Position numbers and translations under genes: made by a program. A DNA stretch of 64,000 nt, from NCBI RefSeq assembly GCF_026151205.1, contig NC_087079.1:16424945-16488944 (forward strand), in the 5' to 3' direction. The notes under the pieces were generated by a model. That model saw only the letters and a program-made list of their open reading frames with translations, had not been told where the DNA came from and ran no database searches. Positions 1 to 64,000 of the stretch are shown in pieces. How positions within the stretch are numbered: position 1 is the first letter of the stretch; every line of letters starts with the position of its first letter. Origin of the DNA: Bolinopsis microptera. Lineage: Eukaryota > Ctenophora > Tentaculata > Lobata > Bolinopsidae.

Positions 1-1229
1 ATACTCGAAGATTTGTCTCAATCATACATTTTTATCAGCGCAATTCAAAATTTAAATAAAAATTCTAAAGCAGAAGTGAGCGTTATTCAAAAAATATATT
101 TCCTCAACTGACTCGTTTCATAAATGTTTAAATTTTATAAATAAATAGTTCATAATGTCTTGTTTCACGTTGTAGCGGGTAGCCCTGCCGCGCACGAGTG
201 CTTGGCTTCGTCATTCGCGGCTTTGATCACCACAAAACCACTTTGTGCAATGACAGGGGGTTACGACGTGCTACAATTAATTCCACGTTATATTGGCACA
301 TTTTTGTTGCACATGTTCCGAGACTTGTAGGTTTATAAACTACCAGGACGCGCGCCGAGTTGGACTCGTCGACGCGGTACTCCAATATATGGAACAGATA
401 TTTTTGATTTTACTGTTTACGAGTATCACCCGTTAATCCGAGACCAGAAATGAAACAGTACTGGACTAAAAACGGCTGGCAAAAGGAACCAGTTGCCTGT
501 AAGAGCTTTACTAGTACCCGAAATCAGAAATACCGTTTCTAAAGCACCACCCACCCAAGCCTGATATCAGCTGCAATTGATTCACGATGTCAATCCTTCG
601 CATCTCGCCGATCTGCGGTTTCTGTGGTTGCGAGAAGCATTATTTGATGCGCGCGCGACCCAGTAGTGCATCGCGCTACAACAGCTGCAAGCACAAACAT
701 ATAACATATAAGTTGTTTAAAGATTTTCACACCATATTATTGAATAAATTGCATATTAGGATGTAAAAGTTTTAATACATAACACATAATATATAATATA
801 ATACACGTTTATAAAAGTTAAATGTCTAGTATTTGTGTTGATTGTTATTATTAACTAATTAAGTTACGTTAGATTGAAATATTTGCTTAAAACACTACTA
901 AATGTTGTTTTTAAATATTTACAAAACAAAACGACGGAGACACAGATAAGAAAGGAGAACTAGAAGGACAACACATCACACGGACGGAAACTGCTGCTGA
1001 GTTGACGATCAGTATCTGATTATATTAATTATGGGTCTCTTGTTCATTAAAATAAGTGTGACATTGGGGTCCAAAACCGGGAGTGTGATACAAATTAATT
1101 TCGCGTTACGTAGTAAGAGATACAAAATATAAAATATAAAATATAAATGACTGCAGGTTCACGGATATAGCGCGGCGTCATTTCATTATTCTGGCGCGGT
1201 AAATCACGCTGGGTAATGAAATGATAGAG
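1..1229. other. Intergenic, with dispersed repeat copies
   Basis: No gene seen. Holds copies of two dispersed repeats: 345-440 (also at about 37525-37600 and 55800-55885) and 575-690 (also at 23530-23605, 34190-34440 and 37445-37525). Confidence 0.5.
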
Positions 1230-1269
1230 TTATACAAAGTTTAAGTTTCGCGCACTACGTTTACACAAT

Positions 1270-1493
1270 ATATTTGTGAGTCCGTCCCACGTTCCAGACG
1301 CACACTCCAGACAAGTCCAGCTTCCTCTCAGTATAGCAGTAACTATCGGTGCGGGGACAAATCCACACTCTTCAATATCAGCACGTCTGTATGCTTTACC
1401 ACCATTAATCCCCCATACGTTACCAGTTTCGTTGTATCTGGCAACACCAGAGCAGGTCACAGTGCGGGACCAGTCACAGAGTGGGGCTAACTA
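1270..1493 (-). CDS. Possible exon of a cysteine-rich, TSP1-like secreted protein
   Basis: An open stretch on the minus strand follows a possible acceptor (GCTAG at about 1494-1498) and reads LCDWSRTVTCSG, a tryptophan-serine-cysteine pattern like the start of a thrombospondin type 1 repeat, then further cysteines in ADIEEC and SWTCLECASGTWDG. A possible donor (TTGT|GTAAAC) lies near 1270. No neighbouring exon was recognised, so this may be a lone exon of a gene running off the left edge, or chance. Confidence 0.28.
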
Positions 1494-1499
1494 GCATCA

Positions 1500-4240
1500 A
1501 CAAAGACAGCTGAGAACATCCAGAAACATAGCAGATCGGCAGATAATCTGCAAGGAAATTTTTGGCGCCAAAGAGGAGATTTATAAAGTCTATTATCTGA
1601 ATTTTGAAACATTTTACCATGAATTTTCTGGGGTAAATAAGACTAAATCACATTTATACTACTATATTGTATTTTCATTTCAATTTTTATAAAAAAGCAA
1701 TTTACTTTGGTTTTTGATCTCTTAATTAAAGAATTTGACACTCATGAGCGGGAAAACTGCATACAAAAATTAGAAATACACCAAATATCCACGTGGAATT
1801 AGCGGAGGATATTAATTTAATTACCTCTGGGAAATCAAATATTAATACAACTAAGGCCATTAGGGGTCGTTAACATATATTACGTAATCACTTTTTGGCC
1901 CATTTTTAACCCCCTCTCCCTCCGTAATCAGTTTTACATATTAAGCTATTGCGTTACTCTAGCGTTAAATCGTTTAGATACCCCTCCCTCCCCCTCAGTG
2001 ACCACGTAATATGATCACACGTCATCATAAATATTTCTGAAAATTCCGATCTGCTTTCAAGTCTCTAACTGTTTGATAAATGGTCCAATCAGTCAAATGT
2101 TTCAATTAATAATAAATGACATAATTATGAATCAATTAGTATCTGTAACCAACATTACATGTAGCAAACATCGGCCAATGTATACAATGTTGGTTTACCT
2201 GTAGGTGACAGTTATGTATGATATATTAGATATAAATATTAAATAGTCATGAATTATTATCTATAAATACATTAGTGGGTAGTAATATACTGGCATTTTA
2301 TCAATGTTGTTATCAAAATAATGAGAATAGGTATCAGCAATTATGACGCTCGGAAACATCAACAGAGATAGATTTACAAGTTGAGGAAAAAACATCCCCT
2401 GTTGCGCGTTAAGAGGTTTATACACAAAATTGCTAGGAATATTGTAAGAAATAGTAATATTTGGAATACACTCACACAGGGCTGTGAAATACAGTAGGTA
2501 TCATTTCAGACAGCAGATCATTTTACTGCATTCCATGTTTCACTTTCAATTAATCGTACAGAGATAGATACTAGATCACCGACAGTTTTACCTCCTACTT
2601 TTTTGCAAGATAATCATTACTTTGACTTTATATCCGGAATTTTACCGCCTTTTATCATAATCAAATCAAACTTACGTAACCGAAAATCTAATATTTGTAC
2701 ACATATCAGAGTCCAAACTGTAATTTATTTACTAATTTCGTATCGACATCAGCTGAATATCACTAAAATTTTAATGCTTGCTAAAAACAATTCCAAATCT
2801 CTATCATGAAATCGTCTGCTCACTTATTTTAATTGAACATGCTCAGTTGAGCATGTTAATATGGCTTTATGGAATGTAAAACAGAGAAGTGGTTGATTAG
2901 TTAAAGAAGTAGTATTAGACGCACGTGTCCAGTATTTCAAAAGGAGCCTTAAGACATTTTTTCAGTTTTTATAGCTCGAGCTATAATATTACATATAATT
3001 GTATACCACTTGTACACTGTACATGATAACCTCGGCTGCTCATTTGATTTCATAACTATGATCTGTAAACAAGTGATGAAAAACTATTTAGAAGAGATGC
3101 ACTGGATAAGAAAGTTATCAGAGTTAGAGATTTACTGGATAGGATTTATTTATCGATTTACGAAGAATTCGAAACACAGTTTTAAATATTCGTAATATAG
3201 AACTCCAAAAGTCAATACATGATCGTTATGTCATCAACAATAAAATATGTAGATCGTATACTAGGTGAAACATTGTGTCCAGTGTCGGTAAAAACGCCTA
3301 TGTAAACATGGTTTCAGTCAGAGTTATTTTCCTTGGGTTAAGATAATTAATCTATGATGACTCCTTTATGACCTAACTTTTATCAGCCGAATTATGGAAG
3401 GAACACTACTACTACTACTACTACTGTGTCGGAACTAAGTCTGATCTACGCCAGATAACCCCCTCCATATATCCCTGTCCCGCATCAGAGCATCAGGGTT
3501 CGCAGTTCCTCTTTAGAGTTTGTCCCAACTTCCTTCAATAACATATAGACAAGTAGCTTTGTCTTGGTCGGCCCTGCTGTGCTCTACCATGCATACTGCA
3601 TAGGTTCCCATAAGACTAAATCACTGGCAAGTAGCTCAGGATGTCTGAAGGACCAAGATTTTACATCTTATTTTCTTGACTATTTCTGTAAATACACATA
3701 CTGCTAACGTGAGACGATGTATTCTCAATATTTGTAGCCTGTAGCACCATTTCTTACCCCCATTTGTAGCACGCTTTCCCCCATCGGCCATCTATATCTG
3801 ACACTTTTAGAGTGGTTCAGTGTATATTTTTGGTTAATTACTTGCTCAATCATAGTTGTTAATAGCTCAAGTTAGACTAAGGTAGAATATTACTGGTAAT
3901 TGCAAGATGGCTCATGGTGACCGTGTCACAAAAACCAAGAATGCATCGATATTACTGATAATACACGTTGGCAATTTTCACTATTCGTAACGCGCCAAAT
4001 TTATTGTATGATCATGAACGCGCAAAACGAGCTGAACTAAACCATGCATGTGGTCTGATCCTTGTTGATTTAATTCGTGGTTCGTGGAAAAGACGTATTT
4101 TTGAAAGCTGATTCCGGATCACATGACATGGGGTTAAAATGCTGATGGTTAATCACTCTGTGCCCGCTCGTTATAACAGACTATTACTTTAAACTTTGAC
4201 ACATTCTCTAGGAAGCTCTGGGAGTCACAATCCAATGTTA
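1500..4240. other. AT-rich intergenic stretch, no gene recognised
   Basis: Only short chance frames. A short ACT trinucleotide run sits near 3405-3425 and a small palindrome (GAACATGCTCAGTTGAGCATGTT) near 2837-2857. Confidence 0.5.
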
Positions 4241-4243
4241 ATT

Positions 4244-4360
4244 TTCGAGATTTTTCTAGAAGGACCTCTATTATAGAGGTCCTTCTAGAAAAATCTCGAA
4301 ACGCTCGAGGGTCCTTAATTTAATTAAGGACCCTCGAGCGTTTCGAGATTTTTCTAGAAG
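4244..4360. repeat. Two overlapping perfect palindromes (foldback)
   Basis: Palindrome 1: arms 4244-4271 and 4273-4300 (28 nt each, one-base centre). Palindrome 2: arms 4282-4320 and 4322-4360 (39 nt each, one-base centre). They share 4282-4300, so only one hairpin can form at a time. The motif TTTTCTAGAAG recurs at the joints. Both are perfect in the printed sequence. Lies about 330 nt beyond the AQR stop codon. Confidence 0.9.
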
Positions 4361-4688
4361 AGTCCTAGGAATAGGAAGAACTCAGGTCATATTTTTTAAC
4401 TAAATAAAATAGTTTACTAAATAAGAAGTAAAAGATATTTTCAATATAAAGAAAACATTTCATTTTGAGAAAAATCATTCGCTGAACAATCTAAAATGGA
4501 ACCGGCCGATCCAAAACAAAAGCGTCCACCAAGGAAAAGATCAAAAGTAACAGCACATATCTTCGTCATGACATAAAAGCGGGTAAATATAATAAAAAAG
4601 AATAAATGTATAAATTAATTGCACATATTTGTGAAGAATCTGGCTGATGGACGCTTTAAGTTTAACTTTCTGCGTTTGAAGCTCAAGT

Positions 4689-7600
4689 TCAGGATCTCAT
4701 CATGTCGAGAGATGGCCCGCATTCCTCCTCCTCACCCTCCTCGCTGTCTCCCTCCTTCTCTTTCTCATCTCGCATCTCTACATCCTCAACCGGTTTACTA
4801 TCCACACCTGCATCGTTATCAGGTATCTCCTCCACTGCCTCAGTTTCGTCCTTCTCTCCCGCTTCCTTGTTGGAGTCTACCTCGGTCTCTTGAATTCCAG
4901 CAGTATCTTCAGCTGGTTGATCCTGCTCAGTCTGGGTCGTCTCCATTTCAGCGGACTGCTCAGTTGCTGCTGCTGCCTCATTCGACTGCTCTTCTGTTTC
5001 TTCCTCCTCATCTGGAAATGCATTTGTTTAACCGATACTTGAACATTATTGCCCAAAAGAGACCTAGAGGCTCTACAAATTTCAGGTATCTGTATTAATT
5101 TCGATTTTATGATATTCCAGACTGAAAATTAATATACTATTGATTAGTATAAATTAATTTGTTTAAATAAGTATTGTTTGGTTAGGGGGGGGGGGGGGGT
5201 CCAAGGGGAACTTTGGGGAGTTTTGGGGAACTTTTTTTGGGGAACTTCAGGAAACCTGGGGGACTTTCCCAAAGTTCCCCAAAAAATTATCAATGAAACA
5301 AATAATTTTGGGGAATTTTGGGGAACTTTTTTTTGGGGAACTTCAGAAAGTTCCCCAAAATTCCCCAAAGTTCCCCAAAGTTCCCCAAAAAAATTATCAT
5401 GCCAAGAAAATTATCATGCTGCAAGTATCAACAAGTAAGTTAAGATTATACCTTATAATAACATACATGTTAACATTAATGGGTATTAATGTATATTAGA
5501 GAAATTTTGAATAATTTTGAATAATTTTGAATAATTTTGAATAATTTTGAATAATTTTGAATAATTTTGAATAATTTTGAATAATTTTGAATAATTTTGG
5601 GGAATTTTGGGGAACTTTGGGGAGTTTTGGGGAACTTTTTTTTGGGGAACTTCAGAAATCTTGGGGGACTTTCCCAAAGTTCCCCAAAGTTCCCCTTGGA
5701 CCCCCCCCTGGTTAGTGCTGTGATATAAAACAAAAGTGCTACTTACATTTGACGTGAGGGAAGGGCTGGAACTCCTCCCTTACATCCTGGAAGTTAGAGG
5801 GCAGTATCCGGATTGGATGGACAACATCCTCGTTATCACTATTCTCGCTATCATCCCGGTCTTCTGCTGTACCAACGTCGTCTATTGCCAGGAACTGAGG
5901 AGACAATATTTTTAGGCAACAGTTAAAAGAGGGTTGTTACCTAAAAGAAACAAAAGCAATGAAAACTAAAATCACCAAAAGTGATATTCAGTGTAGCTGA
6001 AGTTAAGGATTGTACTATAAGATAATGGCATTATCGTATACAATATTGCTGTAAAAACGGTGAACAAGAAATAAGCTGCTAGAAGCAGATCCTTACCGGC
6101 TGAGCAAGAGTTTCTTCCAGGTTCTTCTTCTTCTTTTCAGGATCTTCCTCAATCGGTGCATCTATCGTTTTAGCTTCCTTTGGTGTCTAGAGAGATATTC
6201 TTGTGAATTTCATGAGGTCTTAAAATTAAGTTCAAAGTAATAACAAGGCGAAGAATTTCTAATTTCAAAAAATTTGACTATCCCATACAACCCTTGTAAA
6301 AGCTAAAATCTGTGATTTGGAGACAGGATAGCGAGCAGTTTGGTCATTATTCTTAACTTCTTTTTGATTACTTAACTTAATAATCTAATAAACTAATTTC
6401 ATAGCCGATTATTATTCATACCTGGAATCTATGAGCAGCAGATTCAACAGCTTCTTTTTGCTTGTTAAGCTCATTCTGCTCCTTCGTCAACTTTTCAATT
6501 ACTTGGTAGTAGTAATCGTACACAAACTTGCTCATCTCGGGCATATCCTTGATGACCTTAGCAGAAGGTGGCAAGTCTCCAGTCTTCCTAGTAACAAGGT
6601 TAAGATCGTTAAAATTCACACATTTTAAAGAGAATATTATATTTGGGTCACCTAAAAATTAGGCATCGAAAAGTAGCCCTTCGGTTTAAATTAAAAACTA
6701 CATCATAGTTCATTCTATCATTCACAGATATCAATATCCCCTTTCTACAGCAGAAACACGCGGGTCTCCAGGTATACCTGTTGGTGGGGAACCTCTCGTC
6801 AGGATATATGTGGAGCTCTGTGGGATGCTTCAGGAGCTGTTTGAAGGCGGGGGTCAACTCGTAGCAGTTAGCGAATATACCTGGGGGTGTCGTATTGTTA
6901 ACTTACTGACAATATAATATGAGAGAATGTTATCAAAATCGCTGTTTTAAAGGTGTGTTTTTAACACAAATGCCACAAATTTCCAACAGTAAAACAGTAC
7001 TGACCGACTCTAGCGAAGACGTAGAGTCCCAGTCGTGCACGTGACATAGCCACGATTAGCCGTCTGACGTCACGAAGATGACCCACAGTCTTTGTCCTGA
7101 CTAGGGAGAGCAGGATGTAGTTGTTCTGACTTCCCTGAAAAGTTTGGTTTTAGTTTAACTGTTTTAGGAGCCTTCTTTTTCTTCCTCAATTCTTTAATTT
7201 CATACTGGGTCACACAGGGGATTGATAAAATCATCAACAATAACTTCCACTATATATACATAATAAAACCAAAGATGTTTGTAATCAGTAATACGACTCC
7301 TGTATACTACTACTCCTAGTAGCGACCATCAAACCTGATATCTGTCGACAGTAGTGATGGTTTTAGGGAAACCAAAGACAGGGTTATCCCCACACCTCTG
7401 TTTCACAACATCTCTGATAAGGTGTTTCTGTCCGTTGTAGGTTGTCAGTATAGTGATCTCCTCACTCTTGTAGCCTGTGAAAATGGATAGCTGTGTAGTG
7501 GAAAACTGCTCAATGTTATTTATTGTTATGGGACAATTAGTTAAATCTTTAAAATTTAAACTACTATACTAGTACTGAGTGGAGTTGGGTTAGAAACATA

Positions 7601-10600
7601 TAAGAGACACGATGATTTAACTTGTAGAAGCTAAATCAGTATAGTGATCTCCTCACTGTTGTATCCTGTGAAAATGGATGTCGGGATTAGGGATAGTACA
7701 TGAAGTCCAATGTGCAGTACGTGTAGTACACCGGGATGTTGTGTAGGGGGGGGGGGTCCAAGGGGAACTTTGGGGAGTTTTGGGGAACTTTTTTTTGGGG
7801 AACTTCAGGAAACCTGGGGGACTTTCCCAAAGTTCCCCAAAAAATTATCAATGAAACAAATAATTTTGGGGAATTTTGGGGAACTTTTTTTTGGGGAACT
7901 TCAGAAAGTTCCCCAAAATTCCCCAAAGTTCCCCAAAGTTCCCCAAAAAAATTATAATGCCAAACAAATTATCATGCTGCAAGTATCAACAAGTAAGTTA
8001 AGATTATACCTTATAATAACATACATGTTAACATTAATGGGTATTAATGTATATTAGAGAAATTTTGAATAATTTTGAATAATTTTGAATAATTTTGAAT
8101 AATTTTGAATAATTTTAAATAATTTTGGGGAATTTTGGGGAACTTTGGGGAGTTTTGGGGAACTTTTTTTTGGGGAACTTCAGAAATCTTGGGGGACTTT
8201 CCCAAAGTTCCCCAAAGTTCCCCTTGGACCCCCCCCTGTGTAGTGGAAAACTGCTCAATGTTATGAGACAATGAGTTAAATCTTTAAAATTTAAACTACT
8301 ATACTAGTGAAAAATTGTTTAATAAGTTGCCAACCTAAGAGTCGCATGTACATGTAGACAGCAACCACATATTCAGCTTCACCAAGGTTCTGATAGAAGT
8401 AGGGATTTGGTTCTGACTCTCCGACACCGTTGAAATCTTCAACGTTTATAAGCTGAGGTGAGGAGTGAGTTGTTGACCTTTTAAAAAGTTTCACAAGTTG
8501 AATTTACAAATTCTTTAAAATCCACTCTTACTACGCCTAAACTGCTAAAGTGGGCTTTTATGGGTTAACGTTTGAACACGTAATCCAAGAATGACGAAAT
8601 GTAACAAACGTTACACAATCTCCAAATATAAAGATGCACTCAGACTGACCTGATAGTCGAAAGAGAGACCAGGATTGCTGGTAAGGTACTCGGAACTGTT
8701 CAGAACATGTGGCAAGTTGCCAAGTTTCTTGTAGCGCCAGTTGTACAGGTTAGCTAGAGAGGCCCGGGATCTTCCTTGTTTGTCTAGCTCAATTGCTGGT
8801 ACTCCTGGAGAGGGTTGTTTTACTTTAAACACGAGGCTCGGCTTGGTCAATACGACATGAAACAAACAAATAGCAGAGGTAGGCGGAGGTAGGCAGAGGT
8901 AGGCAGAGGTAGGCAGAGCATCCAATGCTATCATTTCGTGGGCCATCTTGGCCCAGCCTCTCTTTAAAAAAACTAAAAAAACAAAAAAACAAATAGCACG
9001 TTTAACTGTTTAACCAAAGAGATGTTGTTTTTAAATAACAAATTAAGCCTACTTACCTACTGTTTACTATGGGATATATTATATTCAATTAAACTCAGTA
9101 TAATACCCTATAGGAGACCTACCTAGTCGAATAAAGCGAGTGAAGAGGCTCTGTATAATACCCTATAGGAGACCTACCTAGTCGAATAAAGCGAGTGAAG
9201 AGGCTCTGTATAATACCCTATAGGAGACCTACCTAGTCGAATAAAGCGAGTGAAGAGGCTCTGTATAATACCCTATAGGAGACCTACCTAGTCGAATAAA
9301 GCGAGTGAAGAGACCTACCTAGTCGAATAAAGCGAGTGAAGAGACCTACCTAGTCGAATAAAGCGAGTGAAGAGGCTCTGTATAATACCCTATAGGAGAC
9401 CTACCTAGTCGAATAAAGCGAGTGAAGAGGCTCTGTATAATACCCTATAGGAGACCTACCTAGTCGAATAAAGCGAGTGAAGAGGCTCTGTTCCATATAA
9501 TACCCTATAGGAGACCTACCTAGTCGAATAAAGCGAGTGAAGAGGCTCTGTATAATACCCTATAGGAGACCTACCTAGTCGAATAAAGCGAGTGAAGAGG
9601 CTCTGTATAATACCCTATAGGAGACCTACCTAGTCGAATAAAGCGAGTGAAGAGGCTCTGTTCCATATAATACCCTATAGGAGACCTACCTAGTCGAATA
9701 AAGCGAGTGAAGAGGCTCTGTATAATACCCTATAGGAGACCTACCTAGTCGAATAAAGCGAGTGAAGAGGCTCTGTTCCATATTAATAATACCCTATAGG
9801 AGACCTACCTAGTCGAATAAAGCGAGTGAAGAGGCTCTGTATAATACTCTATAGGAGACCTACCTAGTCGAATAAAGCGAGTGAAGAGGCTCTGTTCCAT
9901 ATTAATAATACCCTATAGGAGACCTACCTAGTCGAATAAAGCGAGTGAAGAGGCTCTGTATAATACCCTATAGGAGACCTACCTAGTCGAATAAAGCGAG
10001 TGAAGAGGCTCTGTATAATACCCTATTGGAGACCTACCTAGTCGAATAAAGCGAGTGAAGAGGCTCTGTATAATACCCTATAGGAGACCTACCTAGTCGA
10101 ATAAAGCGAGTGAAGAGGCTCTGTTCCATATAATACCCTATAGGAGACCTACCTAGTCGAATAAAGCGAGTGAAGAGGCTCTGTATAATACCCTATTGGA
10201 GACCTACCTAGTCTAATAAAGCGAGTGAAGAGGCTCTGTATAATACCCTATAGGAGACCTACCTAGTCGAATAAAGCGAGTGAAGAGGCTCTGTTCCATA
10301 TAATACCCTATAGGAGACCTACCTAGTCGAATAAAGCGAGTGAAGAGGCTCTGTATAATACCCTATTGGAGACCTACCTAGTCTAATAAAGCGAGTGAAG
10401 AGGCTCTGTATAATACCCTATAGGAGACCTACCTAGTCGAATAAAGCGAGTGAAGAGGCTCTGTACCCTATAGGAGACCTACCTAGTCGAATAAAGCGAG
10501 TGAAGAGGCTCTGTTCCATATTGCTGTACTTCTGGAATGCCATGTTCTTGATAACTGGGGGCAGCTGGTGATGATCCCCGATCAGAATAACTCGTTTCAA

Positions 10601-13600
10601 CCTGGACGAATAAATTAGTATTCAAGGAGCTGTCATGGACGGAATTTTTACTCTGTTCAATGACATGTACAATGTATGTTGGTTATAACAGTATCTGAGA
10701 AAAAAAAGTCAGTTCAATATCTAAAACATGTGCCGCCTCCCCGCCTTAACAAATGTCTGCCAGTCACACTGCCCCCTTACCTGTTGTGCCCATCCTCAGG
10801 CTCTTGTAGTAGGAGGGGGATGAAGGTTTCTATCTCCAGAATCTGGGCTGATTCCTCCATCAGTATGTTGTCGTATCTGCAATTAATGGTTTTAATTAAA
10901 TGTTTATTTTTTAAACCTGATTTGGTAAAAATTAACTGGTACAACTGACCTGCAACTAAATTAGTAACTGTAAATATGTTGATACTTGATGTTCCTAGAA
11001 ATAAGTTTGACCTGAATCCGAGTTTAACCAAGTTCCTCCTGGTAAGAGCCGCGTGAGTACAGGTCATAGCAATTATTTTAGCTTCCTTTACCAGCAGGTA
11101 GTTCGCTCTGTCCAGACCACTTCTCATCAGCTCAAACGCTCTGACGGGGAGATAATTATTTGTTAGTTAATTAGATATAATTATTTATATATACTTTCAA
11201 CACTACTATATAACAAATAATTCGAGCTAGCAGAATGGTTTTCAGAGGGCATTAATGAAATGTACTATGAGCTGGTCCCAAGTCCAGACGCCATTTTATT
11301 TTTTGTAATTTTCAATAACCCTGTCTAGTCATTGACCACTGATTACTCACTCATCCGTGGAAACCTGACATATTTAGAGATTTTGTGACGAGAAAACGTT
11401 AGTTAACAAGATTCTAATATCAATTATAATTGAAGGGGCTTCATAATTGCCAACGATATCGTAAATGTCAAAAAATTTAACTCATTACCCAACATTAAAT
11501 AAGTTTTACCTGAACTCTTCTAGTTGGTCGAATATTTTTTGGATGTGTCTATAACAACCCTCTGCTTGATCCAGATCTTCTACATAGGAATCTCCTAAAA
11601 TTTAAGGAATTTAAGGAATCTTCTATCTAACATTAAACCAAAATAACTTATTTTTCTGATTATTTTGAAAATAAGGAACCTGTTAATCATAAAAATTAAT
11701 AATTTTATCTCACATGATACCTGGTTTATCAAATGAGTTCAAATAAGGATTCTGTAAGCCCTATAATCTATAACATGTGTATAATATGTGCTATAATATG
11801 TGCTATTTTAAGTTTAGTATACGTAGAAAATTTAAAATGGTAAAGTAAAGTGGTTAAGTAAAGTGGTAAAGTAAAGTGGTAAAGTAAAGTAAAGTAAAGT
11901 AAAGTAAAGTAAAGTAAAGTAAAGTAAAGTAAAGTAAAGTAAAGTAAAGTAAAGTAAAGTAAAGTAAAGTAAAGTAAAGTAAAGTAAAGTAAAGTAAAGT
12001 AAAGTAAAGTAAAGTAAAGTAAAGTAAAGTAAAGTAAAGTAAAGTAAAGTAAAGTAAAGTAAAGTAAAGTAAAGTAACACTTTCCATACCTTTAAAGATG
12101 GGCTGAGGAGCGTTGCTAAAGTAAACATGGAAAGGAAACAGCTCTTTAACATCACAAGCCTCGTTTCCCTCCTCACTTCCGCTTTTCTGCTTCAGTCTTG
12201 TCATGAACTCATCCCATCTACTCTTTACCTGTTTTTCACTCAATTATATTATAATCGATATTAATTTTTGCAATTATACGGGTATATGGCCCCCAGAATA
12301 TAGGTGGCCCCCAAAATATAGGTCATGTTAGTGGATACAGTTCTAACCAAGATAAGCGATACTAATGGGATCTGTTACTGCTAGGTTGGAGTAAAACATG
12401 TAACTAATGTTTCTGGATAAAAATTTTGGACCTACATGAGGTATTTTGGTATATTTGGTCATGACAGCGAAAAATTTAAACGATGTTGTCATTTTCTAGA
12501 GGGGTAAATATGGCGAAAAATTGTCATGACAAAAATCTGTCCAACACATGCCATTAAGACTACTGGTATGAGTATAAGTATTATTTTAAGCTATCTTTTC
12601 ATCGAGACATCTGCAAACTGACAATTTGGAAAAAAGTTATGGCCATCACAATTTTACGGGCCCCCAGAATATAGGTCCATACGACCCCCAGAATATAGGT
12701 TGGTCAAAAACCCTGAACATGCCCAAAACCATGCTGTGGGATGCTCTACTTGTAGCTACTAGTCTCCTGAACCCACATATCAAGTTTTATCAAAATTGGA
12801 TAAAAATTGGCCGAGTTATGGGATAAAAACAAAAACCATATGCCCATATTTGGGCATACGCACCTAATTTGATCGATTTTGGTCCATAAATTGGTCAAAT
12901 ATCAATATTTTTGAATGAAACCAACTTTATATGGAAGGTAAGCATATATTACACATTCTCTATGATTATCAGCTCAATATCTACCTAACTGTGGATTCTG
13001 TGTTCAAATAATCGCAAAAAATGAACAAAATCGCCCATATCTCAAACTGACTTAGCTCAAAACAATAGAACTCAATAGGTTTTCAATATTTTCACATGAA
13101 ATTTTCAGAATCAACGTAGAATTGTCTCATGACCCTAAGTTTTGGGACAGAATTTTGAGTTAGGCCTTTAAAAAAATTTGGCGGCCAAAAATGTCTGATT
13201 TACAGTCATTGAGGTGCACATTGTATTGATACAGATAAAAACAGCCCCCTCAATCATATCTAGGGACACTCCTTCAATCTTATTTAAGTATTTAGTTAAG
13301 ATCCCTACTAAATGAGTGCATGAATGCTTTTTAACTAGTAAAATTAAAGATTTTACTCATTACGGGTATATGGCCCCCAGAATATAGGTTTTAAAAAAAA
13401 AATAGCGACCAAGATTCTGCATTTTCTCTGTCACCCTGAGCATTAAGGAATGTGGGGTAGTGATGAGAAACAGTTAAAGAACATATGCTGAAGAGATGGC
13501 ATCATCAAAATGTATGAAGGTGGAGTATTTGAGGACGATTTTTGCATACCTATATTCTGGGGGCCGTAGTTTTTGATTTTTTGCTATTAAGTATACTCTA

Positions 13601-16600
13601 AACCATTTCAATTTAGTATCTGGAGCCATTGGCATCATCAATACAGTCTCAGCAACATATTCTGACTGCATATAACTGTCTGTGACAATTTTAGAACAAC
13701 TTAGGAACAGATGTTTGGACCTATATTCTGGGGGCCCTGTTAAAAAATGGTATTTTTACAGGTGAAAAAAAAGTACACTTAAAAACCTAATAATTATTTT
13801 CAACTACCCAAGAAACATTTAAAGGGTTATTATGTACATATTTACAGCCCTAAACATGCTTAGAAGTAGTTTTAACACCTGTTTCTAAGTGCTCAAAAAA
13901 CGACCTATATTCTGGGGGCCATATACCCGTATCCAAAAGTTAACGTTCGGATATATTTGACTGTACCAACTTGATTTTGAACGGTGAAAATTCCTGAAAA
14001 TTAAATTCTCTATAAAAAAGGTTGTATTATATTATACCATTGTCGTGTATACAATTGGTTTAATACAACCTGTGAAAGCAAACGACACCACGTGATTAAC
14101 AAGGAGAATTACCTGATAAAGGTTAAAGTAGCCGGCCGTTTCACAAGTGTACGTCACGTCACCTTGTACCCCCAAACTCTTCTGGAGTCTTCCCACCTCG
14201 TTTAGAAGCTCCAACCTGGCACGTGTCAGACAAATTACAAACTAGCCGTTTTAAATTTACAAGTCATTTGGTTAAAAATTTTGATTACATGTAATAAATT
14301 AACTGACTTATTTGTGTGTTGCCCTTCGTGCCCGAGTGTTCTTGAATAAGCCTATAGTGTATAGTATACACTGTATACACTGTATACACTGTATACGGTC
14401 TATGTTATCATCTGGTTTTATATTACATTATCACCCCTTAATCTAACCAAATAATCCACTAACCTATGTGCTAGGATGTAGTTAACTCTGCCATACTTGC
14501 TGAAATCCTTGTCCGTCCCCAGACCTTCTTCTCCGTGACCCAACCTGGAATAATGTGATCAATAAATTATCACTTTGGTAAATAAATATTAAAAATATCA
14601 TCCAATATCTGACTACAACCAGACTTTCAGTTGCAATCGTTTAAAATAAAAATGCACTGTAGTCTCACGAAATCCACAAACATGAGTACAATGATTTCAT
14701 TGGCACGTTACTCACTGTGTTTAAATTGAAACATGCCCACGATTAAAACATACCGAAGAAGATGACGCTCGTCAATGTCCAAGTTGATGATTTTCTGGAA
14801 GAGCTGGTTAAGAGCCTGGTTACTGTGTGTTACTATCAGGGTCCGCTGGTTCGGGAAATTGTGGTAAATGTTGTTGATCACCTGCACTGCTACGTCCGTT
14901 TTTCCTGTACCTGAAAGAGGAATGGCCTTCAGAAAGACCAGATTTGTGCAAAGCGATTTACAAGAAATATTCAACAACGTTTGGCACAAATAAGTAAGAT
15001 TCTGAGACGATTCCTATAAAAAAATCATCAGACTACTCACCAGGAGGGCCAACAACCATTGTTAAACCAGGATTACAACCGGCCTTGATGGCCTCTATTT
15101 GTGTAGGAGTGAATCTGACGCTGTTCTCTTTGGGTTTGTTGTAAGGGTAAGGGCCGGGGTTGGGTAGGGTGTATGGGATCACCTCCAGGCCTGCTCCTTT
15201 TTCTGGGTATTGAGAAGTTTGTGAGTATATGATAGTTTATTGGAACAGTAAGTTGTTTGTATTGAGGTAGGATTCCAAGACTTGGAATTTCAAGACGGAA
15301 AAAATTTGAAACCGTGTGAATAAAAATACTTTAGAACGTAATTACAATCGGAAGATTAGCTAGTTCAACAAGCTGAAAGATAAAAACCAGGAAAGTGGAT
15401 TTTGAATGGTTTGATCTGTTCCTCGGGAGCTGCTTCACACTTAATCTCCATTCCTAAGAAGTTCTCCAGTAGGTGCTCCGCGTCCAAGAATGTATCATTG
15501 AAATCTATCGTCCTTAAAAGAATAGTAAGTTAATTGTTGTTAAACATTCATATCTGCAGTATGAATATGTTATACAGAATGTTTATAAACGAATGTCGTG
15601 ATTTCAAATGATCATGATTTGTAATGTTTAAAGAAACATTTATAATGTGATTAATTTCAATATTCAGTTTCATACTCAGTTTTATTAGGCATCTTAGAGT
15701 AGTGAGCTTCCCCCGGATCCCCATATCCCAGGAAGATGTCATGAAGCCAGGCAGGAACCACACATTCCGTATTTATCATGTCCCGGATAGTCTCCAACAC
15801 TGCCTTGAAGTTGTTCTCCTTGGGCTTTCGTCTCATTATCAAGTTGAAGGTTTCGTATACATCTTCTGATCCTTTTATCGTCTTTTCCATGTCAAACTGG
15901 AAACAGAGATCGATTAAATTACAGGCAGAGTAACAGATTTTTCGCATAATTTCTCTTGTAGAGAATTTGATGGTCAACGCAAATTGAAATCAGATAAACA
16001 CACTTGAAAGACATACCTGGTATTGGTTGACATCCAGATACAGTCTGACAGTCCTCATCCGCGTCTTGTAGTCAGGTTTCTCAAATCCCTCAGCTACCAC
16101 TCTCCCCTCCTCGTCCAGATACCCCTCCACCTCGCACCCTCTCAGATAGCGTAGCCTTACCTGTGGTGCTGTGTTATATTTGGTGGCATGGAAATATCAT
16201 ATTTCCCCCGAAAATCCTCTGTTTTCGTACGTTGCAAGGGTTTTGGGTTAGTATTTAAGAGTAACTGTTATTCAGAAGCTTCTAGAATATCAAATAAAAA
16301 TGTACCTGTTCTAGGAAGGGTTTTCTGGAGCTGTAAGTAGGTGAAGTAGACAAAGCATCGATAGTCAGAAGGAAACAAACGTCATGTTTTCTCAGCGAGT
16401 CCCATTCGGTGGCAATGTTCCGTCTGAAAATGTTCGTGTAAGAATTATAGAAGTCATTTAAAACACTGTCCCTGGCGTGTAAAACTGCACATTTGATTCG
16501 TAGGCTGGTATTTCGACTGTCATATCAAAGCTTCTCGCAGAACGTTCAATCTACTTGCCCACTAAAATCTATAAATACCCGGGGAAATTTGTACGTGAAT

Positions 16601-19600
16601 TTAGATCGCGCAAAAATTTGGACCACATAATCATGATTTTGTCGCCGCGCCGTACAAAACAGACGCCGAAAATTGCCACATTTGTCCCACTTACTACTAC
16701 GTGATGTCGTTGCTGTATATCATTTGGCTCAGAGTTAAAGAGAATCTCTAATCTTGGCAATAAAATAAGAAACACTAAAAACCTTAGATAATATACCTGA
16801 TATCAAGGTTGATTGTGGCATCAGCTCTGACTCGTGAAGGATGGTTCTTTCCCACGTGTGGTTTGGCGACCTAGCACAGTATTCTGTGAGTCTGCAACCC
16901 CCCGCGGAGGGGGTGCGTTTCAATGTGTTCAACAGAGTTCTTAAATTAATAAATAATAACACTGACTTTATTTAAAATAATCACATTCAACTTAAGAAAA
17001 TGCTGCGATCCTTCCAATATTGGTACAATGAGATTGGTTTGATTATCATACCTCTACGACAGTAAACTTTGCGACAGGCAGCGCCATTCGAGCCCATCCA
17101 GAGAATTGGGTCGACTGATCGGATGTTAGAAACGGGCACAATCTCAAAACTGCATCTTCTACGTCCTGAATAGAGACGAATTTTATAAATCCGCTCCTGT
17201 TAACTTTTATTTAATTCTTGCAAAGCAGAATTCGAGCAGTTAAACAACATACTTCTCAACTTCTGTTATTTGTTGGAAGTGATTATAAAAATTGGTTACA
17301 TTTTATTCCTACTTTACCTGTCTTATTTCGTACATAGTTTCCAATCTGAACAAGTTGAAGTTTCTCAGCAAATAATCGTGGAGCGTTAAAAACTGAAGGT
17401 TCAGTTTAGGTAGAGCCAAGCAGCCCTCACCGGAGAAAAACTCGTTTGGGACAACATTCTCGTCCCATAAAATCTGCAAATATTGGTTTGTTAAAATTAT
17501 AAAATGTTAAAACTATTTTAAACTTCACAGCTGTTGCATTCTTTAGAAAATGCTGAACTTGTTAAACCAAAATTCAGCAGGGGCGATTTCTTGCGAACTT
17601 TAGCTGTCGAACTAGAGTACGTGTCGAACTAAAGTACGTGAATATATTATTTATTCACAATGTATATTGTATACTACTTTTCTTGGGGATTATTTACTAT
17701 GAGAATTAAAATGTCCATTGAAGTCAGTATAATTAGAATTTAATCACCACCACTAAAACCAAGTGGTGGACTAATTAAAAACAGTGCGCTAACCTCCTCA
17801 GTAGGATAGAGGGGCATAGCATTAATCTCATCCATCTGGCTCATCCTAATTAACTAATTAATTAATTAACTTATTAAAAACGGTGCGCTAACCTCCTCAG
17901 TAGGATAGAGGGGCATAGCGTTAATCTCATCCATCTGGCTCATCCTAGTCTCATGGTAGGAAACAATCACCTCTAGGATAAAACTACTTTTGTGTTTTGC
18001 TTCCCCATACTGCGGTTAAGAGAAAATTCATTAATATTATATATTTGTTAACTTTATCAACAATATATGATATACATAATTTTGAGCATTATGTTGATCT
18101 CAACTGTTCTTAAAACCGTGCAGGGCAATGAAATAGCCACGTGCTCAGATTTAATCATGAAACACAGTCCAAAGCGTAGTGAGTGTAACCAATAAAGCGT
18201 AGTGAGTGTAACCAATAAAGCGTAGTGAGTGTAACCAATAAAGCGTAGTGAGTGTAAGCAATAAAGCGTAGTGAGTGTAACCAATAAAGCGTAGTGAGTG
18301 TAACCAATAAAGCGTAGTGAGTGTAACCAATAAAGCGTAGTGAGTGTAACCAATAAAGCGTAGTGAGTGTAACCAATAAAATGTCCTAACTACTCACAGG
18401 TTCTAAGAGGTTGAGATGGTGAGCTAGCTCGTGAAGTCTTCTGTTGTTCAGTGACCTGAGGTACCCAGTGAGACTGTCTCTAGAATCTACCTGACTGATG
18501 TTTGCTAACGCTAACTCCTCCAGCTCCTGCAAGTTAGTTATTTGGATGATTGCCAAAGTTTTTATTTGTTAACGTTTTTAAAATCAATATGTTTAAAACT
18601 GGTATTTGTGGCAATTTGTGGCAATATGGATTTAACTAATGGTGACGGCCACGGTAACAGCGTGAAATAGTTGTTTATTTTGTAGATTCTTTTAGCTGAA
18701 ATGTTTTGATTCGGAATATTTCACTTCTGCAGGGAACATTCATTAAACACCAAATAAAACAACAATTTCAATGAAGTTTCTACAAAATTAAACTTTCTTT
18801 CGTCTATCTTCTGCTTTTCACGATCACATCCCCTTCCTTTGCTTCCCCACGTTATTCTGGAACATATCCAAGAAATTACCAGCAGGAAGGTAATGACAGC
18901 AATAGTAGACATGGTTGGTCACACCTTTAGCCTTGCTGAATTCCTGAGACTTTGCATACCCGCACCCAACATGGGTCACTCCTTTCCACACCATGCGGGT
19001 AAACTTGGCCGTTGCCGTCTGATACACATGCTCCTTGTAGTTGTACAACTTCTCCTCCTTGTACCATTGTCGTGCCGCGTACAGTGCGATGCGCGAATAT
19101 TGTCGAATGTTGGCACCGTGGAAGGTATTTTTACCCGCGTTAGGCAAGATCTGGTTCTCTATCCACTCCAATCCGGCTAGTTTTCTGCATTGTTGTGTAG
19201 CTGAGTTTTCGAGATCTACGTCCCAGTTCAGTTTTCTTGCCCGGTGATTTTTGCGAAGATGGTTATGAAAATTCAATGACGTGCGCTTTGTGGCTGAGGG
19301 GTTTATTCTGCAAGAATGGCAGGACCAACGGCATGTCTTACTGATAGCCTTCTCAGCACACATTGTATTCAGATCATCTATATCATCTCCAAGCGACTCT
19401 ACTAGCTCATCACATGGTTTATCACCAATTTTGAACCTCGTTTGATCAATACAATATGCACTAAGTACTGTTGGAACGAACAGCAAACAAGTTACGAGAA
19501 ACAGCAGCATTTTTTGTGGTTGAAATATGAGTAAAGTAGGAATGGTTGGTACGAGATGTTTTTGACTTTGTTTTGTTTTAAAGTGCTGTTTGTTTTTGAA

Positions 19601-22154
19601 ATATGAACATTTGTTTAGACCACAGAAAATCACAAATTTCTCTGTAAACTTTACTGCAGAAAAGTGTCACGATATACCACATCCACCATCTTTTCAGTGT
19701 TCGCAATATAATTTCTTTATTGATTTCCAAAATTAACCCAGAATCTCCACTAAAGAACAAATGGAACAACAGTCATGTGGCTAGTTTTTACACAGTTACA
19801 AGAGCTAACCTTAAAGTGAGCGAAGCACTGTTTCTGTAAAGAGAGAACTTGATCGTAATGCTGGCTTAACATCTGAGTCTCTGTAAGCGGGTTCCCTTCT
19901 AGATCGTCTATTTCGAACCTTGAATTTTGGTAGATTACTTTAATGAACCTTGATTTACCGCAGCGATTTCCTACCCTCCAAGTGGGGATTACAAAAATTA
20001 GTTGAACATCGCACAGTAATCAATTCTATCAATGAAGACAAATATCTACATTACCAAACATGGATCTGCCATCACATTTGCATTGTAAAGATGCTCAAAT
20101 ACCGTTTTAACAAACGTACTTGGAGTAAAATTTGACCATCTTGAGAAGCTCACAAAACAGGTGCCCTTCCTGTTCTCGGTGCGCCAGAGTGCTTTGTGCA
20201 GAGCGCACTATGATGTGCGTGTCAAGGAGGAGAGTGTTGAAGAAGCGCCGTGTAGGCAGTTGCGCTTGGAGGTCTATACACAGCTCCAGAAATCTCTCCG
20301 CGAAATTTACCTGACATAATGATGAGGGTGACATTTTTTTAGATAATATGAGTTTGGAGATAATTTGATATTATCAAAACTGCACTGGTTTCGATTAGGC
20401 ATTATATATTATATAACCATGATAGGAATGACAGAAATCGCACTTGAATTTTAACACTTGATCTCACAAACCTCTTCCATCGTGATGAAGCCTTCAGCGG
20501 GGATCTCCTCGAGAACAGCAAAGTACTTGTGTATGAGTTTTTGAAGGAAATTGTAATCATTTTCGCGTAGTCCACGCTCGCGCGCACCCAGCTTCTGTTC
20601 CCTCTTTTGGAGGTTATTCCACCGTTTGTTTAGACGCGGATTCTTTTCTGAACAAAGGAATGTTTTGTAGTGAGCTGACTCGCTTCAGTTTTGTCGCTAA
20701 AGGATGCTCAAATTCTGTCAATATAGAAAAATGTCTTATCCGAGACTACTAAATTGCTATAACTGAAGCCAGCTTACCGAGTAGACTTTGAAGTTTGGAG
20801 GGGAGAATGCATCTCCAAATACCAAGACTAACTGTATGCTGAATATGTGTGCGTACAATGTCTTCTTCCTGGAAATAAAACATGTCAAATTGATTGCAAC
20901 TAGCATACATTTTATGATGATTATCAAAATATGCACATTCTATACAAACGTTGTTGAAATGGCATCCATCAACACGTCGTTGACATGGTATCTATCATTC
21001 GCATTTAACAACATGATTTATTTAAGCTACTTTAATCTCAAATTACACTCACCAAGCTGTTGTAACAGTGGATCAGGAATATCAGCAGTACAGTCTGCTC
21101 CTTGAGACTGAACTGATCGTTAAATTCCTTTATCGCCTCTTTTACAGCATGGAAAAACAGCGGTACCTAATTGGATATATTGAATATTAATTCAAGGTTG
21201 TTATAACGGTCAATTGACAAATATAAACAATTTATGATTTATAACATAAATATTTCTGTTAAAACCGTATTAATTTTATACAACCTATTCTGATTAACAG
21301 CAACATTCAACAACAGTTCAAGGATACAAATAAATAAAGTTAAATTATTTGGTAAATATAATATGGTAAAGATTGTACCTGGACTGGGTGATCACGAAAT
21401 ACTTTCCACACAGGGACCTTCTGCCTGAACTTCTCGTTGATTATCATCACTATACTCATGATGTATGCGGGTGATAGACGGCCAGGGTTGAAGTTAGGCC
21501 ACAGGTACAGTTCTAGGTACTGACTGAACTCTAACAACATGATTCGTCGGATGGGAAACCTGAGGTAAAAAAAATAAATGTTTGTAAAATAACAAAACAA
21601 TGCTTGTACAATAATTATACTGGGAATTTTCAATTGATAACTTATTTGTGATTTTTCTTATCCTGATAAATTCCCCAGATGTGTGCTCATCTTGAAGAAT
21701 AAGGATTCAAAAGTCAAGTCTGATTACTAGTTTTGGCACAAACCTGTGTCCAATTTCTTTGTAATAGATCCTTTCGATAATTTTTTCTGAAAATTTATTT
21801 TTAGGAAGTTTTGAATGTGGTGCCCAGTATTGATTAGCAAGGGTTGTTAGAACATCTCCATGGATTTCTTGAATAGTGGGAATAACTCCAACTCTTCGCT
21901 TCCCCTGGAAATAATTTTCATCAATATATCGTAATTTGAATAATTACTAACTGTAGCTGTTAGATCAATAATTTCTGATATTATCAACTTATTTCAAAAT
22001 GAATGAGAAAAGACAATTTTTTGAGAAAAGAAAATGAATTAATAATATAACACAAAATCATGGATGTGAACCTAACCTTGGAAACATCAGGCTGATTTTG
22101 TCCGTCTTTATTTGGGAAGTGCTTTGCACCGCCTGTGTGTACATTACTGTCCAT
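4689..22154 (-). CDS. AQR: Aquarius intron-binding spliceosomal RNA helicase (35 exons)
   Basis: Superfamily 1 RNA helicase of the intron-binding complex of the spliceosome, acting in the nucleus. Exons in coding order: 22154-22077, 21904-21744, 21559-21379, 21166-21053, 20868-20778, 20647-20472, 20310-20120, 19918-19810, 18526-18398, 18009-17893, 17473-17318, 17165-17052, 16870-16797, 16423-16306, 16160-16017, 15896-15676, 15512-15388, 15202-15041, 14910-14754, 14544-14464, 14215-14113, 12228-12090, 11594-11510, 11140-11012, 10876-10781, 10601-10483, 8804-8650, 8452-8335, 7474-7335, 7134-7005, 6880-6778, 6587-6422, 6186-6097, 5894-5747, 5011-4689. All joins are GT-AG and keep frame (4743 nt). 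Seen: N-terminal block with [23 protein letters not shown]; Walker [14 protein letters not shown] across exons 18/19; motif II region [42 protein letters not shown]; acidic tail with many E/D. About 95 residues longer than the human protein, as I recall its length, mostly in the tail. The start at 22154 is the likeliest ATG; an upstream in-frame ATG at 22244 gives unlike sequence. Identity is near certain; single exon edges could be off by a codon. Confidence 0.96.
5186..5708. mobile_element. G-run MITE, copy 1 (AQR last intron)
   Basis: Terminal inverted repeats begin with a G run followed by GTCCAAGGGGAACTTTGGGG and end with the complement. Flanked by a 7-bp target duplication TGGTTAG (5179-5185 and 5709-5715). 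The inside holds GGGGAACTTT-type blocks in both orientations and an (AATTTTGAAT)n-like run at 5507-5600. The second copy is at 7747-8236. No coding capacity. The G/C runs at the tips leave the true end and the superfamily uncertain. Confidence 0.85.
7446..7584. repeat. Source copy of exon-29 acceptor duplication
   Basis: Covers the first 29 nt of AQR exon 7474-7335, its 3' splice site and about 110 nt of upstream intron. A diverged copy lies at about 7635-7680 plus 8238-8309, split by 65 nt of other sequence and the MITE. Confidence 0.8.
7635..8309. repeat. Decoy copy of exon-29 acceptor, split by MITE
   Basis: Second copy of 7446-7584. It keeps the acceptor (TTTCACAG) and a readable exon start on the minus strand (GATACAACAGTGAGGAG) but runs into a stop soon after. 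It lies upstream of the real exon in transcript order, so it is a ready decoy 3' splice site. Confidence 0.75.
7747..8236. mobile_element. G-run MITE, copy 2 (AQR intron 28)
   Basis: Same element as at 5186-5708, same orientation and nearly the same sequence, but with a shorter internal AATTTTGAAT run. Flanked by TGTGTAG on both sides (7740-7746 and 8237-8243). It sits inside the second copy of a local duplication of the exon-29 acceptor region, so that duplication is older than the insertion. Confidence 0.85.
8877..8917. repeat. Short decamer array AGGTAGGCAG
   Basis: About four copies of a 10-bp unit in AQR intron 26, near the acceptor of exon 8804-8650. Confidence 0.8.
9099..10515 (-). 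repeat. 26-copy minisatellite made from an AQR exon end plus its splice donor
   Basis: Unit about 55 bp, some 60 bp (extra TTCCA or ATTAA), two collapsed. On the minus strand each unit reads CAG, then 28 nt of coding sequence ending TTTATTCGACTAG, then GTAGGTCTCCTATAGGG and TATTATA. The copy at 10483-10515 is the true end of AQR exon 10601-10483; the other 25 copies fill most of the following intron. Every unit therefore carries an intact 5' splice site (CTAG|GTAGGT) and an AG directly before the coding piece. Counted by eye: 26 occurrences of GACCTACCTAGTC. Confidence 0.95.
11221..11345. repeat. Dispersed repeat, copy in AQR intron 23
   Basis: About 115 nt (GGTCCCAAGTCCAGACGCCA within) that recurs inverted at 52490-52602. 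It directly follows a copy of the 37-nt Penelope-like terminal motif (11192-11220). Confidence 0.8.
11840..12076 (-). repeat. (ACTTT)n pentamer array beside an AQR splice donor
   Basis: About 40 nearly pure copies of AAAGT (ACTTT on the transcribed sense), perfect from about 11880 to 12076. It begins some 14 nt downstream of the donor of AQR exon 12228-12090, so it fills the start of intron 22. Confidence 0.95.
12277..13931. mobile_element. Non-autonomous DNA transposon with TA ends and repeated tips
   Basis: Left tip TACGGGTATATGGCCCCCAG at 12277; right tip is its complement ending at 13931. TA stands at both outer ends, as expected for a TA target. The core of the tip (GCCCCCAGAATATAGG) recurs at about 12660, 12685, 13370, and inverted at 13545 and 13720, so this may be a nest of several copies; 13363-13931 alone has both tips. 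No transposase frame. Lies in the large AQR intron 21. Confidence 0.75.
17771..17848 (-). repeat. Decoy duplicate of AQR exon 10 end with splice donor
   Basis: Copy of 17870-17947 (offset 99 nt) lying downstream of the real exon 18009-17893. It holds the last 55 nt of the exon (coding for [17 protein letters not shown]) with one silent-type change, the donor GAG|GTTAGC and about 20 nt of intron. TTAG before it could act as an acceptor. Confidence 0.9.
18171..18379 (-). repeat. 23-bp minisatellite in AQR intron 9
   Basis: Nine copies of AAAGCGTAGTGAGTGTAACC plus AAT, one with GCAAT. Ends about 18 nt from the donor of exon 18526-18398. Confidence 0.95.
18824..19510 (-). CDS. Secreted ShKT-CAP (SCP/TAPS) protein nested in AQR intron 8
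   Basis: Single-exon gene of 228 residues inside the AQR intron between exons 19918-19810 and 18526-18398, on the same strand. The ATG at 19510 is chosen because it starts a signal peptide ([18 protein letters not shown]); the frame opens earlier, to 19633, without a signal. Residues about 20-70 hold six cysteines ending CRWSCHSC, spaced like an ShKT module. Then comes a CAP domain: [41 protein letters not shown] and the closing [12 protein letters not shown]. The usual His of the HYTQVVW signature is replaced (AKFTRMVW), so the classical cation-binding site may be lost. Such proteins are extracellular, in venom, mucus or developmental secretions; the exact role here is unknown. ShKT ahead of CAP is the reverse of the common nematode order. 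No expression evidence is visible. Confidence 0.85.
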   Translation of the reverse strand: MLLFLVTCLLFVPTVLSAYCIDQTRFKIGDKPCDELVESLGDDIDDLNTMCAEKAISKTCRWSCHSCRINPSATKRTSLNFHNHLRKNHRARKLNWDVDLENSATQQCRKLAGLEWIENQILPNAGKNTFHGANIRQYSRIALYAARQWYKEEKLYNYKEHVYQTATAKFTRMVWKGVTHVGCGYAKSQEFSKAKGVTNHVYYCCHYLPAGNFLDMFQNNVGKQRKGM

Positions 22155-22589
22155 ACTTTTGGTGAAGACAATTGTTAAACTTTTTGAAGAAATAAGGTTG
22201 ATATAGCAGGTTTTTCGGCCACAAAAAGTATTTGAAATTATCATTTTAAGATGATTCTACAAGCTGTGAAATAGTGCAGTCCAGCACTCGTCTAAAATTA
22301 CTGATTGCGTGGTAATAGTGCAGCAAATTCAGTCTGTTAGCTACTCTGTTGATAGATTGAACGACAACAAGTGCGGGATGTAGGATCAGGGAATGGCAAA
22401 ATCTTTTGCAGGAGTCCTAGTCCATTCGTCTGGAATAATAGGGTTAAAATCACAGACAGCAAAACATAGAGACAAATATCCGAGCCACAATTACCAGTCT
22501 TCAATAAGTAGTCCAACTGTAACAAGTGCTTCTCCTAGCAGGAGAAGAAATATGGACGTCAAGAGAAATGGAAAGGTCCTTTTAACTTC

Positions 22590-22870
22590 ATGTTTCCCTA
22601 AGAATGAAGCAAGAACATTCTTTGACGTCAGGGTCACACATATTAATCGTGACCCAATAAGCCACTAAATAAGATCAACAGTGACCATGGGAAGGAAGAG
22701 TACTTCAGTTTGAGACAGGATCTTTTGTCCCACTAGTCATCACAACATCTGGAGTTGTGGGACCGCTCTGCACTGTGTTTGTAGATCGTATGTCTAAGAC
22801 GATGGCTGACCACGATTCAGGTTTAAGCTGCTACGAAGAACACTTATTGCACTGAGAGGAAACAGAGGAA
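22590..22870 (+). pseudogene. Non-LTR retrotransposon C-terminal remnant
   Basis: Two plus-strand frames in turn read FFDVRVTHINRDP and GSFVPLVITTSGVVGPLCTV, matching the conserved tail motifs of L1-like and related reverse transcriptases (DVRV.., GSF.PLV..T.GG.G). Stops and a frameshift between them mark it as dead. Lies about 450 nt upstream of the AQR start. Confidence 0.55.
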
Positions 22871-23019
22871 GATCAACAGCCCAGTATCCCGGACCGCATA
22901 CCAAATCCTTCAATCACATCCACTTCTTCAGCGGATAGTTGATCCACCTTTTAAAAGCAAGAGCCACTTTTCTCTGTTTGCTGTGAGGTGTCTCAGCTAT
23001 ATACTACATGGATTGGGTG

Positions 23020-26000
23020 TCCCAACTTTTTTGGGTGATGGCATACATTTTCTTTTAAGAATGTTACTCGCTTGTATTAGATTTTGACAGGAAAAACGGT
23101 ACTTTAAAATAGTATGGAAAATGAAAATATTTCAATATTATTTATCAGGACCCGTAATCACGAATGATAATTGAAGACATAATTCGAAATCAGGCGAGAC
23201 CATTAACAACTAAGCAGCAATCAAATATGACCGGAAAATGTGTTCAAATGTAAAACAGTGAAAAGGAATATTGGTAAGTGAATTGTGTGAAAATAAAACA
23301 AATTTTGATTTAGCGCTCGATTTTTATAAAAATTTATAAAACGGTAAAATATGCGCGGCGCGTCAACAATTTAGTTTAGATTTTCGGTCAAAATTATAAA
23401 AAATTTAAGTATGCAATCAAATAAAAATACAGTATATTAAAACAAAATTTAGGAAACAGCTTTTTTTCACTAAGTGGTCGTTTTCCCTTTATCGTTCTTA
23501 CGCACTCGTGCGCGGCGGGTCATACAACGTATGACTTGTAGCGCGATGCACTACTGGGTCGCGCGCGCATCAAATAATGCTTCTCGCAACCACAGTAGTG
23601 TGCAAACCAACATTCGAACCACCAGCAGCTGGTGGTCAATTTCCTACGAACGCGACTTAATTTTGGTTCAGACTGGAGTCGAGCGCTACGTTATAGCTGT
23701 ATATATAGCTCGTTTCACGACGAAATCTTCATTTATTGAGTTTGTCTGTCGATTATGTTGGAGTTTGTATTTTTAATTTTGTACTCGAATACTGTTAATT
23801 TATTTTTATTAAATAGTTGTTTTTCGTAACAGCACACTAGTACGTGATTCCTTTTGTTATTCTTACATAATTAGGAAGATTTTAAACTTCAATACTATAA
23901 ATAATCAAATATTTACGAACACCGATCATCGGTATGTACCCATTATGCATTATTGGTATCGAAGTCTTATGTTGAGCTGGATATCGAAAAATTTCAAAAT
24001 GTAAGGCTGTAATTTTGTACTTGTTTAGGTGTAGAACTAGGATTAACAACTTGATTGCTAGGAGCTAGGAAGAGATTTTAGTAATGATGACCCTTTAAAC
24101 TTAAACTATATCTCTAGTGCACTTCGATCGGTTTTCTTTTCAATTTTGATAAAACCTAGTCGTGATCTTTGTTTCAGAACTTCACTAATTTATTAAGTTT
24201 TGTAGTTTATATAGACGGAACATGAGCAGATACCATTTGATTAATTATAATATATCCGATTTGAAATATTATTCTGTCGGAGTTTGAGTTCAACATGGAC
24301 ACATTTATTAACATCCCGCATGAATTTGTGTCGTCTTTACAATTTTTTGCGCTGAATTTGTATGCTTATTAATACTGCCGCATGATATCAGTAGCTGCTA
24401 TAAAACTAGAGTGTATAGCATGTGTATTATACGATGTTTCCCACGTAAAAATCGCAGGTTGTTTTGGTGCGGCTGGGCACTCTACTGGTGATTGACACCA
24501 GAGACTGAGAAAAACTTTGACATAATTTTCAAGTTTGATATGACCTAATAACTACCACATTTACAGGAAGTATGGTAATACATTCTTGTCAGCTGTCTGG
24601 GCAAATCTTCTCTCGCAGAATTGGATTAAAATTTAATGTATTTTATTTCTCACTTCCAACGATGTCGCAATTATTAGGTAAAATTTGAAGTTATTTTGAG
24701 ATTCAATTAATAAATTTTAGATTGCAGCTTGATATCACTTAGTATGTACATTGTACTCGGTTGCAAGGGTAGAACTTATGAGAATACTATCATAGTATTA
24801 TTGCACTATACTATTATGGGTTCATCAAAGTTCGTATCATGATTTGTCACAATTAAACCATCGAGTCACTTGAGGAAACCCGTTAAAGCTCGCAATTGGC
24901 GACGAGATAAAGTTTGTGGTACCTCTAGATGTTAAGTTAACTCTTAGGCTCCAATCTTCCTTACTATACCTACCACTCCTTCTTCCTTGATCAGAAGTAG
25001 ATCCATCTGGAACAGTGAGCTGCTTCTTCCCTTCTATCCCGTACTAGCCTACTCAGCTCTCTCCAAACCGTGAACAACTACTCCCGGTGCTAGAACTTTA
25101 ACCGCATAATTATAACAGCACAATTCTTTCGCTTGAATCTCTGTCTGCTGTAAGACTGCTGTACCGGTAGAGTTTTTACTTGTATGATTCAGCAATCTGC
25201 TCTTTAGATGGTACCGTTACCTCCCGCCATAAGACTGTGCCGTCTTGGTGACCTTGAGAATATCATAAGGTCCGATATATAAAAGCACTATCCAATATCG
25301 AGACCCACTCAGGATCCCAAACCACGACTCCTTTCGGTCGTCTGTACTTGCTTTTTTCCTCCCAGCATGGACTAAGTCAATGATACTGTCTTACATCGCT
25401 GGCCTTGTTCTTATAAGTGTTCACTCGGCGCTCACAAGATAACATGTTCAGAGATCTGTTGCAGAACCTTGTCGTGCCGTCATTTATATACTCCTTGACT
25501 AAGAGCTACTTTACACCTACAGCAAAAATGTGCTAAATGATACCCATCCTCTCCTCACATTACTGTACTTGCACTTACCATCCTCATCTTCGCCATAGAG
25601 GTGGTTAAGAGGGTGACGTACACAGCATCTAGCACGAATCCAATAAGTGAGTCTACAGTGCGTGTCGAAATACATTGCATGTACCCTTATATATTAATTG
25701 AGACAGAATTTTAATAAATCAACAAATTCTTAAAATTTAAAAAGATAGAATTTAATTCTATGGCATTTATTGAAACCTGCTTTTTTAAAGTTGAGAATTG
25801 GTTTCAATTTCTAGAATATCACGATAATGTTGACTCAAAACTGTTTCAGGCAGCTATCAAGTCTCAAGATATGACATAATTTGATAGAATGTTAGTACCA
25901 ACGCTATCAGTGCATTGAAGTCGAGTTCTCGATACAGGTATTATAATTAGGTTCTATCGACCGTTTTTGTAGTCTTAACTCATTTTTATTTGTTATTATA

Positions 26001-26110
26001 CGACCAATTAAAACCTAGCAAACCAGACTTCTTTATGTGCTAAATGTTACTTTAACCTTAATAATAGCAGCATTGTGGCAGATATCCAGTTACATTTTTT
26101 CCAGCCGTAT
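23020..26110. other. Intergenic, decayed repeats only
   Basis: No gene supported. 23505-23730 is a copy of the GCGCGC-rich dispersed repeat. 24880-25660 has odd base composition and a possible minus-strand retroelement remnant (VVVWDPEWVSILD, GPYDILKVTKT), too broken to name. Confidence 0.4.
23505..23730 (-). repeat. GCGCGC-rich dispersed repeat, copy 1
   Basis: Matches, inverted, 37335-37525: same order of GAGCGCTA, AATTTTG..CAGACTGGAGTC, ACCACCAGCAG, and GCGCGATGCACTACTGGGTC. Shorter pieces recur at 575-690 and 34180-34640. Possibly a SINE-like unit; a convincing A/B box pair was not established. Confidence 0.7.
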
Positions 26111-26120
26111 ATTATAAATA

Positions 26121-26160
26121 TACAGGGTGGGCCAAAAGTCAGTGTGCAAACGTTGGCATT
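26121..26160. repeat. Possible mariner-like terminal repeat
   Basis: TACAGGGTGGGCCAAAAGTC resembles the tips of Tc1/mariner elements, with TA at the end. The partner tip was not found. Confidence 0.35.
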
Positions 26161-26383
26161 AATAGCTCAGTCACTGAGTGCCCAATTGAAATAATTGGTT
26201 CTGGTATGACTTACTACCACCACTGGTTCGAGAAATTTGTCAAATCGAAACATATTTGTGTTCATTGTTTTCAAAAGAAGGTTCATTTTCGCATTTATTT
26301 GATAGTTTGGATAATCGGATCGAGCCAAATTTTATTGAATTGTGTTTAGCCATTTAAATTACGTTTGCTCTAAAAAAATGAGA

Positions 26384-28869
26384 GTATATATATATTACTC
26401 ATGCAACTAAGATAAATTGAGTATAAATACTCAATTTATCTTAGTTTAAGTTGCAAGTTATATAACTCATTTTCTAAAGGTCTCGTAAACTTTAATCAAT
26501 TACAGAGAGTGTGGCCTCTTTTTCACTGAAAAGACGCCATCAGATTTCATTGCATTCTGGGACCAATTTTGGTGTGATTTAAAGTATCCTACAAATTGGT
26601 GTTTACTGTTTCGACTTTTGTAAAATCACTGTAACAATATAATCTGTATTCTTATAGTTTCAACCATAATAGTGAAATAGAGGGGCTGGCCAATAGCCAC
26701 ACCCTCTGTAATTGATTTAAGTCTACGAAACTTTCAGAAATTTGTGTGTAATTCGGAGATAAATAAAACAAGTTGTTATCGGCCACCATGTGTAAACGGA
26801 ATGTTCTAGCAGACTGTATAATACTATAACATACATTTTCTTACACACACATAATCTAATCTCTGGAATGTTGCTATGATATCAATGGCAATGTTTTGAT
26901 ACTGTGTATTATCATGATTATGCCTTACAGGCCGATCTTCCGATGGAGTTTCGGTTGCCATGGCAACACATCAATATGATAAAGAATTTGTAAACGCAGT
27001 CACAACTCTGTCGTGTACACTGTACGGTGCGAGCGGTTATTTTATGATAGGTAACATCTACTTTTTCAGCATTTGCGGGATGACCAGTTCACACGTATAT
27101 TTTCGCAGACACAACTTCGCATAAAATTATATCCAATTATTCTATAACCAATTATCTACACGGACTTCTGTCTAAATATGAATGAAATCGAGAAAACCAA
27201 ATATTATATGTTTCATCCTGAAGTGCTGAGTTCTCAGGCAGTAAAATCATGATCCTGATAGATATCGAAGTCTCCTTAAATGATTGTCTCTGCTGCTTAA
27301 TATATCTGGATTGTCGTTGGGAGGCGATGCAGATTTGTTTACTTTTAAGGGGGAGGTTCTGCTCAGCAGGAGAAAGAGGTGATGCACATTTTGTATTTGT
27401 CTGACATGTAGGACTTGAGCCACGTTTCCGTAAGTGCAATAAACGGTAACGAGTGGTTTTTGGATTTCTCCAGAATAAGAGCTGAGATTTTTGGCACTTC
27501 CCATATACTCGCACTTGATGCACTAGGATTCATGGACTGGACATTTAAGACGAGGCATGAGGAATAACGGGCACGTGCAGTGTATCCTCTGAGGCGGTAG
27601 GAACTGCTGGTAGTGGTATAGTGGGTAGTATATATATATTACTCATGCAACTAAGATAAATTGAGTATAAATACTCAATTTATCTTAGTTTAAGTTGCAA
27701 GTTATATAACTCATTTTCTAAAGGTCTCTTAAACTTTAATCAATTACAGAGAGTGTGGCCTCTTTTTCACTGAAAAGACGCCATCAGATTTCATTGCATT
27801 CTGGGACCAATTTTGGTGTGATTTAAAGTATCCTACAAATTGGTGTTTACTGTTTCGACTTTTGTAAAATCACTGTATCAATATAATCTGTATTCTTATA
27901 GTTTCAACCATAATAGTGAAATAGAGGGGCTGGCCAATAGCCACACCCTCTGTAATTGATTTAAGTCTACGAAACTTTCAGAAATTTGTGTGTAATTCGG
28001 AGATAAATTAAACAAGTTGTTATCGGCCACCATGTGTAAACGGAATGTTCTAGCAGACTGTATAATACTATAACATACATTTTCTTACACACACATAATC
28101 TAATCTCTGGAATGTTGCTATGATATCAATGGCAATGTTTTGATACTGTGTATTATCATGATTATGCCTTACAGGCCGATCTTCCGATGGAGTTTCGGTT
28201 GCCATGGCAACACATCAATATGATAAAGAATTTGTAAACGCAGTCACAACTCTGTCGTGTACACTGTACGGTGCGAGCGGTTATTTTATGATAAGTAACA
28301 TCTACTTTTTCAGCATTTGCGGGATGACCAGTTCACACGTATATTTTCGCAGACACAACTTCGCATAAAATTATATCCAATTATTCTATAACCAATTATC
28401 TACACGGACTTCTGTCTAAATATGAATGAAATCGAGAAAACCAAATATTATATGTTTCATCCTGAAGTGCTGAGTTCTCAGGCAGTATAATCATGATCCT
28501 GATAGATATCGAAGTCTCCTTAAATGATTGTCTCTGCTGCTTAATATATCTGGATTGTCGTTGGGAGGCGATGCAGATTTGTTTACTTTTAAGGGGGAGG
28601 TTCTGCTCAGCAGGAGAAAGAGGTGATGCACATTTTGTATTTGTCTGACATGTAGGACTTGAGCCACGTTTCCGTAAGTGCAATAAACGGTAACGAGTGG
28701 TTTTTGGATTTCTCCTGAATAAGAGCTGAGATTTTTGGCACTTCCCATATACTCGCACTTGATGCACTAGGATTCATGGACTGGACATTTAAGACGAGGC
28801 ATGAGGAATAACGGGCACGTGCAGTGTATCCTCTGAGGCGGTAGGAACTGCTGGTAGTGGTATAGTGGG
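26384..28869. repeat. Near-perfect 1244-bp tandem duplication
   Basis: Copy 1 about 26384-27627, copy 2 about 27628-28869; fixed offset of 1244 nt and only a handful of differences. Each copy begins with a hairpin (AAGATAAATTGAG..CTCAATTTATCTT) and ends with the minus-strand endonuclease remnant described separately. The low divergence points to a recent event or an assembly artefact. Confidence 0.93.
27152..27523 (-). pseudogene. Duplicate of the endonuclease remnant
   Basis: Same sequence as 28396-28767 with two or three substitutions; part of the 1244-bp tandem duplication. Carries the ALTETWL motif in a third frame and no intact ORF. Confidence 0.5.
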
Positions 28870-28997
28870 AGCGCTGTTCCTGGCTGAAGAGGTGGATGTG
28901 GTCTGGGGTAGTGGTAGGGCATTTGAGTTTGAGGGAGGCTGGACCGGTGGTTGACTATTTCTGATAGGAGTCCGATCCTGGTTTGCATCGTTTCCAA
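28396..28997 (-). pseudogene. Non-LTR (CR1-like) ORF1 end and endonuclease start, remnant
   Basis: Minus strand. A proline-rich frame from 28997 (starting METMQTRIGLLSE) ends at 28767. Next, in another frame, comes KISALILEKSKNHSLPFIALT followed by ETWLKS, the hallmark opening of the apurinic-like endonuclease of CR1-type elements (ALTETWL). Stops and deletions follow. The same endonuclease piece is repeated in 27152-27523 by the tandem duplication. No reverse transcriptase follows. Confidence 0.55.
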
Positions 28998-29983
28998 CAG
29001 TCTCCGTAACTATAACAATCCTGTGATCTGGTATTGGTTACTTAAACTTATTTAATTGAACATGGTGTTTGACGTTGGAGCTTATCACTTTACAGTTTAC
29101 ATCACCTTACCTGAATAATTGAATAGGATGAATACTGAATAGCATTTATTAATGCTTTCTTTACCCGGAGAACTCTGTTTTACTTGTCCCTCGGTAACAC
29201 AAGACCGTGAGCCGTGACACTTAGTCACAATAATTAAGTCATAAGTCAGAAAGAAGTCCATAATTCGTACACCCATGATTATGTTAAATATAGATTGACT
29301 CCAGTCTCCATTGTTCAATGACTTCGTCAAAATGTTTTAGGAAAATGTTCACAGATTTGTTAATTTTGGACTCAAATTAACGTTGAGAAAAACTGAATTT
29401 ATTTTGGAAAAATCCCGGCTAAAACCAAAATCCCGGCCGGTACCGGTACAAAATCGCCAAATACCAGCCGGTATTCCGGCTGCGCCGGTTATATCCCGGT
29501 CGAGTTCTGTCTGAGACCTAATTTTCTCTATTTCTCGTGCAATTTTAGATCAGACACAGTCATCTAAATTATTTAATAAGAAGGTTTAAATTATAAGCAA
29601 TTAAAAACAGTTGGGACTATCATTGTTTGTGAGTACATATTATACGAATATAAGGTGGTTAATATAATTATAACACATTTAATATAAAACATTTAAGACA
29701 CATTTTTTTATTCCTGCATTGTACTCATTAATTTAACTAGTAATATTATATAAAAACCACATTTCTATTTGTACAGGGAGCTGCTGGTAAACTACCGTCG
29801 CTATACATCGACTATGACTACAATCCTACTTTTAAAAACAAACTACATACATATCTCACATTTGCGAGGACTACTTCATCACAAGCAAAAAATCGACATT
29901 GGTAAATAAAGGTAGGTTCTTTTCACTGACTTCGTTAAATGAGTTACATATTTTCACACAAATTACGTGCGTGATCATTAAAC

Positions 29984-30183
29984 TGTTAGATGACCTTTAG
30001 ATGACCAATAAAACCCGTATTTGTCGTATGTACAAAACCGATTGGACGGTAGTGTGCTGCCAATGTTCCACTCCTCCCCAGTCCAATCGGTTATCCTTCT
30101 TTGCTTGTCATTGCTAGAAAAGGTAAACACGGTTAGAAGTATTCTGTCACGAAAGAGAGAGAAAGGTGTGAACAGTAATAACA
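29984..30183 (-). repeat. 3' LTR of deleted copia element
   Basis: 200 bp, identical by eye to 32567-32766. Confidence 0.9.
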
Positions 30184-30269
30184 TTCCCCGGTTTTTCTTT
30201 TCCAGCAATGCTAGCCCCAATTTCTCTCAAGATTGCACTATTAAATTACACAAAAATACGCTCGAAGAT

Positions 30270-31170
30270 CCCGTCTGAGCTACAGCTGTCGTCAGATTAT
30301 CACCCGCAGTGACCTATCTGGACGAATCCATAAAATAATTAAAATACAGTCAACAACCCCGTTTGAGTTATAGCTGTCTTCAGATTATCACCCGCAGTGA
30401 CCTATCTGGACGGATCCATTAAATAATTAAAATACAGTCAACAACCCCGTTTGAGTTATAGCTGTCTTCAGATTATCACCCGCAGTGACCTATCTGGACG
30501 GATCCATTAAATAATTAAAATACAGTCAACAACCCCGTTTGAGTTATAGCTGTCTTCAGATTATCACCCGCAGTGACCTATCTGGACGGATCCATTAAAT
30601 AATTAAAATACAGTCAACAACCCCGTTTGAGTTATAGCTGTCTTCAGATTATCACCCGCAGTGACCTATCTGGACGAATCCATTATATAATTAAAATACA
30701 GTCAACAACCCCGTTTGGGTTATAGCTGTCTTCAGATTATCACCCGCAGTGACCTATCTGGACGAATCCATCAAATAATTAAATACGCTCAACAACCCTG
30801 TTGGAGCTACAGCTGTCTTCAGATTATCACCCGCAGTGACCTATCTGGACGAATCTATCAAACAATAAACTTGTACCCACAAATACGCTCAACAACCCTG
30901 TTGGAGCTACAGCTGTCTTCAGATTATCACCCGCAGTGACCTATCTGGACAAATCTACCAAACAATAAACTTGTACCCACAAATACGCTCAACAAAACCC
31001 CGTTGGAGCTGCAGCTGTCTTTAGATTATCACCCGCAGTGACCTATCAAGACGAAACTGTCAAACATTTTGATAATACACATAAATCATAAATACGCTCA
31101 ACAACCCCGTTGGAGCATCAGATGTCTTCAGATTATCACCTTGAGTGACCTATCGAGACGAAACTGTTCG
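30270..31170 (-). repeat. 88-bp tandem array inside the copia element
   Basis: About ten units spaced 88 nt (core CAGATTATCACCCGCAGTGA at 30293, 30381, 30469, 30557 and on), the later ones longer and more diverged. It lies between the purine tract/3' LTR and the rest of the element. No coding sense. Confidence 0.93.
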
Positions 31171-32070
31171 GAACTTATTACAGAGAAAAACATAACAAGT
31201 CATATTAAAATCTCTTTAAAACCCCGCTAAAATATAAATGCCGCGCGCGCGCGCATTTTCAAATGCTAACACTATAAGTACTTTCTACACCTACGAGCTC
31301 AAAAATGACTAGCAACACAGAAATTCCTTTGTTCTCAAAAAAAATAACTCACCGAGATGTTATAATATCTAGCTCAAAAACTAAAAGCGTCCCCATAAAA
31401 CGAGTAAATATTTGAGATAAATACTAAAAGAACAACTCAGCAAAGTAGATTAGCTCCCTAAATTAGCTACAAACATATTATATACGCAGATATATTATTA
31501 TGTTTACCTGCGACCACATTCTTTTGCAAATTAAAATGAAATATACAAACTCAAAATAAAAACTGACGAGACGAAATAATATATAATACTCCTGACATTG
31601 CTCAGCAATTAACTCGTAAAAACGACTAAAACACGATTCTACGAATCATGGAACTGGATATACATACTGAATATTACTCTTATTTCTTATAAACAGACAT
31701 AATTGATCTTATAATAAATATTAGACTCATTTCTATATTTAGTATCATAGAATCCGACAGGAAATTGCGATAAAAACTTAAAACACGACACATAACAAAT
31801 TACAAAACATAAAACTGAATAAACTCACAATTCCTAAAATAGAAACATTGACTTTTGATTGACTCAACGCTCTTGACTCATACATTTAACGACACAAAAC
31901 ATTCATTTGATTGCCTTATTGTTTCTCAATCAAGATACTTTTCCAAATCTACTCTGAACAAAGGTTTTTATGTATTGCCAGCTCTCTCGATCATTCCGTA
32001 TTTCCAAGGTCAGCATCCTCAGATCCGGGAAACCCACCCTCTTGTCTTTGATCTCGTGAGAATGTGTTGA
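31171..32070. other. Unassigned middle of the deleted copia element
   Basis: AT-rich, no recognisable coding sequence; includes a short GCGCGC run near 31242. Confidence 0.5.
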
Positions 32071-32074
32071 ATGA

Positions 32075-32453
32075 ACACTGAGCAACCATGTGACCTGGTT
32101 GGTGGCATATAAAACAACATACCTGAGTTGTCTATATCTTCTCCATCTCCTCTCCTGTATCCCTCAAAATCATCTATTGCCTTAAATAAAGACTGGGTAC
32201 TGTCCTACAGTTTGTCCAGTTTGGCAATGAGTTTAACAACTCCATCTTCTGCCCCCTCCACCTCTAATGTCATGTTAATAGAGACCTCCTGTGGTCTACC
32301 TTTCATGTTCATAATCAGCTTACTAGCTTGCTGTTTCGTTGATGCTGCGGTGCCAAGTTGCCATATTAGCACTTTCTTCTTCCATGTGCTGTAGTCAGCG
32401 CTGTTGTCTAAAACTGGTATCTCACGAAGACTCATAGTTATAGTTCGACTCAA
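32075..32453 (-). pseudogene. Copia gag remnant with CCHC zinc knuckle
   Basis: ATG at 32453 starts MSRTITMSLREIPVLDNSAD with STWKKKVLIW soon after, typical copia gag. An in-frame TAG at about 32203 and a frameshift follow; then an intact CX2CX4HX4C knuckle (CFICHQPGHMVAQC) at 32116-32075. The part between these is far shorter than in the 39.3-kb gag, so an internal deletion is likely. Confidence 0.8.
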
Positions 32454-32566
32454 AAAACTCTAAAACTGTCTCTCAATTAGTCTCTAAATTATAGTCTAAA
32501 TAACACACAAACAAAGTGCCACTGTCAGGTCGTTGCGTAGAACGTTTTCCGACTTCCTGCTATCAC

Positions 32567-32766
32567 TGTTAGATGACCTTTAGATGACCAATAAAACCCG
32601 TATTTGTCGTATGTACAAAACCGATTGGACGGTAGTGTGCTGCCAATGTTCCACTCCTCCCCAGTCCAATCGGTTATCCTTCTTTGCTTGTCATTGCTAG
32701 AAAAGGTAAACACGGTTAGAAGTATTCTGTCACGAAAGAGAGAGAAAGGTGTGAACAGTAATAACA
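32567..32766 (-). repeat. 5' LTR of deleted copia element
   Basis: 200 bp, identical by eye to 29984-30183; followed on the minus strand by the primer-binding site. Confidence 0.9.
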
Positions 32767-33484
32767 GCTTGTGTGCAGTTACTTCTGGGCCAGCGCCACC
32801 CTGTTGGAAGTTTTCACATAAGTAAATTTGCCGATAATACAATTTTACTCATTCTGGACATGTTACCTATATTATCATTATACTAGTATTTCTTCAGGTC
32901 TGTCTTCTATGACCACGATGAAAAGAAAAGCTGGGCGAAAACATTTGAGACTGCAGATTGCAGAACTGGAACACTCTATTTGAAGACAGTGGCTGCTGAG
33001 TGCTGAGCTGCATCAAATCTATCAGCATCGTGTAACTTCGATCAGGAACAGACTCCATTTCATTTCCGACAACTAGCACCTGTTTTCCCTAGACTTACCA
33101 AGTATTAAGTAACTGCATTAGTATTAGGTTAAATTAAAGGCCCTACATCGAACAAGTCTAACAATTAAAACTTAAATGCAAGAGTGCACAATTTATCACT
33201 AAATATCTTCCTCTTTTAATTCTAATCAACACACGGTTTCGTCTTTGTTTCACCCAATCGTGCTGATAATCAGTAATCATGCACTCTGCACTCTAACTTC
33301 GAGATGTTTCAAAAGGGCTCCCGACGAGTTGAATTAGATCAATATTTTCTTTTGATACATAGATACTGATTGGGAGGTTCATCATACTATTCTTGTCACA
33401 TGGTAACGATTAACGATTAGCTGATCAGCTTCCAGCATCGACAGGCCGAAATCCATAAATATAATCAGTTGTAATTTGTTATAT

Positions 33485-33640
33485 AGTAGTGTTGAAAGTT
33501 TTAATACTTTCAACACTACTATATAACAAATAATTTGAGCCTGAAGATGGCGTTGACGCCGAAAATTTGCCCTTACTCCTAACTTCCTTGTTTCACTTGT
33601 CCTTGTCTCTTCCAACCGGATAATATCCAGATATCAGTAT
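33485..33640 (+). mobile_element. Penelope-like 3' end with degenerate hammerhead-like core
   Basis: An inverted dimer of GTTATATAGTAGTGTTGAAA (33480-33530) is followed by AACAAATAATTTGAGC and, at 33541-33564, CTGAAGA, a stem GGCGT/ACGCC with a TG loop, and GAAA. The tail ends CTTGTC..CCGGATAATATCC as in the copy at 59302-59429. These are marks of Penelope-like element ends. The CTGAAGA form departs from the active CTGATGA. Confidence 0.6.
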
Positions 33641-36630
33641 TTCAATCATGAGACTAATAAACAGCGAACTACTCCGTTATTTGATATTATAGTTATACTA
33701 ACCTGCATTGCATAAGGTTAATTGTCTCGCAGTCTAGTGCATAAACCTTTTATTTTGTATAAACCCTTTATTTTGATTGGGAAAACTTTAGTTTAATGTG
33801 GTTACCGTCTCTAAAGTTGGCATGATAGTTAATAAACTTTTATCTATTATGTCACTGAAGATGACGCCTTGCAACATGTTTGACGATAGCCTGTAGATTG
33901 ATAGTTTGATCTAAGTATTTACAACAATTCATCTAGTTTGATTGATTCAAAGGGAAACAAATTCCTCTCTTATCTATTATGACTATATTTAAATTCAATC
34001 CTGTAAAGTGATACTCCTTTTTTAGTAATTTAAACATGTGTTTTCTCCTTCTGATTTTTAAACTATTACCGGTCACGCTGAATAATAATGACATCAGTGA
34101 ATTTAAAGCTATCGTTAACATCACTCAGAAAATGCGCGTCTTTAGCGCGTGTCTTGTTGTTATGCATCAATCCTTCGGTAGATCGGCGAGATGCATTACT
34201 GGGCCGCGCTCAGCCTGTCATTCCGCCAAATCTAACATAATAGCCTGGGGTCCTCAGGTAACGAGATGCACCACTGTGCCTCACCGAGCTGCGAAGGATT
34301 GACATCGTGAATCAACGTATGACAAGTTTTGCCATATATTATATTTTTGATTTGTAGCGCGATGCACTACTGGGTCGCGCGCGCGCATCCAATAATGCAA
34401 ATGCTTCTCGCAATAATGCTTCGGTAGATCGGCGAAATGCACCACTGTGCCTCACCGAGCTGCGAAGGATTGACATCGTGAATCAAATTTTTGATTCAAA
34501 AAAAATTTCAAACAATAAAAACAATAAAATAGTTTGAAATGGTAAAAATTGTTTCATCCATAAACTTTTTATTAAATTAGAAGCTTTTCTTTTTGTAGCG
34601 CGACGCGTTACTGTGCCTCGCCGAGCTGCGATGAATTGACATCGTCGATTTACTTTCATTTTAAATCATTTTCCTCTGCATTATAATAAAAATACAAAAG
34701 TTTTAATTAAATATCATAACATAAAACAATATAATATATAAATATTTTGTTGCTGTACTCCTACACATTTGACAGATGTTACTCGTCTAAATTTCTTCGA
34801 AGTAGCGCGCGCCGCTTTCTTCTCGAAATGGCACGAGCTACGAAGTAGCGCGTGCCGGGCCAAATCATTAACAATGGTCAACTACACATTAAAAGTCGGT
34901 GTTGATTAGATCTTCGAAATTCGTTGCATCATTTATTAAACATCGTTATCTGAGATAAAACTGTTCTATACTAAAAGCATCTAGAATATACACAAATCTT
35001 TAAAATAACTTAGTAGGAGCGATATAATATATAAAACAAACAATCATGACCAATAATTTTTCAAATTGTGTTAAAGCCTTAGCCGATATGTATTAACGGG
35101 TGATACTCGAAAAATATTTGTTCCAAATATAAGACCATCGATGAATTTGACGGATGTTAGTTGTTACTCGTCTAAATTTCTTCGAAGTAGCGCGCGCCGC
35201 TTTTTTCTCGAAATATTTGGCCCGATGGCAAGTGCTACAAAGTAGCGAGCGCTGGGCCTAATCATCAACAATGGTCAACGATGAATCAAACTCGGCGTAC
35301 GTTTTGGTAGGTTATAAACCTACAACAATATGTATTACAGTGTAAATCAATTTTGATGATAAACGAGCAAGTGCAAACTTCAAGCATGTAAAACGGTGCT
35401 TTATACTTATTATATATGCCGGTATAAAGTATAAAGTATAGCATTTTTACCAAATAAAAATGGCGTCGAAACCCCCTTTTCAATATAAAATGGATTTTAT
35501 TATTTCATAGCATTCAATCTATTGTATTGGTTTATCCATTTTTCGAGGGTGCCTATCCTTATAGCTAGACAATTACTATCGTTGAAATTATCTGTATACT
35601 GTTCGATGCATTAAAAAAACTTACTGTAAATCAATATCAAATATGGAAAAAGGTTGACCAGGTTATAAGGTAACCACTAACCAGTAGCCCAGAACGCTTT
35701 GTTGATATGGGATTACTATATAATAGAACCAACAAGGCTCAAAGCAGCATTCATGTGAGAGTTGGCAGATCAGCTGAATTGAATGCTGAATATTCTTTAT
35801 ATCAGGTAGGGATTCCTGCAAATTTTACTCACTTTCTGTTGCCTCTAGATCTTACAGTCTCTAGATCTTCAATCTGCCATACCGCCAGACCAGTATCTTT
35901 ACAAAACCTTTACTAGGTTGCTGTTTGCTGTTAACAATAGTGTGAAGCACACTGGCCTCTTCGCCCCCTCAACCTACATTCAGATTGACAAGCATACTTC
36001 ACACAACATTTTGTTCTTTATTCAAAAGTGAGCTGGTAAAGCTAAATATAGAATGACTGAACCAGATATCATACGTAATATAAGGCCAATCTGTTGCATC
36101 AGTAATTGTGCAAGGAAACTCTCTGAGTTGGGCTGGGGAGAACCACCGATCCCATGCTGAAACCTGTCCCGGCCCAGTGAATAGCAGATTAATAGATGAT
36201 TAAAAGTTAAATTTTTTAGAGTATTAAGTTGTAGTAGATTTTTGAGTGTCGTTAAAGTTGAAGGTTTTGTTTGTTTGAAAGATTGGGATGCGGAATATCA
36301 TACTTGCAGGGTGAAAAGGCGATAAGCGCAATATTCACAATTGCATGCTATCTTTGAGGATGATCATAAAAGAGATAAAATATCAGGAGAAGGGAATAGT
36401 TTAAAGGTTTATACTATGGAACTTGAGTAATCATTTCAGTTCAATAAGTGTTAATTTAAATCGGTATCCAAGTCAAGGATTTACCAGGATGTTGACCAAC
36501 CCTACCAATAGTTCTGATTATTTGGGTTTTAATTATTATTAAATTATTATTATCATATAAATTATATTTTCGATTTAATTTTAAATCAGCTCCAAATGTC
36601 TCATGATTCATATGTTCAGTTCCTGATGAT
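33640..36630. other. Intergenic with repeats, no gene recognised
   Basis: Holds direct repeats at 34765-34915 and 35150-35290 (GAAGTAGCGCGCGCCGCTTT core) and the rearranged GCGCGC-rich copies. Short frames only. Confidence 0.45.
34180..34640. repeat. GCGCGC-rich dispersed repeat, rearranged copies
   Basis: Three partial units with GCTGCGAAGGATTGACATCG and TGTAGCGCGATGCACTACTG motifs. The start (34190-34262) is also an inverted match to 55387-55475. Confidence 0.65.
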
Positions 36631-36639
36631 AAGACGATA

Positions 36640-36760
36640 ATGACAGAGCTAACTCTGGAAGCGTTGCAGCATTTCATGCTAGAAAATGGGAGCAAAGTTA
36701 AAAGCAGCGATGCCATAGAGTTTTTTAGGCTCAACTTTGGCGGGAAAGTCAATGATCTAA
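36640..36760 (+). CDS. Possible first exon with SOWAH-type N-terminal domain
   Basis: ATG at 36640 opens 40 codons beginning MTELTLEALQHFMLENG and containing AIEFFRLNFGGKVNDL, then a strong donor CTAA|GTAAGT. The pattern (helix, L..FM.E.G..V...D....FR) resembles the start of sosondowah ankyrin-family (SOWAH) proteins, a winged-helix-like module. No later exon (basic segment, ankyrin repeats) was found downstream; the next 20 kb are transposon-rich, so any gene would have very long introns. Family match is from memory of the pattern only. Confidence 0.42.
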
Positions 36761-37334
36761 GTAAGTAGTTGCTTGACTGTATATTCTTATCGTTTAGACT
36801 ATAGAATACTTATGAAGCTGTGCAGAAGAGGAGGAAATGGTGCCCTCGTTTGCATATAAATATTAAGGACAAGCTATTTACAACTTAAAAAACGTCTTAT
36901 GTTACTAATCGTGGAGTTAATATCACATTAAAGTAATTACACAATGTCTCCCTATCATTGTAGTGTGCCTGGTGTAGGTGGGCATTGTTACACCTCTGTC
37001 TTAGAATACGTTCAAGTCTTGAAGACAGTTCATAGTTTAAATATTATAATATGTGATTACAAAATACTCACAACTATCAGCCATTTAAATTTAACGTGTT
37101 AGTTTCTTTACTAATCAGCCATATCTTTACGCCCAACAAGATACAAGATACAATGGCAGGTCTCTCCCGAACGTTGGGATGGCCTGAGGTGCTTATCTCC
37201 TTTTCAGTAACGCTAAGCCACTCTGTGCCGAGGCATTATACTAGCTGTAGGGGGGTTAGTCCTACTAGCCAGAGAGTGTGTATCACCAGCCGAAGCTGTA
37301 CCAAATCACAGCTTGGTAACTGGCCGACTTGGAA

Positions 37335-37600
37335 ACGAGTATATATACAGCTTATAACGTAGTTAGCGCTCGACTCCAGTCTGAAACAAAATTAAGTCGC
37401 GTTCGTAGGAAATTGGACCACGCTGCTGGTGGTAGTTCGAATGTTGGTTTGCACACTACTTTGGTGCGAGAAGCATTATTTGATGCGCGGCGCGACCCAG
37501 TAGTGGCATCGCGCTACAACAACCTACAGGACGCGGCGCCGAGTTGGACTCGTCGACGGTCTTGTATATATATATGGATCAGATATTTAACGGTATCCAC
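37335..37600 (+). repeat. GCGCGC-rich dispersed repeat, copy 2
   Basis: Inverted copy of 23505-23730, joined at its 3' side to the GCCGAGTTGGACTCGTCGAC repeat also found at 355-440 and 55805-55885. The joint arrangement recurs in part at both other sites. Confidence 0.7.
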
Positions 37601-38119
37601 CCGTTATACATTTGACCTTTAGGTCAAAAATTTTTGAATTTTCAATCGGTAGGTCATGCTTAACCTGCGGGACCTCAGGCGTCGTCCTTACTTCGACACA
37701 GGACGATCGGAGCTCGAAGAGGCCGTTAGAGAGTGCTGGCGTCGTCCTGTAATGGTCGACGTATCTTTTTGCTGCTGGATCCGGCAGAATGACGCCACAT
37801 GCAACGTCGTAGGGTTAAAACTAAAAAACGCTTCCCTATATCTAGATAATTGACAAAAATTGTTCTGGTCACGTGACCAGTCAATGACATTGATATTTTC
37901 GCTGCTGACGGTTTGGGGGAGGGTTAGGGTCAAACGTTTAGAACATTATTACTTATAGGGGTCAAAGTTCGGACTAGGAGTTGTACACTATTGACATTGT
38001 GAGGGTAATGGGTTAAGCCTAAGTTTATCACCTTTTCATCTGACCACATAATCGCAAAATGCTCTGTTGTATAGTCACGTGACAAATTAATCCGTGGGTC
38101 GGAAGTCGGAAGTATGAAG

Positions 38120-38520
38120 GTCAGTGGACTTGGTTGGAAGCCGGCGGACTCCGAGCGGGATCCACCGAGCCCGGTGGCCTCCGACGGAGCTCCGCCGGAT
38201 TCAAGTCCGGCGGAGAGGTCGCTCGGCGTCCGCGGACCACTTCGCCGGAGTCCGCGGCGGGCGGAGTCCGCTTAGTCAGTTAGTGGCTTAGACCCGCGTG
38301 CGGACACTCAACCGGCCCGCCGCGGAGCGCTCGGAGTCCCCCGCGGCGGACTATTAAAGTCCGCGCGGAGTCGCTCGGGTCCGCTTCGGACGTCCGCAGA
38401 ATAGTTTCGAGTCCAAACGATATTTTAACCCAATTTTTGGCGGGCTCCGCCGGAGTCCGCTCGGGTCCGGCGGCGCCCGCCGCGGACTCTACTCCACGTC
38501 GGATAGTGCCAAAAAAAGTT
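38120..38520. repeat. GC-rich island of CGGAGTCCGC-type short repeats
   Basis: About 400 nt very rich in G and C in an AT-rich region. Built of many direct and inverted copies of GGACTCCG / CGGAGTCC, CGGCGG and CCGCGG. No coding frame stands out. Confidence 0.85.
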
Positions 38521-38880
38521 CGAGTAAAGTCATGTGTTCGTATACCGTTTCTTCTTTCATATAACTAGTACAAACGTCAAACATTCAGTTTAGGAGCAAA
38601 AACAGTTTAAAGGAGGTGCCCGGCCCGGCAAGTAATAAGAGAGTGGCCGCAGGTAAAAATAAAAAATTATCCTGGAGAAGTAGGAGGATATTTGGCAGTG
38701 AACTAACGCCAACTCATAGTAGTAATGTAAACAGCGTGTGGTGTAATTATACTTTCAAAATTAGGATTTAAAAAATCCCGGCCCCGGCATATTTTAGCAA
38801 ATCCCGTCTTGGCAAAAAATTTCAAATAATCCGGTAACTCCCGGCCCGGCTGATTCAACTTGGTCCAATTGGACCTTCCG

Positions 38881-41800
38881 TTATCTGCTGAACTTACCAG
38901 CTTCTTTGCACTCAGTCAGAAAACTGGTGACCTCATCAAGCAGATTTTTGTCTAGGATGTCTACTTGGTAGTCCTTAATCGGCGGCATTACACATTTGGG
39001 GAGGGCTACTGTTGACCTCATCTCTTGTTTGACTGCTGATGGAGGGCCCATTTGAGGGCTTCTGGATTTTTGGAAGGAGTAAATCTCTTCACTAAGTTGC
39101 GACAGTCTTGACTCAAGTGAAGATATCTCCACGGTGGGTATGTTAATCTTATATACCATTTGCAGGATGGCAGAAAACTCCAGGAGGCTTTGTCTGACTT
39201 GATTTGTATTCCTTGTTTGAAGTTCATGTTTCTATCATCCACTAGTGTTACTGTCTCACTTTATTGAATTAAAAGTGATAGCAGGAAATGTCGGAAAATC
39301 AAGTGAACAGTAGTGGACCACCTATCCCTAAGTTAGGAGATTCTTATCTTTTGTTCAAGAAAGAAGTGAAATTGTGGTCAGGCAACCACATAGATCGAAG
39401 AAAGGCTCAAGCAAGGATGTATTTGTTTTTATGTTACCACCTCAGAAGGCTAAGTCCTGAGGCAGTGGAAGTTCCACTTGAAGTATTACAAAATGGCAGA
39501 ACAGACACAGTAGAAGGTGCTGAAGTAAAGACATCGGGATTAGACTGCCTCCTGGAGGTCCTTGATGGAATTTATCTTGAAGATTTGGCTAAGGAAAAGT
39601 TCAAGACTTATGACATGTTCAGAAAGTTAAGTCGGGAAGGAAGCCAAGATGTCAAGGAGTTTATTTCGTCATTCGAAAAAGTTGTAAAACGAATGGAAGA
39701 GCATGATATTAAGCTTCCACAACCTGTTCTAGCGTATGAATTACTTAGAAGTAGTAATGTTAGTGATTACAAGTATTCTGTTGCCATTACTATGTGTGGC
39801 GACTTAACATACACTAACATGAAAGAAACGATAAAGAAGATCACAACTATGAAAGATCCAGAAAGTTCACACCAGAGAATGATTGGTGTAGTTAAAGAAG
39901 ACTCTACATTTTATACTGGTAACTCCTGTATTGAAAATCAGTTTAATATGTATGATGAATCGAAAATGAAAATGAAGTACTGAATGCTCAGGAAATGGAG
40001 CAGCATGCATATTACAGCCAAGGAAGAAGTGGCTTGATTCGGGAAGGATGGGATAACCGGGGGATAGGCTTTAGTAAGAGGAAATGGTGAGAAGGAGGAG
40101 CCAGAGGATACCGATCAACAGAATCAACAGCAGGAAAGTCAACATCAGGTAGCTGCGGGTGTCCAGAAGTGACAGAAAAATGAACCCAACAGACAAATAT
40201 GGGGCGGCATTTTACCTTGTATGTTTTTGCAAGTTCGATTTACCACTTTGCTAGAGATTGTCCAGAACGCCGCAGGAATAGAACAAAAGTGGAAATCAGG
40301 GTAACGAGTGAGGAATGTAAATCTCTTTATGAATGCTCCTGCCCAAAGAAGAGAACTCAAATGTTATGGACCAATTTACCAGTGACAACTTGGGTTAGCA
40401 TGTTCTTGACAGTGGATGCAACAAAACGGTTTTGTGGAAAGGAATGGTTGAAAGTCTATCTTCAGTCGCTGTCTCCAGAAGATCTCATTAAGGTGGCTAT
40501 GAAGAGAAAACATGTATCGTTTAAATTTGGAGATAATGCACCATCAAAGTCAAGGACATGCTGCACATTCCCAGCCGTTGTATGTGACAAACAGGTGAAC
40601 ATTGTGGCACAAGTTGTTGATGATCAGATTCCATTACTGATTAGCAAACAGTCATGAAAGATGCTAGAATGGTATTGGACTTTGGAGATGACACAGTGAA
40701 GGCTTTTGGTGTAAAGCAGAAAATCATCTTCAATGAATCAGGACACTGTAGCATCCCTCTGAGCAAGAATACTATCCATCAACAAGTCTGCTTATGTAAA
40801 TCAGAGAGGAAATTGTAAACCTGACCATGGAAAGTACTGACAAAGAAAGATAGCGATTAAGCTACATAAGCAATTCGCCCATCCCCCACCTGAAAAGTTA
40901 AAGTCACTCTTAAGAACAGCAGGACAGCTTACCAAGGAAATTGCTCGAGAGATTGACACAGTATCGTCTAACTGTGATGTGTGCAAGAGATACAAGCGAC
41001 CGAATAATCGTCCAGTAGTCTGTATGCCTTTAGCCAAAGACTTCAATGATACCGTTGCCATGGATATTAAGGTGTACGACAAGAATAAAAACATTTACAT
41101 CCAGCACATGATTGACCATAAAACCAGATTCTCTGCTGCAAAAGTTATCAGGTCAAAAGACAAGGAAACCATTGTGGAAAGTGTCTTTACACACTGGATC
41201 AACACTTTTGGACCACCGAAGAAGTTCATGAGTGACAATGGAGGGGAATATGTTAACAAAAGTTTTGTTGACCTCTGTGAGAAATTCAACGTTCATATCA
41301 TCACTACTGGAGCTGAAGCACCTTGGAGCAATGCCCTTGTAGAACGGCACCATGCCCTTTTGTCTAACAGTATGATAAAGATCATGGAAGATACTAAATG
41401 CTCAGTTGAAGTTGCTTTAGCATGGGCCTGTCATGCCAAGAACACTTTGGCAAATGTAAATGGTTTCTCGCCATATCAGTTAATCTTTGGCAAAAATCCA
41501 TCTCTCACTTCTATTGATGATCCCTATGCTAGTCCAACGATTGTTGAAGATGAGAGTCCAAGTGAAACTGTTGCCAAGAACATCTCTGCCATCTACAGTG
41601 CTCGAAAAAGAATGATGGAAAGCGAAGCTAGTGAGATGATCAGACGAGCCATTAGATCAAAAACTAGAGAAGTGTACACTGATGAGATACAGTCGGGTGA
41701 TATGGTGTACTACAAAAGAAATGATGATAAGCGATGGCGAGGACCAGGAACAGTTATAGGTGTGGACAAGAAAGTTGTAGTTGTAAGACATGGTGGGTAT

Positions 41801-43837
41801 ATTGTTCGATGCCATCGGATTCATGTTGTCAATGTAAATGAACTGTACTCAAAAGATGTTTCCGAAGTAAGTGGGACCGATCCACCAGATGAGCCTAATC
41901 CCACTGTTGAAGAATTTTACAATGCAACTCAAATGCTGAAAAATGATGTTCTGTTGAACGCTTTCGATAATGCTCCTGCTGAAGAGGATGATAATAATAC
42001 TGTAAGCACAGATAATATACCACAAAGCAACGAAACTAATGTAGAGGAATCAATGTCTACAAAGGAGCAGAAGTTCTGCAAAGCTAAGTCAAAGTATGAG
42101 AAGAAGAAGGTCAGTATCGAAGTGTTAAACACTGACCCCTATAAGTCACAGAAGACTGACGAAATCGAAAAATGGAAGCAAAACAATGTGTATGAAGAGG
42201 TTGAGGCTCACGAAGTAGATGATCAGTTTGTCCCCATTTCGACAAGGTGGGTCACAAATGACAATGGTCATAAGAAAAAGGCCCGTTTGGTAGCTCGAGG
42301 TTTTGAGGAAATTCCTCTTGATAGTACCGAAAGAGTCAGTCCTACTTGTCGAAAAGAATCTCTAAGACTTCTATTCACAGTAGCAGCATCAATGAAGTGG
42401 CCTATTCATTCTCTTGATATAACCTCAGCATTTCTACAAGGTAAACCAATTGAGCGACTAGTTTATCTTACCCCTCCAAAGGAATGCTATAAACCAGGAA
42501 TACTGTGGAAGCTGAACAAATGTGTTTATGGACTGTCAGATGCTGCAAAGATGTGGTACAGAAATGTAAAAGACCACAGTGAACAAGCTGGTTTAAAGAA
42601 ATGTTTATATGATGATGCTCTGTTCTTTTCAAGAGTTGACAAAGAAGATCTTGCAGGAATAATGACTGTACATGTAGATGACTTCATCTATGCAGGGACC
42701 AAAGGTTTTGAGTCTAATATTCACAAAGATGTGCTGCATGGATTTGAGATTAAGTCACAGGAAGCATCGCGATTCACATATCTTGGACTTGAGGTGGAAC
42801 AAGATCCAATCTCATATGAAATCACTGTTGGACAGTCAGATTATATCAGTGCTTTAAAGACCATAGGACTATCAAGTAACAGAAGAAGCCAGAAAACACA
42901 TGCTCTGACTCACGAAGAGTATGTACAGTACAGATCAGGTGTTGGACAACTTATCTGGTTATCTGTCCAAACCAGACCAGATATTTCGTTTGATGCTTGT
43001 CAGTTGAGCAATAATCTGAAAGATCCCAACGTCTCAGACATAATGCTTCACAACAAGATAGTCAAAAAGCTTAAAACTGATGAAGATGCCCCACTGACCT
43101 TCAGAGAACTGCCTAACATAAAGAATGGAGTAAGACTACTTACATACAGTGATGCATCGTTTGGAAATCTTAGTAACAATGGTAGTCAGTGTGGGTATCT
43201 GATACTTATTTCGGATAAAGATGGTAGAGTCAAAAACCCTGTCTGTTGGAAATCTGTAAAGTTGGACAGAGTCTGTTACAGTACTTTAGCCGCTGAAAGC
43301 CTTGCACTCCTGAAAGCGGCTGATCACACCATTTTTATTCAGCAAACACTACAACAAATACTGGGAGATTCTTTAAATGTGACCATAGACTGTTTTATTG
43401 ACAATAAAGGACTTCTAGAGCTTGTACAGAAGACAAAGGACCCCATTGAAAAAAGACTGATAGTTACCATGGCATCACTAAGGGAAATGGTTGAGAAGGG
43501 TGAAATAACTGTTAACTTTATGCCCTCAAGGACGATGCCTGCTGATGTTTTGACTAAGAGAGGGCCTAGTTCTCAAAGTCTGCGTATGTGTTTTGAGAGG
43601 GACTAGTATTTTTAAAGAGTGAACATCGAATTTATTTTTTATTTATGGATTTATCGTTTATATTTTTAGCTTTTTCATACATTTTAATGTCATTTTTGTT
43701 TTGAGTCAGAATCTTTATTTTTTACTTTTGCAGATTAGTTTTTAAAATCAGTGCGTGTGAGTTTCATGGGATTTTTAAAGTGCAAACTAAGTTATTTGAC
43801 TAGTTTTGCTATGATTATTAAAATGTTTACCTAAAAT

Positions 43838-43899
<62 letters not shown>

Positions 43900-45302
43900 A
43901 AAGACCGAAGTCCCGGCCAATAGCCTGGTTCCCCTGGGTTGTTGTAAAATGATAATATAAAAATCCGAAGTCCCGGTCAGTAACCTGAACTGTGTTTAGG
44001 ATAACTGAAAAAAAAAAAAAAAAAAAAAAGAAAAAAAAGAAAAGGGGATATATATTAGTCAGTTGAGACACCTGTTTAACCTCCCTCTGAAGTCCTCCTT
44101 TATGAGGCAGCCTTTTAGCCTGCATAACCCTTTGTGGAGCTGGTATTGATTTGTTTGTTTTGGTTCATTACCACTGGTTTTTAAGTTAGTTGAGAGGATT
44201 GCATAATCTATCCTCATATCACACCCATCTCATTTAATCATCATTCACATATGGCCATTTATACACAGAAGAAAGAAGATTTATAAAGATCTACAGAAGA
44301 AGCATTTCTAAACAGCTGCCAACGCCTAACGAATAAGTTCTCCTGCTACATGTTCTGGTATCCGTGAAGATCGCCTAATAAAGCCGGATACCGTGAAGAA
44401 ACAGAAAGAAAAACTAAAAGAGGACTGATGTTAATCTTATATACCATTTGCAGGATGGCAGAAACTCCAGGAGGCTTTGTCTGACTTGATTTGTATTCCT
44501 TGTTTGAAGTTCATGTTTCTATCATCCACTAGTGTTACTGTCTCACTTTATTGAATTAAAAGGGTATGCTGTTGGATACAGCACTCGAGATGGCATCAGA
44601 TACAGCTTGGATGTTTTTGCTGTAGTCGACGCTAAACTTGAGAGCTTCATCCAATTTAGACGCGGTGCTGCTGTTTGGCTTGGGATGGATTGATGTGAAG
44701 CACCATGGACATTCCCAGTACTGAAGGATGGCATCAAGACCAATCTGTTGTGGGGAGCCACTTGTAATCTGGTTTGCTCCCTTGAGGTTGCTGCAGGAGG
44801 CGTGCCAATGCTGAGAGCATCTGCAACATTTGAGAAGCCATTCTTTGCCCTCAGAGCTTGCTCGACAGGGGCAGTTACCTTTAATGGCACGTTGCTTTGG
44901 ACTTCCTTGATCTTTTTCTTCTTCTTCTGTATGGAAGGGTGGGAACGGTTTGTAAATAGGGCTCATAGGGCTATGAGGACTATCTCTTAGGCCACCAGGG
45001 TCGATTATGAGGCTTGGACTAATTTTTAGGGTCAGAGATGTAAGTGGCTGTAATGTTGATGGTCCCGGTGAAGCAACAGTAAGCAGCTTTTCAGTTGGCA
45101 GACTGTTTGATCTTCGCCGTCCTGAGATGTTGGCTGCAGGGTTCTTCTGATTAGCCTTGCTTGTGAGGGGGCTCTTTCTGTGAAGAGGATTAGTCACTTT
45201 AGGGGAATGAGGTGGAGTAGCCTTAGCCTTAACAGATGCTGCAGGAGAGTTGTTTCTGGGCGAGCGTCTGTTTTGTGGTGGTGGTGTTGGAATTCTCTTC
45301 AT
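38881..45302 (-). CDS. PHD-finger ORF1 of a non-LTR element, split by copia insertion
   Basis: Two minus-strand parts: 45302-44567 and 39140-38881. The copia element (39141-44561) and one copy of the GGGTA target lie between them. The frame runs through the break when these are removed: ...VSNSI then PTVEISSLESRL. The first part has a basic, proline-rich N-terminus and a PHD-like finger (CPC..., CCRCSQHWHASC, WECPWC); the second starts with a short heptad-rich helix (SLESRLSQLSEEIYSFQKS). CR1-type ORF1 proteins have this layout. The ATG at 45302 is preferred to the non-ATG opening at 45371. No ORF2 follows at 38880. Confidence 0.7.
39141..39274 (+). repeat. 5' LTR of copia element
   Basis: 134 bp, begins TGTTAATCTT, ends GAATTAAAA. 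Confidence 0.92.
39275..39287 (+). promoter_or_regulatory. Primer-binding site of copia element
   Basis: GTGATAGCAGGAA right after the LTR and directly before the gag ATG. Resembles the complement of an initiator tRNA-Met 3' end (TGGTAGCAGAGG) with mismatches. Same sequence at the deleted copia element (about 32554-32566, minus). Confidence 0.65.
39288..39983 (+). CDS. Copia gag (N-terminal part, frame broken)
   Basis: 231 residues starting MSENQVNSSGPPIPKLGDSY. Contains the copia gag core (YLLFKKEVKLW, LEVLDGIYLED, DVKEFISSFEKVVKRMEEH). The stop at 39983 is followed in another frame by sequence like the gag C-terminus (LNAQEMEQHAYYSQGR) and, at about 40220-40270, a zinc-knuckle-like piece (YHFARDCPERR) whose first cysteines lie out of frame. 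So the usual gag-pol fusion frame is broken here. Capsid protein packaging element RNA. Confidence 0.85.
   Translation: MSENQVNSSGPPIPKLGDSYLLFKKEVKLWSGNHIDRRKAQARMYLFLCYHLRRLSPEAVEVPLEVLQNGRTDTVEGAEVKTSGLDCLLEVLDGIYLEDLAKEKFKTYDMFRKLSREGSQDVKEFISSFEKVVKRMEEHDIKLPQPVLAYELLRSSNVSDYKYSVAITMCGDLTYTNMKETIKKITTMKDPESSHQRMIGVVKEDSTFYTGNSCIENQFNMYDESKMKMKY
40199..40657 (+). pseudogene. Copia zinc-knuckle/protease region, frameshifted
   Basis: Holds RDCPERRR from the knuckle, then the aspartic protease region with FCGKEWLKVYLQSLS. The catalytic D-S-G triplet itself (GAC AGT GGA at 40408-40416) is in a different frame from what follows, so at least two indels hit the protease. A further fragment to about 40800 includes ARMVLDFGDDTVKAFGVK in yet another frame. 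Confidence 0.75.
40841..43606 (+). CDS. Copia integrase-reverse transcriptase-RNase H polyprotein
   Basis: Open from 40841 after a TGA; first ATG at 40979 gives 875 residues, but the integrase zinc-binding site starts upstream (LHKQFAH with two His, then CDVC), so the product was once fused to gag. Integrase catalytic triad, counted from the ATG: D29 (VAMDIKV), D86 (FMSDNGGEY), E122 (NALVERHHA), D86 to E122 spaced by 35. Reverse transcriptase: ITSAFLQGKP and the active site VHVDDFIYAG. RNase H: TYSDASFG, STLAAESLALL, DCFIDNKGL. Uninterrupted to the stop at 43606, so this part may still be functional at the protein level. Confidence 0.95.
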   Translation, partial: QRKIAIKLHKQFAHPPPEKLKSLLRTAGQLTKEIAREIDTVSSNCDVCKRYKRPNNRPVVCMPLAKDFNDTVAMDIKVYDKNKNIYIQHMIDHKTRFSAAKVIRSKDKETIVESVFTHWINTFGPPKKFMSDNGGEYVNKSFVDLCEKFNVHIITTGAEAPWSNALVERHHALLSNSMIKIMEDTKCSVEVALAWACHAKNTLANVNGFSPYQLIFGKNPSLTSIDDPYASPTIVEDESPSETVAKNISAIYSARKRMMESEASEMIRRAIRSKTREVYTDEIQSGDMVYYKRNDDKRWRGPGTVIGVDKKVVVVRHGGYIVRCHRIHVVNVNELYSKDVSEVSGTDPPDEPNPTVEEFYNATQMLKNDVLLNAFDNAPAEEDDNNTVSTDNIPQSNETNVEESMSTKEQKFCKAKSKYEKKKVSIEVLNTDPYKSQKTDEIEKWKQNNVYEEVEAHEVDDQFVPISTRWVTNDNGHKKKARLVARGFEEIPLDSTERVSPTCRKESLRLLFTVAASMKWPIHSLDITSAFLQGKPIERLVYLTPPKECYKPGILWKLNKCVYGLSDAAKMWYRNVKDHSEQAGLKKCLYDDALFFSRVDKEDLAGIMTVHVDDFIYAGTKGFESNIHKDVLHGFEIKSQEASRFTYLGLEVEQDPISYEITVGQSDYISALKTIGLSSNRRSQKTHALTHEEYVQYRSGVGQLIWLSVQTRPDISFDACQLSNNLKDPNVSDIMLHNKIVKKLKTDEDAPLTFRELPNIKNGVRLLTYSDASFGNLSNNGSQCGYLILISDKDGRVKNPVCWKSVKLDRVCYSTLAAESLALLKAADHTIFIQQTLQQILGDSLNVTIDCFIDNKGLLELVQKTKDPIEKRLIVTMASLREMVEKGEITVNFMPSRTMPADVLTKRGPSSQSLRMCFERD
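43841..43896 (+). repeat. 56-nt poly(A) run inside copia 3' region
   Basis: Almost pure A, then TTTAAAGACCGAAGTCCCGG; CCGAAGTCCCGG recurs about 60 nt on, followed by a second A-rich run at 44009-44042. May be a small retroposed insert. Confidence 0.85.
44429..44561 (+). repeat. 3' LTR of copia element
   Basis: 133 bp, one A shorter than the 5' LTR; preceded by the purine-rich AAAACTAAAAGAGGA. Confidence 0.92.
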
Positions 45303-45373
45303 GACTGTGGATTGATCACGGGGATGTGCTGAGTGCCCTCTGGGCTGCCACCACCGGCGAATTAGCTGCACCT

Positions 45374-45408
45374 CAAATTATTTGTTATATAGTAGTGTTG
45401 AAAGTATT
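45374..45408. repeat. Penelope-like terminal motif, isolated copy
   Basis: CAAATTATTTGTTATATAGT followed by AGTGTTGAAAGTA, as at 33485, 59395 and 11192-11220. Lies between the PHD ORF1 and the FLYWCH/MULE remnant. Confidence 0.75.
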
Positions 45409-45410
45409 CC

Positions 45411-46400
45411 TGGACGCACTACTGGTTCAAGAAACGTTATCCACGACGGATACCGCTACTGCCTGGATAATTAGAAGCGCGACGACAGGACCTACTGGCG
45501 ATCCACTGGGAAGATCTGCTCCGGACGTCTCAGTCTGATGAACGACACTACTGTGACCAGTACGCTTAGATGGCAAGTACGTACGGTACAGGGCTTTAAG
45601 TACGTACGGTACAGCTACTTTTAAAGGTACGTACCGTACAGGCACTGTAAGGTACAATCTATTTTCAAATTTTTAGAATCAACTTCAGTGAATTACTTGC
45701 AATTTTTGATTAGTATATTATCATCATAATTTTTGAGATAGAACTAGAAGTCGAAAATAAACACACAAATTAACCGGTACTACACTACTACTACTTGTAA
45801 TTATCGTTAAACTCAAAGCTTCATCCTTTTGTTGCAGTATACGAACACCAGCTTTTCAGCTAGCTCAGGTCGCAACCTTAATCTACGCTTGTCCATTGCT
45901 ATCAACTGGATTTGTACCTTTCAGCCTACTTTATTAAGTACGTACCGTACAGCTAATTTAAAGGTACGTACCGTACGTACTTGCCATCTTAGCCAGTACG
46001 AAGACTTATTCCCACCCTCCTACTCCTGCAGCAAACTCTGTCAACGGAAAGCTTCCGATACTGACCTCCCTACGAAACACCTAATTGCTGATGCTGTTGG
46101 ACATTATGAAGCCCTCTTGGATGAGCTCCTTGCTTTTGGAGTCGACCCTCAATCTGTCATGAGTGACTACGAGAGAGCCCTGATAAACGCTGTGGAGACA
46201 ACCTGTATACTACCAAGAGAGGATGCTTCTTCCACCACAAGCAAGCACTTTGGAGGAAGATGCAGCAACATGACCTAGTCCCGGAATACAACGCAGAGAA
46301 CTCAGCAGTACGGAAGTACTTTAAGATGATCGGTGCTATTGCCTTCGTGGACCTAATCTTCGTGGACCTAATCTTCGTGGATTGTAATCTTTGATTTTAT
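45411..46400 (+). pseudogene. FLYWCH zinc finger - MULE transposase remnant
   Basis: Plus strand. First a FLYWCH-like finger (VIHDGYRYC, DDRTYWRSTGKICSGR) around 45437-45530, with an in-frame stop. Then, after removing the MITE and one target copy, a continuous frame with DERHYCDQYEDLF, HLIADAVGHYEALLDEL and VDPQSVMSDYERALINAVE, the MULE transposase core around its conserved D/E. After a frameshift near 46215 comes GCFFHHKQALWRKMQQHDLV, the next conserved block. A cut-and-paste transposase, now inactive. Confidence 0.68.
45565..45992. mobile_element. hAT-like MITE with 8-bp target duplication
   Basis: Tips CTTAGATGGCAAGTACG / complement of CTAAGATGGCAAGTACG; target duplication CCAGTACG at 45557-45564 and 45993-46000. 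Inside, near-palindromic GTACGTACCGTAC blocks lie next to both tips. 428 bp, no coding capacity. The 8-bp duplication fits the hAT superfamily. Confidence 0.88.
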
Positions 46401-46479
46401 ATTTAACCCCATATTTACTCATACACGACTACACTCTTGTCATTAAAACTTAAAAATGGAAAGTCAAATTTTTATTGCG

Positions 46480-46690
46480 TAAAGTGTTTTGTCGCACTTT
46501 AGTTCGTGTCGCACTACAGTCCAGGTAGCGCACTGTAGTGCGACAGTGTCGGCCTTGAAATTTCTCTGTCGCACTAGGGTACGTGTCGCACTACGATCCA
46601 GGTAGCGTACTCTACTGCGACAGTGTCGATCTTGGAGGTTTCGCACTAGGGTACATGTCGCACTAGAGTACGTGTCGCACTACAGTACGT
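46480..46690. repeat. GTCGCACTA-rich short repeats
   Basis: Diverged copies of GTGTCGCACTACAGT in both orientations next to the inverted-repeat element that follows. Confidence 0.7.
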
Positions 46691-46695
46691 GACCC

Positions 46696-48366
46696 GAACT
46701 GCTGAAGGTAATTCGTTAGAAGGCTTACCTACATCTCGATCCCGGGGTGCGGATAGAAGAAAAACATTATTTATAGTCTTGGACACTTATAACTAGCTGA
46801 TAGCACAGACTACGTTTTTGTTAGGAAGAATTAGGGTCCGCAAATATGATGTCATTGTCAAAGTATGAGTATTTACTTTGATAGACACCCGGCTTAGTTG
46901 TAGTGAACGTACGGAACGTTCACTAAAAATAGTTTGTGAACGCGTTCGCTAAAAGATTTAACGTTCGGAACATAAGGTAAAGGAAGGTTAATCAGATTTG
47001 AAATATTAACACGTCGACACGCCATCGTTTCCCGCAATTTTACTTGTTCTAGATGAGTTAGAAGAGTTTTAGCGCGCGTGCATGCACGTGTCAGCAGAAA
47101 ATATTTTAAATGCTAATAATTCAGGTATTTAATGAAAAAATATGTTAGTCTCATTATCGTATAATGGTCAGCATCCGCAATGTCTATCAGTACAGCATCT
47201 CTACGTAATTGTGTACACTGTATAGTACACGGAATGAAGTATCGAGCATTAACAGATATATGTGTCATCATTAATTATGGATGAAAATACCTTTGAACTA
47301 TTGAAAGTTGATGATCAATAAACGTCATGCGGTTTGCTACAAGTACAGTCAAGTTAGTATAAGATCTGTCGAAATTCGAGTGAAATTATTTTCATTCCCA
47401 TACATTCAAAAACTGAGCCAGTAAACCTTATTAATATTTAGACATGATAAGTAAAAGTAACTCCAATCATTCAAATTTTTCGTCTGGTGTATGTGAGATT
47501 TTTCCCTCCAAATACTTTACCGGCTGATAAACATTAAATAATATATTTCATGTACACATCTGTTTTCCAAACAGTTTAAGTTAAAGACTAAAGTTACCGG
47601 TACGTGACCAGAACTGCATTGAGTGCACACGTGCGAATTTGATTTTACGCACGAATTAGTATTAAATGTTAGACCAAGAAATTGATCTAACACACAACTG
47701 TACTTCTGTACACTTCAATGATTGGGCTGATGACTCCAGTGAAAGGGCTGGTGACTCTAGCGAAAGTGCTGGTGACGAGGAGAAAGACCATAAACCAGGG
47801 ATTCCTTCGGGAGCATGTAAGATTATATCCAAAGTTTGTTCGCCAATGGGGTGTGTCTGGGTGTCAAAGATCTTCAAGGTGGGTGCTACTTGTGATGAAC
47901 TCTAGAAGGATGGGATGGTAATACTCGGTCTGGCCGTCTGGAAGCCCATATAGTTCCAGTTCAGAAACCGATTAAGGAGGTGCGGCTACTGATGAGAAGT
48001 CTCCTTAAAGTTTATTTGGGTTAGAAACGCCATCTGGATCCCTACCCTCGCACAAGATTATTCTCAATTTTCTTGTTGTGTTCCACAATTCTACCAATAA
48101 GTATACTTACCTTTATGTACATGATATCTTTCTATAGCATATTCTCTATACAATAGGTAGTGTTTCTCCTATAATAATATATTGTACATGACAGACATAG
48201 AACTTATCCTGACTGTCATCTTTTGCGGACCCTAATTCTTCCTAACAAAAACGTAGTCTGTGCTATCAGCTAGTTATAAGTGTCCAAGACTATAAATAAT
48301 GTTTTTCTTCTATCCGCACCCCGGGATCGAGATGTAAGCCTTCTAACGAATTACCTTCAGCAGTTC
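46696..48366. mobile_element. Element with about 145-bp terminal inverted repeats
   Basis: Inverted repeats 46696-46844 and 48222-48366 match almost perfectly apart from a 4-nt indel; tips GAACTGCTGAAGG. No clear target duplication. The inside holds one 79-codon frame (start 47666) rich in Ser/Glu/Asp (SSERAGDSSESAGDEEKD), not recognised, and pieces of other dispersed repeats. Confidence 0.85.
46889..47090 (+). repeat. Dispersed GAACGTTC/GAACGCGTTC repeat, copy 1
   Basis: Inverted copies at 52185-52365 and 54107-54212. Shared order: TTAGTTGTAGTGAACG, AGTTTGTGAACGCGTTCGC, ACACGTCGACACGCCATCG. Confidence 0.8.
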
Positions 48367-48699
48367 CATAACTTAAGGTAGATACCATACTATACTACTT
48401 GTATCACGTCGCGATCCCCACCGACATGTCATTACTTTCTCTAAGTAGATCTTGAAGTGAAAATTGTTTCCGATTTTAGCGTTGATGTCGCTGAAAATTT
48501 CCGTGGTTGTTAGATTTGCCAAAAGCAAAAGTTCTTACTTCTTTCTGATCAAGGTATTCCATTAGCGTTGCATCACCATTAGCCTTAGGTAAAGGTATAA
48601 AATTCGATAACTGTTTTATCGTCTTATCGGTATCCGCATGATTTTCTGATCTAATTCTACCGGCCGAATGGCAAAGCGATAAACATTATTTTTCATAAC

Positions 48700-48970
48700 A
48701 CATCCGCGTTTTCCGACCAGTTTAAGTTAAACAAGGTTAACGGTGACCAGTCCTGTGGACAATGACATGGAGCCTATTACCTATGACTATAAATTTATAA
48801 TAATGCAATTCACAGAATTGCATTTTGACGTACTTTTGGGAGTACCAAAAGCGCGCAAACTTAATATATTTGACGCGCGAATCTGTTTTTGAAAGAAACT
48901 GATCAAAGTGAAAGAGAATCTAATTTGTAATAACATCGCGCGGGGAATAATATTGGTCACGTACGTGTAA
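48700..48970 (+). repeat. Dispersed repeat with CGCGCGGGGAATAAT
   Basis: Related to 53430-53645 (CCAAACAGTTAAAGTTAAAG, ACGCACACGTGCCAAT, TCGCGCGGGGAATAAT) and, for its first part, to 47565-47660. Confidence 0.65.
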
Positions 48971-49808
48971 TATTAAAACTATACTATAAGTATACGAATA
49001 CCTAACGATTCCCTTAAAAATAAGGATAATCTATAAATCACTTTGACGTGGGACTGGGAAGCTATTCTCGCACATAACTTTTACTTACGAATCCAAAATT
49101 ACTAGGTCTAGAGAAGGTTCCAAAATCAAACCAGCAATGATAAGTTTATCTTATTGAACTTTAATTAACTTTAATTTTGAATCGACACCAATTCAAATTG
49201 AACGCTCGAGAGTCTGAGAAGAGGCCCCAGCTAGGGCATAGCGTACATATATTAATATCCGTTTAACCTTAAAGTTAAATAGTCTGCCCATTTACGTTCA
49301 AGTCAACGCCCGTACGTAAACGTTTGAATGCCTCCGGGCTCCGAGCGTTCATTTTAATGTCCGTTTTTAACTTTAAATGGATACAATGAGATAAAACTAT
49401 GTTGTCGGAATTAGACAGTAAATACCTAAACAACAATGAATAAAAATAAGTCACTAGTATAGCAATAAGCAAATAATAATAAAATTATTGCTCCTTAATT
49501 CGTGAATTTTTCATAAGACGCAAACTTGTGTTAACATAAATATAATAACATAAATATAATAACATAAATAATAATAAGGTCTCGCTGCTTGTTAACTGTG
49601 GGGCGGTTTCTTTTTTTGTTTATCACCCAGTCGTACAAGCTCCAATTCGTCTCACAGGGTGAGGCTGATGTCGATTGCGACAGCGCTTTCGTTGGAAAAC
49701 TCTGTAGTTCGGGTACCTCTCAACCGAAGTTGCTCCACCAAGAGACTGGACCGTCAAAATCTTGAGGCAGCGTCAGTAGAGAATAAGCCTCTTTTCTCTC
49801 GGTAGAAC

Positions 49809-51224
49809 GTGTACTGCGAAATTAAAGTATCTTCTTCTTTGTTGCGCCGTCACACCTTCAAACTCTATATCCACGAGCTCTCGATCAGACTTGAACAAAT
49901 CGAGGAATTGGATGTACCTTTATTAAACGGTGTAAAAGTAAGTCACCTCCTATGGGCAGATGACCTGGTACTCTTAGCGCTGGATGCGGGCAGCTTACAG
50001 AAACTGCTCAATTGCTTGCATGACTATGCTGAAAAGTGGGAGCTGTCTGTGAATATCAACAAAACCAGCGTGATGGTCTTTAACACAAGCTCACGAATAC
50101 TGAAATGTGCTTACGGCTTCAAACTAGGCAACTTGGACATCGCACCCGTCAGAAAATACTGCTATCTAGGAATCCAGTTCTCCCTGAACGGTTCCTTCAA
50201 GCAAGCAATCGATGAACTTAGGAAGAAAGCTCTTCGCTCATTCTTCTCTCTGAGACGAACTATTGACACGAGAGCCCTTACCACTAGCACGATGCTAAAA
50301 CTCATTGATAGCTTAGTCAAGCCAGTGGCCACATATGGATGCCCTATTTGGCTGCCATCAACCAACATCGTGAAAGCCATCCTCTCAAAAAATCAAGAAG
50401 CGAGTCTTCCCAAAGCAGCAGCAAAAGATGCTCTTGAAACTACTCACTTGAAAATTCTTAAATGGATATTGGGTGTCCACAAAAAGGCAAATAACAACTT
50501 CTGCTACGGAGATACAGGTAGAACCCCCTGGACAGTAACCGTCCTCCCTCAATGTATTGCCTACTTCTGTAGAGCATCACAAGCGGTTGTAGGTAACGTG
50601 AACACCCTGCACCATACATTTCAGGAACAGAAACAACTGAACCTTACCTGGTATGATGCATGGTCTACTATCATCAAGACTAGCACTGTCGCTAAGCCAC
50701 ACCTACCCCACACCCTTGCGGCTCGTGAACACATACACGAAACATTTGTCAACCACTGGAAGAAGGATCTTCACAACCAGCCTAAAATGTCATTCTACAC
50801 TGCGGTCAAAGCTGAGTTTGGTGAAGAACTGTACTTACAGCTCCCATGCAGGGTCAAAAGAGCTAACATTGCAAAACTTCGATCTAGCAGTCACGATCTG
50901 AGGATTGAGAAAGGTCGCTACACTGGAGATCGCTACAACACAGCACTGAAAACATGTCGCTTTTGCTGCTCCTCAGACACCGACGTCATGCGGTTCTTCG
51001 AAGAACTACCATTCTTTGAAACACCTATCCTTGAAACCGAGGACCACGTTATAAATGAATGCCCCAGCTACAACTCCCTCCGGTCCAACCTCTCAGACAA
51101 CCTTAAAAGCCTCATAATGCTCAAAGAATATGGGGCCATCATGAACTCATTCCATGCTACTGAATTTGGAAAGTACCTCACAGAATCCTTTCACCTTCGA
51201 CATCCTCCTGAAAAGAAGTCCTAG
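49809..51224 (+). mobile_element. 5'-truncated non-LTR reverse transcriptase ORF
   Basis: 471 codons open to the stop. Starts inside the palm region (FKLYIHELSIRLEQ), then the catalytic LLWADDLVLLALDAG, KWELSVNINKTSVMVFN, YCYLGIQFSLNG, and the thumb/C-terminal part with KPVATYGCPIW and a Cys-His cluster (CRFCCSSD, EDHVINECPSY) common in such elements. Endonuclease and the first RT blocks are missing, as is usual for 5'-truncated copies. The first residues look frame-shifted. The long open frame suggests a fairly young copy. Clade (CR1/RTE-like) not settled. Confidence 0.88.
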
Positions 51225-52140
51225 TTATCACCTCCTATGAAGTCCTAGCAATCACCACCTAACAGACTCTTCAAACCTTCGAAATCCTATGATTAAGTCC
51301 TAATCCTCGCTTCACGTCCCCTACTCATCTCCTTCAACGTCCCATCACCTTATGTAGTTTAACATATCTCCTTGGACTTGCTTTTATGCACACATCCAGA
51401 ATTTCTATTAGCATTTAAATTATTATATTTGATTTTATTTCCACTTCGTGATATTGTAACGCGGTTAAATTTTAAGATTTTATTTTCATACTTTTATTCG
51501 GCTTTTGTTTTATATATGAACTTATTTATGAATTGATGTATAGCCAAAACGAGTCCGTTAGTGTTCTCCTTGGTAATTTCAAGTTTAATTCCAGTTTAAT
51601 TTAATTCCAGTTTAATTCCAGTTTAATTCCACCACGTGTCCATGACATCTAGAAACTCCTTCCAAGTAGTAGAATAATATTGATTGCTCAATGAAATAAA
51701 TGATTACGATTAAAATGTGGTATATAAGTCGTTCGTTTTTGGTGAAGTATTATCAGTTGCCATCATCAACAACAGCTATTCCAATTCCTGACATGGTACT
51801 CTTCTGTCTAATGGACGAAATTAATGGACCCACCGCCTCCCGTAAGGTTGCTTAATCGTTTAATAAGCCTTGACACCACCGCTGATTGAAATTCGCGTGC
51901 GATGATGTGAACCCTGCTTGATTCAGGGGATGATGTGAACCCTGCTTGATTCAGGGGATGATGTGAACCCTGCTTGATTCAGGGGATACTGTCATTATGC
52001 AGTAATTATCTGGTAGACAGGTGTTCGTGGACAGTTGTCCGCGGACAGTGGTCGGGCTATCTCGATACTGCCGAAACTCCTTCCAGACATCCTGATTCGT
52101 GTGTTGATCAAATCCCTGATATATAAGCCGGGTGAACACA
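51225..52140. other. 3' flank of the RT copy; triple 29-bp direct repeat
   Basis: 51225-51890 is probably the untranslated tail of the element. 51902-51987 holds three exact copies of GATGATGTGAACCCTGCTTG plus ATTCAGGG. Confidence 0.6.
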
Positions 52141-52184
52141 AAACCCTAGAAACACTATATAGCGGAGTTTTAGGGCCTGAAAAG

Positions 52185-52365
52185 TGAAACGTGCATGCAT
52201 GCGCGCTAAAACTCTCCTAACTCATCTAGAACATGTAAAATTGCGGGAAACGATGGCGTGTCGACGTGTTGATATTTTAAATCTGATTAACGTTCCTTTA
52301 CCATTATGTTGCGAACGTTAAAATCTTTTAGCGAACGCGTTCACAAACTATTTTTAGTGGTCTGT
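52185..52365 (-). repeat. Dispersed GAACGTTC repeat, copy 2
   Basis: Inverted match to 46910-47090, including ATTGCGGGAAACGATGGCGT. Confidence 0.8.
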
Positions 52366-52489
52366 ACCTAATTAATGACGGCTAAACTAGGTAAATTTGC
52401 GCATGAACCTATCAATATAGGGACTGATGAAATCAAGGCAGTTAGTGGCACAGAAATCGAAAGGATTAGTGATTTCATAAATCAGTAGT

Positions 52490-52602
52490 CAATGACTAGA
52501 CAGGGTTATTGAAAATTACAAAGAATAAAATGGCGTCTGGACTTGGGACCAGCTCATAGCACAGTTCATTAATGCAATCTGAAAACCATTCTGCTAGCTA
52601 AA
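52490..52602. repeat. Dispersed repeat, inverted copy of 11221-11345
   Basis: Near-identical to the complement of 11221-11345, ending at TGCTAGCT. No coding content. Confidence 0.8.
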
Positions 52603-53429
52603 AGTAAAAAATGATTTTGTTAGGTAAAACGTACTGAAAATTAAAATTAAGATTAAAAATTGAAAACGAACTGAACTAAAAAAAAGAATGACACGTCATG
52701 CTAAAATACATATTCCGAAGTAAAATTAATCCCAAATTTTCCCCAAATGTTAAAATACTTGTCGACGAAGATTTCAAACCGTTTGCGCAAGGTGCAGCAA
52801 TATTAAAACTTTGTCGTGCAAGTTTACGAACTAAATTTTTACAATCCAAAATAAAACTGTTATAAGAACTATTAATACGAGCTAAACGAACTAACTGACT
52901 AATAAATTTACCATAATACTGGCCTTTGGGATTATTCCCATCTAATAGGGATAATTAATGACATCAAAATTATAATCGTTCCTCTTGTCGTAAAGTTTTT
53001 AAAAAAATTTTCCCTTATAAATATTGATAGTGATAGTAATTAGTAAGACTAATATCTAAAAAGTCAGTTTCACGAACTGAAGTATTATTTTTATTCATAA
53101 TCATCTCTGGAGGATATATTTCACTTAAAACTCGGTCTAATAGACCAAAATCATATATAAGACCATAACATACAGATTATACTTTTCCGAGCCACCGTTG
53201 AGCCTATATTGTTCTAAATCTATGGCTGAGACCCATTGGATATCGGTTAGTTGCTGTTTGATAACTATAAGCGTATCAATGGTTGTTACAGTAGGTAAGC
53301 CCTCAACAGTTGAATACCATCCCCAAGCCAACAGTGATGATTAGTCGAAGCATAATGAAACTAGCCAAGTATTTAGCGAGACACAATGATGAACTGGCCG
53401 ATCAAGCACTTTTTGGGATTCCCAGCATA

Positions 53430-53645
53430 AAATAACAACACCTGTTTCCAAACAGTTAAAGTTAAAGATTATAAACTTACCGTTGCCTAATTCTGAGAAC
53501 ATGGAACGCACACGTGCCAATATGATTTTACGCGCGAATTACCCAGAATTAACTGAAACTGAATGCTGAAAGAGAATCTTATCAGTTATCGGCTACCTAT
53601 CGCGTCGCGCGGGGAATAATTTTGGTCACGTTCATCATTTTGTGT
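53430..53645 (+). repeat. Dispersed repeat, second copy
   Basis: See 48700-48970; same order of motifs. Confidence 0.65.
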
Positions 53646-54106
53646 TCCCTTTTAAATACAATTACCAGTGCAGAGAGTGGTTTCAGAAACGCAAATTCAA
53701 CTTGCAAAGATCAATTTACCTGGGTACGGTACCTCGCTCAGGCTTTTGCATTTATTAAGTTAAACACATTGATTTAACATTGAACATATTATGGCGATTA
53801 AAAATATGTCTATAGCAGATAGGGCGGAATGACAGGTTTAGCAACGCCCAGGAATTACAAGCAGCAAATTCTGCTACTGCTAGTGCTATCACGGAGAATC
53901 AAATCAAATATCATAGTGGTACCGTGGCATGTCCTGTGTCCATTCTTGGTCAGCGTTGTATAGGTTGCATGGATTAGAATAAGTCCCTGCTTGCTGTTGG
54001 CGTTGCTGCGGTGAGGCTGGCTGGAACAATTGTCGGAGAACTCTTTGGCTTCATTCTCTCTTCACTTCTTTCTCCGCACAAAACTGTTTAATCCGTGGGA
54101 GGCCCT

Positions 54107-54212
54107 GTTTTAACGTTCCTTATGTTCCAAACGTTAAAATCTTTTAGCGAACGCGTTCACAGACTATTTTTAGTGAACGTTCCGTACGAATTCACTACAA
54201 GTACAACTAAGC
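54107..54212 (-). repeat. Dispersed GAACGTTC repeat, copy 3 (terminal part)
   Basis: Inverted match to 46889-46985; ends with CAACTAAG like the start of copy 1. Confidence 0.8.
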
Positions 54213-55386
54213 TATAAGGGCAAAATCATCGATTAGAGGCTTTTATCTTAAAGAGTGAACCGGAAGTGGAACGTGAAACAGATCATATTGCACGGTGGAG
54301 AACCAAACTAGCAACTTTTCTATTATGAATACGTTCAGTAGGTGAAAATTATTGTTATTAATTTTTACCTGTCAGATACGTAAAATAACAAAGTAATCTC
54401 TCCGTTAGGCGTTCGGGTAGGAGAAATAAGCAAGCTGATAAGAGACAATGAAATTACAAACGTATGCAATTAGTGTGTGGCGTGAGGTATATTTACTTTA
54501 ATTTTTAGTGCCGACTTTAGCTTCAATGATATCACCGCGCACCGTTAACATACTCATAGTCTGGACAGCACCCTTCTAAATCCGAAAAGTGTCATGCTTG
54601 TAGTAAATATTTGGTAGAATTCGGTCCAGGACAAGCTATTAAATTTTTTGCTGCGCTCCGGTCTATCACAGCAGTTTTCCTAATACCGTAGAGAAGTTTT
54701 TTTTATTAACAAATAAAACTCGATTACTAGACTCCTAGCCTGATACGAACTAAATTAAAAATTGCTCATAATGAACTTATCATCTTATCATTGATCATAA
54801 ATAAAAATAAATGCTGTTAGCTGTGAGCTTTTGCTGGTCCCATGAATATAATTCAATGGATATGATATAATATAAATATTCATATACTAATATAATACAA
54901 TTATTCAAACAATATACACATAATATAGTAATGACCCTATATAAAATCAACCCTTAAAGAATTCAAAAAATTCCCTTAACAATCAAAAATTACCCTTGGC
55001 CTTGTGGCTCCAAGTTAAGATCTAGACTGTTTATATCAACAATGTTTTTTTCTTGCACCCCTGTCTCCACGGAGAGAAATCACTGTTGTTGTATTCATAT
55101 ACTTGCACATTTACGAGTCTTCTGAATCTATTATATTACATAATACACGACTTCTCATTTCATAATTCATATCAAACATTTATATACTCATGCAGCGAGA
55201 ACAAAATATTTAGTGTCGAAACTAACACAAGCAGTCATATTGCCGTGTTGTAAAACGGCCGACCGTTTACTACAAGTTAAGCATCAAGTCAAGTCAAATC
55301 AAATCAAAACATAGTTTTAAAAAACGTATACGCTATCTGCAACATTTGACATCTAGCACAACGTGCACAGTCTGGTTTAGTCAACA

Positions 55387-55475
55387 ATGTTACCTGGGAA
55401 CCTCAGGCTATCATGTTCGTTAATGAATAGAGATTCGGCGGAATGACAGGCTGAGCGCTGCCCAATAATCAACAA
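55387..55475 (-). repeat. Inverted copy of 34190-34262
   Basis: Shares CGGAATGACAGGCTGAGCG and the CCTCAGGCTA piece with 34190-34262. Confidence 0.65.
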
Positions 55476-55552
55476 TGCAGCTCTAAACGCTGCGGACTTG
55501 CTATTATAAAAATTGATGAGCGCTCGATTTGAAATCCCGACGCGCATAAAAA

Positions 55553-55785
55553 CTGCCACTAACTGCTACTAACTGCCACTAACTGCCACTAACTGCCACT
55601 AACTGCTACTGTCGCGCGCAAATGCGTGGGCGCGATTGTAGCAGTTAGTGGCAGTTAGTGGCAGTTAGTGGCAGTTTGTAGCAGTTAGTGGCAGTTTGTG
55701 GCAGTTAGTGGCAGTTTGTGGCAGTTAGTGGCAGTTTGTGGCAGTTAGTGGCAGTTTGTAGCAGTTAGTGACAGTTTATTTGCAC
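55553..55785. repeat. Two head-to-head decamer arrays
   Basis: Left arm 55553-55612: about six copies of AACTGCCACT or AACTGCTACT. Right arm 55638-55780: about fourteen copies of the complement, some with GTTTGT. Between them a 25-nt GC-rich spacer with GTCGCGCGC..GGGCGCGAT. The arms can fold into a long hairpin. Confidence 0.93.
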
Positions 55786-56384
55786 TTAGCTCCTCCTGTG
55801 ACCAGGACGCGCGCCGAGTTGGACTCGTCGACGGTCCTGTTCCAATATATGGAACAGATATTTTACGAGTATCACCCGTTAAGCCGTGGACAGTGGATGG
55901 ACAAAATTGGGATTGAAATAACAAATATATCAAAAATATTTCTTGCGCCGCGCGCATTTTCATCACTCTTCATCCCCTCTGTGAAGCTATTAGAACTTTC
56001 CTGATACCTTGCCAATCCGTATTAACACCAATCCGTGTTCTTTCTTTTGATTGGTCGGCGTCCACTGTAAGCCTTCCTTGCGGTTGCTTTCACAACGCGT
56101 CCCCATTCTCCAACTCCTGCTGCTAAAGAGAGAGAGACTCCCAAGTTATATACCATAATTATATTATACATAGATATCGACAACAGACTCCGAGAGTCTT
56201 GAAGTTCTGTTACCACCGCCCCTGGTGCAACCCCTTACGGGTTAACGATGAGGAGACAGGGACTTCCAGGGACGGTCATGGCCTGCTACGTGCAACTCGT
56301 AGGAGTATGCAATGTTCCTGTAACGTCACTGTAGACCTTTCCTCTGTCGTTGTTTTGAGTGTCCGATTCAAAAACCAAATCCTA

Positions 56385-57720
56385 GGGTACACGAGACGTG
56401 GAAGCCTGTGAGCGTTTTAGAGTCTGTTAAGTGTTAGAGTCCTAGGGTTACACGAGACGTCGTAGCCTGTGAGCGTGTTAAATCCTAGGGTTACACGAGA
56501 CATGGTAGCCTGTGAGCGTGTAGACTGCTCCTCTATCGTTGTTTTGAGAGTCCGATCCAAAACCAAATCATAGGGTACACGAGGCGTGGTAGCCTTTGAA
56601 CGTGTAAAATCCTGGGGTTACACGAGACATGGTAGCCTGTGAGCGTGTAGTCCGCTCCTCAATCGTTGTTTTGAGTGTCCGATCCAAAACCAAATCCTAG
56701 GGTACACGAGACGTGGGAGCCTGTTAGCGTGTTAGAATCTGTTAAGTGTTAGAGTCCTAGGGTTACACGAGACGTGGTAGCCTGTGAGCGTGTTAAATCC
56801 TAAGGTTACACGAGACTTGATAGCCTGTGAGCGTGTTAAATCCTGGGGTTACACGAGACGTGGTAGTCTATGAGCGTGTAGACCGCTCCTCTATCGTTGT
56901 TTTGAGTTTCCGATCCAAAACCAAATCCTAGGGTACACGAGACGTGGAAGCCTGTGAACATGTTAGAGTCTGTTAAGTGTTAGAGTCCTGGGGTTACACG
57001 AGACATGGTAGCCTGTGAGCGTATAGACCGCGCTCCTCTCGTTGTTTTGAGTGTCCGATCCAAAACAAAATCCTAGGGTACACAAGGCGTGGTAGCCTGT
57101 GAGCGTGTTAGAGTCTGTTAAGTGAGTCCTAGGGTTACACGAGACGTGGTAGTCTGTGAGCGTGCTAAATCCTGGGGTTACAGGAGACATGGAATCCTGT
57201 GAACGTGTCAAATCCTGGGGTTACACGAGACATGGTAGCCTGTGAGCGTGTAGACCGCTCCTCAATCGTTGTTTTGAGTGTCCGATCCAAAACCAAATCC
57301 TAGGGTTCACGAGACGTGGGAGCCTGTGAGTGTGTTAGAATCTGTTAAGTGTTAGAGTCCTAGGGTTACACGAGACGTGGTAGTCTGTGAGCGTGCTAAA
57401 TCCTGGGGTTACACGAGACATGGTAGCTTGTGAGCGTGTAGACCGCTCCTCTATCGTTGTTTTCAGTGTCCGATTCAAAACCAAATCCTGGGGTTCACGA
57501 GACGTGGGAGCCTGTGAGTGTGTTAGAATCTGTTAAGTGTTAGAGTCCTAGGGTTACACGAGACGTGGTAGTCTGTGAGCGTGCTAAATCCTGGGGTTAC
57601 ACGAGACATGGTAGCTTGTGAGCGTGTAGACCGCTCCTCTATCGTTGTTTTCAGTGTCCGATTCAAAACCAAATCCTGGGGTTACACGTCATGTGGGATC
57701 CTGTGAGCGTGTTAGTTTCC
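56385..57720. repeat. Higher-order minisatellite (two alternating unit types)
   Basis: About 41-bp units (GGTTACACGAGACGTGGTAG, CCTGTGAGCGTGTTAAATCC) alternate with a longer block (CTCCTCTATCGTTGTTTTGA, GTCCGATCCAAAACCAAATC). The long block recurs at about 56345, 56538, 56664, 56899, 57042, 57267, 57461 and 57655. Confidence 0.92.
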
Positions 57721-57998
57721 TGCGGAAGGTGTTATTTGCCTGTGGGAAAAGCTGTTATGCTGCGGTTTTAAGGTTAGTAGAGGCTATTAGAGCCTTTCCT
57801 TGTTGTAGAGATGGCTAGTCCCTTCCTTTGCATAGGTTAGAAACACCCATGCACCTCCCGTTCAAACCGGTGAGGTTTTTCGTGGGGCACCAATCCGTGT
57901 TAACATCAACTACAGTTTTCCGGTAATTCTCTGAGACATTACTGTAATGTGAAACTTTGCACAGATGAAACGAATCCTTAGCTATCTCCCTAGACTAG

Positions 57999-58070
57999 GT
58001 ACCACTGGGATTCAAACCCTAGAACTTCAGTACAGAAGCTGGAAGCTCTAACTAATCGGCCACGTAGCCA
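57999..58070 (-). repeat. tRNA-like SINE head (degenerate)
   Basis: Minus strand: GTGGCCGATTAGTTAGAGC resembles a Pol III A box and GGGTTTGAATCCC (58018-58006) a B box at tRNA spacing. The acceptor stem does not pair well, so it is not a working tRNA gene. A SINE body probably follows to about 57780. Confidence 0.45.
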
Positions 58071-58079
58071 TTTGTACGA

Positions 58080-59300
58080 TCAGACGTTAAAAATCAAAGA
58101 GAAGAAATATTTAAGGTGCATAAAAACGATTGTGACATTACGTAGGATTATTCAAATTTGATACCAATGTCCATTTGAGCACAAACACTTACAATTCTAT
58201 TCATTTTAACATTTTCTGCTGCTCCTACTGTAGCGAAAAGTTTCTGTGAGAGGGATAACGAAAGGGAGACACTTTACATGTGTGCTAAAGGCAGTTTGTG
58301 TTGTGCAGATAAGTGAAAATTTCTATTAATACGACAAACAACTATCCAGACTATCACATCCACTTGCATGGGACTTGAGCAGATAACTTAAGAAGACAAT
58401 CTACTAGACCTTGCATTCTGTATGTCATGAAGGGAGAGTACTGAGTGCTTTTGTTAGCAATTTGTATTCCTTTTGTTGGCAGCAATAAGAGCCGTAGGGG
58501 GAGTTCCATCCCAATCTTACAGATCTTACAGGACTCATGCTGCCGCTGAGCTGAAGCAGTAGAGGGGATGGCTACTTCTCTGGGATCTAACACATCCTGA
58601 ATCAGACCAACACTATGTCCCAACGCACTGGTGTTGGGATGTCTGCCCCCGGTGCCTGCCCGGATCAATAAAGCAGTCAAGCATCATGATGTTAAAACGT
58701 TGAGCATTCTCAACCAGCAGATCTGGGAACTCCCACGAAGGACCGAAACAGATCTAAATAGACAATTAGCAAAATCGGAAAAGTAGACTCGAATTTGTTT
58801 ATATAATTTATAAAGCGTATGTTATTGCCCACGTTAAGGGGCCTGTTAATAATTAATTAAATTATTAGCTATAATAATTTAATAATTATCTTACAGATCG
58901 ATGAGATTGAGAGTTATCAATTGTCCTCATATTAGCTCATTCTGTCATGAGAGTGACAAACTGTGGATCAGATATTGTCTATATTTAGATCCCTGCACAG
59001 ATTTTCCTTACCACTTCATCCATATGTCCAACTAAGATTTCCAGTATATTAAAGTAAGAGAACCATTTCCGAACAGCAGAATTCACAACTCTGATTTCTG
59101 TCCTTTCATTACTTCTATCCAATAGAATCACTTCCAAGGTTTTGGGAGCTCCAACATGATGTAATTCGTTAGCAAATATTCACTTCACAATTTTAAATCA
59201 ACTCCAAATTTTACTTGACAATTGAACCATCAACCTTTTCTATGTAAACCTTCTTGTTCATACTATTTTCATACATAATTGAATCAGATAATGATTTTAG
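58080..59300. other. Intergenic upstream of TMEM147, no gene recognised
   Basis: A 108-codon minus-strand frame at 58354-58680 does not resemble any family I know. Otherwise AT-rich. Confidence 0.4.
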
Positions 59301-59301
59301 G

Positions 59302-59429
59302 GATAATATCCGGTAGTAGAGACTAGGTAAGACAAGTGAAGCTACTGTTTAGGAGGAAACGCGAGCTTTCAGTGTGCTACACTTTCATCAGGCTCAAATT
59401 ATTTGTTATATAGTAGTGTTGAAAGTATT
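59302..59429 (-). mobile_element. Penelope-like 3' end with intact hammerhead core
   Basis: Minus strand: the 37-nt motif with AACAAATAATTTGAGC, then CTGATGA (59391-59385), a 5-bp stem AGTGT/ACACT with an AGC loop, GAAA (59370-59367), then GCTCGCGTTTCC and a tail ending CCGGATATTATCC. Core bases and helix II are perfect. Helix III would be short and helix I pairing is not clear from this copy alone. Confidence 0.65.
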
Positions 59430-59536
59430 AAAAATAATTGGATCACTTTGCTTAATTACTCGCCAAAAGAAATGCTATATATCTAATTTCTTGAGAACAT
59501 TGTTTTAATCTTTAACCTTCTGTTAGGGGATTAGCA

Positions 59537-60777
59537 ATGACCCTGTTCCATTTTGGTAACTGCTTTGCTCTGGCATATTTCCCCTACCTCATAGTGTACA
59601 AGAACTCTAAACTGTGAGTATAAATTAGATTATACTCAATCTGTTAACAATTTACTTAGATTACTTAATCTGTTGCTAATTTATTTAATCGAAAATTAAG
59701 ATTATTCAATTATCATAATTAGTTTAGCTTGAATTCTACACACAATTTACTATCTTCAGTGTTGCAATATATTCCTTGATTTTATACAAATAAATTTTGT
59801 ATTTCAGATCAGAGTACAGTTCGTTCTGGCCATGTGTGAAAGCCGGAGGTGTATACTGTTTGACACAGCTATGCAAGGTGAGAATATCCTGCTAATCTAG
59901 CTCTGCTCACCTCTTGGGTTAATATCGGATATCTTTCTTAAATATATGTGCTTGGTAGAGCTACTTAGTTTTAAAATATCTGCAGGGGAGCCTGTGTATT
60001 TTATTATATTAAAAACACATACATATGTAAATATTGAAGTTTGTACTCATTTTTCTGTATGCAGATGATAATCCTGGCTACCTTCTTCCCCACCTACGAA
60101 GTACCAGTGGGGAAGATTGACCTTCACGGTGAACTCATGAAGGGAGCAGTGGAGCTGTTTGATCTTATCGGACTCTTCGTCATTATATCTCAACAGATTG
60201 GGAGAGGTGATCTCAAAATATTGGTCGCTGGAGTCGGTACGTTCTTGAACTTTTGTTAACTAAAAGATATTAAAAACATTATAAGATTTAACGTAGAGCC
60301 TTCGTTGCATTAGTATTCATACCCCACTTATGGAACCAAAAGATTGCCCCTTTGCTTGACATAATATCTAACATTGTTCTTGTCACCAGGATGGGCCATG
60401 GCTGAGCTGATCAGCATGAGGCTCCTTCCTCTTTGGGTCGGAGCACGCGGTATTGAATTCAGCTGGAAGTATATCCAACTTAGTTTCGAGGCTAACATCA
60501 GCTTGGTTCGTTTTATTTTCTTTACTTTTTTCTGTTCAATATAAATAATAAACTTCTCTGTTGATTTGCTTTTGTGTCATTCAGATTTAATCAACGAGAT
60601 AAATTGTATCAACGAGATAAGTGCGTCTCGAATTTACAGTTCGTTTCTCTCTCAGGCTCATCACATAATAATGGCGATGTTGATCTGGATGTGGACGAGG
60701 AACAACATAGAGAAGTCTGTGCTCCCCCTCATAATATCCCTGCTCCTCCTCTGCAGCTCCAAACAAACCCTCCTTGA
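59537..60777 (+). CDS. TMEM147: Transmembrane protein 147 (partial, exons 1-5)
   Basis: Multi-pass ER membrane protein, known as a partner of the Nicalin-NOMO complex and of the translocon. Exons: 59537-59613, 59808-59877, 60065-60236, 60390-60505, 60656-60777. All joins are GT-AG and in frame (557 nt, about 185 residues). The start [20 protein letters not shown] and the blocks [22 protein letters not shown] and [18 protein letters not shown] are diagnostic. Most exons are hydrophobic helices, as the family requires. The donor after 60777 is GTAAGT, so at least one more exon for the last 35-40 residues is expected; I did not find it before the window end. Exon 4 uses the weaker donor GTTCGT. 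No repeat interrupts the exons, though the region just upstream is full of them. Confidence 0.92.
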
Positions 60778-61489
60778 GTAAGTTTAACCTTCGCGTTAAG
60801 GTGCTTTATGTTCGCGAATATCAGCCGAAAAAGATGTACGGTCAAGCCATTGAGAAACTAGTCTGTACAGTGAAACTTCAAATTTCAAATCCGCATTTGT
60901 TATTGTATCGGATCAATTTTTACCAGAGCAACAAATTTCTAATCACGCAATATTATATTATTCAATATGGAAAATTGTTGTACAACTGTAAGTGGTTGTA
61001 TTCAATTTTAGGACAAATAAAACTACAAATTCGGGTCTTATCTCGGAAAGTGATAAGGAAGTATAGAAAACATTTTTTTGGTTTTTTGGGAAATATCTCT
61101 TTTTTTTGTGTTTTTTGAGATATACATCCGTGTTTTTTTTGCTTTTTTTAACGTTTTGTGATAGTACAATGGTATAATACAAACACAATTAAAAATGATA
61201 TAGTAGATGAAATGCTAGTGTTTGATCAGCTGTTTTTCTTGATCCATCTTCGTTTTGGGAGTCCTCGTCCTACTACACGGCCGCCCTTCATTCATGGAGT
61301 CTGCTTTGTTTCTGGTCTCCGACGTGAGAGTCTAATCCAATTCTGGGAATTATAGACAGGAATAGTCTTGGTAGTCCTCGATCTTGTCTATTTTTTCTAG
61401 GCTTGCTAGTTGCGAACTTCATCTCTTCGCCATACTGTTGGGTGCATGCTTATAAGCGGGATAAAGCTAGAATTAGTCCCACAGAAAAG

Positions 61490-62260
61490 ATCTTCGAAAT
61501 CGGTTCAAGATGGTTCCGATTGTCTAATACGTTCCAATCGGTTCTTCATAAACGCCTTCAGTTTCTTCGACAATTCAGAAAGTCCATCACCGATGGAGGT
61601 AGCTTTGCTATCCACCGCATACGCAGCGCAGCGGTATGTGCCTTTCCTAAACAACGAGTTCTTCACTCGAGTGAGGAAACCTTTTTTTTCCTTCTCCCGT
61701 TCGGAAGTAATGAAAACGTAGGCTTTGCCGGGGTACGTGTTTCACCTTTGCACGACCAATTGCAATCGTTATAATCGATTTGTTCGTCATCTTCGACACT
61801 TCCGAGAAGAGCCACTAGATTGACGTATGATATTATGTCGTCGTCAGACGCTCAAGGTAATTCATACATGAGGAATGTGGGCTGTATCCAGATAGACTGG
61901 GGTCTCGTAGACAGAATTCCAGTTTGATAACGATGAGAGAATCATTTTGGTTTTTAAGTATTCTTTTCGTAGATTGTCCTTTTCCATCCTGGAGTACAGA
62001 GAGGAGACGTACTTCGGGTAATGAATGTTGCTTTGACTAGAATCAGGAACAAGCAGTCCTTTGGGCGTGTCCGACTCTCCAACACTTGTTGACAAGCCCC
62101 AAGGCAAGCGAGTGAGAGTCGGTTAAGGTACCAAACGCGATTAACTGAATGAGTGCCTTTCTGAGTCTTTGATATTGTAGGATGCTGAGTTCTGCTCCTT
62201 TATCAAATTTGTCAGATGATAGTAACTTCAAATTCTTCAAGATCGTCCTTTCCGTTAGTC
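61490..62260 (-). pseudogene. Unidentified decayed minus-strand coding stretch
   Basis: Three coding-like minus-strand pieces in different frames: LKLLSSDKFDKGAELSILQY (about 62240-62043), NIHYPKYVSSLYSRMEKDNL (about 62100-61865) and KAYVFITSEREKEKKGFLTR (about 61730-61500, with SIGDGLSELSKKLKAFMKNR). Codon use and low stop density in register suggest a former protein gene, perhaps of a transposon. Family not recognised. Confidence 0.35.
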
Positions 62261-62589
62261 ATCGCGGCGTATGCAGTAGTCGGTAACACCAAACTTTCTA
62301 TCCCACAGAAAATTGTTAAACATTTAATATTATCGTGTAAATTAGCAAACTACTTAAAGTAGAGAGTTAGAGTGCAGACGTCCGTAGGATTTGAAAAGCC
62401 ACTGCTGCGATGTTACCTTCTTGTAAAGTGCCTGACATTATTTTCATAAAGTTGCCCCAATTGTCTCAAATACTCCGGATTCACTAACTTTACGTAACGC
62501 GCAAAGACTTAAGATCATCGTAAGGTCTGGAGCGCACGCATTTTCGGACTTAATTAAATTGATGTGACTAGCTTACGGCTGTTGAGCTC

Positions 62590-63690
62590 TGATTTGCTCT
62601 CGGACCCGATAGGAAATTCAAATCCTATGGGATCCTAGAGCTAATCCTAGCGGAGATAGGATTAAACAATTCCGAGTGGCGATAGGATTTGCTCTCGGAC
62701 ACGATAGGAAATTTAAATCTTACGGGATCCGAGAGCTAATCCTAGCAGAGATAGAATTAAACAATTCCGAGTGGCGATAGGATTTGCTCTCGGACCCGAT
62801 AGGAAATTCAAATCCTACAGGATCCGAGAGCAAATCCTAGCGCAGTAGGATTAAACAATTCCGAGTGGCGATAAGATTTGCCCTCGGACACGATAGGAAA
62901 TTCAAATCCTACGGGATCCGAGAGCTAATCCTAGCGGAGATAGGATTAAACAATTCCGAGTGGCGATAGGATTTGCTCTCGGACCCGATAGGAAATTTAA
63001 ATCTTACGGGATCCGAGAGCTAATCCTAGCGCAGTAGGATTAAACAATTCCGAGTGGCGATAAGATTTGCCCTCGGACACGATAGGAAATTCAAATCCTA
63101 CGGGATCCTAGAGCTAATCCTAGCGGAGATAGGATTAAACAATTCCGAGTGGCGATAGGATTTGCTCTCGGACACGATAGGAAATTTAAATCTTACGGGA
63201 TCCGAGAGCTAATCCTAGCAGAGATAGAATTAAACAATTCCGAGTGGCGATAGGATTTGCTCTCGGACCCGATAGGAAATTCAAATCCTACAGGATCCGA
63301 GAGCAAATCCTAGCGCAGTAGGATTAAACAATTCCGAGTGGCGATAAGATTTGCCCTCGGACACGATAGGAAATTCAAATCCTACGGGATCCGAGAGCTA
63401 GTCCTAGCGGAGATAGGATTAAACAATTCCGAGTGGCGATAGGATTTGCTCTCGGACCCGATAGGAAATTTAAATCTTACGGGATCCGAGAGCTAATCCT
63501 AGCGGAGATAGAATTAAACAATTCCGAGTGGCGATAGGATTTGCTCTCGGACACGATAGGAAATTCAAATCCTACGGGATCCGAGAGCTAATCCTAGCGG
63601 AGATAGGATTAAATAATTCAGAGTGGCGATAGGATTTTCTATCGGACCCGATAGGATAATAAAATACTATGGGATCCGAGAGCAAGTCTG
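62590..63690. repeat. 95-bp minisatellite
   Basis: About 11-12 units spaced 94-95 nt (CAATTCCGAGTGGCGATAGG). Variants (GATAAG/GATAGG, CGCAGTAGG/CGGAGATAGG) alternate in a two-to-four-unit pattern, so there is higher-order structure. Each unit is rich in GGATTTGCTCTCGG / CCGAGAGCAAATCC inverted pairs and can form a hairpin. Confidence 0.94.
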
Positions 63691-63734
63691 AAAGGCGATA
63701 GCATTTGGAATATTGGGAGCAATTTAATTGGAAG

Positions 63735-63950
63735 ATGATACATTCAAGTTCAATTCAGGATACGTATACCTTGTACTTGTAGTATTCTTCAAGTTAATAT
63801 CAGGGTACCTTGCAGTACTCTTCAGGTAAACTTTAGGTACCAGGTACCTTGTTGTATTCTTCAAGTTAATATCAGGGTACCTTGCAGTACTTTTAAAGTT
63901 CAATTCAGGATACCTTGTAGTATTCTGCAAGTTAACATCAGGGTACCAGT
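63735..63950. repeat. Imperfect tandem repeat with GTACC ends
   Basis: Five or so diverged units of TTCAAGTTAATATCAGGGTAC plus CTTGCAGTA, of about 30-55 bp. Confidence 0.85.
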
Positions 63951-64000
63951 GGCGTAACGAAGGGCCCCGCTAGTCGCGACTATTCTTCCTATTTCGCGCG

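Follow-up and report, generated by a model that had tools for sequence, protein, structure and literature searches.

A minisatellite carrying the end of AQR exon 26 and its 5' splice site in both AQR genes of the ctenophore Bolinopsis microptera

We found that intron 26 of AQR in Bolinopsis microptera begins with a minisatellite built from the gene's own exon-intron border, in which the genuine donor is followed by 25 further donors sharing its sequence from -3 to +6. AQR (Aquarius) is an intron-binding helicase of the spliceosome. An inverted second AQR gene on the same contig carries a similar array. Our tentative preference is that this minisatellite is tolerated as splice-transparent, the first donor usually being joined to exon 27 and a dual use of the unit boundaries repairing mistakes. 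The window is the whole stretch of DNA that was analyzed, 64,000 nucleotides of contig NC_087079.1 (positions 16,424,945 to 16,488,944; C8 in coordinates outside the window). Positions are those of the window unless preceded by C8, a slash marks a splice border, and the AQR gene in the window is called copy A. The main features are the following.

6494 to 21907, minus strand: modelled exons of AQR copy A, about residues 6 to 1374 in human numbering (modelled ends only)
18824 to 19510, minus strand: nested intronless open frame of 228 aa within AQR intron 7, also present in copy B
10483 to 10601, minus strand: exon 26 (119 nt); the exon part of the array derives from its final 41 nt
10477 to 10486, minus strand: boundary 1, CTAG/GTAGGT, the genuine exon 26 donor and the only one with which the frame stays open
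8805 to 10482, minus strand: intron 26 (1678 nt, phase 1), ending CTCTCCAG/GAG
9094 to 10514, minus strand: minisatellite with 26 boundaries CTAG/GTAGGT, in units of 31, 50, 55, 60, and 64 nt
9288 to 9349, minus strand: two 31-nt units reduced to the common core (-22 to +9), with TTCAC, a pyrimidine-rich stretch, and TAG/GTAGGTCTC
9051 to 9059, minus strand: extra donor-like TAG/GTAAGT (intron start 9056) just past the array, present in copy A and absent from copy B
8650 to 8804, minus strand: exon 27 (GVPAIELD...), whose acceptor has a weight-matrix score of 13.04, the second highest of 29
C8:16375323-16409009, plus strand: AQR copy B as modelled, left of the window and tail to tail with copy A

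The model of copy A comes from a splice-aware alignment with the human AQR sequence as the query. It has 32 exons within the window and no internal stop, and the modelled exons of both AQR copies read free of stops, with an aligner that penalizes them; exons 16 to 18 are uncertain, as the models differ between the two copies. The translation of the exon preceding the array matches human AQR in the PDB (47 residues, E value 2e-20). Among the 120 matches listed of 1408, identity stands at 60 to 63% over most of the protein, and P0001 reaches 68% identity, but with only 68% query coverage. In a tree of 15 AQR proteins, the window protein falls outside the sampled bilaterians and two corals, on a long branch and with no strong support.

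The string CTAGGTAGGT occurs 26 times on the minus strand in copy A, from 10486 to 9117, with intron starts from 10482 to 9122, and Tandem Repeats Finder reports 25.1 copies of 55 nt at 9094-10514 with a score of 2304, far above chance. The original prediction of a 26-copy array at the end of AQR exon 26 is thus borne out, by the exact boundaries and by the PDB match that identifies the gene. The unit that it described (28 nt of exon, the donor, and 27 nt of intron) is right as to the boundary but too long for the two 31-nt units, in which six exon bases and the greater part of the intron-like sequence are missing. The 25 intervals between boundaries measure 55 nt in 16 cases, 60 nt in four, 64 nt and 31 nt in two each, and 50 nt in one, and adjacent donors are accordingly 31 to 64 nt apart and not 27 nt, as had been stated. 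Beyond the array, intron 26 continues for about 290 nt. On the plus strand between exons 26 and 27, antisense to AQR, AATAAA occurs 26 times, about once per unit (9094-10514). Tandem arrays abound in this region, with large minisatellites also at 30270-31162, 56431-57715, and 62591-63683; we considered the one at 30270-31162 as a second exon-derived array and discarded it, finding no clear exon by eye. At 39282-43606, open frames resemble, by eye, Copia-type retrotransposon gag and pol.

The repeat unit also matches the same contig at two places outside the window, which lie in opposite orientation and 34 to 39 kb from the array of the window. The two places form one array in the inverted AQR copy B, with 24 CTAGGTAGGT boundaries and one altered boundary, CTAG/GTAAGG. 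An insertion of about 3.6 kb (C8:16395526-16399119) with inverted ends (TAAGGCCCC...) splits this array after its third boundary and creates, at its edge, the donor-like CTAG/GTAAGG. Two linkers beside the insertion contain remnants of the core, and a boundary may have been lost there.

The two convergent AQR genes belong to an inverted segmental duplication that pairs positions 1647-23184 of the window with C8:16373956-16413799. The larger homologous blocks are 84 to 98% alike, and insertions private to one copy are found, including inverted arrays of a repeat of about 185 bp in intron 12 of copy B. Past the first modelled exon, collinear homology fades after about 1.3 kb in copy A and after 1.4 kb in copy B, on whose side three short homologous pieces reach out to 6.4 kb; further out, the flanks (about 50 kb on the left and 41 kb on the right) share only matches of at most 125 nt. 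The 174 kb studied contain no N, and from their sequence the two AQR copies look like a segmental duplication and not like an unmerged haplotype. A genome search with 297 residues of AQR found no third AQR: of 22 candidates 17 matched, 14 of these in copies A and B, and the remaining three lie on contig C11, show 30 to 32% identity, and are presumably other helicases. As the sole other copy found also has the array, the objection that another AQR copy might be the expressed one, which accompanied the original prediction, is weakened. The genome search for the repeat unit scored three candidate regions, and the unit is likely absent elsewhere. On contig C2, at locus L039 (2454-4593), a 13-nt minisatellite unit is repeated about 165 times within a stretch with many CTAGGTAGGT matches.

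Comparison of the two arrays gives an outline of their history. Two units of 75 nt in copy B consist of 34 nt of intron (TATACTGAG..., as found downstream of the array) and 41 nt of exon 26 up to its end, and the founding unit, to judge from this composition, was probably such a 75-nt unit of 41 exon and 34 intron nucleotides. The other unit lengths differ from the 75-nt type in the linker. A 55-nt type, a 31-nt type, and the variant TTAGACTAG are common to both copies; types of 50, 60, and 64 nt are private to A and types of 43, 58, and 75 nt to B. The array therefore predates the split of the copies, in view of the shared variants, and turned over separately later. We propose that the array was founded by a 75-bp tandem duplication spanning the end of AQR exon 26, that linkers changed length and many units accumulated before the inverted duplication of AQR, and that turnover in each copy would have been independent from then on.

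We then considered what the additional donors would do to the transcript. Boundary 1 is a fairly good donor, ranking 17th strongest of 29 donors by weight matrix, when left out of the training, and fourth strongest of 29 by duplex energy with the 5' end of U1. Joining any of the decoys of copy A to exon 27 is predicted to give a premature TAG at the exon edge of the second boundary (25/25), and this agrees with the original prediction that every decoy would break the frame at the exon edge of the next unit. In copy B, 24 of 24 decoys likewise lead to a premature stop, one of which falls within exon 27. Classical experiments with duplicated donors often favored the donor nearest the 3' site, which in this array would be the worst choice. 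It had also been predicted that a 28-nt micro-exon would shift the frame; we confirmed this, and one to six micro-exons all lead to stops. The micro-exon route was rejected, as the unit-internal CAG/AGCC that would serve as its acceptor has a score of only 0.52, which every one of the 29 real acceptors of copy A exceeds. Masking of the decoys by RNA structure was rejected as well, the results being inconsistent across copies and settings: in two of the three settings for copy A, predicted folding leaves almost every decoy less open than donor 1, but for copy B one of three settings makes donor 1 more open than the majority of decoys and another makes it less open than the majority.

Each boundary is AG/GT, and the preceding sequence, TTCACTCGCTTTATTCGACTAG, contains a yTnAy motif (TTCAC) with its A at -19, a pyrimidine-rich stretch, and TAG. 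The pyrimidine fraction at the unit end is 0.71, equal to or higher than that of 26 of the 29 real acceptors of copy A, 22 of which have yTnAy at -15 to -45. Elsewhere in the window, both the pyrimidine and the branch tests are passed by 98 of 3893 plus-strand AGs and by 126 of 3702 minus-strand AGs outside the array, as well as by 4 of the 29 real acceptors in a hand count. The weight matrix gives the unit-end acceptor a score of 1.15, above only one of the 29, although the matrix was trained on the very acceptors that it ranks and flatters them. From its sequence, the fit of the boundary as a candidate 3' splice site is thus mixed, with a good pyrimidine content and branch motif and a poor matrix score.

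The AGGT core is present at every boundary, each of the 26 of copy A and the 24 of copy B reading CTAGGTAGGT, an invariance that follows from the search, since the boundaries were located by that exact string. By eye, no second, damaged boundary occurs in 25 of 25 intervals of A and 22 of 23 of B, the 23rd holding the insertion and CTAG/GTAAGG. The core from -22 to +9 has a constant length at 50 of 50 boundaries, and its two types of substitution, T to C at -17 (seven B boundaries) and C to A at -7 (two A and six B boundaries), both fall in what would be the pyrimidine tract, a point against the splice-transparent reading. By simple arithmetic, if a core of 31 nt lay at a random place within 75 nt, it would cover -19 to +6 with a chance of about 9%. 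These observations are only suggestive of selection on the core, as the restriction of length changes to the linkers is confounded by descent and by the post hoc choice of the core.

Since the boundary combines AG/GT with a branch-point-like, pyrimidine-rich sequence upstream, the use of a decoy is reversible in principle. This feature, the second AQR gene with its array, and the 75-nt unit had all escaped the original prediction. In silico, all boundary-to-boundary splices (325/325 in A and 276/276 in B) take out whole units and rebuild CTAGGTAGGT. When a decoy has been joined to exon 27, a further splice that pairs donor 1 with the AG at the unit end restores the exact mRNA for 25 of 25 decoy products in A and 23 of 23 in B, the altered CTAG/GTAAGG site being excluded from the B count. 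The restoring intron measures at least 100 nt in 24 (A) and 21 (B) of these cases; resplicing may fail for the shortest decoy introns, which measure 50 nt in A and, in B, 58 and 89 nt.

In the mechanism that we propose, every unit boundary could act as donor or as acceptor. Joining one boundary to a later one would remove whole units and rebuild the same boundary, whereas joining a decoy to exon 27 would leave a complete intron that starts at donor 1 and ends with the AG of the unit, and excision of this intron would yield exactly the correct mRNA. The main route is probably the direct splicing of donor 1 to exon 27, with dual use as a safety net. That cells use the sites in this way, and that the array is tolerated through such use, is what we infer from these sequence properties.

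Both AQR genes appear to be maintained. In 29 exons of equal length, covering 3748 of about 4074 modelled nt (exons 16 to 18 of A and 16 to 17 of B excluded), the two copies have 63 differences, of which 63 are synonymous and 0 nonsynonymous (dS 0.082). The 228-aa frame nested in intron 7 has 28 codon differences between A and B, 13 of them nonsynonymous, and because of this the lack of nonsynonymous differences in the compared AQR exons reflects constraint and not simple homogenization. The nested protein has a single database match (79% identity) with a CAP domain (PF00188); its start is hydrophobic by eye and the protein is apparently secreted. The introns have 179 differences in 4918 aligned bases (3.6%) in a comparison that covered 19 of 27 introns and omitted the eight that were unequal in length or longer than 1500 nt. 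Silent sites thus diverge more between the AQR copies (dS 0.082) than aligned intron bases (0.036). On this sequence comparison both AQR copies look selected and functional, and at least one of the genes, probably both, must yield functional AQR in spite of the array. The donor of modelled exon 21 (after C8:16393897) is GC in copy B and GT in copy A, and copy B could be impaired, given this GC donor.

Nearly as likely as the splice-transparent reading is plain first-donor choice, the neutral option of the original prediction, in which the array is a neutral intronic minisatellite, exon definition through the acceptor of exon 26 or early co-transcriptional commitment picks donor 1, and the unit-end AGs are never used. 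The ordinary size of exon 26 (119 nt) suits this explanation, as does the low matrix score of the unit-end acceptor; AQR also has other intronic minisatellites, such as one at 18171-18380 that starts some 17 nt downstream of the donor of exon 8 and has nine 23-nt units in copy A and none in copy B, and the donor-like TAG/GTAAGT at 9056 has to be ignored in any case. It must, however, account for a donor 1 that prevails over 25 competitors of the same -3 to +6 sequence with no consistent masking by predicted RNA structure. The array could instead be a regulatory ladder of poison donors, akin to the buffer or autoregulatory switch of the original prediction, whose use would lower AQR in a feedback by unproductive splicing whenever donor choice or AQR itself shifted. 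The premature stops predicted for 25/25 (A) and 24/24 (B) decoy products and the upkeep of arrays of similar size in both copies would suit this, but stops of this kind are expected of any decoy donor, the unit content and frame details differ between the copies, and the authors who described the dual-site array of UBC found no feedback for it (PMC10809524). We regard such a ladder as unlikely. We are similarly doubtful of the strongest form of dual use, in which some 25 recursive (dual-specific) sites work in both AQR genes and the balance between resolving and decoy splicing sets the AQR level.

Two further explanations carry very little weight. About 25 U1-binding sites might form a platform that blocks premature polyadenylation or boosts recognition of exon 26, in keeping with the fourth-ranked U1 duplex energy of the donor, but AATAAA is absent from the sense strand between exons 26 and 27 of copy A, leaving nothing obvious to protect, and we consider such a role highly improbable. 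Least probable of all is that the array length or the second AQR arose from misassembly or unmerged haplotypes. Alleles of some very polymorphic species diverge to an extent comparable with the 84 to 98% likeness of the larger blocks; against an artefact stand the gap-free sequence, the opposite orientation, the private insertions, the different unit contents of the arrays, and the fading of homology near the gene starts with outer flanks that share only short matches. Finally, the residence of the array in AQR, a helicase that contacts introns, is probably a coincidence.

The array can be compared with several known systems. The recursive splice sites of long introns are 3' sites fused to 5' sites that are rebuilt after splicing. 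The boundary in AQR similarly juxtaposes a candidate 3' site, poor by weight matrix, and a 5' site but, unlike recursive sites, which are isolated in very long introns, the candidate sites in AQR form a tandem series of 25 that takes up 1.4 kb of a 1.7-kb intron. An AGGU signal is given for recursive splice sites in PMC13105047. Ordinary intronic minisatellites, some of them linked to splicing, are exemplified by CeRep25B of Caenorhabditis elegans (PMC4039745); the AQR array is likewise a tandem intronic array, but it contains the end of the gene's own exon and the donor. Tandem duplication of AGGT is also a route of intron gain, as in the Rogers model and ATP2A1, and fission yeast SPOG_01682 has a 24-bp repeat with an intron across four copies (PMC4974935). 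The likeness is that tandem duplication supplies GT and AG and leaves the spliced mRNA unchanged. In intron gain a duplicated exonic AGGT segment becomes a new intron, whereas the AQR unit is part exon and part intron, enlarges, by duplicates of the intron's own border, an existing intron that has a strong acceptor of its own at 8805, and requires no new intron for a correct mRNA.

The closest parallel is human UBC (and also VCX3A), in which a tandem array of dual-specific splice sites is seen in RNA to be used in both ways, and repeat expansions that carry such sites are argued to be less deleterious, being spliceable (PMC10809524). The arrays of UBC and AQR share AGGT at each unit boundary and the removability of whole units, for AQR in silico. 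Unlike the coding, in-frame units of 228 nt described for UBC, the AQR units are mostly 55 nt and out of frame, and the AQR array straddles an existing exon-intron border and must be removed entirely. Among the matches listed from open-licence papers, we found no intronic array made of an exon end and its own donor. The AQR array fits the UBC kind, and its new traits are its straddling of a border, its being out of frame, its 24 to 26 boundaries, and its presence in both genes of a spliceosomal helicase.

The array constitutes a natural experiment, in which the spliceosome chooses among some 25 identical 5' splice sites and every wrong pick is predicted to truncate a splicing helicase, and which is present twice in this genome with different unit contents. 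If the unit ends are indeed used as acceptors, the idea of dual-specific sites, so far applied to coding repeats in frame, would extend to arrays that sit at exon-intron borders, and would suggest the rule that minisatellites carrying AG/GT together with a branch point and a pyrimidine tract can grow harmlessly.
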